This document shows positions 1-64,000 of a DNA stretch of 64,000 nucleotides, in pieces. The position numbers and the translations under genes were made by a program. The stretch spans positions 4,117,902-4,181,901 of the forward strand of contig NC_087076.1 in assembly GCF_026151205.1 (NCBI RefSeq), given 5' to 3'. Source of the stretch: Bolinopsis microptera (taxonomy: Eukaryota; Ctenophora; Tentaculata; Lobata; Bolinopsidae). The notes under the pieces are model-generated. The model was not told where the DNA came from. It did not search any database and was given only the letters and a program-made list of their open reading frames with translations. Numbering within the stretch: position 1 is the first letter of the stretch; each line of letters opens with the position of its first letter.

Positions 1-3000
1 GAAACGACATCTGGGTCCCTACCCTCGCACAAGATTATTCTCAATTTTCTTGTTGTGTCCACAACTATACCGTTGATCAGAGTCACATCTGATGACTTCA
101 GTGAAAGGGCTGATGACTTCAGTGAAAGAGCTGGTGACCTAGTGAAAGTGCTGGTGACGATGAGAAAGACCATAAACCAGGGATTCCTTCGGGAGCATGT
201 AAGATTATATCCAAAGTTTGTTCGCCAATGGGGTGTGTCTGGGTGTCAAAGATCTTCAAGGTGGGTGCTACTTGTGATGAACTCTAGAAGGATGGGATGG
301 TAATACTCGGTCTGGCCGTCTGGAAGCCCATAGAATTCCAGTTCAGAAACCGAGTAAGGAGGTGCGGCTACTGATGAGAAGCCTCCTTAAAGTTTATTTG
401 GGTTAGAAACGACATCTGGGTCCCTACCCTCGCACAAGATTATTCTCAATTTTCTTGTTGTGTCCACAACTATACCGTTGATCAGAGTCACATCTGATGA
501 CTTCAGTGAAAGGGCTGATGACTTCAGTGAAAGAGCTGGTGACCTAGTGAAAGTGCTGGTGACGATGAGAAAGACCATAAACCAGGGATTCCTTCGGGAG
601 CATGTAAGATTATATCCAAAGTTTGTTCGCCAATGGGGTGTGTCTGGGTGTCAAAGATCTTCAAGGTGGGTGCTACTTGTGATGAACTCTAGAAGGATGG
701 GATGGTAATACTCGGTCTGGCCGTCTGGAAGCCCATAGAATTCCAGTTCAGAAACCGAGTAAGGAGGTGCGGCTACTGATGAGAAGCCTCCTTAAAGTTT
801 ATTTGGGTTAGAAACGACATCTGGGTCCCTACCCTCGCACAAGATTATTCTCAATTTTCTTGTTGTGTCCACAACTATACCGTTGATCAGAGTCACATCT
901 GATGACTTCAGTGAAAGGGCTGATGACTTCAGTGAAAGAGCTGGTGACCTAGTGAAAGTGCTGGTGACGATGAGAAAGACCATAAACCAGGGATTCCTTC
1001 GGGAGCATGTAAGATTATATCCAAAGTTTGTTCGCCAATGGGGTGTGTCTGGGTGTCAAAGATCTTCAAGGTGGGTGCTACTTGTGATGAACTCTAGAAG
1101 GATGGGATGGTAATACTCGGTCTGGCCGTCTGGAAGCCCATAGAATTCCAGTTCAGAAACCGAGTAAGGAGGTGCGGCTACTGATGAGAAGCCTCCTTAA
1201 AGTTTATTTGGGTTAGAAACGACATCTGGGTCCCTACCCTCGCACAAGATTATTCTCAATTTTCTTGTTGTGTCCACAACTATACCGTTGATCAGAGTCA
1301 CATCTGATGACTTCAGTGAAAGGGCTGATGACTTCAGTGAAAGAGCTGGTGACCTAGTGAAAGTGCTGGTGACGATGAGAAAGACCATAAACCAGGGATT
1401 CCTTCGGGAGCATGTAAGATTATATCCAAAGTTTGTTCGCCAATGGGGTGTGTCTGGGTGTCAAAGATCTTCAAGGTGGGTGCTACTTGTGATGAACTCT
1501 AGAAGGATGGGATGGTAATACTCGGTCTGGCCGTCTGGAAGCCCATAGAATTCCAGTTCAGAAACCGAGTAAGGAGGTGCGGCTACTGATGAGAAGCCTC
1601 CTTAAAGTTTATTTGGGTTAGAAACGACATCTGGGTCCCTACCCTCGCACAAGATTATTCTCAATTTTCTTGTTGTGTCCACAACTATACCGTTGATCAG
1701 AGTCACATCTGATGACTTCAGTGAAAGGGCTGATGACTTCAGTGAAAGAGCTGGTGACCTAGTGAAAGTGCTGGTGACGATGAGAAAGACCATAAACCAG
1801 GGATTCCTTCGGGAGCATGTAAGATTATATCCAAAGTTTGTTCGCCAATGGGGTGTGTCTGGGTGTCAAAGATCTTCAAGGTGGGTGCTACTTGTGATGA
1901 ACTCTAGAAGGATGGGATGGTAATACTCGGTCTGGCCGTCTGGGAGCCCATAGAATTCCAGTTCAGAAACCGAGTAAGGAGGTGCGGCTACTGATGAGAA
2001 GCCTCCTTAAAGTTTATTTGGGTTAGAAACGACATCTGGGTCCCTACCCTCGCACAAGATTATTCTCAATTTTCTTGTTGTGTCCACAACTATACCGTTG
2101 ATCAGAGTCACATCTGATGACTTCAGTGAAAGGGCTGATGACTTCAGTGAAAGAGCTGGTGACCTAGTGAAAGTGCTGGTGACGATGAGAAAGACCATAA
2201 ACCAGGGATTCCTTCGGGAGCATGTAAGATTATATCCAAAGTTTGTTCGCCAATGGGGTGTGTCTGGGTGTCAAAGATCTTCAAGGTGGGTGCTACTTGT
2301 GATGAACTCTAGAAGGATGGGATGGTAATACTCGGTCTGGCCGTCTGGAAGCCCATAGAATTCCAGTTCAGAAACCGAGTAAGGAGGTGCGGCTACTGAT
2401 GAGAAGCCTCCTTAAAGTTTATTTGGGTTAGAAACGACATCTGGGTCCCTACCCTCGCACAAGATTATTCTCAATTTTCTTGTTGTGTCCACAACTATAC
2501 CGTTGATCAGAGTCACATCTGATGACTTCAGTGAAAGGGCTGATGACTTCAGTGAAAGAGCTGGTGACCTAGTGAAAGTGCTGGTGACGATGAGAAAGAC
2601 CATAAACCAGGGATTCCTTCGGGAGCATGTAAGATTATATCCAAAGTTTGTTCGCCAATGGGGTGTGTCTGGGTGTCAAAGATCTTCAAGGTGGGTGCTA
2701 CTTGTGATGAACTCTAGAAGGATGGGATGGTAATACTCGGTCTGGCCGTCTGGAAGCCCATAGAATTCCAGTTCAGAAACCGAGTAAGGAGGTGCGGCTA
2801 CTGATGAGAAGCCTCCTTAAAGTTTATTTGGGTTAGAAACGACATCTGGGTCCCTACCCTCGCACAAGATTATTCTCAATTTTCTTGTTGTGTCCACAAC
2901 TATACCGTTGATCAGAGTCACATCTGATGACTTCAGTGAAAGGGCTGATGACTTCAGTGAAAGAGCTGGTGACCTAGTGAAAGTGCTGGTGACGATGAGA

Positions 3001-5334
3001 AAGACCATAAACCAGGGATTCCTTCGGGAGCATGTAAGATTATATCCAAAGTTTGTTCGCCAATGGGGTGTGTCTGGGTGTCAAAGATCTTCAAGGTGGG
3101 TGCTACTTGTGATGAACTCTAGAAGGATGGGATGGTAATACTCGGTCTGGCCGTCTGGAAGCCCATAGAATTCCAGTTCAGAAACCGAGTAAGGAGGTGC
3201 GGCTACTGATGAGAAGCCTCCTTAAAGTTTATTTGGGTTAGAAACGACATCTGGGTCCCTACCCTCGCACAAGATTATTCTCAATTTTCTTGTTGTGTCC
3301 ACAACTATACCGTTGATCAGAGTCACATCTGATGACTTCAGTGAAAGGGCTGATGACTTCAGTGAAAGAGCTGGTGACCTAGTGAAAGTGCTGGTGACGA
3401 TGAGAAAGACCATAAACCAGGGATTCCTTCGGGAGCATGTAAGATTATATCCAAAGTTTGTTCGCCAATGGGGTGTGTCTGGGTGTCAAAGATCTTCAAG
3501 GTGGGTGCTACTTGTGATGAACTCTAGAAGGATGGGATGGTAATACTCGGTCTGGCCGTCTGGAAGCCCATAGAATTCCAGTTCAGAAACCGAGTAAGGA
3601 GGTGCGGCTACTGATGAGAAGCCTCCTTAAAGTTTATTTGGGTTAGAAACGACATCTGGGTCCCTACCCTCGCACAAGATTATTCTCAATTTTCTTGTTG
3701 TGTCCACAACTATACCGTTGATCAGAGTCACATCTGATGACTTCAGTGAAAGGGCTGATGACTTCAGTGAAAGAGCTGGTGACCTAGTGAAAGTGCTGGT
3801 GACGATGAGAAAGACCATAAACCAGGGATTCCTTCGGGAGCATGTAAGATTATATCCAAAGTTTGTTCGCCAATGGGGTGTGTCTGGGTGTCAAAGATCT
3901 TCAAGGTGGGTGCTACTTGTGATGAACTCTAGAAGGATGGGATGGTAATACTCGGTCTGGCCGTCTGGAAGCCCATAGAATTCCAGTTCAGAAACCGAGT
4001 AAGGAGGTGCGGCTACTGATGAGAAGCCTCCTTAAAGTTTATTTGGGTTAGAAACGACATCTGGGTCCCTACCCTCGCACAAGATTATTCTCAATTTTCT
4101 TGTTGTGTCCACAACTATACCGTTGATCAGAGTCACATCTGATGACTTCAGTGAAAGGGCTGATGACTTCAGTGAAAGAGCTGGTGACCTAGTGAAAGTG
4201 CTGGTGACGATGAGAAAGACCATAAACCAGGGATTCCTTCGGGAGCATGTAAGATTATATCCAAAGTTTGTTCGCCAATGGGGTGTGTCTGGGTGTCAAA
4301 GATCTTCAAGGTGGGTGCTACTTGTGATGAACTCTAGAAGGATGGGATGGTAATACTCGGTCTGGCCGTCTGGGAGCCCATAGAATTCCAGTTCAGAAAC
4401 CGAGTAAGGAGGTGCGGCTACTGATGAGAAGCCTCCTTAAAGTTTATTTGGGTTAGAAACGACATCTGGGTCCCTACCCTCGCACAAGATTATTCTCAAT
4501 TTTCTTGTTGTGTCCACAACTATACCGTTGATCAGAGTCACATCTGATGACTTCAGTGAAAGGGCTGATGACTTCAGTGAAAGAGCTGGTGACCTAGTGA
4601 AAGTGCTGGTGACGATGAGAAAGACCATAAACCAGGGATTCCTTCGGGAGCATGTAAGATTATATCCAAAGTTTGTTCGCCAATGGGGTGTGTCTGGGTG
4701 TCAAAGATCTTCAAGGTGGGTGCTACTTGTGATGAACTCTAGAAGGATGGGATGGTAATACTCGGTCTGGCCGTCTGGAAGCCCATAGAATTCCAGTTCA
4801 GAAACCGAGTAAGGAGGTGCGGCTACTGATGAGAAGCCTCCTTAAAGTTTATTTGGGTTAGAAACGACATCTGGGTCCCTACCCTCGCACAAGATTATTC
4901 TCAATTTTCTTGTTGTGTCCACAACTATACCGTTGATCAGAGTCACATCTGATGACTTCAGTGAAAGGGCTGATGACTTCAGTGAAAGAGCTGGTGACCT
5001 AGTGAAAGTGCTGGTGACGATGAGAAAGACCATAAACCAGGGATTCCTTCGGGAGCATGTAAGATTATATCCAAAGTTTGTTCGCCAATGGGGTGTGTCT
5101 GGGTGTCAAAGATCTTCAAGGTGGGTGCTACTTGTGATGAACTCTAGAAGGATGGGATGGTAATACTCGGTCTGGCCGTCTGGAAGCCCATAGAATTCCA
5201 GTTCAGAAACCGAGTAAGGAGGTGCGGCTACTGATGAGAAGCCTCCTTAAAGTTTATTTGGGTTAGAAACGACATCTGGGTCCCTACCCTCGCACAAGAT
5301 TATTCTCAATTTTCTTGTTGTGTCCACAACTATA
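1..5334. repeat. 405-bp satellite array, 13 full units plus a partial unit
   Basis: The unit beginning gaaacgacatctgggtccct recurs exactly every 405 bases (1, 406, 811 and so on to 4861), and a partial copy from 5266 breaks off near 5334. The array continues off the left edge. Units look identical except for an A-to-G change at unit position 324 in the 5th and 11th units (1944 and 4374). Within each unit, positions 91-171 hold four imperfect copies of a 21-base block containing gacttcagtgaaag. Positions 304-388 can fold into stems. Open frames of 82 and 63 codons exist in each unit, but the plus-strand frame has no ATG start, so I do not call a gene. The near-identity suggests recent amplification or homogenisation. 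Confidence 0.97.
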
Positions 5335-5489
5335 TCGCGAAGCAATATAATAAATTGATCTTTCTTTAGCCTTAGACCTTTCTTTGTACGCTCTGTATAT
5401 TAAATCAAAGTTCCAAACAAGGGATAGTTTTAAAAAACAACGCCCAAGTCTAATCTTTCCCTAAAACAAAAAACTAAATAACAAAAACT

Positions 5490-6716
5490 TCATTGTAAAT
5501 TCTGCCAATATCTCTTGTCATAAGCTAAATTTCGGAGATAATGTAAATCGAAAATATTATTCGTAAAGATTTTTTTACATAAATCATGCACAATCAGCGA
5601 GAATAGATTGCTTTGGGGTCTTCCTCTTCTCCCTGGTAAGTCCAGTGTATTGATGGCAAAAATGAGGGAAGAAAACGCTGGTCCGTCAACAGGACCCCGC
5701 AAAACATGTCCTAACATTCTCCACCGACTACGGGCCACTTTTTCTGACAATGGTTCAGCATTGCAGCGTTTATACAAGTTTTTGTTGGAGATGACTCCTG
5801 GGTACTTTATATTCAAAATAGTGCGAAGATGTCTGCGGTGAACAACATCTAGTTTTTCAAGGAATATTTTGGGGACGGCCCAACAGGATGAGTTGTACAT
5901 AAGATTATAAGAACTGATACGACTAAAGCATTGTACAGTATTAAACGTTTGTTTAGAGGCAGTTTATCACTCCAGGCCTTCTTGTAATTGTTGAAAGCAG
6001 CATATCCCAGGTTTATGCGACGCTGAATATCAGCTTTGCTACACAAGACGGACCCTAGACTCTAGAGTGATACTTTTCCTCCATGCTTCATTCCCCGACA
6101 ATAATTTTCCATCACTATCGACTTCACCCGTACTAGCTAAATAAACATGAATGAAGTCCGTTTTGTCTTCATTGACAAAGAGGTTCCATTTCTCGAGTAT
6201 AGCTGTTGCCTGGGGCAAAATAGCTCTCAAGTTGTCTTCCTCTTCATCATTGAAGTGACATCATCAGCATATTCAGTGTCAAGTGGAAGGCCAGCAATAG
6301 TGATCGGGGGAATCGGCCTATCTAAACCGATTGTTATAGTCCATCTAAGTTCATTCAAAGCACCAGCTAAGACAAGGGTGAACAGACAGCCGGATAAACA
6401 GTCACCTTGGAAAGCTCCAAGGAGACTTAAAAACTCAGCTGAAAGAACTCCATTTACTTTCACCCGTAGCTTTAGACAACAACAACCGGACAATCCTCAG
6501 CTCATCCTCAGTACAGCCACACAGTTTCAGTCCGAGTTCAAGAATCGTAGTGGGTTTGATCGTGTCAAACGCAATAGACATATCAATGCCCATGCGATGA
6601 TACTCCCATTTCTTCCTTTGGACAACCGACAGTAGAACTCGCTGACACCAAACAATATCAGCACAAGAACGAGCGCGTTTATATGCACACTGCCATGGAC
6701 CAGTGAAGGCGTTCAC
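5490..6716 (-). pseudogene. Decayed LINE reverse transcriptase, copy A
   Basis: The minus strand carries a reverse transcriptase broken into at least four frames (6716-6435, 6493-6227, 6230-6039, 6046-5490). Conserved pieces are readable in order: a DMSIAFDTI active-site strand, LGAFQGDCLSG, a YADD box near 6270, FVNEDKT, and a C-terminal HRRHLRTILNIK and RWRMLGHVLR region typical of non-LTR elements. It is clearly related to the copy at 7.1-8.8 kb but is a different subfamily (YADD rather than YSDD). No endonuclease domain is present, so the copy is truncated at its 5' end as well as frameshifted. It cannot encode a working enzyme. Confidence 0.85.
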
Positions 6717-6759
6717 TTTTTCTTCTATCCTTGTACGCTCTGTAATACAAATTAAAATG

Positions 6760-7100
6760 TGTTCTAGAACGAATGAAACATCCGTGTAACATGGTTATTT
6801 ATCGAGGGAGCACCACTAAACCACCTAATCTGTGTAACATTACTATTGACTAATCTGTAGCTTACCATTAAACAATTATGTATTTAAATTTTAAAATATA
6901 CGTATCAACAGGAAATTTAAGCTTTACACACATTTTAAGGATTGGTATACACTATACAGTATACATGTAGTTTAATGGAAACTTACTGTAAACAGTTATC
7001 TTGAGGTGTGTTGTGTGTAACCACATCAGTATTGTACAAGCAAGCGCTACTTAGGTGCTTAGTGAATAGAAGAGTGTGACAATAAGTATTAACAATAACT
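6760..7100. other. AT-rich spacer between two LINE fragments
   Basis: AT-rich sequence with no convincing coding frame or RNA gene. It separates the broken reverse transcriptase copy A from the 3' end of copy B, which begins near 7100 with a TA-rich tail on the plus strand. Confidence 0.5.
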
Positions 7101-8811
7101 ACTATTATATTATTATAAAACAGGATCTTACCGACAAAAATGATTCTTAAAAATACCTTAATGCGGTAAACTGTACCCTTGAAAAAGATTTTCCCAACAT
7201 CTGTTGCATGCAGCTATATCTCTAATTTCATTCAATTCATGAGAGTTGTCCATTTGCAAATTTCTACTACTTAAATCACTTCTTAAAACCGATAACAAGT
7301 TCATTCTAGGTCTCCCCAATCTTCCAATAAATAAATTATCTGATTCAATAGCAAAAGAGAGAGCCGTTTGGGCTGGGGTGTTCTCCATACTCCTGAGAAT
7401 GTGTCCAAACATCTTCCACCGCTGGTGTTCGATACGCTTTGATAACTTTTCAACTTTGCACCTTTCATACAATGCTTTGTTGCTTATCATACCTTTAGGC
7501 CATTTGATGTTTAAAATGGACCTGAGGTGTCTACGATGAAGTGTGTCCATTTTCTCCATGGTTGCTTTTTTAGGACTCCAACTATTTGAGTTGTAAATTA
7601 ATACAGATACAACTTGAGCGTCATATAACCTCAGCTTTCTTTCAAGGGAAATTTTCTTACCGGACAACCAAACTTTTTCGAAGTTCTTAAAAGCAATTTC
7701 AGCTAGGATTCTCCTTCTTTGAATGTCCTTCTCAGTACACAGTAAGGTACCTAGTGACTTATTACTTCGCCATGGTTCATTATTAGCTAATGGCTGACCG
7801 TTAGTGTCTTTATCAGATTTTTTCGCCAGGTAGAAGGTACTGAATTCAGTTTTACTTTCATTTACTTGGAGGTTCCAGTCTTTGAGAATCTCTTTCACTG
7901 CAGGAAGGAAAATTCTCAGTTTCTCGATGTCCTCGTCAGCAAAGTCACAATCGTCTGAATATTCCCACTCAGTTGGAAAACCTAGTTCTGATACTGGTGG
8001 GTTTGGTCTCCCAGATACAGCTCTGAGGTGGTGTAAGGCTGCTGCAAGAATAAGTGTGAATAGCTTTCCAGATAAACTGTCACCTTGAAAGGCTCCGAGT
8101 AAACTTTCAAACTCTTCCGACAGTGAGGAGTTAACACGAACTCTAAGGAGAGTATTCGATAGAAGGTATTGAACTAAGCGAAATGTCGTCCTCCGAACAA
8201 CCAGCATCTTTCAAAACATTTATGATAGTATCCCTTTTCACGGTATCAAAAGCTCTACTCATATCAATACCCATTTTGCTAAATGTCCATTTCTTCCTCA
8301 TCACAACAGATATGAGCATTCTCTGAGCCCACACAATGTCAGAGCAGCTCCTACCTCTCTTGTAAGCACTCTGCCATGGCATGGTGTAGTTGTCAATTCT
8401 ACTCTCAACCCGTTTTAAGGCAATTTGAGTGAGCATCTTCCTCGATCCGTTTAACAGTGTAAGTGGTCTAAGGCTTGTGAGGGGACCTTTAGGTTTACCG
8501 GGCTTCTGCAGAGGAGTCACAATACCTTGTCCTATCGAACTAATGTATTTGTTCCCACTAAATGACTCGTTAATTGCCTCAGCATACTTCTCAAAAGTGA
8601 TTGGATGGGCGTACTTTATCAACTCATTCTGGAGATTATCTGGACCACTGGCACGGTTTGATTTGAGTTTACTTGCAGCAAGTTTAACTTCAACTGGTGT
8701 AATGGGGTTATCAAGTGGTTTTGGATCGCAGGTAAAAGGTTGCAGGCCAGCTTCAACTCCTTCTGTTAGTTGTTTTTCGAAGAAAGATTTCGCTGTGTTT
8801 GCTTTCCCTAA
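7100..8811 (-). pseudogene. LINE reverse transcriptase fragment, copy B
   Basis: The frame 8207-7158 (minus) encodes 349 residues from the reverse transcriptase palm to the C-terminus: FESLLGAFQGDSLSG, a YSDD box in place of the usual YADD, VNESKTEF, HRRHLRSILNIK and RWKMFGHILR. The preceding frame 8622-8143 adds ISSIGQGIVTPLQKPGK, LRPLTLL and DMSRAFDTV, so one frameshift lies near 8150-8200. The sequence goes on with recognisable residues to about 8811, where an inverted repeat marks the break; endonuclease and ORF1 are missing. The 3' end near 7100 shows a TAA-rich tail on the minus strand. A short copy of the same 3' end lies at 33174-33430. The LINE clade was not assigned. Confidence 0.85.
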
Positions 8812-8844
8812 TTTTTTTTTGTTTTTTTTTTAGGGAAAGCAAAC
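8797..8844. repeat. Inverted repeat at the LINE copy B breakpoint
   Basis: The sequence gtttgctttccctaa is followed by about 19 mostly T bases and then by its complement ttagggaaagcaaac. It sits exactly where recognisable LINE sequence stops, so it looks like a snap-back or inversion junction left by the insertion. Confidence 0.75.
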
Positions 8845-9740
8845 AAAAAAAAATAACTACTGATATAAATTAACTGCAGTAACATGGTGCAACTATAAAA
8901 CTTACCCCCCCCCCCCCCCCCCCCCCCCCCCATTTCATTTCATGACCACTACAATGTTAGAACAGTGTCCACACAATGTAAGAACAGTGTGTACACACAT
9001 TGTTAGAACTCACAATGAGATACACACCCTAAAATGACATACCAGACCCCATTGTGTGAATAGAAACACAACAGTCAACACGTGTGAAACAAAGCAACAT
9101 ACCATGGGTATTGGGTAGTGTGTAGTGTGTGGTGGGAGGTTAAATGTAGAGATGTTTACAAAACCCCCACCTCATGAGGATTATTACATTTACGATCTGT
9201 TAAAACATATTTAACATTACAATTACATAATATAACCTACATAAATCCTGTTCTGGGTAAGTTTTATATTAATAATAAACCATTGTTAATGGTTTATATT
9301 TACAGCTGTGGACTGCAAATGAGAACATGGTAGTAATTAGAAGTTTATTTTGGTAATTCAATAAGTCGGCAATATCAACTAAAATAAGCAGTCCAAGACA
9401 TTTATTTTCGGGAGAGTGATACTGAATGTTCAAGATTGCTTGACACCTTCAATTGAATTTTGAAAGTTTGAGATCAATAAACTGAATCTAAGAATTCCTT
9501 AAACGGTAAAATTAATTTCAAGGGAATTTATTCCGCAATGTTAAAACTTCTTATAATGGCGTAATTTATTAATTTGATATAAAAATTCATCGCAGGATTG
9601 CTCTATAATTGGGAAAATAAGGAGACTGATTAATAAGTAGGAGTATTGAGTTACTGTCGGGAAGGCAGTGTTTTTGGGACAATGATATCATGGCCGGATC
9701 GCTCGTGATGCAGATTACCCATCTACAAATAGCATTATCA
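8845..9740. other. Intergenic region with a 27-base poly(C) tract
   Basis: A run of 27 C lies at 8905-8931. Between 8945 and 9020, short degenerate repeats of the type caca-atgttagaacagtgt occur. The rest is AT-rich with no gene that I can support. Confidence 0.6.
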
Positions 9741-9752
9741 TCTCCTCTTTCT

Positions 9753-9759
9753 TATAAAA
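9753..9759 (+). promoter_or_regulatory. TATA box of the cysteine protease gene
   Basis: A TATAAAA motif lies 37 bases upstream of the protease ATG at 9790. At normal TATA spacing, transcription would start only a few bases before the ATG. Either the 5' UTR is very short or the true promoter lies further upstream. Confidence 0.45.
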
Positions 9760-9789
9760 TCCTAAAGTCACACACTTTGTTTTGTCGTT

Positions 9790-11508
9790 ATGTTCACCTT
9801 GCCTCTTTTTCTGTTAGTATGTTGCAGTAGAGTTGTGACTTTTCAGAACACCCGCATCCCGCCAGAAACTAAAGATCAGATCCTCGCAACAGCAGATGTG
9901 AACACAGCTTTTGAGTTATATCAGCAGAGTTATACGCCGAGTTATAATACGCCATCAGTACTCTTCTTGACTGGGTCGACTCGTAGAAGAAACAGAGCTC
10001 AGAAAAGACAAGATAGGAGGAAGAAAGCTAACTTTGTGATATCTTTGGGGGAGATAAGAGAACATAATGTGAAGTATGAGAGAGGAGAGTCCTGGTATCG
10101 TATGTCAGTTAACCAGTTCTCTGTGATAAGCTCCACCGAGAGGAGGAGATATCTCGGGTATCTGGGGGATGTGGACCAGAACAGGACCAACTCAACCAAC
10201 ATAACGCTATTAGGAGGAGGTAAGGAGAGCTACCCTGATACACTGAGCTGGAGAAAGAGAGGCTACGTAACAAATTCAGTAGACCAGGGTGAATTCTGTC
10301 TCTCATGTTGGACATTCCCAGCTGTAGCCCTGCTAGAGTTCGCTCTGAGAGAAGTATCAGGATCTTTACTCCCTCTATCTGCGCAACAACTGCTAGATTG
10401 TACCTACGAGGAGGTGGTGGACGTAGTGGGACCTCGCCATGATGGGTGTAAGGGAGGGAGGTACCAGGATGCCTGGAGGTACCTTATCTCCAGACAACAC
10501 CTCACTTCACACACAGAGTACCTCTACAGAGCCGCAGATAGGAAGTGCAGGTACCACAGGTACTCTAATAAACTTGAGAACTATGTTAAGTTAACCGGGT
10601 ACAAGGCTGTACCCTCTGATGCTGACGGTGTTATGGAGGCGGTGCAGGTGATGCCACTTGCTACAGCGATAGCGGCTGAAGATGAATTGTGGCTGTATGA
10701 TAAAGGGATATATGATGGCTGTACACAGAGACACAGGGTTCCAGATCACGCAGTGCTTATCACGGGATACGGGATTAAGTACTGGGAGATAAGGAATAGT
10801 TGGGGACCAGATTGGGGGATGGATGGGTTCCTCAAATTCTTCAGGGGACAGGGTGCCAGAATGTGTTTCCTCCTGGACTATGCGTTTTATATCACTTATC
10901 AGAACATGAAATCACCAGAAAACACTGTTTCTCCAACTGTTCCTTCCACAACAACGTCCGCCAATTACAAAGCTTCAAACTGTACGGAAGGAGGAATGTA
11001 CGAGACAAAAACTGACGACGAAGAGAAGGGAAAGAAAGGAGAGAAGAAAGAAGAGGAGGAGGAGGAAGAGGAAGAAAAGGAGGTAGAAGAGGAAAAAGAA
11101 GAACAAGAGGAAATAGAAAAAGAGGAGGACGAAAACGGAATGTCAGACGAAACTAGGATTGAAGAAGAGGAAATGTCAGGAGAAGATGAACCACCAGGGT
11201 CAACAGTGGACTATAAAACTTTAGACCCCGAGTTAACCGCGGCTGACAATGAGGACTGTAATGATGATCCAGAATATAAGTTTCTGTGCCAGCAGTGGTC
11301 CAAGTTGCCTGGTGATCCCTGTAATGCTGGATCCTGGCTTATCTTCACCCAGTATCATTGTATGAAGTCATGTGCCAAATGTAGTGAATGTCAGGATAAA
11401 CACCCGAGCTCTTGTAAATCGTGGGCAGATGAGGGTTACTGCCATGATTCAAGTGAACATCAGGTGTGGATGAAAAGCAACTGTGTAGAATCTTGTGGTT
11501 ACTGTTAG
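9790..11508 (+). CDS. Secreted papain-family (C1A) cysteine protease with acidic linker and two ShKT domains
   Basis: A single uninterrupted frame of 572 residues. Residues 1 to about 17 form a signal peptide. A prosegment follows, with an I29-like EHNVKYERG...YRMSVNQFS stretch at 92-112. The peptidase domain starts near 148. The papain catalytic set is present: oxyanion Gln166 (DQGEF), nucleophile Cys173 (CLSCWTF), His320 (DHAVLITGYG) and Asn336 (NSWGPDWG). The usual CGSCW is CLSCW here. Residues 409-469 are almost all Glu, Lys and Asp. Two six-cysteine ShKT-like modules close the protein (about 490-531 and 534-572), ending in CGYC. The role is probably extracellular or lysosomal proteolysis, with the ShKT modules as binding or anchoring domains; such fusions are common in cnidarians and nematodes. 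The gene has no intron, unlike its neighbours. Confidence 0.92.
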   Translation: MFTLPLFLLVCCSRVVTFQNTRIPPETKDQILATADVNTAFELYQQSYTPSYNTPSVLFLTGSTRRRNRAQKRQDRRKKANFVISLGEIREHNVKYERGESWYRMSVNQFSVISSTERRRYLGYLGDVDQNRTNSTNITLLGGGKESYPDTLSWRKRGYVTNSVDQGEFCLSCWTFPAVALLEFALREVSGSLLPLSAQQLLDCTYEEVVDVVGPRHDGCKGGRYQDAWRYLISRQHLTSHTEYLYRAADRKCRYHRYSNKLENYVKLTGYKAVPSDADGVMEAVQVMPLATAIAAEDELWLYDKGIYDGCTQRHRVPDHAVLITGYGIKYWEIRNSWGPDWGMDGFLKFFRGQGARMCFLLDYAFYITYQNMKSPENTVSPTVPSTTTSANYKASNCTEGGMYETKTDDEEKGKKGEKKEEEEEEEEEKEVEEEKEEQEEIEKEEDENGMSDETRIEEEEMSGEDEPPGSTVDYKTLDPELTAADNEDCNDDPEYKFLCQQWSKLPGDPCNAGSWLIFTQYHCMKSCAKCSECQDKHPSSCKSWADEGYCHDSSEHQVWMKSNCVESCGYC

Positions 11509-12245
11509 CTCAGACTGTCGGACATTTCCATGGATTTGGATGATAACAGTAACGATCAAGTTATTACTTTGGGTGTGCCCCTAGTCACTAGTCAGATATG
11601 AGTTTGTTAATAAGACAGTGCGTCATACTAATTAATTAATAATTATCAGAGATTTAAATGCTAATATGACAGTTAAAAATCACTGTTTTTAGGACACCTT
11701 TCACAATTTGATTACGAGCGGTAACATTTAGTGCAAAAAGGGAACGTTAATTATAATCATGGGCGTAATTTACCGAGACAATAGATTTAATTACTTAATT
11801 GCTAGACAATTCTCACAATTACATAATTGGTCAGGAATCGTTATATTCCAGTCATTACGAATTAGATTTATTCATTGTTTCACTTTCTCTAGAAACATTT
11901 CAATCGCCCTAAAAAGCAACGTACTTGGTTATAAATGTAATTCTTAAACAATTAACTATTATTAAGAACTGATATAATATTAGTGTAATCGTTCTATGTG
12001 ATAGGACAATAATTAAGGGCGTCGCGTAAATTAACAAACCTTACACGAAGGAGTTCAAGTACAGATCTAAAATGTTTGTGTCTAGTTTCCAAGAAATAAA
12101 GGCTAATTTGCCATCTCATTGTAACCCTCCTGAGTACATTGGAATGTACACACAGGACTCACTGTACTGTACACAGCTGTCCACCATTGCGAGTGTGTTA
12201 AAGGTTTATTTCACACTGATGTACTGTAGTACAGACGAGAAGTCT
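11509..12245. other. Intergenic region; possible last exon of the minus-strand TRIM gene
   Basis: Mostly AT-rich sequence. On the minus strand, downstream of TRIM exon 5, an acceptor near 12172 (ggacag) could open a short terminal exon in the required phase that ends at a TGA about 60 bases further on. The polypyrimidine tract is poor, so this exon is only a candidate. AATAAA signals on the minus strand occur near 11870. Confidence 0.25.
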
Positions 12246-12496
12246 ACCCCGAGTCTAACTCCTCCACTTCATATTTACCCCGAGTCTAACTCCTCCACTT
12301 AATATTTACCCCGAGTCTAACTCCTCCACTTAATATTTACCCCGAGTCTAACTCCTCCACTTAATATTTACCCCGAGTCTAACTCCTCCACTTAATATTT
12401 ACCCCGAGTCTAACTCCTCCACTTAATATTTACTCCGAGTCTAACTCCTCCACTTAATATTTACTCCGAGTCTAACTCCTCCACTTAATATTTACC
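12246..12496. repeat. 31-bp minisatellite at a splice donor, 8 copies
   Basis: Eight tandem copies of a 31-base unit containing gagtctaactcctccac. The array begins immediately next to the 5' splice site of TRIM exon 5 on the minus strand. Read on that strand, each unit ends in gggtaaatatt, which repeats the real donor gataggtaaatatt. The last two units differ by one base (actccgag instead of accccgag). Confidence 0.95.
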
Positions 12497-12698
12497 TATC
12501 AGAGACTGAAGTAAAGAGGTCGGCCGCTCTGAGAGTAGTTTGAAGAACAGGTAACAGTAACTTTAGTCTGTCCTGTTTCTCCTGAAGTCCACAGAGACAG
12601 GAGCCAGCGTACTCCTTACAATCCTCTATCAGTCGCTCCTTACATAACTCCACTGCTTTTGTTATGCTGCTGTACGTCTCATCTATCTCTTCTAGTCT
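12496..12698 (-). CDS. TRIM gene exon 5 (coiled-coil segment)
   Basis: This minus-strand frame continues the coiled coil begun in exon 4. It opens after an acceptor (actccag) at 12699 with RLEEIDETYSSITKAVELC and ends SVSD before a donor (ataggtaaat) at 12495. Exon 4 ends in phase 0 and this exon starts in phase 0, so they join cleanly although 6864 bases separate them. That intron holds the complete LINE-1. The protein would be a RING/B-box/coiled-coil TRIM of about 290 residues plus a short tail. No NHL, filamin or B30.2 domain fits before the protease gene. Confidence 0.8.
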
Positions 12699-12846
12699 CT
12701 GGAGTGAGTTATAATTAGAACAGCTGAGTGAGATACAGTACATTTCTTTTCTCATCATTTTACTTTACATTACGCATCAACATTTTTGCTCTCTAATCTT
12801 TTCACAAGTGCACTGACTTGCTGATAAGAAACTGCTTGATTTTATC

Positions 12847-14640
12847 ATGTCCGGCCATCTTAACAAGTCGATCTCTGCTGCTAACAAGACTCCTGCTGCT
12901 AAGAAGACTCCTGCTAGGAAGAACAGTATCACTAAACCCGCTGCCTCCGGGTCACCCTCAGACACGGAGGCACCCTCCCTCGGTATGTTGGGCTTTGGTG
13001 TGCCATCAATTTACACGTTTTGCGCTAAGACATGTTTAAATGTTTTACCTACCCTCTCCAAAGAAGATATTGATTTTGAATACAACAGGCTCCGTCTTAT
13101 TGACTCCACATTTAATGGCAAAGCCACTAAGCCTGACACCAAACAAGCCGCCATTAAACAATATCTAACACGTCAAATAGTCGTTGATTTAGATCAATCC
13201 ATGAATAGTCTAACTGCGGCTGCCAACTTACTTTCATGTACTGTTAATGGGGAGTGCGAGAAGGCGGTGAAACATCTAGCAGAACGTGCTCTGACGGCGA
13301 TCGAAGAAGTCTCTGATGAAACGAAGAAACAGACCACCCTCATCACACAACAGACTGCAACTCTCATCTCTGAAGCCCCCTCGCAGAACCTCGACATCTC
13401 CAGAGAAGTTACAAGTATGCCTCATTCGCCGGTAAGACTTTTAGAGTGCGATCTTTCAGAGTTAACTTTTGGTGAAGTTTCAAGTGAGCTAAACTTTGAC
13501 ATGCACCACCCTGGAGGCCGTATTACAACTTATTATGGCTCCGTCCCCTACACGTACGGCAGAACCTCACATCCTGTCTCTGTTGGGCCACTTCCACCCA
13601 CTCTGAAACGTGTGTACGAGCAACTGCAAAAACTGGACGCTGACATAACCCCAGAGAACTACACTTGCCTTTGCACGTTATACAAGGACGGATCGGTCGG
13701 CATACCGATGCATAATGACAGCGAACCTAGCATAATGGAGGATAGTCAAATTTATACAGTGTCGTTTGGAGCAACTAGAAACCTTAGGATATCAAGTACA
13801 GTAGGCCCCTTTGTCGAGCATAACATTCCACTTGAGCACGGTTCACTTTACGTCATGTCACGAGAAGATCAGGACAACTGGCGCCACGGCATTGACCGCG
13901 ATATCTCGTTAAGGTTTCCACGCATTTCACTGACTTTCCGCAAACTGAAACAACAAGAGTCATGCACTGTGCCTGCACCTCCAGCTTTCCACCGGATACC
14001 ACCTGTTGCCCCTCCAGCTCAGAACTCCTCCTCTCAGTCTCGTCACTCCAGGGTCCTATTCATACATGACTCTATTCATCGTGAAACACCTGAATGGTTA
14101 TTCGATCAGATACCCGGCCACCGCTGTCAGAAGCGTTTGAACTACCAGCTCATAGACTCTTTGGATCATGACCTCAAACATGCCAAAACTGTGATCATCT
14201 CATGTGGCATAAACGATCTTTCACGGTATGGAAAATCTGCCAAGAGTCTGGCTGATAACTTTTGTCCCCGCCTTGTCGAAAGCTGTAAGAGCAACAAAAG
14301 CACACAGTTTGTTTTTTGTGCTTTGTCTTTAACTAGAATTGGTTGGTTGAACAGAGAAATTGATGATTTTAATCTATGTATGGTGAATCTCGCCAGGGTG
14401 ATTCCCAATCTGACATTTTACGATGCCCATGCCGTTATCAAGCGGGTTCATTCATACTACGTATGGGACCGCAATGATAAGCATGGCATCCATTTACATC
14501 ACGATGTCAGAAGGGCTGTTGCAAATGAACTTGTCAACTGCGTTGGCAAGTTATGTGGATCAGAACTGCCACGCCACAGGAACTGTGCGTGGCTCTACCA
14601 CCATGAGCCTAACAGTCCTTTCAGATATCACCGAAGTTGA
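12847..14640 (+). CDS. LINE-1 ORF1: AlkB-like 2OG-Fe(II) dioxygenase fused to SGNH hydrolase
   Basis: 597 residues from an ATG. Residues 1-40 are Lys, Ala, Ser and Pro rich. Residues 50-190 form a helical region of unknown function. Residues 220-366 read as an AlkB domain: a nucleotide-lid-like YYGSVPYTYGRTSHP, then HND with metal ligands His289 and Asp291, HGSLYVM, third ligand His347, and the C-terminal RISLTFR with the 2-oxoglutarate arginines Arg359 and Arg365. Residues 400-575 are an SGNH hydrolase of the kind found in CR1 ORF1: Ser409 (IHDSI), Asn456 (GIND) and His549 (HGIHL). The Asp that should lie three residues before the catalytic His is His546. AlkB enzymes remove alkyl groups from nucleic acid, so action on the element's RNA or cDNA is a reasonable inference, not shown. 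Confidence 0.88.
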   Translation: MSGHLNKSISAANKTPAAKKTPARKNSITKPAASGSPSDTEAPSLGMLGFGVPSIYTFCAKTCLNVLPTLSKEDIDFEYNRLRLIDSTFNGKATKPDTKQAAIKQYLTRQIVVDLDQSMNSLTAAANLLSCTVNGECEKAVKHLAERALTAIEEVSDETKKQTTLITQQTATLISEAPSQNLDISREVTSMPHSPVRLLECDLSELTFGEVSSELNFDMHHPGGRITTYYGSVPYTYGRTSHPVSVGPLPPTLKRVYEQLQKLDADITPENYTCLCTLYKDGSVGIPMHNDSEPSIMEDSQIYTVSFGATRNLRISSTVGPFVEHNIPLEHGSLYVMSREDQDNWRHGIDRDISLRFPRISLTFRKLKQQESCTVPAPPAFHRIPPVAPPAQNSSSQSRHSRVLFIHDSIHRETPEWLFDQIPGHRCQKRLNYQLIDSLDHDLKHAKTVIISCGINDLSRYGKSAKSLADNFCPRLVESCKSNKSTQFVFCALSLTRIGWLNREIDDFNLCMVNLARVIPNLTFYDAHAVIKRVHSYYVWDRNDKHGIHLHHDVRRAVANELVNCVGKLCGSELPRHRNCAWLYHHEPNSPFRYHRS

Positions 14641-15387
14641 GCACTAATCCATGAATGAATTAATTATATAAAATCAACCTATTCTGAAAAAGCCCTTAAA
14701 TTAAGCATATCATCAAGTTATTTTCATATCTTTTTCAGTACATCCTCACTCCTCAACCAAATTCATCATTTGTTTGCTACCACGATCGATTTTTGAAGAA
14801 ATGATCTGATTGGTCGAAAATGCTTATCTTCTTAAGCTTATCAGATGAACTGATGAACATTCTTAACTATCAAGCATTTTTTGTCTCTTATCATCCCACC
14901 ATACATTTCCTAAAACATTTTCACATTACCAAACAAAATTGTGCACTTTTTATTTAATAATTATAGAAGCTTCTCTGGTAAATCAGCATCAAGCACGTTT
15001 CCTCAGTCAAAGTTCAGTGCAACAGTATTTTCGAAAACTTCACAAACAACTAAATAGCAAAAATCACCACACAAAACTACACAACGACACAATTTCACAC
15101 AACAACATTCAAATCACAACGATTTAATATACACTCTAGGTAAAGTCATATTATCATACTGATAAGCCCGAAAATCGAGATAAGGGCACTATATTGTAAC
15201 ATCTAATTTAGCGAATATTTTTAACAAATAAGTAGATAAGACTCAGATCACGATTTTGTAGCATACAGGACCTCCGGTTCTCGTGAAAGAATCTGATTTG
15301 CACTAGTATAGATATATTTTACGTTATTTATAAATTTATACATTTTTTATTCTCTAATTCGTCCACAAGCATAAGAGTTAACTTAAA
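14641..15387. other. Inter-ORF spacer of LINE-1
   Basis: 747 bases of AT-rich sequence between ORF1 and ORF2, with no long frame. LINE-2 has only 97 bases at the same place. How ORF2 is translated is not evident from the sequence. Confidence 0.6.
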
Positions 15388-18300
15388 ATGGCAAATGTTA
15401 CTGATACTTCTGGTCATAAAATCAAAATAAAATGTGGTAGCTGTAGCGGCTGGTGTTATTCTTCCAAAAACATCCGCAGCTGCTCATGGTGCCATAACAA
15501 CGTCCACGTCAAATGTTTTAAGGAAAATTTAGGTTGTACAAGCTGTTGTGAGAGTCTTATTCCTGGATTTTACGCGACTTACTATGAAATTTACGATGAC
15601 TACAATAAGCTTAATGGCGCTATTTATAATCCATACGCTCAAAATAGTCGATGTAATCTTATTGGAGACGCCATGACCAACGAAGAGCACCAGGATTCAA
15701 CATGGAGTGACATTTCGGCTTTCCTAACTCACTGTCAGTATAAACAGCAACGTAACGTGAAAAGGTCGACATCCTCTCAACTTAAAACATTTTCCATGAA
15801 CATCAGATCCCTTTTCAAAAATATTGATCAACTACGAGAAGATATAGAAATATATGATAAGTATGATGTATTGTGTTTTAACGAAACTAACTGCACTCTA
15901 GGAAAATTGCCCAACGGAATAAACGACATCACATTAAATGGATTCCATGAACCGCATATCCAAGATCCCATCCGCACAACGGGTAAAGGTGGGGGGCTTG
16001 CCATATACATACACAAACGTGTAGTTGACTCTGATAAAATTGATGTCTTCAATCCTAACCCTGAACCCTCAAATACTAGCGGCGAATTTCAATTTATCAA
16101 GATCCACCAGTGTAAAGGATATAATAGAACAAAGATAATTGGAAATGTTTATCGCTCTCCCGCTAGAAAACCTGAAGCATTTCTTGAGATTTTTAAAAGT
16201 ACACTTCACAACCTGGGAAGACACTCTCGCAAACATATGACGTTACATGGAGATTTTAACCTAAATTTACTGAAGCACAGTAGCAACCAGGCATGTCAAA
16301 GCATTATAGATATTGCATCCTCTTACGGTTTCATCCAAATTGTATCACGTCCAACTCGCATAACAGACCACAGTGCCACGCTTATTGATCATATCTACAC
16401 GAACAATCTTGAAGATACAATAAGCTGCAACGTATTGACGACAGATCTGTCGGATCACTTAGCGATAGTTACAACAATTAATCTTGATAATACATCCACC
16501 AGCAGTTACCGCTCCGCATCTTATAATCAAAATCCAACTCAAACCAACGTACGTAGTTTTAATGAGGCCAACAACCATAAATTTAGAGATTTAATAATGG
16601 AAGAAAATTGGTCTGTAATACTAACAAATACCCATGATGCTAACCAGCAGTTTGATTGTTTAAATTCGGCTTACAACAGGATTTATAACGCTGCCTACCC
16701 GACTAAGAGACAGTCCGAGCGCAGACAAAATGAACGTGTTAATCCCAAACCATGGATACTGCCCTGGCTTGAAGAAGCTATAGAACGTAAAAATCAGGCA
16801 TATCATGATTTTGTTAAGGAACCAGTTGATAGGAACCAGCTAAAATACGACCGTTTGAAAAAGTTTTGCACTAAACACGTTGACAAAGCCAAAAACATAC
16901 ACTACAAAAAATTCTTCGAACAACACAAAGATAATTCTAAGAAGCAGTGGCAGATGATTAACGGTCTTCTAAATAGGAAACCAGCTAAACCTACATCGAT
17001 AAAACTGTCGGACGAAAACGGACAAGTCAGCACACCGGCAGCAGTAGCAGAAAAATTTAATGATCACTTCTCAAACATCGCTCCAAAAATTAAATCTGAA
17101 ATTAGTAGTAGGACCACGTTCGATCCTGGTGGGGCCCAGGGGACACTTCGCAACCCTTCTCCAAATAGTATCTACATAAAACCAGTCACAACTACCGAAG
17201 TTCAAGACGTTATTAACCTATTTAAGAATAAAGCTACTCTTGACACCAAAATCCAACCACTCAAAATTGCCAACAGCTGTCATAATTTTACCACTGTATT
17301 GGCCCACGTTGTTAACAGCTCGTTCGAACAAGGGGTCTTTCCCCAAGCCTTGAAAACGGCAAAAGTAGTTCCTGTACATAAAGGTGGATCTAAAACTGAC
17401 ATCAAAAATTACAGACCGATATCTCTACTTGCCACTTTCTCAAAAGTCTACGAAAAGCTTATGCACAATCGAGTCATAAATTTCTTGGATACCTACAATA
17501 TACTTTGTGAAAATCAATACGGCTTCCGCCCAGGTAGGTCTTGTGAACATGCCCTTCTTAATGCTAAAGACAGAATCCTCAATTCAATGTCCAAAAAGCA
17601 AGTTACTTTGCTCCTTTTGATTGACTTTAGCAAAGCCTTTGACCTTGTGGATCACTCCATACTCCTGAATAAGCTCGAGCACTATGGCATAAGAGGTCTA
17701 GCTTTAAACTGGTTTAAATCATATCTTATGAACAGAAACCAGTATGTATCAATTGGATCCTCTGAATCCTCAGCAAACCCCATTATTTACGGTGTACCCC
17801 AAGGTTCAATTTTGGGACCTCTCCTTTTTATAATCTACATAAACGATCTTCCTCAAATATCCGAAATAGCTAATTTCATCATGTACGCAGATGATGCAAA
17901 CATTTTCCTAACAGGAGAAAATATAAACGAGGTTTATGATAAGCTCAAAATTCTTAGCGATGTCTTAGTTAAATGGGTAGATAACAACGGATTAGCTCTA
18001 AATCTTAAAAAAACGAATTATATGATCTTTTCTCGGCAAAGAAACCTCATTTATCGCGATGTAGTAATTTCTAGTGTCACAATCGAAAGAAAAACAGAAG
18101 CCCGTTTCTTAGGAGTTATAATAGATAACAAACTGAACTGGTCGCAACATATTTCTGCCATGAAAATGAAAATGGCCAGATACATTGGAGTCATGTACAA
18201 ACTTAAAAAATATTTGCCTCTGGAAGCACGTTTACAAATATATCACAGCTTTGTGCAGTCTCACCTTAATTACTGCTCCCTCGTCTGGGGTTTTGCTGCC

Positions 18301-18864
18301 AAATCCCATATAGAAACACTATTTGTAAAACAAAAAATGGGTCTTAGAGCAATACTACCAGGTTTTGTTAATTACTGGTACAAAGACGGTACACCACCAG
18401 CAAGTACCAAGTCTGGTTTCTATGTACACAAAATATTGACAGTTCATAGTATCATCGTAAAGAACGCATTAGTTTTTATACATAAGCTGAAAAACTTCCC
18501 AAGTTTAGTGCCTCCCTCTATAAAGAAAACAATACCTAACAGTGCACCAATATTTAACGTCGCCGATCCGGATTCGAGTCTTACAACTACATGGTCAGAT
18601 GAATACGGTAAATACCCTTACAATAATTCAGTATTCTACAAAGGTCCACTACTAGCAATAAACAGATATAGTGTCGCAGCAACTTCCTTGCCAAGTCTAT
18701 TCAACCTTAACATCTACAAAAGGTGCATAAAAAACATGCTCATTGATCAACAAAACGAGGGCATTGCAGACGAATGGCCCAACTTTATGTTATACAATAT
18801 AACGGGACTAAGGAAATCAGAGCGCAACATCAACCGCAATGCTAATAATAACTCTGTCTCTTAA
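15388..18864 (+). CDS. LINE-1 ORF2: PHD-like finger, APE endonuclease, reverse transcriptase
   Basis: 1158 residues, intact. The N-terminus carries a Cys/His cluster of PHD type (Cys16, 19, 23?, 32, 35, His40, Cys43, 50, 53). The endonuclease follows with Asn138 (SMNIRSL), Glu166 (FNETN), HGDFNLNLL at 287-295 and SDHLAIV at about 355-361. The reverse transcriptase has YRPISLL, GFRPGRSCEHA, LLIDFSKAFDLVDH, GVPQGSILGPLLF and the catalytic YADD at 833-836. The C-terminal third has the usual FLGVIID, WSQHI and HLNYCSLVWG segments. There is no RNase H. A PHD-like finger at the start of ORF2, paired with an esterase ORF1, is known from CR1-like elements. All catalytic residues that I can check are present. 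Confidence 0.93.
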   Translation: MANVTDTSGHKIKIKCGSCSGWCYSSKNIRSCSWCHNNVHVKCFKENLGCTSCCESLIPGFYATYYEIYDDYNKLNGAIYNPYAQNSRCNLIGDAMTNEEHQDSTWSDISAFLTHCQYKQQRNVKRSTSSQLKTFSMNIRSLFKNIDQLREDIEIYDKYDVLCFNETNCTLGKLPNGINDITLNGFHEPHIQDPIRTTGKGGGLAIYIHKRVVDSDKIDVFNPNPEPSNTSGEFQFIKIHQCKGYNRTKIIGNVYRSPARKPEAFLEIFKSTLHNLGRHSRKHMTLHGDFNLNLLKHSSNQACQSIIDIASSYGFIQIVSRPTRITDHSATLIDHIYTNNLEDTISCNVLTTDLSDHLAIVTTINLDNTSTSSYRSASYNQNPTQTNVRSFNEANNHKFRDLIMEENWSVILTNTHDANQQFDCLNSAYNRIYNAAYPTKRQSERRQNERVNPKPWILPWLEEAIERKNQAYHDFVKEPVDRNQLKYDRLKKFCTKHVDKAKNIHYKKFFEQHKDNSKKQWQMINGLLNRKPAKPTSIKLSDENGQVSTPAAVAEKFNDHFSNIAPKIKSEISSRTTFDPGGAQGTLRNPSPNSIYIKPVTTTEVQDVINLFKNKATLDTKIQPLKIANSCHNFTTVLAHVVNSSFEQGVFPQALKTAKVVPVHKGGSKTDIKNYRPISLLATFSKVYEKLMHNRVINFLDTYNILCENQYGFRPGRSCEHALLNAKDRILNSMSKKQVTLLLLIDFSKAFDLVDHSILLNKLEHYGIRGLALNWFKSYLMNRNQYVSIGSSESSANPIIYGVPQGSILGPLLFIIYINDLPQISEIANFIMYADDANIFLTGENINEVYDKLKILSDVLVKWVDNNGLALNLKKTNYMIFSRQRNLIYRDVVISSVTIERKTEARFLGVIIDNKLNWSQHISAMKMKMARYIGVMYKLKKYLPLEARLQIYHSFVQSHLNYCSLVWGFAAKSHIETLFVKQKMGLRAILPGFVNYWYKDGTPPASTKSGFYVHKILTVHSIIVKNALVFIHKLKNFPSLVPPSIKKTIPNSAPIFNVADPDSSLTTTWSDEYGKYPYNNSVFYKGPLLAINRYSVAATSLPSLFNLNIYKRCIKNMLIDQQNEGIADEWPNFMLYNITGLRKSERNINRNANNNSVS

Positions 18865-19562
18865 GCACGCCATCACAGAATCAATTTCACTGCATACCAT
18901 CTCAGTTACACTGCCATCAATTCGCCAGCAAAAACGGCATGACGCTATGCGACTGATAAGAGTCGTTAAATTTTTTAAATTTTGGAATAGCTAGCTAGCC
19001 GTAGCTATGCGCCTGTTTCCACTCTACAACTCTAAAAGCGCATTAATATGATAATTTTAACTAAAGGCAACTTTATATGTGCTCAGCTATGTTTTTTTCG
19101 ACAAGCTCCATGTAATGATACATATTAATCGTTTTAATGAGATCTAATCTTGTGCGAGTTTTGAGTTTGAATTGATAACACTTATTATATATATTATTTT
19201 TTGATTAAACATTGGCTGGTACTTCGGGCCGGTCCCCAACAAACATTAAATTGATCTGAAGAAATAAAATTAAATACAGTAGCCATAGGGTAGTTTTGAA
19301 GTTACATAACACGTACTTGACGCACTACATTTGTGTGTATCATTATCTTAACAACATTCCCTGTAGATAATTACAACGGCTCAAATTCAACATGAGATTT
19401 GTGCCAATATAATCACCCCATATTCGTACTTCAATTTCTTTTTCAATCTTAGTGATGTAATCAAACTGTGATCAAATATCGGCAACATGTCACACGTGAA
19501 GAAAGCCAGCCAAAAATTCGACATTCAATCCACTAATGAACAAAACAAAAAACTCTGCTTAC

Positions 19563-20882
19563 TTTTTGAGAGGAGTCTTTGGTTTCAGTTATCATGAGAT
19601 CAATCTTGTCCACAAGTTCTGACAAGGAACTCTGTGTAGTACAAGTGTACTCGATACTCTTACACATAGCGTTCTGTACCGTACTGTATGCTGTCTCAAT
19701 ATCCAAACAGTGCGTTCGCTTGGACAGCCCAATCTCTCTGAAGCAGCTTATACACACTAGACTCTGGGGGAGTGTTTAATTTCAAGAGTAATTCTTGGCA
19801 CATACTATATATAGTACAATCAGCTTACCCCTGCCTAGTATCTTATGTCAGCTAACGTAATATCAAGACATCCAATTCAATCTTAATAAAGTCGAAATAT
19901 TGCAATAAGCTAAGATCCGCCTAAGTAGGGGATGTAAGGATTTGATTGGATTATGTTATATAGTGTAAGAAATATGTATATTTAACTATTACTATTTAAC
20001 TATTATGTATAAAGGTATAAGAAAAAAAGTTAACCTTATCTTCAGCATTGAACATAATGAAAGGTTCATTATGCAATGAGCACATTCGTTGTTTGTTCAA
20101 TCGTTTTAATAAGATATCAACAATCTCGTGTTTCGCAAACATCTTGGCTGAGTGGGTGAAATCTCTACACTTTTGACAAAGGGGCTGACTGAAAATGATA
20201 TTAATTCATGAAAAGAACTAAGAGTCAAGAAACAAGCTTAAAACAATAATAATAATACAAGTCAGAATAAAAGAAGTAAAATAAAAATAAAAATATCAAC
20301 AGTCTAATAAGTATGTACATGGTAAAACACTATCAATAGAAACTAACTGAGCAATAATAAAGTAAGAATACCTGCAAGTGTTGCAAAACAACATGACATC
20401 AATAGAATGAGATTGCTCACAATTTGCACAGGATATTCCCTCTAAGGTCTGTTTGTTAGACATTAAATACTCCACCAGCAAATCCTTTGGGATCTCTGGA
20501 AGTGGAGGTATGATCCCACTGCACACTGGACACCTGGAACAACATTATTTATTTAGCGTTAATTATCATATTTTTGAATTATTAAATACATATTTAACAT
20601 ATTAATGGAAATTATTGAAGGTTGTCATATTTTATCAAGTAATAATTTGTACCATTCTCAGGGAACATGGCAGTGAAGTTGACTGAAGAAGGCTAGGGAG
20701 ACTTTAACCAAGAGCATAATTTTTAAAACATAACAGTACCTGGTTTTATCTAAGTCTAAGCAGTCAAAGCATACTGAATGAAGACATGGTAACAGTCTTG
20801 GTTCTTGAAAACTCTTTTTACATGAGGGACAAAGCATTGGAGACAAAGTCTTCATTTCTTCTAATGCTGCAGCAGCAGTCAT
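19563..20882 (-). CDS. TRIM-family RING/B-box protein, exons 1-4
   Basis: Minus-strand gene starting at the ATG at 20882. Exons: 20882-20740, 20533-20372, 20188-20035, 19763-19563, all with GT-AG borders and matching phases. Exon 1 opens MTAAAALEEMKTL and carries most of a C3HC4 RING (CPSCKKSF, LPCLHSVCFDC), finished in exon 2 by CPVCSG. A first B-box (CANC...CNTC, then CQKC...H...H) runs over exons 2 and 3. A second B-box (CSLH...CISC...HC) runs over exons 3 and 4. Exon 4 then enters a coiled coil that continues in exon 5 at 12698. The RING points to a ubiquitin E3 ligase; the substrate is unknown. Intron 4 (19562-12699) hosts LINE-1 in antisense. Confidence 0.88.
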
Positions 20883-21110
20883 TTCACGTAGTCAGATGGA
20901 ACCTACTGCAGAACATTACTGTTTAATCGATATTTCGATTGATTTCATTTGAATAACAATTTAATTTGAAGACTGAGCATGGTAAGTATACTGAAGCAAA
21001 ATAGGAGAAAGTTATTACGGAGGTGAAAAGATTGGTAAAAGCTGAGCTTGTCACCAAACAGCATTCTAAAGTGATTTTCTCAGCTAACCAGCGTAGCAAT
21101 CAGTAGGGAA
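20883..21110. promoter_or_regulatory. Upstream region of the TRIM gene
   Basis: The sequence upstream of the TRIM ATG on the minus strand must hold its promoter or 5' UTR. I see no clear TATA box. A repeat-derived segment begins at about 21110. Confidence 0.3.
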
Positions 21111-21345
21111 ACGTACCTGTGTGCTGCCCCCCCCCCCCCCCCCCCGCCCCCCGCAAATTTTTTTGCCGCCCCGAAATTTGATTGGTGCTCTAAATAAAAT
21201 TTGTTTTTTTTTAAAGGTTGGGCCTTCTTTTTGCTGCCCCCTACAGCTTTTTGCCGCCCCTGTTGAAGCAAAAAATGCCCCAAATATTTGTTTGCGTCGA
21301 CCGAACATTAAATTGGACAGAATAATACACATAATATTGAAATTC
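21110..21345 (-). mobile_element. Fragment related to the hAT-like element at 21965-22307
   Basis: It contains a 19-base C run (21127-21145) and words such as ttgcgtcgaccgaac, attaaattgg and cccaaatatttg. These occur in reverse complement inside the 21965-22307 element. It has no clear terminal repeats of its own, so it looks like a diverged, partial copy. Confidence 0.5.
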
Positions 21346-21478
21346 AGGAAAAAGCATTACATAACAGTGAATCTTGCAGCTAACCTAATTATGATTCATT
21401 TACCAACGCTGCATATGCAGTAATGGGAGAGAGAGCGAGAAAAAGTGAGCAATTATGTATGTCACAATTGTGCTACAA

Positions 21479-21660
21479 AACCATCAATTTACCCACTTAC
21501 CAGCGGCTGATTTTTTAAAAATTCGCTAATTGGCTTCGTCAGAGTTTTGTCGAAACTATACCAAAAAAATCACTCCCATAACTCTAATCTTTTCTTAATT
21601 AAGCCGCTCGGAAATTACACACGCACAGACAGACAGACATTCTGAGATTATTATTTAAGA
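21479..21660 (+). repeat. Dispersed repeat, copy 1 (second copy at 58911-59106)
   Basis: Shares a segment with 58911-59106: tttaaaaa, then attggcttcgtcagagtttt, then cataactct, cacgcacagacagacagaca and a gattatta end. The common 3' end in gattatta suggests a retroposon 3' end or SINE. No promoter boxes were identified. Confidence 0.6.
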
Positions 21661-21964
21661 TTATATATATTGTCTTATCAGTATTACCGTTTATCTAAAC
21701 TATATTTTAAACTTGACGAAATCCCCCCGGCAACGGGGACATAAAACAACACTGAAAATCGACCAAAAACCGACCCTCTGGCGTGACCAATTGCAATTTC
21801 AGCTCACAAATGGAGTTGAAACCTCGCGATATCTAGCAGGGTTGTAAAAAAGGATAGGATTAGGAGATAACATTTCGATTATTGCTTTAGATTTTCTATA
21901 ATTAACGTTGGAACTGAGGTAAAATGAACGTTAGAATAATGGCGTAATTTCATAAAAGGTTACC

Positions 21965-22307
21965 CAGTGGCGTAACTTAGGGCCCGCAGACCCCGCTGTG
22001 CGGGGGGGGGGGGGGGGGCGCCGTATAAGGGGGGCGCAATTTTCCTGAATTTTAGGCCCTTTCACTGAAAAAACGTCTTGTTTGTGTATTTCCCTGTCCA
22101 ATTTAGCGTTCGGTCGACGCGAAAAAAATATTTGGGGTACCCTTTTTTGCTTAAGGGGGTGCAAAAAGCCTTAGGGGGGGGGGGGGGCGAGAAAAAAAGT
22201 ACCAACCTTTTTTTTTTTTTAATTTTATTTTTAGGGACACAAAAAATTTTAGGGGGCGCTTTTCGTCACTGAGCGGGGGGGCGCCAACAGGCAAAGTTAC
22301 GCCACTA
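21965..22307. mobile_element. Non-autonomous hAT-like element, 343 bp
   Basis: The termini are cagtggcgtaactt and aagttacgccacta, near-perfect inverted repeats of hAT type. They are flanked on both sides by the same 8 bases, aggttacc (21957-21964 and 22308-22315), the target-site length expected for hAT. The interior is rich in G and T homopolymers (17 G from 22002) and has no transposase. Confidence 0.85.
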
Positions 22308-22319
22308 AGGTTACCTGCA

Positions 22320-24080
22320 TCATTGCGTAACAACATCAAGAGATTGCATGTGCGCGAGCAAGAACAGATTAATAACGCGCGTTGCCATGCTTTATACGTC
22401 ATAACTAGCTCACATTTACGCTCACGATATCACTATTCATAACTTTGGTTGTGATCGATATTTTTCGATGCGGTAGAAAGTATTGTACTTAGGGAATTTG
22501 AATACTTACAATTTTTTCGTCATTGTCAAGTAAAACCCATACTTTCTACAGTACAGACCTTAGAGCTAGATGATTAGAGATTAGAGAAATTTAAACATAA
22601 ATAATTTTTTAAATTTCCTCAAACAAAGCTTTCAGCTGGCGGGTTTCTAGTTGAATTATGGTTTACTAACAATTAGATAAACCCACTATTCCCCCACACT
22701 GATATCCCGGCACTTTTTTGTAGATTTGCTATACAACAGAGTCACAGGTCAGCAAAATCATACATACTCTCCTTTTCTACTTTAAGTTTACATGCTATAA
22801 CTTAAAAATGAAGATCTTGCGGTTTAATGCATACTAAAGATACTAAGAACTAAAACTACAGATCTGAGCTCGTTATTGGGAAAAACTTATTGTTTCGTCG
22901 AATTTGTAATTTCCAAAAGAGTTTAAAAACTTTTCTACTAACGGGTATATCAAACATGCCTTGCCCTTGGTGCACTCTTGTGATTGACTAGAATCTAGAT
23001 AGCAATTAACAATTAAGTAGGTCCGGCCACCTTTCAATTGCAAGTTCATTAACTGTTCACCAAACATTTGCTCAAGGTTCGAATTAAAAAGTTATTTAGA
23101 TTGATATTTTCTATCGCTTGCATTGGTTCCCTTCACATGTTGACGAAGACCTTAGGGACCAAGCCTCATATCTTCTCAGTGTTGGTAACGAGGTCTCCAG
23201 TCTGGAAGATCTGGGTACTCCACACTTGGCGATCCTAAACTGCTCCAGAGATCCAAAGTTCATCCAAATCTGCAGTAAATGTGTGAATAATGATGACCTC
23301 AAGCTAAGAAGGAAAATCTGTATTTCTACAGGGCCCACCCACGCCTAGCTGGGGAGTCTAGTCCCTACATTAGACGGCCAATGCTCTATCCATTGGTATG
23401 TACGCGGCCTTACCCAGGCCTGTAATAAATGGGGAGTCCCTCTTAGGACGACCAGTGCTAGACACTGTTTACTACTGACTGAATGGAAACCTACTTTACT
23501 CTTTGGATTGGTAGAACCTGTCTGGTTACATGAACATTGGAGCTAGTTTTATATTAACTCACATGATATTATTGTCGACTTAGACTGCTTGGATGTATCA
23601 CATCTCAACCATTGTTGGATGTGTTACTTTGTTTTGGGCTTCACTTTTAAGCTTTATTGACTTTATCTATAAAATTGCATCTCCATTGATATTTATGTAA
23701 CTCGAAAAACTTTTTCTACCAAAAACGTTTTCGATCGGGAATCGTCTTTAAATTATTTTGGGGAATATTTTGACTTGATATAACGACGTCGTCGTAATGA
23801 CACAAGTGACTGATCATAGTGATCAACCACCTTATTTGATAGTGTTTTTAAAAATAAAGTATTTATATTTTTAACTTGGGGTGTAAATATTTTTAGGGTT
23901 TTTATTTTTTAAATTTCAGATCTTTCATACTATATGTTACTAAAATGCTCATTGTAGCCTATAATATTTAGATTTTCATCATCAATTCACAAAGAAGGTA
24001 CAACATAAAAAAAACTCAAAAAGAGCGCAAGCGGAAATTGTCGCACCTGAGTTCAAAATGTAGAATATATGTTCATTATG
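22320..24080. other. Non-coding stretch without recognisable host gene
   Basis: 1.7 kb with only short open frames. Two overlap on opposite strands at 23111-23348 and neither was recognised. A tRNA-like segment lies at 23347-23415 on the minus strand and is listed separately. Otherwise AT-rich. Confidence 0.5.
23347..23415 (-). repeat. Degenerate tRNA-like segment, possible SINE head
   Basis: The minus strand reads caatggatagagcattggcc, like a tRNA D-arm and anticodon-side sequence. It is followed at about the right distance by gactagactcc, which resembles a mutated B box (ggttcgactcc). The D-stem does not pair properly, so this is not a working tRNA gene. It could be the relic head of a tRNA-derived SINE. 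Confidence 0.3.
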
Positions 24081-24083
24081 TTT

Positions 24084-24134
24084 TGTAGGTTAGTAACCTA
24101 CCAAAACGCGCACTGAGTTGGACTCGTCGACGGT
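24084..24134 (-). repeat. Dispersed hairpin-ended repeat, minus-strand copy
   Basis: The reverse complement reads gtcgacgagtccaactc and ends in a ggtaggtt/aacctac hairpin. It belongs to the family with better copies at 45326-45423, 51779-51868 and 57701-57753. Confidence 0.7.
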
Positions 24135-24549
24135 ATGTAGCTTTAAAAAACGCCTTGCACAGAGATTGGTGTTCTAGATAACAAATAAGACAAGGCTCAT
24201 TGGTGTATTAGAATCTTGCTCTGGGACAAAATTGTAAACACAATTAATTGTTTATGTTTGTTAACCTTTTTATTTTGAGGAGAAATTTTATATATGTTTT
24301 TCAGAAGGCGCGCGGCGCTATATTTATATTCTCTGCGCGGCGAAAGAACATTTAATTTGATACGTATAAAATTGCCACACGTTGTAGGCCCGCCGCACAT
24401 AAGTGCACGGCTGTTTCGTGGTAATTTCACCCCAATGCTAAATGAAATTAAAACAGGGTCACAACATGATACAAATATAAACTAGTTTTCTAACTTGCCT
24501 AATTATTTTAATTTTAATTTTTACATTAGATCGACATGAAGAACTTCTG

Positions 24550-24662
24550 AGTTGCTCTAACCAGAGCCCTCTCGCTTGCAGTAGCGCGCGACCGCCGTAG
24601 GCGGCAAAAGAGGGCTCTATAGATGGCCACAAACTGGCACCACAAATCGTGGTGCCAGATTT
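24550..24662. repeat. Cluster of strong inverted repeats
   Basis: agagccctct (from about 24562) pairs with agagggctct about 35 bases later. The loop contains a second hairpin, accgccgtaggcggc. Directly after it lies tggcaccac-aaatc-gtggtgcca, a 9-bp stem with a 5-base loop. No coding frame explains this. A related gcagtagcgcgcgac word occurs at 31790. Confidence 0.7.
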
Positions 24663-24829
24663 CCTCCCATATTTCTGATGCCGCGCGCGACGTGTTAGTC
24701 ATGTCTATAGTTACTGCAACTGTTAGACTCGTGCATTGCATTTGCACATATATAATCAGTGCAATATTTTCTCGTTGGATAAGAGTTTTTGAGGGAATTA
24801 ATTTTATCTCTTTGTTCAATCGTTTCATT

Positions 24830-25835
24830 TTACAACTGTTTCCTGTTTCTTTGTTCGTTGCCATCATTCGGCAGCTGATCAGATCATTCGGCGGATGTTT
24901 CTTTGTTCGTTGCTTTTATTCGGCAGCTGATCAGATCATTCGGCGGATGATTCAAAGGGAGACAACTTTAAAGGTGTTTGAAGGTCAGCTGAAGGTCAGC
25001 TGAAGACGATTTACACAAATATTTTGAAAGCTCCTGCTAATTAAATCCTTGCGTATCACTTATATGTTTTTAATATCCCTCTAGGTTTAAAGGTTTCTGT
25101 TAAATTGTCAGTAATCAGCAGACTTTGCTACACTTTTGTCATTTGCAATTAAACTTAAAATATGTTAAAGGTTGTCATTGTCTATAATTTCGAAATAGAG
25201 TTTTGTAGGGAACTAATTTAGTCTCTTTGGTCAAGCAACCCGGAACCCCATGAATAGTGAATACTGTTATTATCATCTCCGAGTTCACAACAGGTATGGG
25301 TTTTATTCATAATATATTGAGGCACTTATAGTATAGTTCAGTCATTTCATTTTACAACTGTTTCCTGTTTCTTTGTTCGTTGCCATCATTCGGCAGCTGA
25401 TCAGATTATTCGGCGGATGTTTCTTTGTTCGTTGCTTTTATTCGGCAGCTGATCAGATCATTCGGCGGATGTTTCTTTTTTCGTTGCTTTTATTCGGCAG
25501 CTGATCAGATCATTCGGCGGATGATTCAAAGGGAGACAACTTTAAAGGTGTTTGAAGGTCATCTGAAGGTCAGCTGAAGACGATTTACATAAATATTTTG
25601 AAAGCTCCTGCTAATTAAATCCTTGCGTATCACTTATATGTTTTTAATATCCCCTCTAGGTTTAAAGGTTTCTGTTAAATTGTCAGTAATCAGCAGACTT
25701 TGCTACACTTTTGTCATTGTCTATAATTTCGAAATAGAGTTTTGTGGGGAACTAATTTAGTCTCTTTGGTCAAGCAACCCGGAACCCCATGAATAGTGAA
25801 TACTGTTATTATGATCTCCGAGTTCACAACAGGTA
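24830..25835. repeat. Direct duplication of about 450-500 bp with internal repeats
   Basis: The sequence from tacaactgtttcctgtttc (24830) through agttcacaacaggtat (about 25295) is repeated from 25357 to about 25835 with few differences. The second copy has one more internal block of about 50 bases containing attcggcagctgatcagatc than the first. No gene is evident; short frames here follow the repeat. Confidence 0.88.
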
Positions 25836-25859
25836 TAGGTTTTAAAATTCATAATATAT

Positions 25860-26335
25860 GGGGGGGGGGGGGGGGGGGGGGGGCAACCAACCATATTAAA
25901 GTATATTAAAGTATATCCCGGGTCAAAATCGGAAAAAATCCTACATTTTTAATATACTTTAATATACCTACAATAAGTAGATTAGAAGATAAGCCAGTTG
26001 CTAGTCCCCTGAACTCATACTTCATATATTTTGGCTCATAAATTGGTCAAGTATCAATATCTTTGAACAAGACTAACTTTACATGAAAGGTAAATCTAAT
26101 CTATATACATGAATAAAACAACATTTTTCACATATATTTTTATAATATAGGTATATTAAACATGTTAAAGTATATTAAAGTATATCCCGGGTCAAAATTG
26201 GAAAAAAACCTACATTTTAATATACTTTAATATGGTTCAAAATTTTAATGGAGATAATATAGGTATATTAAAGTACATTAAAGTATATTAAAGTATATTA
26301 AAGTATATTAAAGTATATCCCCGGGTCAAGTTGAG
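25860..26335. repeat. Poly(G) tract followed by attaaagtat satellite-like repeats
   Basis: A run of 24 G (25860-25883) precedes blocks built from tatattaaagtatattaaag and a cccgggtcaaaat core. These recur at 25892-25975, 26150-26235 and 26262-26335. Several blocks are followed by their own complement (aatatactttaatat), so they can fold back. Confidence 0.8.
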
Positions 26336-26339
26336 GCAC

Positions 26340-28250
26340 TTATAGTATTAGTTACAGCCAATATAAAGTTCTCAACTAGATTATCAAGTTTTTAATCTTT
26401 CGCATAGAATTGAGAAACAAGAATGACCATCGATTTTAAAACCATTTTAATAAATTAACGGGGTTTTCATCACACCATATCAAAACGATTCAAATAATCC
26501 GCTCCTACTAAATCGCTCGTCTCAATAAAGTATTGTGTGGAATAAAAAGGTCCTAATCAGGGTATGAAAGTAACCTGAACCGGTGTATTTTTGGACGCTG
26601 ATTCCAAATCACCCGGTCGATGACGTAGTAAAAATGCTTCCCTAAAGAATTATAAGGGACAAAAACTGTTTCGGTCCGGTCTGAGGCTACTGTTATGATT
26701 GCGGTTAAGGTTCGACCGGGATCCCGGCTTCATCCCGATGTCGGTCAAAAATCTTCCAATTATTCGTCCCCAATTAATTCGTTATTAATTAATCAATGAA
26801 ACACTGTCAAAGTTATAAGTGCCAGTTTGTTAGGTGAGATGTGCTTGTGCTTGTAATCAATAAAGGATACCATGGGGTTGTTATAGTGTCAGAGTTGGAT
26901 AAGCTGGTTTGTTGGGTAAGCTTATGCTGTGTTTGTGCTTGTACATACTTTTGTAATTATAAAATAGGTATTGTAATACCTATAAAGTAGCGGATACCAG
27001 GTTTTAGCTGCAGTTTTTAATTATGGTGAGACGGCTTGTAATCAGTACAGCTATAAAAGGATACAAAAGTTGTTGTGTCAGAATCTGTAAATTAACACAT
27101 GCTAGTATGCTACCCTACGCAATGTCCTCATCACCTGATCCGTCAGTATAAATCTAACTGGCTCTTCATTTGACTCCGTAACCATACTCTCGTCGTACGA
27201 GTCGTCTTTGTTCATATTGTTCGGGGTAATGTAATATAAACAATAAACAATCAGGAGGGAACTTGAACTGATATAATATTTCGTAGTTTCTGGCTCTTCA
27301 GTCGTAGTTGATCATCAAGTTGATTTCTAAGTTTTCGGCAGGATGCTCAGTCAACTTTTTTCGTCACCTTGAAAGCCGGCCCCCTTTCACTCGCGACTGA
27401 GAAAGGAGGTGGACACAGATAGATTCAGACAAGCTGGTTCAGATGTACAGAGTGTGATTTTCCGACAGGACTCCAGGAGATTTCGTCTCTGGGGCTCCAG
27501 CTTGTCTTTCAAATATCTTGTAACCTTGTCCCTTACCAACAGTACCACAGTATTAGCTATGCCCTGTCTACTAGTTTAGCTTTATCTCTTTATCTGGTAC
27601 CCTGCTATACAGTATACATGTTTACATATAATTGCGTTTAAACCCCTCCAACATCTCCCCCCCCACCACCCCCTTCTCCTGAGCGAGTGATTACTAAACA
27701 TGTGAATGACACCTTATTATACAAAGGACCATAGGTCGTCAGAAATAGCATACATTGATTATTGATGTACACGCTATATAATACACATTACAGTGTAAAG
27801 TTACACTGATCTACAGTTCATCTCTTAATGGAATTATTCCAGAATTGCGCGCGCACACGTGTTATGATCAAACATATCGTTTCATAATCATGGCATGTAT
27901 ACCGTCGTTATATACACGCTCTCGTTGTGTGTACGTTTTGATCTTTAATATTTGATTTGATGCAACACATCACTACAGCAGCTACAATTGTACATTTAGA
28001 CTTTACTTTGCTCCAAAATTATAGTACCAAACTTTCTAGTAGTTCTGAAAAGCAAGATTTTCTATGATACAGCGACTTTTTATATCGCTGCAATATAATT
28101 TAGACTTTAGAGCCAAGTTACTTTTAGATAGCTGATCTTCAGGGCTCTTTCCCCTCAAATGATTGTAAAGCCGCTCATGTTTGACAATATTTACACTGAC
28201 AGAAATTGGTCATCTAATTTTATCTTGTTCTCTCACAAACCTGAGTATTA
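26340..28250. other. Non-coding stretch, nothing certain
   Basis: AT-rich with no supported gene. Near 26709-26740, ttcgaccgggatcccggc resembles the GC-rich subterminal sequence of the hAT-like element at 32239-33036, so a remnant of that family may lie here. A C-rich stretch lies at 27655-27680. Confidence 0.4.
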
Positions 28251-28850
28251 ACCAGTGTAACTTTTCTAGGAGCTGCCATTTATGACTGCATCACACACTA
28301 TACACCTTGGGTTCTTAGACTATTCAAAGACAGGACAAAACCTATAATGCTCCAGCTCTACAAATCCATGGTATTACGATCCAGCGAGTGGAGTACTGCT
28401 GCTCTGGAATCCAAAAAAGGTCTATAATATCCAGTCAGTCGAGAGCATACAACGCAGTTAATTGTAGACAGATTCTAGGGCTCAAAACACGACTATTGGA
28501 AATAGACCGAAGGAACTGAAACCTTATATCCCTGCTGGCTGCTAAGATGCTGAGAAGGCTAGACTCATCATCCATCTGTGAAAGTTCTCAGGGATATGTC
28601 CAAATTACCTATAGATGATCGATGTACAGTTCAGAGAGAATGCCAGACTGAGGTTAAAAGTAATACTATCTTCTCTCACCAAAAAATCAGCTTCTTCACG
28701 CTCCATGCCTACGACTCATCATTTGCAGTGAAAGCTGGAGACTTGGAATTTTCCTCCCCTAAATTGACAATAGTGACAATATCAAAAGACCTTTGGCAAG
28801 CTTCAAGAATTTTCGGAAAGGGAAACCGCGATTGCGTTGATAACCGGTGA
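28250..28850 (+). pseudogene. Decayed LINE ORF2 C-terminal fragment
   Basis: With frame changes and stops the plus strand reads the C-terminal region of a non-LTR ORF2: WVLRLFKDRTKPIMLQLYKS, then an EYCCSGIQK-like stretch, then a tail resembling SFAVKAGDLEFSSPKL. Intact relatives in this window show the same order at 34330-34800. The reverse transcriptase core is missing. Confidence 0.6.
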
Positions 28851-28859
28851 CCTTACCTA

Positions 28860-29985
28860 TTTCTACTCTTCTAATAAGTTCAATAGGTTGGACCAAGAAG
28901 TTCTTGGGGTACATTGTTTTCTATCCTATATGTGACCTCTGCTGAGTTTCGCCAAGACTTGACGGGCCATCACATCTTCTGACCACCCCACCAGTATCGC
29001 TTGTTGCGCCAGCACAGCAGAGAGTTCGTGAGGAGGGCCTGTTTCCCTGATCGGCGGCTTATTGTTGTCGCTATAATTGCAATTGTCCAAACAACCTGTT
29101 GTAAGTAGAGCTGTGTTTATTCAAATTGACTGATGTTCAATATAATATTATAACCTCGACAAATAGAATAGTATGTTGTTGGTTTAATTGATGCACAATT
29201 TAATACGCTGAACTTATTAGATTTATTTTATTGGTCAATAATTTTATTGGTCAATAAACAATAAACTCACTATATCGCAGTTAATATCATTTCTTCTGTC
29301 TGTGAGTTGGTGCCAGTTAATAAAGCAAAAGTTTCAACGGAGGTAGTACACACACTACACAGTACTATGGTAGATAGAGAGCACGGTACGTTTTATTTTA
29401 ATAACTTCTCAGTAGTGAGAATATCACTTTTACTAACTTCTTGTCTCCCTTTAGTTTATCCCGCAATAAGTGACTTTTACCAATGTGGCAATTTAGCCCT
29501 CCCATGGTTGTTGCAGTGAACTGGAACTTGGGGCATTTCTGTTTAAGCCTTCGTTATAGATAAGATTATCGTAGTCACGACATCCACCGACATATTGTGT
29601 ATTGCTTAATAACAAAATTTCTGAATTAAATGTAACCTTGTATTGGGCTGAAATACTAATAATAATTATAATGATAGGATTATGGGCTATGGCCACATTA
29701 TACATAGCCATTTAGACAAAACTTGAAACCCCTGAATGCCACTCTACGCTATTGCAGTTCACACAATATTTCAAAAGAAAAATGTTCCTATCCGGAAAAC
29801 TGTTATGATTAATTATTTTTCTGTTATGATTAATTATTTTTAGAACATGTAGTTCTGAATTTAACAACCAAAAACAAATGATTCCTCGGTATTTAGCAAT
29901 CAATGGCTTATTAGACATGAATATGCATATGAATCATGCTCACATGTAATTATTTTTGACATCAAGGTTTCGTAAAGATCCTAGA
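28860..29985. other. Non-coding stretch
   Basis: No gene recognised. A local tandem duplication of the word gttatgattaattatttttct lies at 29800-29842. Confidence 0.4.
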
Positions 29986-29989
29986 AGTG

Positions 29990-30450
29990 AGCCTTTGACC
30001 GATGCTCCACTCGCTATCAGTCGAGCTTTGAATGCGTCTACTGAACTGGCTTCTTTAACCGAACTTGGTACTTTGTTCCAGTAATTGTTAACACGGTTAC
30101 TGAGGACCTGATTTCCTCTTTTATCTTAATTAGAATCTTGGTACTGCTACGTGATATCCTGAAAAGATCTTGTCCATAGTCCACTTTGCCCGTCGTTATT
30201 TTAAAGGTTTCAATAAGATCACTCCTCATACGGCACTCCAGTTGTGTTGATAACTGGAGGATTCTCAGTCGCTCATCGTATGGTAGAATACCAATCCCCG
30301 TCGATATTCGTGTAAGTTCTCTCTTGAACATATTCTTAATAGTCTTAATACCTTTAATAGTTCTCCAGTTTCCGTGCTCTGCTGGTAGATTCCCACACTT
30401 GCACAGCGTATTCGATGTGAGGTCGAACTAGAGTTCGGGTAAACATTCAG
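29990..30450 (-). pseudogene. Decayed LINE ORF2 C-terminal fragment
   Basis: The minus strand reads, over two frames, a segment like RPHIEYAVQVWES followed by LPYDERLRILQLSTQLECRMRSDLIETFKI. This is the thumb/C-terminal signature of CR1/L2-type LINEs. It is interrupted by frameshifts and has no catalytic core. Confidence 0.65.
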
Positions 30451-30820
30451 CATAACAATTTGTTACGGCAGTCAAGCTTCGTTTGATCCAGCCTATAACA
30501 GACTTTGCTTTTTTCACGGACTTGTCTATATGGAAATGTTATACTTATTAAGAAAAGCCGGTCCCGCCTAGCCTCCTATCATAATGAGTCAATGTTGCGA
30601 TTGTACAATCAATACTTTTAACACGTCACGTCATCGTATAATTGCTTGTCATTTTATTAGCTCTTTGGAAGGAATATTGTCTGGTACACCGTATATACAA
30701 TGAAATTCTTTCTGCGGACGTTTTAACAGCTGTCTTTATACTGTCTTAATCGACGGAGCACCGGTAGTTGTTTCACAGCCCTTTCACAGTTCTCCTTGAC
30801 GATGTCACACCCAAGTTTTT

Positions 30821-31323
30821 TCATCTCAGTTTTTTCCCCAGTTTGTACAGTTTGCTGGACAGAGTCGAGCTCTTTCTGTTGCTGTTTGAACTGATCCTTC
30901 TGATAATTAGGCTGCCGCTGATACCAGTCTGTCTCGTACTGGCCGCAGATTTACACAGTTCAATATTGCCTGTCATCAATTTAGAAAGATTTTCAACAGC
31001 AGTAGCCAAGGGGTCTTTCGTTATGCCCATCAATCTCGAATGATTCAGCTTTGTTAACGGTTTGAGTTTTCGAGAGTTACAAAGTTCCATACTTTATTGT
31101 TAGTACTTTGGTCCGAGACATCAATTTTGTATGAAAAGCATTAAGACATCGGCAGCGATAACTCTTTTTCAAGTTTGTTCAATTTTCCACAGAGTTGAAC
31201 TCCATAGTATAAAGACAAGCTGATTAGCTCGGCGTGTCGATGTAAATCTGAGAATAACTGATTGTAACTCAACTTCTTCATGTGCTTTTTATGCTGACTT
31301 AGAGGTGCATTATTCTCCAGCAT
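30821..31323 (-). CDS. Two short unidentified frames, possibly exons
   Basis: Minus-strand frames 31323-31141 (60 residues, starting MLENNAPLSQHKKHMKKL) and 31090-30821 (89 residues, starting MELCNSRKLKPL) look helical and Lys/Leu rich. They are not in the same frame, and I found no splice sites that join them convincingly. No domain is recognised. They could be exons of an unknown gene, parts of an element, or chance. Confidence 0.2.
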
Positions 31324-31334
31324 ATATCTCGAAA

Positions 31335-31680
31335 TATATGCCTGCGTTCGCTAGAAACCGCCATTTTGAAATATTTTCTTGTGTTTGAAGTCATATCTCA
31401 AGTTTGGCACATAGAAACTCGCCCAAAATCGCACAGATTATTCGTCTGATAGTCATACAACTGTCTGGAAAGTTAGAAGAAAATCTATCATTCAGATCTC
31501 TAAATATATACCTGTGTTCCGCTAGAAACCGCCAATTTGGAAATATTTTCTTGTGTTTGAAGTCATATCTCCATTTTGGCACATAGAAATTCTCCCAAAC
31601 TCTCACACATTATCTGTCATATAGCCATCTAACTATCTGGAAAGTTTGAAGAAAATCTGTCATTCAGATCTTGTGAAAAT
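31335..31680. repeat. Tandem duplication of a segment of about 170 bp
   Basis: gctagaaaccgcca...gaagtcatatctc...tggcacatagaaa...ctggaaagtt...tcattcagatctc is present twice in a row (about 31349-31500 and 31520-31672) with moderate divergence. Short frames on both strands follow the duplication and are not called as genes. Confidence 0.8.
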
Positions 31681-32238
31681 CAAAAATATATTCTAAGTTA
31701 TTCACTAAAACACTCGATTTTCGAACTTTTTATTTGGAACAGATTTGTCGAAAGTCCTGATCTGTTCTGCAGACACTTTCGCGCTTGTGCAGTAGCGCGC
31801 GACAGCCATTTGGCGTAAACCCATTGTTAGATGGGCCAAAATTTGCAAATGTGCTTCAGAACTAGCATTGTCTGACTATAAAAGACCACTTAAATTGCAC
31901 TTTTTGAATAAAAAGTATATCCTGTTAACATTTCTGAAACTCTATCTAATTTGCAACGTACGTTCACCACAGAAGTGTTGTGCGCAAAGATAATTTGAGC
32001 CGAATCCAGATAGCACGAACAGGTGTTCGTGAAAAACTTATGATATGATGGTTACCAGATCATATGACTGCCTAATAACTTGCTTAGGATGATGTGAACC
32101 CCTCGACAGCTTGACACAGAATCAAGTAGGGTTCACATTATCGCAAGCACTGTACTCCTCCTGGACTGGACCATTCTCTTATCTCTAGGGGGGCCGTGGG
32201 TCCATTAATTTCGTCTAGACGGGAGAGTACCATGTCAG

Positions 32239-33036
32239 CAGTGGTCGACCGGGATCGAAATTCAGTCCCGGCCGGGACCGGGCCGGGATGACATTCATCC
32301 CGGCCGGGACCGGGATTTTTCCAATATTTCTCAATCTCAGTTAAAATGAAACAATGTTATATGTTAAATAAATCTTCCAGAACAAACTGAGGTATGTCAA
32401 GTTAAAATTGACAGTAAGTAGTAGTAACTACTCTATCTCTCTCTAATCTCTATCTCTCTATCTTTCTCTATCTCTCTCTTTATCTCTGAGATAGAGAGCG
32501 CGAGCGCTCTCATTGGTGGATCGACCTAGCGTGTCACAAATTATTATTTGATATATTTCATCAGATGAAGAAGCTGATGAGGGCGAGGCCCCTGACTCTA
32601 GAGTATTTCTAAGTTTGTTCGGACTTCAGCTTTCTTCTAACATTTTGTAATTTGTTACTCATGAAGTGAACAGTTGAACATATGATTAAATTTGGACATT
32701 AGTAAATTTTGTTTGACTTGAAATTTGACAACTACCATCGATCAAAATTCATAGAATTTTGATCATGTAACATAAACATTTCACATAAGACTTGAAAGTT
32801 GAATTTTCAATAAACTTTTGGCGACGAGAAAGTGAAATGATCTAACTATTAAGAAGCACTGTAGAGCACTGTTGTAGTAAAACTTTTCGGAAAATGTTCA
32901 CAGGTTCGTGAACTTTGGGCTCAAATATACGCTAAAAAACAGACTTTATTTTGGAAAAATCCCGGCTAAAATCCCGGCTAAAAACAAAATCCCGACCGGG
33001 ACCGGGACAAAATCGCCAAATCCCGGCCGGGATCTG
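32239..33036. mobile_element. Non-autonomous hAT-like element, 798 bp
   Basis: It starts cagtggtcgaccgggat and ends atcccggccgggatctg. It is flanked by the same 8 bases, catgtcag, at 32231-32238 and 33037-33044. Both ends carry GC-rich blocks of the type cccggccgggacc. The interior is AT-rich with a CT microsatellite (32432-32488) and no transposase. The parallel site at 36455-36463 has the same flank without the insertion. Confidence 0.85.
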
Positions 33037-33173
33037 CATGTCAGTAATTGGAATAGTTGTTGTTGTTGTTGTTGATGGCAACTGATAATACTCCACCAAA
33101 AACGAACGACTTCTATACCATATTTAAATCTTAATTATTTATTTCATTGAGCAATATAATATGTAGAATACCC

Positions 33174-33430
33174 CCTCTTTTGCTATTGAATCAGATAATT
33201 TATTTATTAGAAGATTGGGGAGACCTAAAATGAACTTTTTATCTGTTTTAAGAAGTGATTTAAGTAGTAGAAACTAGCACATAGATAACTTGCATGAATT
33301 AAACGAAATCAAAGATATAGCTGCATGCAACAGATGTTGAGAAAAATTTTTTCAAGGGTACAGTTTACCGCATTAAAGTATTTTTATGAATCATTATTGA
33401 CGGTAAGATCCTGTTTTATAATAATAATTA
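33174..33430 (+). mobile_element. 5'-truncated LINE 3' end, same family as copy B
   Basis: Matches, in opposite orientation, the 3' end of the element at 7100-7345: tattgaatcagataatttat, then gattggggagaccta, gctgcatgcaacagatgttg and cagtttaccgcattaa, ending in a taataat tail. It is too short to encode anything. Confidence 0.85.
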
Positions 33431-33613
33431 TTATATGCTACGCTACAATCAGTGCTATTCGTAACTAATTATATCCGAGAGACCACATTTGAATCGTTAT
33501 CAATAGTTTGATCCAGCAATTTACTATGCTACAATTAATGGCAAATTATTCTAGCAATAACTAATTGCAAGATACCATATAATACATATTACCATTGAAT
33601 TTCATAACATTTC

Positions 33614-34957
33614 ATGATTGATAATAATCAACATGGCTTTCGATCTGGGCGGAGCTGTCTCACCCAACTGCTCAGTCACGTTGATGACATTGTTCAAGGA
33701 TTGGTGAAAAACGCTGATACTGACGCCATATACCTTGACTTTGCGAAAGCATTTGATAAAGTGGATCACCGACTGCTTATTAAGAAACTTAGAAGAATGG
33801 GAATTCACGAAAAGGTGGTGTCGTGGATCGAATCCTTCTTAAGTGACCGCACACAGTGTGTTGTGTTGGACGGGATGTCATCACTTGCTGCAGCAATCAT
33901 AAGCGGAGTGCCACAGGGTACAGTTTTGGGCCCGCTGCTTTTCATTTTGTTCATTAATGACATGAAGCTGTGCATCACAGGATGTGTCATTAGATTCTTT
34001 GCTGACGATACACGGATTTTGAGGCACATCTATACACTTGAAGATGCAAGTATACTGCAAAATGATCTCAACTCTGTCATCGACTGGGCAAGATGCAATA
34101 ACATGTCATTGCATGAGGATAAATTTGAGATACTCGTGCACAAACACTGTCCCCGAAACAGCTTGCAAGACCTCCCGTTTGCCATCCTGACGCAAACTTA
34201 TCAAGTTTCGCATGGTAACATAATGTACCCTACGGATGCAGTCAAAGACCTGGGGGTTTTGATCTCGGCGGACTTGTCTTGGAGCTCACATGTTACTATG
34301 ATAGCAGATCGTGCCCGTAAAGTTGCCTCTTGGGTTCTGAGCGCTTTTAGATCGAGAAACAAGATCACTATGCTGACCCTCTACAAGTCATTAGTCAGAA
34401 GCCATCTCGAGTACTGTTGTCCCCTCTGGAATTCAACTAAGCAAGCTGATATCGCTGAGCTAGAGGGAGTACAACGTACATTTACGTCCAAAATACATGG
34501 TGTGCAACATCTGAACTATTGGCAGAGACTGAAGGCCTTAAAATTGATGTCACTTCAACGGAGGAGAGAACGTTACACTATCATTCATATGTGGAAGATC
34601 CTACACAAGAAGTGTCCTAATGATGTCAACGTTCAGTTTACAGATACACTCCGTTATGGCCAGAAAGCAGTAGTCCCTAGCTTGTCAACGTCCAGTAGCC
34701 AAAGGAATCAATCGATCTTTGACAGCTCATTTGTAGTGATGGGGCCTCGATTGTGGAACATCATTCCCGCAAACCTGCACCTTATCGAGGACCCCCTACG
34801 TTTCAAGTCATTGTTGACGGAGTTTGTTACATCTATTCCGGACGAACCTCCTGTTACTGGATATTGTTGCCAGAACGGGAATTCGTTATTGAACTGGAGC
34901 GCAGAAAAGACAGCAACTTCGCTGCACGGGTGGTCAGCCGTTCTGATGACCCGATAG
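33614..34957 (+). pseudogene. 5'-truncated LINE reverse transcriptase (447 codons open)
   Basis: The frame starts inside the reverse transcriptase at NQHGFRSGRSC. It continues with IYLDFAKAFDKVDH, GVPQGTVLGPLLF, a FADD catalytic box (in place of YADD), KDLGVLI, SHLEYCCPLWN and RERYTIIHMWKIL, and ends with a normal LINE C-terminus. Endonuclease, ORF1 and the first reverse transcriptase blocks are missing, so it is a dead-on-arrival copy although this frame is still open, which implies a fairly young insertion. Its closest features are CR1/Jockey-like. It differs from LINE-1, LINE-2 and copies A and B. Confidence 0.85.
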
Positions 34958-35029
34958 AGGATCTATGAAGCAACCCCAAGTAACCCAAGTAAGTAGATAT
35001 GCTCCCATATGGGGAAAATGGGCGATTAG

Positions 35030-35400
35030 GTTTGGCCCCTATACTATGCGGCCACTATTAATACGGCCTCTATACGGCCTCTATAGTCTATATGGCCACT
35101 GTACGGGCACTTAAAAGATATTTTACATGAAACCAGCTACCAACCGGCACTTAATAAGTGGTCACTAGCCGATTACTAACAGGCTACTAGCCGGCTAGTG
35201 ACCAAAAAGTGGCTACTAGGCGGTCACTAGCCGGCTATTAGCTTGTCTCTAAAGCAGACCTACTTTCTCGAGGTCCCAAACCGGCTTCTAGCAGGCTACT
35301 AGCCGGCACTTGAAAAGTGGTCACTAGACGGCTACTAACCGGCTGCTAATCGGCTAGTAGCCACAAAGTGGCTACTAATCGGCCACTACTAGCTATTTTC
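35030..35400. repeat. Degenerate minisatellite of ctactagccgg-type units
   Basis: Imperfect repeats such as ggctactagccggctagtga and gtcactagccggctattag fill this stretch, preceded by tatacggcctctata repeats. Units of roughly 20-30 bases are strongly diverged. No gene is seen. Confidence 0.75.
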
Positions 35401-36087
35401 CAATTAGTTGCAGTCAAATAGTCACAGCAGGTCACAATTTAACTTTAATTCTTTCTTACAGCAGGCAACTAGACAAGGTTCTGAGAATATTCCGGTAGAC
35501 ACGTCTTCCGCCCCGAGGAACAAATTTGGCTTTGGTAGACTTTCTGAATATGGGGCAGTTTTGCTCAATTGACCACGCCCTTTTTGACGCTTTCGTGATT
35601 TCTAACCCCACATATCTCCACTTTTGATTGGAGAAAGGATATCAACTTGGGTATGAAAATGATCAGAATCATCACATTGAGTGGGGTAGAGCATAGTTTT
35701 AAAGTCTACAGACTTCAGGTTGTTGAGTAATTAGGTCAAAACCTATTTTTACGCTCTCGCGAGCCAAAATTTATGTACTTATTACAAGATATCTCAGCTT
35801 CTGATGGGAGCTAAGGGCTCATCTTGGGCATAAAAATGGTCAGCATCATCACATTAAGTGGGGTAGAGCATAGTTTTAAAGTCTACAGACTTCAGGTTGT
35901 TGAGTTCTTAGGTCAAAACCTATTTGTACGCTCTCGCGAGTCGAAATTTATGTACTTATTACCTCGGGGCGGAAGACGTTTCTACCGGAATATTCTCAGA
36001 TCCTTGTTAAGTTGCCTGCTGTAAGAAAGAATCAAAGTTAAATTGCGACCTGCTGTACTATTTGGCTGCAACTAATCGGAAAATAGC
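35391..36087. mobile_element. TIR element with inverted repeats of about 130 bp and an internal duplication
   Basis: The left arm, about 35393-35520 (gctattttccaattagttgc ... ttccgccccgagg), is matched in reverse by 35953-36085 (cctcggggcggaag ... gcaactaatcggaaaatagc). Between the arms, a segment of about 145 bases lies twice in direct orientation (about 35645-35785 and 35820-35962), including gagcatagttttaaagtcta. No transposase and no clear target-site duplication. It is a MITE or foldback element. Confidence 0.82.
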
Positions 36088-36134
36088 AAGACACAACTTT
36101 TGCGAACATTGAAATTAATTAAGTATGAACATGT

Positions 36135-36787
36135 GGCAGTATCTAGATAGCCCGACCCCTGTCCGCGGACAACTGTCCACGAACAACTGTATACCAGATC
36201 ATATTACTGCATAATAACAGTATCCCCTGAATCAAGCAGGGTTCACATCATCGCACGCGAATTTCAATCAGCGGTGGTGTCAAGGCTTATGAAACGATTA
36301 AGCAACCTTACGAGCAGGGAACCAGGGACATAGATGCGTTACACCCAGGACAGGACATGGAGCTCTTTAGGAGGTTTTTCTGGAATAGGAAGTCTCGAGC
36401 ATTCTCTAAGGAGGCCGTGGGTCCATTAATTTCGTCCATTAGACAGAAGAGTACCATGTCAGGAATATACTACGCTACAATCAATATTATTCGTAACTCA
36501 TTATATCCAAGGGACCACATTTGAATCGTAATCAATAGTTTGATTATGCTAGTCGTAACTAATTGCATCCAAGATACCATACATACCATTCAATTTCATA
36601 ACATTTGCGGTCATATGATCTGGTAACCAATCAACTATTCACAAACACCTGTTGCTTGATTCAGGGGATACTGTTATTATGCAGTTATAACATGATCTGG
36701 TAGACAGGTGTTCGTGGACAGTTGTTCGTGGACAGTTGTCCGTGGACAGTTGTCCGCGGACAGGGGTCGGGCTATCTAGATACTGCC
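36135..36787. mobile_element. MITE with 8-bp target-site duplication, 653 bp
   Basis: Perfect inverted termini ggcagtatctagatagcccg and its complement extend for about 45 bases through the gtccgcggac motif. Both sides carry the 8 bases gaacatgt (36127-36134 and 36788-36795). The inner arms also pair (cagtatcccctgaatcaagc at left, the reverse at right). The right arm contains tandem cgtggacagttgt units. No ORF. The 8-bp duplication fits hAT, P or Merlin-type transposition; the family is undecided. Confidence 0.88.
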
Positions 36788-37202
36788 GAACATGTGGGGG
36801 TGGTCTGGTTTGAGCTTCTGAATGCGAGAAACGTTCCTGGGATGTCTCGACTTATCGAGCTAAAGTCGGAGTATTTACTTGTCAACTTACATGTCGTACT
36901 TACTGGTAAAACTGGAAAATGAAAGTGATTCATTGGAAAATTGATTTATTCAACTCGCACAACGTATTGAGCAACTTTTTGAAATGGTTAATCTCATTAT
37001 GATAAGGGACCATTGTACCAAACCAGATTAGGATTATTTAAACTACTAAGGAAACGGCATGTCAAAAAGTAAGAGCTATTTGTGATTCCAGTATTACTAT
37101 TACCAGTAATTACAGCTATAAGTTAACCTCAACCTTTGCACGTAACATCTCGGATTTTGTTCCGTATTTTAACTTCTTCGTCTCCAGCAGCCCCCCCCCA
37201 CA

Positions 37203-37448
37203 TTACCCGTGAGCTTGTGAAATACGAATATGATCCGTATTTTTTTTCAGTATAGTAACTGTATATGGTATAGTAACTGTATTACAGGATTAATGCTTTT
37301 TTTCATGCCATGAATTTAGTAGCTAATGATCTATCCGACAGCCGAATTAGCGGTTTCGGACAGAAGTAATTTTTGGCGACATCTGTCCGACTTTCGGATC
37401 ACAATTGTAATTTCGGATCACATTCGTATTTCACAAGCTCACGGGTAA
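37203..37448. mobile_element. Short MITE with inverted repeats of about 36 bp
   Basis: attacccgtgagcttgtgaa at the left is matched by ttcacaagctcacgggtaat at the right, and pairing extends inward to a gatccg word. About 246 bases in all, no ORF, target-site duplication unclear. Confidence 0.75.
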
Positions 37449-37466
37449 TCTCGTGACGTTGCTCCC

Positions 37467-38955
37467 ACGGCTGCCAGACCTTGGGTCAGAAGTGATATGA
37501 CTACCATATACGTCATCAAGTAAGTAACATGCAAGCTTGAAGCTTGTCTCGTATAATTAGTGATTTGATCCATGGATTGAATATAATTGAGCTGGAAATG
37601 GGCTAGATCTGGGGTAGAGTTCATATGACAACTCTGTACATAGAAGCTATAAATTAAGAAGTGAACATGTTTTAAATTGAGACAATGTATTGGTTGGTTA
37701 TAAAATGTTATTAAAATGTTAAATCGATTAATGATATAATACTTCAGAATACAACAAATTACTCAATATAATTACTAAAGTATTTCGCAACAGCGAACAA
37801 TTACTCAATCTTTGTTGGGTATGCCGTGTAGAAGAAAGGTTGTACAGAATACTGCTGGAAATCCTCTTCTTTTTGGAAGGAGTCTTTCCAACAGCAAGCC
37901 GATCCAGATGATAATCTGTAACAACCTGTTGTTCCTTAATAGCACGAAAATATTCTTGAACAGAGGGCTTTGGGCGATTCACTCGGGTTTTGAAACCTCT
38001 TTGAAACCTCTTTAAAACCTCTCCGAGGGAGCTCTGGATCCTGAATAATACTGGCGAAATGATTCCAGAACACCCACATATCCTCTGGATATGTATGGTG
38101 TAACTTTGGGGAAATATCTTCTCTCATCTCTGTCAGTCTTCCCATCAAAGAGGATAAATTGTTCGTCTCTTCTTGTAGATGTGCAGCTGGGAGGAAGAAC
38201 GAATTCAAGAGAAGTCTTCGACTAGGTAGCGTCTGGTTTACTTCTGTTGAAGCATCAGCAAGGACTTCTGATATCAGGTTCTGAGTCGCCGACAGGGGTT
38301 GTTCTGCAGCCTTCCTCTTGAGCGTTGTAAGGAGTTCGAGTCTCAGTGGGGTAGCCGAATCTGGTTTACGTCCAATGGAAAGAGTGTTGTCTGTGAGAGC
38401 GAGGTAACAGTGGCAGGGACATTTAAGAGTTTTGTTCTTCTGGCAACGCCAAGCAGAGGAGAGGACGCTGTCATCAGATTTCTTCCTGGTGTAGATATAT
38501 CTGTCAGAATCAAGCACTTGTTGACATCCTTGATCCTCTGAAACCATTTAGGAACTTGGAGAAGGTAGGCATGACTGTTGATAGAATGCGACCTTCTATC
38601 TTCCAGTATATATACCTAAGAACACTTGATCGGCTCACTCCCCTTACATGCCTTTGGCAAGTACGTCTCACATCCCTTGATACGAGAACCCCCCCTTAAG
38701 CAAGAGCTCCCGTCCCTTATGTGGTCTACGAGTCGAGCAGTCAGATCATGTTTACTTCTTAATGTACAGCTATGATTTACAGAATTTACATGTGAACTCT
38801 ACCCCAGATCTAGCCCATTTATGTGTCAATTATATTCAATCCATGAATCAGTGAATCACATCACTAATTATACGTCACTAATTAGTGATGTGATCTGACC
38901 CCTCTTGGGGGCCGGATCAGTTTTCTGACCCAAGGTCTCCCAGTGGCTCCCACTG
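37467..38955 (-). mobile_element. TIR-bounded element carrying a FLYWCH zinc-finger ORF
   Basis: The outer inverted arms share agaccttgggtcagaa (37475-37491 at left, reverse at 38925-38940). An inner pair, 37536-37622 and 38792-38877, shares ctagatctggggtagagttc. Between them lies a minus-strand ORF with its own TATA-like tatatata (38607-38614). No transposase is present, so this is either a non-autonomous relative of a FLYWCH-containing (perhaps Mutator-like) element or a captured gene. Confidence 0.65.
37730..38547 (-). pseudogene. FLYWCH zinc-finger protein, frame broken by an 11-bp repeat expansion
   Basis: The minus-strand ATG at 38547 opens a 203-codon frame ending at 37936. Residues near 12-60 fit a FLYWCH finger: DRYIYTRKKS, then WRC, CPCHC, and a NTLSIGRK tail (the final His was not clearly placed). 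The reading continues in another frame from about 37982 (NRPKPSVQEYFRAIKEQQVV) to 37730. At the junction the 11-base unit agaggtttcaa is present about three times, and two extra units (22 bases) account for the frame change. FLYWCH proteins bind DNA and also occur with Mutator-like transposases. Whether a host or a transposon used it is unknown. Confidence 0.6.
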
Positions 38956-39477
38956 TCCTAATCCTGATTTGATCCATTGAGATCCGATCCATCGATACGT
39001 GATTGACTATTTGAGGACAGGATCGTGCTAGCCGTACACTAACAAGCTGTAACAGGCTGTCGATCACATCACAGCCTACAGTGCATATAAGAGAGCGGTA
39101 TGGGAATCAGTTATCGCAATCCAAAAACGCAACCAATCTTCAGTTTACCCCTCGACGCAAGCAAGGCTCGAAGGACCATGTCCTGAACTGATTTATATAT
39201 AACATTCGTCCAATATATCGACATCAAATGAAAATAAACTATGGTAGAGTTCAGCTCAGATCATATATCAAATTGGAAATGTTACGTATACAAAGTAGCT
39301 AGTAACAGTTCAGATCATGTCTCTAATTGGAAATGTGTCGTATTGAAATTATATCACAATTCCGGACATATGTCTTTTTTTCTGATAACTTGAGTCGGAC
39401 AATAGTCGCTGTCGGACAGATGTCTTGTTACCGTAGCTAATTCTTTCCAAATTTGCGATTTCATTGGAATACATTTT

Positions 39478-42400
39478 TAGTTAGGGCAAGAGTTGATTTT
39501 TCTGTGAACAAATTCGTAACAAAGGTTTGTCTACTGGAATGTGTTGTCCATAGTCCCAGGAACCACCAAAAAAAACCGTCCAGCTGAAACTTTTGGGCAA
39601 AAATTTTTATAGTAATTTTTCTCCAGGAACCCATACGCCCCACCCCTAATATTGGTTATTCGGCTCCCGAAGGTCTTGAGATCTCCATAGGGGGTGCAAA
39701 ATGACCGCAATGGCCACATTATGGCAGGCGAATGATAGTTTCAGAACAATTGGGGCTTTATTTTTCGAAATAAATGGAATTTTTCTCAATTTTTCTCAAT
39801 TTTATTGAAATTTCGAAAAAAATACACCAAATTATTTTTAACGCTTATTTCAAATCTTACTCGGGAAATAACTTCAATTAACAAATATCAAGGTTAACTA
39901 ACAAACAACAGATTATTGACCAACCCCCAGACAGCTATTCGACGGTACATGCTACTCTGGTTGAATGTCTTTAAAAGTTATCCTACAGTGAGCCGATGAT
40001 AATCACATTCGATTTGCCATTATGGTTTAAGGCCACCCGAATAGTACTGGAAACTGGGATGCCTATTGTGGTCAGGGTTGAGGGCTTCCACAGTCTCACG
40101 AGTTTTCTTGGCTGCATAGGCTATATAATGGCAGACTCGGGTTTAGAGGAGCTCATCAAACTCGTGTATCCTGGAGACGTCACGCATATATCGGATGGAG
40201 GATCTTACTATAAAGCGTTGAGAGCCCACTTTCTGATCGACGCCGCTCTTTGTTGTTTCATTATAGAGGAAGAAGTTTACGACGATGAACTAGTAGACTT
40301 GGAAGGTTACATCAACAAATGTGTGAACGAAAATATAGGTGTTAACTTTAAGACTAAATCTATTCAGGATCTATCAGAGAAAATAACTCTGCTTCTAAAG
40401 AACCTGTTTTCAAACAGTAGAACAGCAGCTCTATGGGTTACTTACCACAACATGATAACACTAGTAAAGGACTTCATAAGAGCAGAGAGGTTGCACGACT
40501 ACAATATGCATTTATCAGCAGTAGCTTTGATGCTGCCCTACTTCGCAGCAGCTGGGAGGGGACAGTATGCAAAAGCTTTAAGACTGTATTTGGAGCAGGA
40601 TGCTATTTTTAAAGTCAAGTATGGGGCGCTTTAAAAGACCTTTAAAGTAACTGGGCTTCACACGGTTTGTTACAACGACCACGAGTGGGCCGGAGTGTGG
40701 ACTGACCTCTCCATAGAGCAGAGTCTTATGAGGGCAGCTAAATCTAGTGGTGGATTAACAAGTGGAAGGATGCGTAATCGTGAGTCCGCTCACAAGTTAT
40801 GGGTGGCCACCCTGAATCAGATGGCTTTAATAAATCAGTTTTTGGAGATTCATTAGCTAATTCATCGAAGCGAGGAGTACCAACTAAAGCTGCCATCCAC
40901 TCAGATCTTACCAAGTCATCAATCAAGAAAAACTGTGATGTATTTGGAAAATTATTAACTTGGTTTAAAGTTACTGTCGACTTTACAGAATCCGAAGATA
41001 AGACTAAGTTAATATCTTTTTCGACTGGTCTTATATCACAGCCTGGGAACGATGAGGTGAATCCCGAGGAATGTTTGGCCGTTGGGGCTGTCCTTCAACG
41101 TGAGCTAGATGGGTTGACATTCATCGATAAGATAAGTGTCAAAGGTAAAGTAAAGAACTTGACACAACTAAGAAAGCAGGTTAAAGTGAATAATAAAAGC
41201 GTTGCAGTCGATCCGTTGAAGTGTTTTAACCGTCTAGTCTTGGTTGCTGATAGAGAGACTTCAATAGAGGAATGCCTAACATACGAGTTAACTGTGGTGC
41301 CGATGAGCTTATTTGATCAATATCAGATGATGAGGAAATCTAATAAGGCTGCTCTTGGTATAAACCAATCTACACTTAAATTTTGCAGCTTCACGATCCC
41401 ACTAGTCATTGATGGAGGTTGGCTAATTCACCAACTAAGCTCATTTAAAGGGTGGGACAATTATGGTGAGGTAGCAATGGAGTACTTGAAGCTTATCCCT
41501 AAAAATCGGGAAGTTATACTGTGATTTTTGATGGATATGAGCCTTCTACTAAAGATCACGAGCACAAGAGGAGAGTAAAAGCGTTCTGTGCTAATATTGC
41601 TGTAAAGAAATCCACCTTTTGTACTGTCACCAAAACAACATTTCTGAGCAACAACAATAACAAAAAAGAACTGATCGACCTTATATCTCAAGCATTTTTA
41701 CTGTAAATGGTATTGAAGTGATCAGAGCTTGTAACGATGCTGATACTTTAATTGCAAAGAAAACATTGGAAATGTCATTCCTTGGCGATGTTGAATTGAA
41801 GGCAGAGGATACCGATATAGTTCAAGTCTATTAGTACATCATTTCAACAGTGACCATCACAATGATATTTATCTAACAACGAAGAAGGGTAAATATTCAA
41901 TCAAAGAAATATCAAGTCATCTAGATCATAAAGAAAAGGAGATACTTCTTCTAATTCATAGTATTTCAGGTTGTGATAGCGTCAGTGGACTGTTTGGTTT
42001 TAGCAAGGTTAAAGTGCTAAAGAAAGCTCTCACCTTTGATGAGCAAGTTCAGTTGGCAACATTACTTTCGGTGAGAGAATCAAAAGAAAATATTATTGAG
42101 GCAGGCCTCTGTTTCTTGCAGTACATTTATGGTGACAAGAAAAAGACTCTTTCTGCTTTGAGATTCCTAGCATACAATAGGATGGTAGCGAAAAAGAGTC
42201 TCAATCCGAATAGGCTACCTCCAACAATAGCTTCAGCAACGGAGCACATCCTTAGAGCTTACTTACAGTACCATAACTGAGTCATGCTTAACGCTGACAG
42301 TCTGAATCCCCTTGACTACGGCTGGAAATTGGCTCCTGGTGGCACTTACGAACCAGTTGCACCAGAGTCTATTTTGAACCTTATATGTTGTAACTGTTCT

Positions 42401-43029
42401 GTCGATGTGGAAAAGGCCTGTTTGACTTTCAGATGTTCATGTAGGAAATATGGCTTCAATTGTTTGCCAGCTTGTGGACGATGCCATGGTATGAACTGCA
42501 CAAACATTAGACATGATGAACCTGAAGAACAAGCGAATTTTGATTAATATTAACTGTGTATTAATAATTGTCATGGTACTTACTGAGAATACACATTTTA
42601 GACTAACTGTATTTGTTATTTGTAGATAAGTTTTTAAATAGATTTGAAATAAGCGTTAAAAATAATTTGGTGTATTTTTTTTCGAAATTTCAATAAAATT
42701 GAGAAAAATTCGAAAAATTCCATTTATTTCGAAAAATAAAGCTCCAATCGTTCTGAAACTATCATTCGCCTGCCATAATGTGGCCATTGCGGTCATTTTT
42801 CACCCCCTATGGAGATCTCAAGACCTTCGGGAGCCGAATAACCAATATTAGGGGTGGGGCGTATGGGTTCCTGGAGAAAAATGACTATAAAAATTTTTGC
42901 CCAAAAGTTTCAGCTGGACGGTTTTTTTTTGTGGTTCCTGGGACCATGGACAACACATTCCTGTAGACAAACCTTTGTTACGAATTTGTTCACAGATTGA
43001 CCCATAAACAGCAATTCTTGCCCTAACTA
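39478..43029 (+). mobile_element. Decayed DNA transposon with about 430-bp TIRs, Academ-like
   Basis: 39478-39900 and 42615-43029 are inverted copies of each other. The ends read tagttagggcaag and cttgccctaacta. The flanks allow a 3-base TTT target duplication, which is ambiguous in this T-rich context. The interior encodes, in broken plus-strand frames, a large protein with PIN/XPG-like nuclease motifs and a C-terminal Cys cluster. This combination and a 3-4 bp duplication are what I know of the Academ superfamily, so I assign it there by inference. Confidence 0.72.
39996..42547 (+). pseudogene. PIN/XPG-like nuclease transposase of the TIR element, broken frames
   Basis: Open segments: 39996-40634, 40640-40858, 40799-41524, 41521-41706, about 41706-41830, 41830-42280 and 42284-42547. 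They join by frameshifts and stops rather than by splice sites. Readable motifs in order: a DGGWLIHQ segment near 41415, VIFDGY...STKDHEHKRR (41518-41575), NDADTLIAKKTL (about 41731), EDTDI (about 41807), LVHH, and SGCDSVSGLFGF (about 41968). The four acidic clusters are those of FEN1/XPG-type PIN nucleases. The tail (42385-42515) has eight or more Cys (CCNC, FRCSC, CGRCHG, NC). With at least five breaks, it cannot make one protein. Confidence 0.72.
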
Positions 43030-43034
43030 TTTAG

Positions 43035-43800
43035 TAAGGTCCGGGATTAGAAGTCGGTAAATGTAGCTTCGCTGACTCACAATCTGCGACGTCGTCGTGA
43101 CTTTAATTTCCGCTCACTGAAGCACATCTCACAAAACTTGCTACCTATATTCAGTTAAGCTGTATGTTGCCAACTTATAACCTCTGATCCTACAAGCTTT
43201 CTTTGATAGTATAGTAGCTAACTTTGAAATAGAAAATCTTCTGCCTTATGCCTTGCAGTTGCACGGTAAACCGAGATTAAGAGTGTAGCGTAGGAGCGAC
43301 ACAATCGCCCGTGTCGCTCCTGCACTGCACACACTCACACTAACCTGGAGGGGGATATTTAAAACATACAAGTGATATGAAAGGATTTTATTAGCAGGAG
43401 CTTTCAAAATACTTGTGTAAATTGTCTTCAGCTCACACTGCACACTAAGCTCGCTCCTGATCAACCGAGCACTTTATGTCCTTATTAGCACAAAAGAGTA
43501 TCTCTCGCATCATTTCAGTGTCAATGTTTAACTATACTCACAACCGCAATTAAAATTAAATACATTTATTGTGAAAATATTATTAGTTCCACTATTCTCC
43601 CCTAACTTCCCAGTTCATCCGATCGGGCAGTAGTAAAGAACAAAATGTATCTTACGCATATTAAATATTAGCACGATCAAGTGATAGGGGCTGAAATATA
43701 TCATTTGCTGTTTTACGTAACAGATTAGTAGATTACATTTACAGATGAGTAAATATGTCAATGACAACATGTACTTTTTCAGCATCCGGTCGGAGTTGGG
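43035..43800. other. Non-coding stretch
   Basis: No gene recognised. Near 43295-43325 a short inverted repeat, gtgtcgctcc/ggagcgacac, is present. Confidence 0.4.
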
Positions 43801-43804
43801 CCTG

Positions 43805-43955
43805 CAGGAATGAACCCGTTTCTTACTGATTACGAAGTCAATGTTGGGACTGCAAGATCTAACCTGTTTCTTACTGATCACGAAGTCAATGTTGGGACTG
43901 AAAGATCTAACCTATTTCTTACTGATCGCGAAGTGATTGTTGCGGCCGGATGGAT
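43805..43955. repeat. 48-bp tandem repeat, three copies
   Basis: Units of about 48 bases containing ttcttactgatcacgaagt and aatgttgggactg follow each other. A fourth, partial match occurs at 44003-44030. The plus frame stays open through them but has no recognisable domain. Confidence 0.75.
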
Positions 43956-44873
43956 TGGTTGTCGGTCACCGGATTGTTATATGTTATATGTTATGCAAAT
44001 GAATCCGTTTCTTGCGGATCACGAAGTGTGATGTAATCTCGTTATCATTTATACTTTCAATCTGTAATCTTCCGTAATCATTTCTATGAAATTGTCTTTA
44101 GTTATTTAGTACATATTATTTGTTTATGTACGAAATTGTTTTTAGCATTCATGACAGAATCATTTGAAAATTATTTACATGCAATTCAAATTGTAAAACT
44201 ATCTCTACTATAATTCTAGAATTATCTTTGTACATTGTACGACCGTCCACGTGAAAGTTGTTAAAACGACATTTTTATCGGTTTTGTGGTAATTATACGT
44301 TGTGGTAATTATACGTTGTGTTCATTGCGAGCTATATTTTAATGGGCTGTATACTCGGTCGTGACAGATATTTTTTGATGCGATAAAAACTGACTAAAAA
44401 GAATACTATTAGCTTCCTTTGTGTGACCACGGGCTTTTTAGTTTCTTTATAATATACAAAGAATACTTATATTTTTATGTAATCCTGTTGTAATTCAAAT
44501 TGTATTTCAATCGTAGGATTTTTAAAATTTCTAATTTCTTATTGTACCACAATTCCTGTATTTCTGATTTCATCGTCTAAAAACTTCTTGGAATAGACAT
44601 AAACCCTCAAATAGATACCAATCATCGCACACGATGTACGTGCACCCGGGGTTAAATACGACGCTATTGTCAGCACTGCGCGCGCGCACACGTACCATCT
44701 TATGTGTGCTGATCTGTATGTGCCTATCCTACTTGTGAAACAAGCGCGTCACGCAGTACGCGTAGGCACATGGCTATGTGAAACTTCTGAGTCATCAACT
44801 TTTCTTTCGGGAACCCCTTCAAGGACATCGTCGAAGGGGAGTACTACACTGCACCTTACATATATTGACATTT

Positions 44874-45171
44874 AACGGGTGATACTCGTAAAATATTTGT
44901 TGACCTACGTTGCATGCCACTTTGTGCGCGTGAAGCGCGCGCCGCCGAAGGCGGAAAATATCTTTGATATTTGGATACGAAACATATATCAAAATATTTG
45001 TTCTTGAGTGACGATGTCAATCCTTCGCATTTCGCCGATCTGCTTAAGATCTGTGGTTGCGAGAAGCATTATTTGATGCGCGCACGACCCAGTAGTGCAT
45101 CGCGCTACAATATTTGTTCCAAATTGAGGAGTCCAAATCGGCGCGCGTCCTGGTAGGTTATAAACCTACAA
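44874..45171 (+). repeat. Dispersed hairpin-ended repeat, copy interrupted by about 220 bp
   Basis: The head aacgggtgatactcgtaaaa (44874) and the tail gagtccaaatcggcgcgcgt ending in the ggtaggttataaacctac hairpin (to 45171) are the same as in the compact copy at 45326. Here they are separated by about 220 bases that include gcgcgcgccgccgaaggcgg, a word shared with 24590. Confidence 0.7.
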
Positions 45172-45325
45172 ATTGACATCCTTCGGAAGGACACGGAGCT
45201 TGACGTCAGCATGAGCAATTAGGAAATTAACAAATTCATGCTGGATAGACAGATTTGGAAAAAAACTATCTCTGTTCGGACGTTGAAGCCGCCCTAAGTC
45301 TAGTCGAGTCGGATAATTATAAGTC

Positions 45326-45423
45326 TTAACGGGTGATACTCGTAAAATATTTGTTCCATTTTCCCATTATTACCGCTGACGAGTCCAATTCGGCGCGCGT
45401 CCTGGTATGTTATAAACCTACAA
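45326..45423 (+). repeat. Dispersed hairpin-ended repeat, compact copy (98 bp)
   Basis: Head aacgggtgatactcgtaaaa, a spacer of about 28 bases, then ctgacgagtccaattcggcg and a terminal hairpin (here ggtatgttataaacctac). Related copies at 24084 (minus), 44874, 51779, and the pair 52062 plus 57701. No ORF and no clear tRNA boxes. Confidence 0.8.
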
Positions 45424-45484
45424 GATCAAAGATAAGTCGAGTAATTATTTTGCACTCAGTTGAAGCCATGCCCTCAACTCCTCA

Positions 45485-46138
45485 GTGAATTACATAGAAT
45501 CCTGTCTTAGCAAAAAACTGCATGTACTTGGAATATTTATTGATCTATCTAAAGCGTTTGACACGATCTCACATGAAAAACTACTTAATAAACTAGACAA
45601 CTATGGAATACGTGGAAACGCCAATAGACTCATCGCTAGTTATCTCTCTAATAGATATCAATATGTCTCTGTACTGGGCGAAGAGTCTGACAAGCTGCCT
45701 GTTCTCTTTGGAGTTCCCCAAGGCTCTTGTCTCGGACCCTTGCTATTTATAATATATGTTAACGACTTATTTAGAACAACTGATCTGGGCAAGTTCATAC
45801 TATTTGCAGATGACACAAACATATTCGTAGTAGATGAATGTAGAAAAAAACTGTATGAAAGAGCAAACGAAATTCTCCGTTTGTTACACCAGTACATGAA
45901 ATGCAATCTATTACATATAAATATAAAGAAATGCTGCTACATTCACTTCAATCTGTCACGTACAGCTACTGATAATGAGGCAGTTAACGAATCAGAATAT
46001 ATACTAACTCTGAATAATACGGTAATAAAGCAAGTTAGAGAGACCAAGTTTTTAGGTGTTATTATTGACGAAAAGCTAAAATGGGATGTCCAAATAAGAA
46101 GAAAACAACAATTTCAAGAAAACAACAATTTTATTTAG
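45485..46138 (+). pseudogene. LINE reverse transcriptase fragment
   Basis: 217 open codons covering the reverse transcriptase core: LGIFIDLSKAFDTISH, GVPQGSCLGPLLF, a FADD box and FLGVIIDEKLKW. It ends abruptly in a QQFQENNNF tail. Both ends are truncated. The sequence is closest to the minus-strand LINE at 48358-50830 (shared MKCNLLHIN and KCCYIHF), so both belong to one L2/CR1-like family. Confidence 0.85.
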
Positions 46139-46208
46139 TATCAATTAAAGCAGACAAAAGTATATTTTCTATATATATAACTAGCACGAACTTTAGATCA
46201 GATATCTT

Positions 46209-46396
46209 AGGGGACTTGGAGTAGCAAGAGATTGACTAGAAGGTATATACCTTTTACAAAGATACGTCGAGAAGAATCCAGGGTGATACAGGATCGGAGA
46301 GTGCAGACCAAAAGTTTACGCACCCACCTTTGCCTCCTGAGTTCTTGGTTGGATAGAAATTTAAGCAAACTTGGTCGTTTATACTCCAAGTCCCTT
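46209..46396. repeat. Short palindromic element
   Basis: ggggacttggagta (46211) and tactccaagtccct (46381) are inverted repeats enclosing about 155 bases without a frame of interest. It may be a small foldback MITE. Confidence 0.5.
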
Positions 46397-46581
46397 TCTT
46401 AAAAGAAGTAGTATTAACTATGTCTAGAGTTAGCTTCGTTCAATAATAACAATATCAATATAATCAATATCAATACCAGATAAACCTACCGAATAAATTA
46501 TTAAATATCAATCAATTAATTCATTCCGATAAAAAATTTTATAAATTTAGATATTTAGTATCTAAAAACATTACAACAGAT

Positions 46582-46583
<2 letters not shown>

Positions 46584-46643
<60 letters not shown>

Positions 46644-47110
46644 TCGCGACACCCACTGACCACCGTCATATAGAGGTGGCGACCCTCCACTTGGGGAGCG
46701 TCCTACTGGAGTCCATCCATCTGCATTAAGCCCCTTCCCTGAGGGCCACTGGATGATAATACCTGCCAAGGTATCAGCCGAATCGGGGTTGCACCTCCGG
46801 AGATTTACTAACTTGGTCCCTAGGGAAGTTCTGGGTGGTTACCCTGGCCGCTCAACACCATGAAAGGATGACGCCCGTGCTGAGTAATGCTGGCTCTTGA
46901 GACTTGGTGAGACGTAGGTTGCTAATGGCGGTTGCGGGTGTGCTAACGTTTGGATAGTGTGTTAGGTGGTGGGGAACTGTATTGATACTATCTGCCTTTT
47001 GGTGGCTGAGCTAAAACGTGAGGGTTTGTGACGTCACGTGAGGTGGACTCTCACTCAGTCCAGAAATAACAGGAGCAGGGATCATATTGTACGACACAGG
47101 AAATACAGGT
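46584..47110 (-). mobile_element. Retroposon 3' end with 59-base poly(A) tail (minus strand)
   Basis: On the plus strand, 59 T (46584-46642) precede GC-richer sequence starting gtcgcgacacccactgacca. Read on the minus strand, a unique segment of about 470 bases ends in cagtgggtgtcgcgac plus a long A tail. This is the signature of a LINE or SINE 3' end inserted in minus orientation. No RT frame is included, so the class is open. Confidence 0.65.
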
Positions 47111-47186
47111 TCTGATCCAGGGTCCATTTATGCCATTACACACATTACACACGTTTGGTGTGGTAACTGGTGTGGTAACTACTATA

Positions 47187-47715
47187 CATTACTCCCATAA
47201 CACTCCCACAATGTAGCGATACTCCCATTGCACTCCCACATTGTAGCGATACTCCCATTACACTCCCACAATGTAGCGATACTCCCATAACACTCCCACA
47301 TTGTAGCGATACTCCCATTACACTCCCACAATGTAGCGATACTCCCATTACACTCCCATATTGTAGCGATACTCCCATTACACTCCCACATTGTAGCGAT
47401 ACTCCCATTACACTCCCATATTGTAGCGATACTCCCATTATACTCCCACATTGTAGCGATACTCCCATTACACTCCCACATTGTAGCGATACTCCCATTA
47501 CACTCCCATATTGTAGCGATACTCCCATTACACTCCCATATTGTAGCGATACTCCCATTACACTCCCACATTGTAGCGATACTCCCATTACACTCCCATA
47601 TTGTAGCGATACTCCCATTACACTCCCACATTGTAGCGATACTCCCATTACACTCCCATATTGTAGCGATACTCCCATTACACTCCCACATTGTAGCGAT
47701 ACTCCCATTACACTC
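47187..47715. repeat. 30-bp minisatellite, about 17-18 copies
   Basis: Tandem units of the type actcccattacactcccaca + ttgtagcgat. Two positions vary (caca or cata; ttg or atg), and the variants recur in a mixed order. Because 30 is a multiple of three, all frames without a stop stay open; on the minus strand 187 and 190 codons are open as a 10-residue repeat. I regard these frames as a by-product of the repeat. Confidence 0.95.
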
Positions 47716-48340
47716 TCCGAGGGGGCGGCAAATTTGCAAACAGGGGGGCAGCAAAACCCAGCGGGCTAATTAATGTAGAGACTGGCAAGCAGAACGGCTA
47801 TATTAACAAGTGGTTTAATCCGGTTTGGCTTGTCATGATCGAAATACCGCACCGCGGCGTGAGGTTAGTGTCACGTGGGAGTCAGGTGAGTGTTATTGGT
47901 ACTAGCGGGAAGCAGTTCTGTGCGCGCACCCGCTGTTTATGACTGCGCGCCAATCTTTGCTTATATCTGGGGCGTTAGTCGATCGTTGCCGGTAGAGTCC
48001 TGGTACATAAGGGGGCCCACTAGCGCTGTCGGCTCTATAGTAACCCGAGGAGCTGGCGTATTCAAGGCCCACCATGGCTTTTGCGAGTTGCCTCGTGAGT
48101 TAAACTGGTGTATTCATAGCCCACCATGGCATTGCGAGTCCCCTCGCTAGGCACAAGATTCTTTTATAGACACTAATGCTGCCTCGCCACAAAGTGCAAT
48201 GCGGACAGACATGAGCCCTGGAAGAACCAGTAAAACCTGACAAGGATTCTCACCCAACAGATGGTTAAAAAGCGCCCAAAATCGATTTGAAAGATTTTCT
48301 GTCTATAGTACAATCATGATAGTAATAGTAAGTGTGCGCC
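47716..48340. other. Non-coding stretch with a short duplication
   Basis: A segment of about 55 bases around cccaccatggc, gcgagt and cctcg occurs twice (about 48066-48100 and 48119-48150). Nothing else recognised. Confidence 0.4.
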
Positions 48341-48357
48341 GCTGCAATTAGACTTGA

Positions 48358-50830
48358 TTACTGCAATTTAAAATTGTTTGGAGTCCAAGTATCTTTTAAG
48401 TCAGCTGCCTGTGCTTGTATTAATAGTGCTTTTGTTCTCAGTTTTATCAAGCTAATGGACGTTTCTAAGCAATTGCTTGAAGTTAAAATTTTTTTATGAA
48501 CAGCGTTCCAAAGCTTGGCTGCATTAAACAAAAAGGTATTTGATTTATTTAGGAGAATAACCGTGAGACTCGTTGCACGGTTTGAAATGTTGATAGTCTC
48601 ATAAAGGGAGTATGGGCAGTGGTACTTGATAATCTTAGAAAATTCTAAGATGCAGTGATATTTGTACAAGTTTTGAGCCGTAAGTATTTTTAATCTATTA
48701 AAAATGGGTTTTGTATGTTCCTTTTCAAAGTGTTTATGGTCTAGTTTTTGCATACCGTATGGTCTAGTAGGTGCACATGTTGATTGTTTATCTAAATATG
48801 AGTCAAGGTCGCCAAAAAGGATCCTTATACAGTGCTTCTGTGTGATTAAAAGACTATCATTGGACCGTTCTTTGAGGACAACACCCCACACACTTATACC
48901 GTAACTGAGATGTGATTCAAAAAGAGCATTATATATTTTCAAATATAGTTCAGAAGGTATCGAGTGCCGAATTCTGCAGATTGCACCAGTCATAGATCGC
49001 AGTTTTTTACGGATGTAGTGCATGTGGGCAATCCAGTTTAGCTTACTATCTATAACAACACCTAAGAATTTGGTATCCTTGACTTTAGTAATAACCTTAC
49101 CATTGATGAATATTGATCTAGATTCATCTAGCAGGATAGCAAATGGTCTGGTCCGTGCACAGGTGTCATCATATTCAGAGGCAGGTTTAAAATGTATGTA
49201 GCAGCATTTGGACATGTTGATATGAAGTAGATTACATTTCATGTAAATCGAGACATGTTTAAGTACTAAGTTGGCTTTTTTGTATGTTGCTTCTCTAGAT
49301 GGTCCTGATATGAAGATATTAGTGTCATCAGCATAAAGTACAAATTTCATCTCACTGTCTGAAAAGCAGTTTACTATATCGTTCATATACAATAGGAAGA
49401 GTAACGGCCCTAGAATTGACCCTTGTGGTACTCCAAATTTCACGTCCATTGTTTCTGATGGTACATCGTTATACATAACATACTGCTTTCTGTTAGTCAA
49501 ATAGCTTTTTAGTAAGGTAAGTGCTGTGCCCCTAATACCGTAGGAATTTAATTTGCATAAAAGAATATCGTGATCAAGGGTGTCGAAGGCTTTGCTCAAG
49601 TCAATGAATATCCCTAGGACATGTTTATTGCTTGCCAGAGACTTAGTAACGGAGTCTATAGATTTGTGTAGAGCATGGGTGGTAGAATGGCCTTTTCTAA
49701 ATCCAAACTGTGAGTCTGTTAGTACACCTTTAGATGTGAAGAAATTATAGAGGCGTTTATAAATAACCTTCTCGAAGATCTTTCCAAATAAAGGTAATAT
49801 TGATACAGGCCGATAATTTTCAATGCATTCTTTATTGTCTTTCTTGTAAATAGGAATAACTTTACCAGTTTTAAAAATACTTGGGAATGTACCACTTTGT
49901 ATACATGTGTTGTAAAGCCTAGCCAAAGTACCTGCAATGAGTTTTGCCGGTTTTTTACAACAACTACAGGTATGTCAATGGCCTTACCATTTTGAAAATC
50001 TCGGATCACCTCTATAATTTCTTCTTCATTAGTTTCTTCCAGGTATATGGAGTCAGATACCGAATTAGACATAAACTGAGCAAATGATTCTACTGGTTCC
50101 AGAGAAATACTATTGTTTGACAGTACATTTTTATTGAGATTACTTGCAAGAGATGTAAAATATTCACAGAATTTGTTAGCAATTATTCGTCTGCAAGTAA
50201 CTCTCTGGCCATCTATGACAAAATCGTCTTTACATCTAGATATATTTTTGCCACGGAGTTCATTTATAATTTCCCAGGTCTTTTTTGAGTTCATGCTGTA
50301 CTTCTCGAATTTTTGAGTATAGCACATAGCCTTTGCCATCTTTATTGAGCTCTTGAGAAACTTGTCGAATTCCTTGTAGTATATGTGCTTGTTTGGATCC
50401 CCATCAGGTAGTTTTAATGTACAAGTCTTCTTCCATTCGAAATACAACCTAGCTTTCTTGTCGATGGAGTTAATGAGGCCCTGGGTGATCCAAGGGTTGG
50501 TTATGCTGTTACGTTTAGTGGTTCTAGGAGTTAGAAGTTTGCAAGACAAATCTATCTTTTCTTGAAATAACTGCACGAAAGAGTCAAATGTGTTACAGCT
50601 GTGGTGGAACCTATCTATATCGTTTTCTATTTCAAGACAGAGCTTCTCTAAGTTAGCATTACTATAGTCGTAGTGTATAGTAATTTTGTCTGATGAATCA
50701 GGTGTTGGCACAGAGTCAGGGGAAAGTTCAATAAGAGTGAATATAGGGTGATGGTGGGAGATCTTGTCAGATAGAGCTCTTGTTGTTTTTATCTTTTGGT
50801 TAACTTTCTGTGATTGGACTCGGTATTTTC
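48358..50830 (-). pseudogene. LINE ORF2 with one frameshift and truncated endonuclease
   Basis: The minus-strand frame 50711-49719 (330 codons) and its upstream extension begin inside the last part of the endonuclease (ALSDKISHHHPIF, near 50780). They run through the linker to about 49935. The second frame, 49926-48358 (522 codons), has ARLYNTCIQSGTFP, YRPVSILPLFGKIFEKV, FGFRKGHSTTHAL, IFIDLSKAFDTLDH, GVPQGSILGPLLF, a YADD box, FLGVVID and SYGISVWG, ending FKLQ. One frameshift near 49930 separates them. Apart from that and the missing 5' part, the coding region is intact. It is the L2/CR1-like family also seen at 45485. Confidence 0.88.
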
Positions 50831-50849
50831 GTCCCAGCCGAGTGGGACG

Positions 50850-51778
50850 ATGCTTGCTCGCCAGTTAAGCTATACTGCAGTAGATGACACTAATTTCTAC
50901 AAACCACAAAATATTAAATATAAAATGTGTCCAGTATGGCGCAAATGCATAATTTGATAATTTCTCGACGCCGTCGTCGGGGTGAGAGTTATCTGAACCA
51001 ACTGCATGCCCCTACGATTGCGTCACCACTGGTGAGCAAGCATTTGTTTGTTGTTTAGTTGTGTTGAAAGGGAACATTACTTGATTAATTCATCCATTCG
51101 GATTTTAATAACGATGAGCTATGATATACCGTTCATCTTAGACTAATGGATCAATCTTATTATATGATTAGATTTTATAAACGAACTTGGCATACAAAAG
51201 ATTATAATGCGGAGGTTGGCTGGCTCTTCTATAATAAATACGACACTTCAATTTACAGAATGCTTGCTAGAGATAAGACAAAATATTATCAGACTATACA
51301 TGCAGCATGAGTAACTGGTGGATAAGCCTTCGGTAAAAACGGATCCGGAAAAGTCAATGCGGCACTCGGGTCCTTGGTATTGTCGTCGGTATATTGTCCA
51401 TTATCTACGTTCTGCTTTCGTAGTTTAAACAATAGTGAGTTCTAAATATACAGCTTTAAACCGATTAAGTATGAATGAATGAAATACCTGACAATCAGCA
51501 CTCTTATAATCCAAAAGCATGAGTAACTCGTAGTGATGTATGATTTCTAGAAACTTTAAATTAATTTTGGCGCTCACAGGTCCTCATGAATGATTGCCGC
51601 ATAAGGTTCTGTAAATGCGCAGGGCACCTTCAAGCTTAAATTATTCACCTTACTGAGGCAGTCAACCAACGCGTGGCTTTATTTTTATGATATGATATGT
51701 TTTGATTGTTATTAATAAATACCAAAATTTAAATTTGTTTTCCAAAAAAATTTGTTTTCCAATTTTCGACAAAAATTT
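50850..51778. other. Intergenic stretch
   Basis: No gene or clear repeat recognised. The plus strand is AT-rich with only short frames. Confidence 0.4.
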
Positions 51779-51868
51779 TAACGGGCGATACTTGTAAAAT
51801 ATTTGATTTAAATATTACCGTGGACGAGTCCAAATCGGCGCGCGTCCTGGTAGGTTATAAACCTACAA
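51779..51868 (+). repeat. Dispersed hairpin-ended repeat, compact copy
   Basis: Head aacgggcgatacttgtaaaa, short spacer, gacgagtccaaatcggcgcg, and the terminal hairpin ggtaggttataaacctac. In this copy ggacg...cgtcc also pair around the central part. Confidence 0.8.
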
Positions 51869-52061
51869 CAAAAATTGATCAACGAAGTCAACTCTTATAG
51901 TTGCAAAACAACAATCTTGTCGATGCGAAGCAATGCAAAATATATAAATATTTCGACAAAAGCTATATTCACGCAATTCAATTAATTGTGCTTTTTACGG
52001 AGAAAAAAGTGAAACTGTAAACAATAATATTTTTGAGCTTTTTTTTCTTCTTTCAAAATCA

Positions 52062-52091
52062 ACGAGTGATACTCGTAAAATAGTTGTTTCA
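52062..52091 (+). repeat. Head half of a dispersed repeat split by LINE-2
   Basis: aacgagtgatactcgtaaaa matches the family head but is not followed by the tail. The matching tail lies just after the LINE-2 poly(A) at 57701. The simplest reading is that LINE-2 inserted into this copy. Confidence 0.65.
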
Positions 52092-52276
52092 GTTTTAATA
52101 CTTTCAACACTACTATATAACAAATAATTTTAGGTCCCAATGTCAAAGCGATAGAAGAGACTATGACGTGACCGTTTGTATCCTAAGCAACGCATCTACT
52201 TCCTGGGCTACAGTATTGACTTCGCCATTTTCTCCTCCCTCACCGCCATTTTCTCCTCCCTCTTCCTCACATCACT

Positions 52277-53659
52277 ATGGATCTGAATTCTGTTACCAAT
52301 GTTTTAAACTCGTTTTCATTAAATGAGCTGAAAGCTCTCAAGGCCAGTGTTGAGAATGTCATGAAACTTAAGAGAAATTCTGTTAAATGCGAGGACTTCT
52401 TGGAGTTGCATTCAGATTTTGTTCAGAACAAGAGTGTTCAACATGGCACGTTGATGTCTGAACTTGAAACACTTATGGCCAAGCAAACTGCTGTGAAAAC
52501 TGCCACAAAGTGGCTCACTTCGACTGGAGAAGAATATGTATGGTCTTCCTCAAATGGACACACCACGACTAAGGAGCCAATCGATATTTTAAATTATCCT
52601 GGGATATCAGAGCTTATGCATGATATCAACTCCAAGTTTGGCTGCAAGCTAAACTCATGCCTAGCAAGCATGTACAAGTCTGGTTCTTGTGCAACTAGGT
52701 ACCACAACGACGACGAGGTGTCTCTTGACCAGTCGCAAGGTATTTATGTAGTTTCATTTGGAGCTGAGAGGACCATCGACATAATTCCAGAAAATGGGGA
52801 TAAGCGATGTAACAGTAAATGCTATATCACCCCAAAGGACTGTAGTTTGTATATTATGAAACCGGGGTGTCAGGAATATTGTCTTCACAAGGTTCGTGCA
52901 GAGAGCTCAGTTAAGGGGACTCGGTATAGCTTATCTTTTCGCTGCCAGATACCGAAGACAGATACAAATGTAGTCAAGGAGCAGATTGCCCGCACTACAA
53001 TTCCTATGCCGCCCACCACCACCTCAACACCAACCCTTTACTACCGAAATACTCCAAGAAAACCGAAGAGCAGGAAAACCACTGTCCTGTTTGGTACGTC
53101 AATGACAAAATTCGTACGGACAAATAAGTTGGGATTCCGGGGAAGGAAAGTAATCAATGTGTCTCAAAGTGGTGCAAAAATTAGAGACATCACTGAAAAC
53201 ATTCATAATTTTCATAAAACTCATGCAGCTGCAGAAGCTGACGATATTGAAAAAATTATATTGAGTGTTGGTACAAATGACATTAAACATTCTAAGTATG
53301 GGGTTCAGTTCCTTAGGAAGTATCTCACTGAATTAATTGACACCACTAAGCAGTTATTTCCCGCTGCAATTATAATTATCCAATGTTGTCTTCCTATTAA
53401 ATGTTTATATTCCTACATAGCAAAGAATGTTCTAGATTTTAATAATCTACTTAAAGACTTATGCCTAAATAATAATTGCGTGTTCTTAGACTGTTTCTCA
53501 GTCTTTTTAACTCGAGACTTTAGATCATGTAATGAACTTCTATACCATGATTGGCTTCATCTCAATATGAGAGGAGTAGGTTTACTGTCCACTTGGCTTA
53601 AGTTTGTTGTAAACGAACACAGTTTTGACAGGGTTGTAAATAATCTTCTGGGAATTTAA
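52277..53659 (+). CDS. LINE-2 ORF1: AlkB-like 2OG-Fe(II) dioxygenase fused to SGNH hydrolase
   Basis: 460 residues, shorter at the N-terminus than its LINE-1 counterpart. Residues 10-75 look helical. The AlkB domain spans about 85-225: HND with His143 and Asp145, SFGAERTIDI, SLYIM, third metal ligand His204, and RYSLSFR with Arg216 and Arg222. The SGNH hydrolase spans about 265-445: Ser275 (FGTSM), Gly299 (SQSGAKI), Asn334 (VGTND), and Asp425/His428 (HDWLHLN), so the whole catalytic set is present. Between the domains, residues 238-262 are rich in Pro and Thr. ORF2 follows after 97 bases. Apart from motif positions the protein shares little obvious identity with LINE-1 ORF1. The function is inferred as processing or repair of the element's nucleic acid plus an esterase activity of unknown target. 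Confidence 0.88.
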   Translation: MDLNSVTNVLNSFSLNELKALKASVENVMKLKRNSVKCEDFLELHSDFVQNKSVQHGTLMSELETLMAKQTAVKTATKWLTSTGEEYVWSSSNGHTTTKEPIDILNYPGISELMHDINSKFGCKLNSCLASMYKSGSCATRYHNDDEVSLDQSQGIYVVSFGAERTIDIIPENGDKRCNSKCYITPKDCSLYIMKPGCQEYCLHKVRAESSVKGTRYSLSFRCQIPKTDTNVVKEQIARTTIPMPPTTTSTPTLYYRNTPRKPKSRKTTVLFGTSMTKFVRTNKLGFRGRKVINVSQSGAKIRDITENIHNFHKTHAAAEADDIEKIILSVGTNDIKHSKYGVQFLRKYLTELIDTTKQLFPAAIIIIQCCLPIKCLYSYIAKNVLDFNNLLKDLCLNNNCVFLDCFSVFLTRDFRSCNELLYHDWLHLNMRGVGLLSTWLKFVVNEHSFDRVVNNLLGI

Positions 53660-53756
53660 ATCTTTGATCTTTTCTTCCATTTAATATTTTGATTAAGACG
53701 TTGCGCCTAAAATTAAAACTCAAACAAATCTCTGATTTAATCTTTTTCTCAATTTT

Positions 53757-56700
53757 ATGCCTCCCATTTCAGGTACATTCGGTCACTGTCCATTTTCCAA
53801 TATGTTAGACAATGAATCGTTTAGACTTAGAATAGGTCTTTTTGCATGCAAAAGGCCTCGTACACAGTCAAGAAATGCACTTATACATATCAACACGTTT
53901 ATACCTAACAAAATTTACACATTTAAGTCTCCATACACCCCACACATCAACTACAATTATCATAATCATATGTTTCTCTTCTATTCTCTCATCATGACTT
54001 ACTTTCTCCCAATTCTTCTCTCCACGGTTAGGTCCATGAACACCGTATTCCCCCTAGATTCTAATATTCATTCCTCTCTACTCCTTGACAGCCCACGTTA
54101 TCTTATACCATTTCTTGCTTGCTCCCACATCAAACTTTTCTTTGTAATTATCTCCTCATGGTTTATAAGAAATGTTCTTCTCCCTGGTAAGATGAATAGA
54201 GTCAAGTATTCCAGCCGCCTCAGGCGTCTAGTCTCTTTATTCATTCTTTGGGTTTTCTCTCTTAACTTTCTTTTGATAACTCTTGTTAATCCTTCTATGC
54301 TTAATCCAGGTCCCAACTCCCTATGTGTACTCTACCAAAATGTCCAAGGTCTCATTCCTTTCAGTAACCTAAGCTCCTCCCATCCCCTTCTTGATGGTAA
54401 TAAGATTTCCGAACTTCAATCCTTTGCTAACATAGAGCAGCCTGACATAATTGCCCTAAATGAGACTTGGCTCAAAAAATCTATTTCTAGCAACGAAATC
54501 TTTCCTTCTTCTCAATATGAAATCTTCCGCAATGACCGCACGAGAAAGACTCATCCTCAAGATCCTAATAACCCTAAAAAGTTTAGGGAAAATGGAGGTG
54601 GTGTTCTTTTGGCTGTTCGGTCTGATCTCGACGCCACTACAACCCGACTACCAGTTAGCCTAGGTGCAGAAATGCTTGCCGTTAAAATTTCTTTTCCTAA
54701 CAAAGAGAGTATTGTAATCTGTACTTGTTATAGAGTAGGAACTCTTGGGTTACCTAATCATGATGTCATAGTTAGTTATATTCGCAAGCTAGTTTCCAAA
54801 AAGAATCCCCCTAAAATCTATGTTATTGGTGATTTTAATCTCCCCCATACAGACTGGCTATCTTCATCCAGTACCGTACCTATTGAGCAATCCTTCATAG
54901 ATTCTTTCAGTGATCTTTCTCTCTCCCAGTTGATCACATCACCCACCCATAAAAGTGGTAATACATTAGACATTCTTCTCAGTAATTATGATAACACAAT
55001 CGATAACTTGAATGTCTGTGATACTCATTCCGTGTGCAAATCTGATCATTTTCCTGTCACTTTTTCAATTAAAAGCTCCTTTTCCCGTAAGAAAACTCCT
55101 AAACGTAAAATCTATAATTTTAAGAAAGCAAACTGGGACATGATTAATCGTGAATTATGCTCGATTAATTGGCAAGTCCTAGAATGCCTAGATCCTGATT
55201 CGTCTTGGAAGTTAGTTAAAGACTGCATTATGAATTTAGTTGATATACATATTCCTAAAGTAATTATTAAATCAGAGTTCCAACCCCCGTGGTTCGATAG
55301 TGAACTTTTTTCTTCATGCCGTAAAAAAGATAGACTCAGAGCTAAATTTAAAATTTCTGGTTCTATTTCTGATGAGTTAAAGTTTGTTACTAGCCGTAAA
55401 GATTTTAAGAGGCTCTCATCAGCCAAAATAAGAGATAATCTTTTTAATAGTGATGATCCAGCGCTTATAACTAAGAAGTTTTGGTCACATGTTAAGTATA
55501 AATCTAACTCCTGCCGTATTCCTAATTGTGTTAGTTATTCTGGACAGCTTCGGTTCAATCCCAAAGATCAAGCTGAACTTTTCAATTCTTTCTTTTATAA
55601 CCAGTTTTCGGATCCTTCACTTTATGACACTGACATCTCCTATGTCAATGATGTTGATTTTGATATTGACTTCGATCATCGGGATGTTCGTAAGCTTCTT
55701 TCAAATATTAATTCAAATAAAGCCCAGGGACCAGATGGCATACACGGTAAAATTCTAAAAAATTGTTCCGTAGGTTTAGCTTACCCTCTAACATGCATTT
55801 TTCGTGGATCCTACAACAGCGGCTACATTCCACAAGAATGGAAACTTGCAAATGTTGTCCCAATATTTAAGAAAGGTAAGAAAAGTGAGGTTGAAAACTA
55901 TAGACCAATATCCCTTACTTGTTTAGTCATGAAAGTTTTTGAGCGCATTGTTAAACGTAAACTGCTTTCTTTGACAAGTACCCTTCTTGATCCCAGGCAG
56001 CATGGTTTTCTAGAGCACAAGTCATGCACAACCAATATGGTTGATTTTTGTGATAGCCTGGCATTGTCTCTTAACGAAAACATTATCAATCATGTTGTGT
56101 ATTTTGATTTTGCTAAGGCATTTGATTCTGTAAATCATGATATCCTTCTTCATAAGCTAAAGACCTTATATAACATTGATGGTACACTTCTCAAATTTCT
56201 TACCAATTACCTTCAAGGCCGTTACCAAAGAGTGGTTATTGGTAATGAGATGTCATCTACCCTCTCAGTTAATTCTGGTGTCCCCCAGGGCTCTATCCTT
56301 GGTCCCTTACTTTTTGTATTGTTTATCAATGATATTCCTCTTGGCCTTTCGGATAATACTGATATTGTTTTGTATGCCGATGATACAAAAATCTGGCGTA
56401 AAATACATTCATCTTCTGATAATACCAATTTACAAATGGATATAGACTATCTCTCTGACTGGGCACTTAGAAACAAAATGCGATTCCATCCAGCAAAATG
56501 TAAAGTGCTTATTGTTTCAGGAAAACCATCTTTATCTCCTCCATTCGCATATAATCTTGATGGCTCTCCTCTTGTGTATGTAGAGTTAGAAAAAGATCTT
56601 GGTGTCGATGTTACTCCTAAGCTCAGTTGGAATAGTCAGTGCGACAGAATTTATACTAAGGCCTGCCAACAACTTGGTATGGTCAGAAGAGATGGCCATA

Positions 56701-57272
56701 TTGTCATTGATCAGAAACGTCGCCGGGCGCTTTACCTCTCCCTGGTTCGTAGCCAATTCGAAAATTGTTCCATAATCTGGCGCCCTTGTAATAAATCACT
56801 TAGTGATAAATTAGAAAGTCTCCAAAAGAGAGCTATTAAATGGATTCTGTCTGAAGAGGGCCGCAGTTATCCACCTGAGCAATATGTCAAAAAGTGCAAG
56901 CTTGTCGACATTCTCCCTTTGTCTCAAAAGTTTGACTTGAATGATCTTATTTTTTTCCACAAAGTTCTGAACAATTTAATTCCTGTATGGCTGCCTCACT
57001 ATCTCACTTTATATCAGGGCACTTCTCGACTAAGACGTTGCCACCTCGACAGTCTGTCTATTGTGTCATCAATTTTACCTAAGTTAAGTCAGAATTCACA
57101 CACCTTATGTACCTCAAATAGCCCACTGGCAAAATCATTTTTCTACAGAACTCATATACTGTGGAATGGACTCCCTTTACAGGTAAGACAGATTGTGTCT
57201 ACAAGTGTTTTCAAAGCTGAGGTCACTAAGCATCTATGGAAATGTTTATTGGATAGTGAAACAACAGCCTAG
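53757..57272 (+). CDS. LINE-2 ORF2: hydrophobic N-terminus with NPGP, APE endonuclease, reverse transcriptase
   Basis: 1171 residues, intact. Residues 72-92, 115-143 and 157-178 are hydrophobic and could span membranes. The third runs straight into NPGP at 183-186. The endonuclease follows: Asn195 (YQNVQGL), Glu236 (LNETWL), an IGDFNLPHTDW block and KSDHFPVTF. The reverse transcriptase has ENYRPISLTCL, QHGFLEHKSC, VYFDFAKAFDSVNH, GVPQGSILGPLLF and YADD at 873-876. The C-terminus is standard (EKDLGVDV, SQFENCSIIWRP). There is no PHD finger and no RNase H. In several LINE clades a 2A-like peptide ending NPGP precedes the endonuclease; here the DxE part of that motif is not conserved. Confidence 0.92.
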   Translation: MPPISGTFGHCPFSNMLDNESFRLRIGLFACKRPRTQSRNALIHINTFIPNKIYTFKSPYTPHINYNYHNHMFLFYSLIMTYFLPILLSTVRSMNTVFPLDSNIHSSLLLDSPRYLIPFLACSHIKLFFVIISSWFIRNVLLPGKMNRVKYSSRLRRLVSLFILWVFSLNFLLITLVNPSMLNPGPNSLCVLYQNVQGLIPFSNLSSSHPLLDGNKISELQSFANIEQPDIIALNETWLKKSISSNEIFPSSQYEIFRNDRTRKTHPQDPNNPKKFRENGGGVLLAVRSDLDATTTRLPVSLGAEMLAVKISFPNKESIVICTCYRVGTLGLPNHDVIVSYIRKLVSKKNPPKIYVIGDFNLPHTDWLSSSSTVPIEQSFIDSFSDLSLSQLITSPTHKSGNTLDILLSNYDNTIDNLNVCDTHSVCKSDHFPVTFSIKSSFSRKKTPKRKIYNFKKANWDMINRELCSINWQVLECLDPDSSWKLVKDCIMNLVDIHIPKVIIKSEFQPPWFDSELFSSCRKKDRLRAKFKISGSISDELKFVTSRKDFKRLSSAKIRDNLFNSDDPALITKKFWSHVKYKSNSCRIPNCVSYSGQLRFNPKDQAELFNSFFYNQFSDPSLYDTDISYVNDVDFDIDFDHRDVRKLLSNINSNKAQGPDGIHGKILKNCSVGLAYPLTCIFRGSYNSGYIPQEWKLANVVPIFKKGKKSEVENYRPISLTCLVMKVFERIVKRKLLSLTSTLLDPRQHGFLEHKSCTTNMVDFCDSLALSLNENIINHVVYFDFAKAFDSVNHDILLHKLKTLYNIDGTLLKFLTNYLQGRYQRVVIGNEMSSTLSVNSGVPQGSILGPLLFVLFINDIPLGLSDNTDIVLYADDTKIWRKIHSSSDNTNLQMDIDYLSDWALRNKMRFHPAKCKVLIVSGKPSLSPPFAYNLDGSPLVYVELEKDLGVDVTPKLSWNSQCDRIYTKACQQLGMVRRDGHIVIDQKRRRALYLSLVRSQFENCSIIWRPCNKSLSDKLESLQKRAIKWILSEEGRSYPPEQYVKKCKLVDILPLSQKFDLNDLIFFHKVLNNLIPVWLPHYLTLYQGTSRLRRCHLDSLSIVSSILPKLSQNSHTLCTSNSPLAKSFFYRTHILWNGLPLQVRQIVSTSVFKAEVTKHLWKCLLDSETTA

Positions 57273-57700
57273 CCTAGTCTCTTTGCTCCCCATATTATTA
57301 TTATTTTTGTTTTATTAATTTTTTTATCTACCTTCCTATACTTTCAACATCATATCACACTTCACCCGCACACCTCACACATTAATGACCATATCAGACC
57401 TGTATCTAATGTATCTGGAATTTGACGTATTGAAATACCAATTTTGACTATATATCCACAGTTATTCACCATGGATTTGTTTGTTATTAAATAGTTTTTC
57501 ATAATTTTTTGGATTTAGATTAATTCGATGTAATGGGTCCAAGTTACTGCGGACATAGTTCACTATGTGTTTACCGTGTTTGGGTGCCCATCATATTTTA
57601 CAGATGGGGGCAATATTTTGAACGATTCTATTTTATATTCATCTATTGCTGTACTCTGTAAAATTTGAAAAGTATTTAATAAAAAAAAAAAATATTAACA

Positions 57701-57753
57701 GGACCGTCGACGAGTCCAACTCGGCGCGCGTCCTGATAGGTTATAAACCTACA
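57701..57753 (+). repeat. Tail half of the dispersed repeat split by LINE-2
   Basis: gtcgacgagtccaactcggc followed by the hairpin ataggttataaacctac begins just after the LINE-2 poly(A). The matching head is at 52062-52091. Confidence 0.7.
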
Positions 57754-57755
57754 AT

Positions 57756-58905
57756 TCCAAAAGTATTCCAAGTAATTTATAAAAATGATAAATGCATGTA
57801 TTGACTTTAAATACAATCCAATGCAAAATATTTGTCATCAATTCATGAAGTTTGAACCAAGTAATTAAAACATGTGCAATTTGAGGAGTGTACTGCATTC
57901 TCAGGAAATATAAACCGCGCTTTTTCATAAATCAGAAATAATGTTTTTTACCTCAACTCAAAATTTAACCGCGGACGATGCATGCGAAGTGACGACGTCA
58001 GACGTCCTCCAACTTTATAGTCAGTGTTATAAGATACAAGCGCGAGCACAGAAATTTTGTCTCTGATTTTGATAAATTTGGTACCAAAAGTTGCCTCTAA
58101 GTGTGAATAATGCAAATTCACCGTGTAGCAAAATAACGTCGAGGTGTACAAGGATACAAGGATACAAGGATACAAAAGTGATAATTATTTTATTGAATTC
58201 ACAATAGTTATAATTCTGATATAATTTAAGTTACACGCTTCTAATCATTTACAAATGTGTAGGGATAAAATAGAAATGTTATAATATAATGCTATTTTCT
58301 TTAAGTAAATCAAATTTGTATGGTTCATGCATGCATCGTGTATGTGGGCCTCCTGTGCATTGCAAGAGTGTAAAAAGGACGAAAAACATGTAATTTCTTG
58401 CTTAAAATGCATATAGCTCCTAAAATATCAAATATTTTGACAGGACAACTATTGTGATTGCAAAATTTTATGATTGAATTTAACTGAATATTACCATTTC
58501 AATTCGGTAACCTTGAATCTTTTTAATTCTGCATGACATTTGATTCTGGAGATTTATCCAGAAATTCATATTACAATATGATCACTACTAGTGACGTGTA
58601 ACCCGTGCCTACGGCCGGGTCCCGGGACTTCACTATCGCAGTTAAAATGCAGTATAAACTTGCCAATTTTATTTGAAAACACGCTTTACATTTTCGTAGT
58701 TAAAACAGTGCGAATGTATGAACTCGCTCATTCCAAACAGACCACAATTTAATTCTGAGTGCACCTCACATATCTAATAGTAATACTTGATAGGCAATCT
58801 TGACTCTTGAGTTCCCTGCCAAATTACCTAATTATATAGCAAATCTATTATGAGGGGAGAGATAGAGGGAGAGTGATAGAGTACACACATACACACACTT
58901 TAGTA
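57756..58905. other. Intergenic stretch
   Basis: AT-rich with no gene recognised. A triplet of aaggatacaaggatacaa words lies at 58148-58172. Confidence 0.4.
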
Positions 58906-58910
58906 TTTGG

Positions 58911-59106
58911 TTCACAAAATGATCAATTAAACCACTTACCACCGATCGATTTAAAAAAACCTTCATAATTTGGCTTCGTCAGAGTTTTCTCGGGCACTAT
59001 ACAGATAAAACCAGCCCCGTAACTCTTACCGTTTTCTTGATTAATTAATTTCCCACACATGCACAGACAGAGAGACAGACACACATCCTGGGATTATTAG
59101 TATTGA
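58911..59106 (+). repeat. Dispersed repeat, copy 2 (partner of 21479-21660)
   Basis: Shares tttggcttcgtcagagtttt, cgtaactctta, cacagacagagagacagaca and the gattatta end with the copy at 21479. It is preceded by a gagagata-rich tract, as is copy 1. Confidence 0.6.
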
Positions 59107-59308
59107 TGATGTACATATAATGCATACCTAAACCAAAAGTGGTGCGAATTGTTGATTGGTTGGAGTGTTAAAAAATGTATTCTCATTTTCTTTTATGATG
59201 ACATTTATACACTATCGAACCTCTTGGAATAGAGAAAAGATATTATTCTTTGACTTATTTATTGATACTAAATGCTTTTGCTTCAGTTTCTTTCTTTGCT
59301 TCAGGAGT

Positions 59309-60800
59309 ATGTACAATAGAAACAGAACCAACAGGGGTGAAAATCGTGTCATCAGATTTAAGTGTACACTTCAAAACACTATTACTGATGTGTTACGCTC
59401 TAGAGGATGGCAGGAGGTTAAAGAAGAATCAGGTTTCCTGTCAAAAACGATTTATTAAACTCTTCGAATTGTACATGTCATTCTAATTAGAATTCTAATT
59501 AAATTTACACAGCAATACAATAAAAGTAATTGAAAGACGCTTCAAACTGCCATGCTGTGCAGGACATTCAAGTCATAAAATTGCTTCTTGTTTTCGTTTT
59601 TTCGTATAAGGTGTAAGTGATTTTGGTATAAATAAATACTCTGCAGGTGACTGGGACTTTTATTGGGCCGATGTTGGCTGGATGAGGGAAGTGTTTGATC
59701 ACTGTTACATGGAGGAGCACATGAGACTTAATCATTTTCGAAACCATTATGAGTTGACTCGAAAAAATCTCATGGCTAAAAACTTGAAGCGGCTTAGAAA
59801 ACAAATAGAACGAGACAGTGGAAAAATTGAAGCAGCAAAATGCGACTTTTTCCCAACAACTTTTGAGTTACCAGCTGATTACCATATTTTTGTTGAGGAA
59901 TTCAAGCGTAGCCCAAATTCAACATGGATCATGAAACCTATAGCAAAATCACAGGGGAAAGGGATTTTCCTCTTTAGAAAGCTCAAGGATATCATGGAAT
60001 GGAAAAAGGAAGATTCATGGAAGATAGACGGAACAAAGGATGACAGAGAGCCAGTTGAAAATTATGTTGTGCAGAGATATATTGATAATCCATACCTTAT
60101 TGGAGGAAGAAAGTTCGATATCAGGTGTTATGTATTGGTAACTTCTTATATGCCACTCAAAGTGTGGCTATATCGCAGTGGCTTTGGAAGAATGTCAAAC
60201 ACTAGATACTCCTTAGACAGTATTGAAGATACATTTGTTCACTTGACTAATGTGGCGATACAGAAAACTGCTCCGGACTATGACCCAGAAAAAGGATGCA
60301 AGTGGTCTCTGATTCAACTTCGTATGTACCTCCTTGCTAAACATGGCCCTGAGGCTGTTGAAACTCTTTTCAGAGGTATGGATGATATTTTCATCAAAAG
60401 CTTACAAAGTACACAGAAAATTATGATAAATGACAAACATTGCTTTGAACTGTATGGTTATGATATTCTAATTGATGAATCATTAAAACCATGGCTTTTG
60501 GAGATAAATGCATCACCCTCCCTGACGGCATCCAACCAGCAAGACTACGATCTAAAGTTCAAACTGCTACATGACGTTCTAACAGTAATAGATATGGAGG
60601 GTAAATTATCTGGTAAAGAGAAGCAAGTAGGAGGGTTTGATCTCATGTGGAATGATGGACCAGTTCACTGTGAGGATTTGAGCATGGAAGGAGCACCCAA
60701 CCCACCCTACACAACTAACACCATGTTAGGATGTTTCAACAACCGAGAGGAGAACTTGAAGAAGATGATGAGGAGTCATGGGTCGTCTAATAAAACTTGA
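59309..60800 (+). CDS. TTLL9: Tubulin polyglutamylase TTLL9
   Basis: Two coding exons, 59309-59432 and 59647-60800. The donor (tcag|gtttcc) and acceptor (ctgcag|gtgactgg) join in phase 1 to read ...[23 protein letters not shown], matching the TTLL9 N-terminal region. The spliced protein has 425 residues, close to the roughly 440 of vertebrate TTLL9. The ATP-grasp ligase core is complete: [15 protein letters not shown] (about 135-149), [19 protein letters not shown] (195 on), [16 protein letters not shown] (Asp314) and [10 protein letters not shown] (Glu327, Asn329), followed by the family-typical [12 protein letters not shown]. It ligates glutamates to tubulin tails, chiefly in cilia and flagella. 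Almost the whole protein lies in one exon, unlike the many-exon vertebrate gene. The start is the first ATG after a possible acceptor at 59304. Confidence 0.93.
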
Positions 60801-61825
60801 TGTTGTTTTGACGATGTTTTAGGCTGGACCAAAACGTATTTATTAGTAATATCAGATTAACTTAATTTTATTTCACAACTATAACTATGTTATACTTATA
60901 ATATGGTGATTGGCGGTGCTGTGGTGTATTTTTATTCGGAAGATTTACCTTTTTGTTATAAATCAGTATGATCTCTCGCACCCCTTCTCCCTGAATCCTT
61001 TAAGCTTGAAGAGATTTCTCCAAAAAAACTGTCTACTATCTACACACAAGGGCCTATCATAGGCGATCAGTGCAGACTAAACCTGATTTTATTGTGATCA
61101 TAGTACCTGACCCGTAATATGTGCTTTTAAATAATTAATTTAAAACCATAATTCTGAAAAATCCTTGACTCCAATTTTCAGACCCCAACATTCAGAACCA
61201 TGTTCCCTTTAGCTTTGGGGGAGTTTGAGATATGCTCTTATAATTTTAATAAAATTTAGGTACCATAGTCGTTTATACATTTAATTATATTTTCAAATGT
61301 ACAGTGTATAATGTATAAATACTAATTTAATTATAAATACAGATGTAATGTATATAAATTAATTAAATCAGATTAAAAGTCGTTCGTAAATACAGCAGTT
61401 ACATGAACTATATAATGCGAAGAGACGGTACATATCCAATGTTATATATTATAGACTGGACTAAGTGCTTGTAATACATGTAAATTTACTACTTTATGAA
61501 GGTTGATCCTATTCGTTCCTGCAACATACATTGTATTATTATAATATGTACATATTTTATTTGTAGTTTGTCGTTTCAGTGGTATGATTTCAGAGCAGCA
61601 GGAAAGCTTTTTCTGTTGCGAGACAGTAGTCTCAAGTCACATTTGGAAATTCTCAACCTTGAATCTTGAACACATATCCTTACTAGAACTGGAATAATTT
61701 AAAGATGTAATCAAATCACGCATAATTAATTTAATTATCTAGAAACTTGTAATCTGAGGAATATTGTAATATTATAACCTTAATTAGCTGGTCAATATTG
61801 TAATATATAACACTTAAACCAGTTT
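60801..61825. other. Spacer between TTLL9 and CPT1
   Basis: About 1 kb of AT-rich sequence with no frame of interest. It must contain the TTLL9 3' UTR and, near its right end, the CPT1 promoter or 5' UTR. No confident TATA box or poly(A) signal is singled out. Confidence 0.5.
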
Positions 61826-61831
61826 TTAGGA

Positions 61832-62288
61832 ATGGCCGAAGCCAGGCTTGCAGTAGCCTTTCAGGTCCAAGTAACAGATGAAGGTGAATTTAAAGTCCAC
61901 TTGGACAGAAGAATACTTCATGACGTGTACAGATCCATTAAACGTGTAATCAAGAGGAAGATATTCAAGTCCCGAAATGCTGCCATACAGGTGAATAGTT
62001 GTTTTCAGTCTTCTGATTGGTAAGCGGCAGTCACGTGTCAACTTGAACCTCTTTTGAGCTACACCTGTAACCACATGATGTTTAGCAATTGAAGTAATAT
62101 TGTGGTACTATCAACCTAATAATACATATATTATATAGATTATAGGTATATTATAACAGGTTCCCATTTCAGAGTGTATTTCCAGCAACCGGAATTTCGT
62201 GGAGTTTCTTCTTTGTGGTGTTTGGAGCGATGCAGATTTTAGGGGAGACATCCGACACTGAGAGTGTTATTCAGGAAAAGATACCGCA
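61832..62288 (+). CDS. CPT1: Carnitine O-palmitoyltransferase 1, first two coding exons (partial)
   Basis: Exon 1 (61832-61990) encodes 53 residues starting MAEARLAVAFQVQVT, the regulatory N-terminus typical of CPT1. It ends in phase 0 at atacag|gtgaat. Exon 2 (62173-62288) follows a tttcag acceptor and reads SVFPATGISWSFFFVVFGAM, the first membrane segment. It ends in phase 2 at a gtgagt donor. CPT1 is the outer mitochondrial membrane enzyme that makes acylcarnitine from long-chain acyl-CoA and carnitine, the entry step of fatty acid oxidation; this N-terminus mediates malonyl-CoA regulation in known CPT1 enzymes. The catalytic domain is not in the window, so the gene must continue past 64000 after an intron of more than 1.7 kb. 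Confidence 0.88.
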
Positions 62289-62289
62289 G

Positions 62290-63130
62290 TGAGTTCAATC
62301 TTCTGTTTCATACATGATTCTTAGACATTAGACATTAGACATTAGACAACCACGTGATCATAAAGATAGAAATTAATCTTATTTAAATTTGAATATTAGA
62401 TAAATATCAAATTCGTGTAGTTTTGCTGCCAAGTTAATTAATATGTTAAATTTACCGCGGTTATTAGCATAGTAATAAGTAAAGTAAGTCACAGTTGCCA
62501 CTAGCTATCCTATTCAGTAGCCAGAACTAATTCTGCACCTAAGAAATAACTCTCCATCTCAGTATAACAAGCGGAAATAACACTTGGCAATGTAATTACC
62601 TTACAAACAGCTACTGCATTATAATATGTCGTATGTTGCTCTTAATGAAATGTTAGAGTCTGAATAATAATATACAGCAGCTGTAGTAAACTTGTCAATA
62701 CAATGAAACAAGGTCAAATGTTTAAAGAAAATGTAGGATATTGTGTCCTTAATTATTCTGAACAATAAACTAGAGTAGTATTGCTGTCTGATAGGTAGTG
62801 TGGACCGTGGGGGGCGGGGCATAGTATTGTTTCAAAATTGTAAACATCACAATATTGCTTCACTTTAATTGGTTGCTAATTCAAAATCTAAGATATCAAT
62901 AACTTGACCGTTTTGACGGAAAAGTGCAATTTCAAATTTATTTCCACGTCCCCTGGTTCCCAAACAACTGGAACATGTCCGCCCTATATAGAAGTGGAAA
63001 TGTAGTATCACGTGATGTGCACGTGATATACAGTGTGGTGGCCCTAACATGTTGGGCTCACTCACCCCTCGGGTACTAGGATAAACATCACCACTAACAT
63101 ATATTATGGTGATCGGAGCTAGTTCATCAT
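62290..63130. other. CPT1 intron 2, left part
   Basis: No further CPT1 exon is recognised before the window ends. The stretch is AT-rich with only short frames, and includes a gacattaga triplet at 62327-62347. Confidence 0.55.
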
Positions 63131-63135
63131 GTTAA

Positions 63136-63950
63136 GGCCACAGGGGGGGGGGGGGGTCCGAGGTCGAAAAAACGTTTTTTGCCAGTTGGCAGACCACGTA
63201 CTATCTGACGCTTGCACACCACCATTAGCCCCCCAGAGCGCCTAGTTTGTCGTAAAATTGAGGTTAACTATTGCCTTTTTAATCAGTTAACCTCACAAAT
63301 AACCAGTTCTTAACATTTTGTTGCTCTCATCACAAGTTAAACTTATCAATGGGTATCAATTAGCCATCCAATGTGAACAGAACTATTATATGTCCTTTAT
63401 TTGTTGGAAAATTGAGGTTAACATATTTTCTCAGAATCAGTCTTTTGACTCTCCTGAACAATTTATTTACCACCTCAAAATCCTATCTTCTCCTAGAGCT
63501 TTTATCCATTTCACCTCAAATTTGGAACTTATGTTCCTGACATAAATTTAAAAGTTTGTTATGTAACGATTGTTGTAATTTTGCTCCTAACTCTTTTTAT
63601 GAGGTTAACCATTTTAAATTTTGTAAATTATGTAACCCGCACTCATGGTTAACCTCATATCTCAGCTTTGGAGCAAGATATCATAAATGGTTACATAACA
63701 AAAACTCAAAATACCTTGAAGAACATTGTTGCCAAGTTACAAGGTTCTAAGTCATAAACTGAAAAAGAAGATAGATTTTGAAAGTTTTCATTTACAATAG
63801 AATTACAGGTAAACCTCAAAATTCAACGCGCGATATCTTCAAATAGGAAACTTTGTTTTCGGTAAGGACAAAAGCATTTGAAAATTAAGATCGAGCTCTA
63901 CAACATATCTCAAAATCTCAAAATTGACCTCGGACCCCCCCCCTGTGGCC
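63136..63950. mobile_element. TTAA-flanked non-autonomous element (Kolobok- or piggyBac-like), 815 bp
   Basis: The termini ggccacaggggggg and ccccccctgtggcc are inverted repeats. They extend to gtccgaggtc at left and gacctcggac at right. TTAA flanks both sides (63132-63135 and 63951-63954), the target of Kolobok and piggyBac elements. The GG start fits Kolobok better. The interior repeats the words gaggttaac and gttaacctc at least five times. Two short frames (63318-63545 and 63556-63750), the second Cys-rich, are open but not recognised. It lies in the presumed second intron of CPT1. Confidence 0.82.
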
Positions 63951-64000
63951 TTAATGAGCGGCACTAAGTAACCAACTAAGTAACCAACCTTACCAACTTT

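Follow-up and report, generated by a model that had tools for sequence, protein, structure and literature searches.

A LINE of the ctenophore Bolinopsis microptera with an AlkB-type domain fused to an SGNH-fold domain in its ORF1

A full-length LINE in the genome of Bolinopsis microptera encodes an ORF1 protein in which an AlkB-type dioxygenase domain is fused to a C-terminal domain of predicted SGNH fold. The element lies in a stretch of 64,000 nucleotides (positions 4,117,902 to 4,181,901 of contig NC_087076.1, denoted C5 in our searches; hereafter the window) and belongs to a young, many-copy and recently active family, denoted family A. Its AlkB domain has the predicted AlkB fold and a complete, conserved set of Fe/2OG ligands, is found in many intact copies and has been under long-term constraint. 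LINE ORF1 proteins are poorly understood; a complete dioxygenase ligand set offers a defined, mutable putative enzyme that is testable in retrotransposition. As the preliminary description of this DNA had supposed, no earlier account of an AlkB-SGNH fusion in a LINE ORF1 was found in the open-access literature among the matches listed (subscription papers, preprints and Repbase were outside the scope); the same search gave no description of AlkB in any LINE ORF1 or Helitron, and no Helitron protein with AlkB among the open-access papers listed.

The 5′ end of the window copy is common to its sibling copies (blastn, 9 siblings), and the dispersed copies have a common 3′ end, ...CCCCAACAAA, after which several siblings, but not the window copy, have a short run of A. 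An exact-match search in the flanks of six copies yielded no convincing target-site duplication. The catalytic motifs of the ORF2 endonuclease and reverse transcriptase are intact, which identifies the element as an EN-type LINE and bears out the earlier claim that the fusion stands upstream of an intact EN-RT ORF2 (Pfam matches PF03372 and PF00078); Pfam gave no RNase H match in ORF2. The long helix modelled near the N-terminus of ORF1 is a possible coiled coil.

Table 1. Coordinates of the features (window positions unless a locus is named).
Feature	Position	Strand	Evidence
Full-length family-A LINE copy	12758..19243	+	blastn of window against 9 sibling copies and end comparison
ORF1, 597 aa: disordered N-terminus, long helix, AlkB, linker, SGNH	12847..14640	+	
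ORF1 residues 1-190: low-confidence 1-56 and 164-189; long helix 96-167	12847..13416	+	AlphaFold2 model
AlkB domain, ORF1 residues 191-370	13417..13956	+	PF13532 and ALKBH2/3 fold match
HxD iron ligands His289 and Asp291	13711..13719	+	33/33 rows
Iron ligand His347	13885..13887	+	33/33 rows
RISLTFR with Arg359 and Arg365	13921..13941	+	33/33 rows
SGNH-fold domain, ORF1 residues 400-590	14044..14616	+	Pfam, structure model, fold search, alignment
Inter-ORF stretch, 747 nt, stops in all three frames	14641..15387	+	
ORF2, 1158 aa: Cys-rich N-terminal stretch, AP-type endonuclease, reverse transcriptase	15388..18864	+	
ORF2 endonuclease domain, residues 138-357	15799..16458	+	PF03372 E 8.5e-06
ORF2 reverse transcriptase domain, residues 669-912, YADD at 833	17392..18123	+	PF00078 E 5.7e-38
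Second-element ORF1, 460 aa (P0042)	52277..53659	+	
P0042 AlkB, about residues 37-226	52385-52954	+	
P0042 SGNH, about residues 265-449	53069-53623	+	
Second-element ORF2, 1171 aa, endonuclease and reverse transcriptase	53757..57272	+	PF00078 E 1.2e-28, PF14529 E 6.4e-13
L030 Helitron-type frame	G000:C10:16872343-16882342, 2040-9998, continuing towards L036		Pfam

Pfam family PF13532 matches residues 233-365 of ORF1 with an E-value of 1.8e-18, in agreement with the preliminary description, which had placed an AlkB domain at about residues 220-366 from the order of His289, Asp291, His347, Arg359 and Arg365. Conservation of these residues was followed in two alignments, from both of which partial or more distant rows were excluded. 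Alignment A1 consists of 33 rows (32 of the 41 proteins P0001-P0041 together with P0042, so that both window ORF1s are included); the iron triad His289, Asp291 and His347 and the two arginines of the RxxxxxR signature, Arg359 and Arg365, are invariant in it (33/33). We take these arginines of the RISLTFR segment to be the 2OG-binding and AlkB-signature arginines, respectively. Alignment A2 represents a second lineage with 76 rows (75 of the 95 protein matches of the second window ORF1, plus P0042), and each of the five Fe/2OG ligands is present in at least 75 of them. NxY is a motif of the AlkB family, and the window ORF1 departs from it with T277-L-Y279. Within A1 the tyrosine is found in all 33 rows and the first residue is Thr in 25/33 and Asn in 4/33; the Asn does occur in the rows of the Helitron, of L031, L033 and L035, and of the presumed host genes, all described below.

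The structure model of ORF1 contains a predicted AlkB-type double-stranded β-helix carrying the HxD...H triad, as had been anticipated. Its closest solved structures are those of ALKBH2 and ALKBH3, not those of ALKBH5/FTO or ALKBH1; in this fold search with the window ORF1 (P0001), AlkB rows fill most of the list and the other parts of ORF1 are barely covered. Sequence and fold ranking both favour ALKBH2/3, yet the AlkB tree sets the element rows apart from the presumed host rows. Compared with ALKBH2 and ALKBH3, the window domain sits in a transposon ORF1, is fused to SGNH and, to judge from its sequence, has NxY changed to TxY.

The C-terminal domain of the window ORF1 is SGNH by predicted fold and a putative esterase. 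The block residues are Ser409, Gly454, Asn456 and His549 in the modelled structure. A DxxH motif forms part of the complete Ser-Asp-His triad in SGNH hydrolases; in the window ORF1 this triad is incomplete, position −3 of His549 being His546 and not Asp. The same position is Asn in 23/33 and Asp in 2/33 rows of A1. The second element has D425 at the corresponding site, where Asp occurs in 64/76 rows of A2. The Pfam GDSL score is 16.9 bits for the window ORF1, below the cutoff of 32.9 bits, and 47.8 bits for the second element, above it; 23/33 A1 rows reach E ≤ 0.01. What stands of the SGNH esterase proposed earlier at about residues 400-575 is thus the fold with its S, G, N and H residues, and not the Asp or a GDSL match above cutoff. 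In the available passages of PMC4021074, S, G, N and H are named as the four invariant residues.

Own-genome searches covered 264.65 Mb in 232 contigs, and the counts obtained are lower bounds. Family-A ORF1 gave at least 75 matches, of which 49 are stop-free from query residue ≤265 to ≥569 (window included in both counts). Both ORFs are intact in 4 of the 9 family-A siblings fetched, and in 6 of 10 copies of family B, a sister family about 62% identical. The ORF1s of the two families are about 61-62% alike and their full-length ORF2s 84.1-84.6%, and synonymous differences between the families are also higher in ORF1 (pS 0.69) than in ORF2 (pS 0.56, from fewer copies); together, these sequence comparisons hint at partly separate histories of ORF1 and ORF2. 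The roughly 380 nt 5′ of ORF2 (15010-15387) are non-coding and lie inside a block in which families A and B share about 80% identity; on this conservation they are a possible translation or RNA element.

To assess constraint, dN/dS was calculated for ORF1 from 8 of 10 family-A copies (L010 and L017 were excluded for a stop) and 10 family-B copies, and for ORF2 from the copies in which it is intact (5 of family A, 6 of family B). Long-term dN was 0.256 for AlkB, with synonymous change saturated, and 0.134 for SGNH, so that both domains are constrained, AlkB less. Inside family A, where changes are few, the mean dN/dS of 28 pairs was 0.86 in AlkB, compared with 0.164 in the N-terminus and 0.105 in SGNH; the contrast is absent from family B (AlkB 0.405, SGNH 0.333). 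We considered positive selection on AlkB and dropped it, given this absence and a Fisher p of 0.08 for AlkB against the rest of ORF1 in the comparison of the window with its siblings (rounded mean counts).

The window contains a second AlkB-SGNH LINE (52277-57272), only distantly related to the family-A element, whose ORF2 retains YADD, SDH and GDFN. Its ORF1 (P0042) is represented by 26 near-complete, stop-free copies of 95-100% identity among at least 94 genome matches (own copy counted). Decayed P0042-like ORF1 groups with equal scores and stop counts were seen on contigs C5, C10, C12 and C13 (for example C10:7598938, C12:1364478 and C13:15319248), which suggests shared segments or arrays.

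Relatives of both ORF1s occur in other records. The first ORF1 retrieved 40 protein clusters, all with PF13532 (40/40), and the second 95, of which 70 contain it. One AlkB-SGNH relative, P0008, was deposited as a planctomycete MAG protein and is probably encoded by a mis-binned eukaryotic contig. Searches of viral contigs with P0001 and A1 confirmed no locus, and with A2 they returned one weak locus, L009; the prokaryote contig collections gave none in either scan, as expected for prokaryotes.

Within the genome, PF13532 has at least 151 matches (587 candidates, 150 scored; few were inspected individually). Two further LINE families, L031 and L034, combine an EN-RT ORF2 with an ORF1 in which AlkB and, weakly, SGNH are matched (Pfam basis: both ORF1s and the ORF2 of L031); L033 is closely related to L031, with ORF2s 98% alike. 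At L035, a single frame holds a Cys-rich finger, AlkB (PF13532) and an SGNH-like end, and adjoins a frame in which a Cys finger and the start of an endonuclease are seen (PF13532 apart, these features were recognized by eye). Single-frame genes of ALKBH-like type, which we infer to belong to the host, lie at L032, L037 and L038. The most divergent context is the Helitron-type locus L030, a single frame that spans at least 2653 aa and has SGNH at residues 10-177 (under the Pfam cutoff) and AlkB at 488-620 (E 5.7e-21), followed by Rep and helicase; DUF6570, Helitron_like_N (E 4e-22) and PIF1 helicase were all matched, and the order of SGNH and AlkB is reversed relative to the LINE ORF1. By eye, L039 is a sibling copy of L030 over its length and L040 a partial copy. 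The first 700 residues of L030 found five protein matches in other records, with coverages of 96, 94, 46, 31 and 23%; four of the five have SGNH, AlkB, DUF6570, Rep and helicase by Pfam, and the fifth AlkB only. The four, P0141-P0144, lie on other contigs and unite the L030 domain set in one protein. That a single genome has AlkB in a Helitron as well as in several families of LINEs takes the observation beyond a single-copy curiosity.

An AlkB tree of 40 rows (P0084 and P0122 added; P0082, P0121 and P0138 excluded) separated 36 element rows from E. coli AlkB and the three rows of presumed host genes, with a support of 94/85, which is not decisive. On a separate capture of the Helitron AlkB, tree tests favoured neither arrangement: p-AU was 0.41 when this domain was constrained to group with the rows of the host and of E. 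coli, and 0.415 when the LINE rows alone were grouped together.

Among the closest known counterparts of the window ORF1 are the ZfL2-1-type type IV (esterase) ORF1s, which belong to CR1/L2 LINEs (PMC3905857, PMC4120745): both have an N-terminal helical region and a C-terminal SGNH domain, and in both ORF1 lies ahead of an EN-RT ORF2. The likeness is one of layout, as there is no AlkB in the type IV proteins ('oxygenase' and 'AlkB' occur 0 times in both papers). PMC4120745 places esterase-type ORF1s in vertebrate groups only, and PMC3905857 reports transposon esterases also from cnidarians and sponges. An AlkB-type protein is encoded by another retrotransposon, a Ty3/Gypsy element of the orchid Phalaenopsis, and demethylates m6A in ssRNA in vitro according to the available part of PMC9289625; this plant LTR element differs in having the protein in a separate ORF, termed ALKBH5-like by the authors, and that part of the paper contains no mention of SGNH. 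The same part refers to AlkB in Alpha- and Betaflexiviridae and Closteroviridae, for which viral RNA repair was proposed. Such plant viruses are likewise RNA-based elements with an AlkB of their own, and viral AlkB models match the window domain, but the viral domain sits in replicase polyproteins and that of the window in a LINE ORF1. Among Helitrons, the platyfish SGNH gene texim is associated with one (PMC4021074). L030 likewise has SGNH, but inside the Rep-helicase frame; texim is a separate gene near the Helitron, with 'AlkB' occurring 0 times in that paper, whereas in L030 and P0141-P0144 the one protein also contains AlkB. In PMC8141815, which combines ctenophores, retrotransposons and AlkB, the available AlkB passages concern host ALKBH1 and ALKBH4.

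With an AlkB domain of its own, a LINE might be able to repair its RNA or DNA copies or to rid them of modifications, and an ORF1 that includes this domain suggests that transposition is limited by methyl lesions or marks on the RNA or ssDNA of the element. The account that we prefer, to which we assign a probability of roughly 45%, is that of a recently active EN-type LINE whose ORF1, composed of the helix, an ALKBH2/3-type AlkB and SGNH, packages RNA and strips m1A/m3C; catalysis, substrate and RNP placement of the AlkB domain are what we infer. ORF1p would package the element RNA, as its general role implies, and the SGNH part might handle membrane or lipid contacts by analogy with the proposal for ZfL2-1. 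The AlkB part, supplied with Fe(II), O2 and 2-oxoglutarate, would clear both the packaged RNA and single-stranded cDNA of Watson-Crick-face methyls (m1A, m3C). As m1A and m3C lesions block reverse transcription, the domain would keep the template readable, and an ALKBH2/3-type enzyme held in the RNP would account for both the type of enzyme and its fusion to ORF1. Repair of m1A/m3C fits better than m6A erasure because ALKBH2 and ALKBH3 are the nearest relatives of solved structure, but a fold match by itself says nothing of substrate. The Thr277 in place of the NxY Asn and the slight constraint on AlkB inside family A (small counts, and not so in family B) also count against the preferred account. 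The preliminary description had read the fusion as an enzyme serving the element itself. The AlkB-SGNH fusion in the LINE ORF1 stands, but an explanation by LINE RNA alone is weakened by the second window element, the numerous AlkB matches and the Helitron AlkB. Helitrons are not known to reverse-transcribe, so protection of a reverse transcription template cannot be the whole story; the presence of AlkB in one points to a substrate that LINEs and Helitrons share, ssDNA or mRNA for example. A wider reading, which we regard as doubtful, makes an SGNH-paired ALKBH2/3-type dealkylase standard in unrelated elements (one lineage of Helitrons and several of LINEs), where it would erase an RNA or ssDNA methyl mark or lesion that stops reverse-transcribed and rolling-circle elements, as the eraser arm of a host-transposon conflict.

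The main rival, in our view unlikely, holds that AlkB erases host-placed m6A in RNA or 6mA in DNA that marks transcripts or new copies for silencing. It would cover LINEs and Helitrons equally, and the fast AlkB change within family A is what an arms race could give; in the available passages, the in vitro activity of the orchid protein (PMC9289625) and the gain of 6mA and repressive marks at the 5′ ends of young L1 elements upon loss of Alkbh1 in mouse ES cells (PMC4982230) point the same way. However, the closest structures are not those of ALKBH5/FTO or ALKBH1, and human L1 is aided by m6A and suppressed by ALKBH5 in the available part of PMC7873242, the wrong sign for an eraser. It is quite unlikely that the AlkB fold is simply the nucleic-acid-binding domain of ORF1p with dispensable enzyme activity: five Fe/2OG ligands kept throughout A1 and nearly so in A2 are unexpected for a mere binding fold, even though Pfam finds neither RRM nor zinc knuckle in ORF1, so that another part must bind RNA, and even though the TxY change, the low AlkB constraint inside family A and the missing Asp before the SGNH His would suit such a module. 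An effect in trans, by which the dealkylase repairs host DNA or alters host tRNA or mRNA modification and thereby limits transposition damage or raises translation, appears very unlikely. The high copy number could supply a sizeable extra ALKBH2/3-like pool, and three further ALKBH-like genes presumed to be of host origin were counted in its favour, but AlkB lies inside ORF1 in several LINE groups, and an ORF1 protein is expected to act on the RNA of its own element. LINEs can mobilize host transcripts, and a host ALKBH cDNA might have been fused to one LINE without selection, or the fusion be an assembly artefact; the long, stop-free copies in the genome, the outside clusters with PF13532, the conserved ligands and the separation, itself not decisive, of the element rows in the tree disfavour this and leave it extremely improbable. 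Chance resemblance to an HxD motif was ruled out by the profile, family and structure evidence, and recent capture of a host gene in a single copy by the copy counts and outside relatives.

Other features of the window include a 31-bp minisatellite array (12245-12492) immediately 5′ of the family-A LINE; at L011, L012 and L014, short tandem repeats (approximately TTTTTACTTTCATTCAATCA) that are similar to the first bases of the element abut its 5′ end. To judge by eye, a 572-aa ORF at 9790-11508 encodes a putative papain-like protease that also has an acidic linker and Cys motifs resembling those of ShK. Reverse transcriptase ORFs of other element families lie at 7158-8207 (−), 33614-34957 (+) and 48358-49926 (−).
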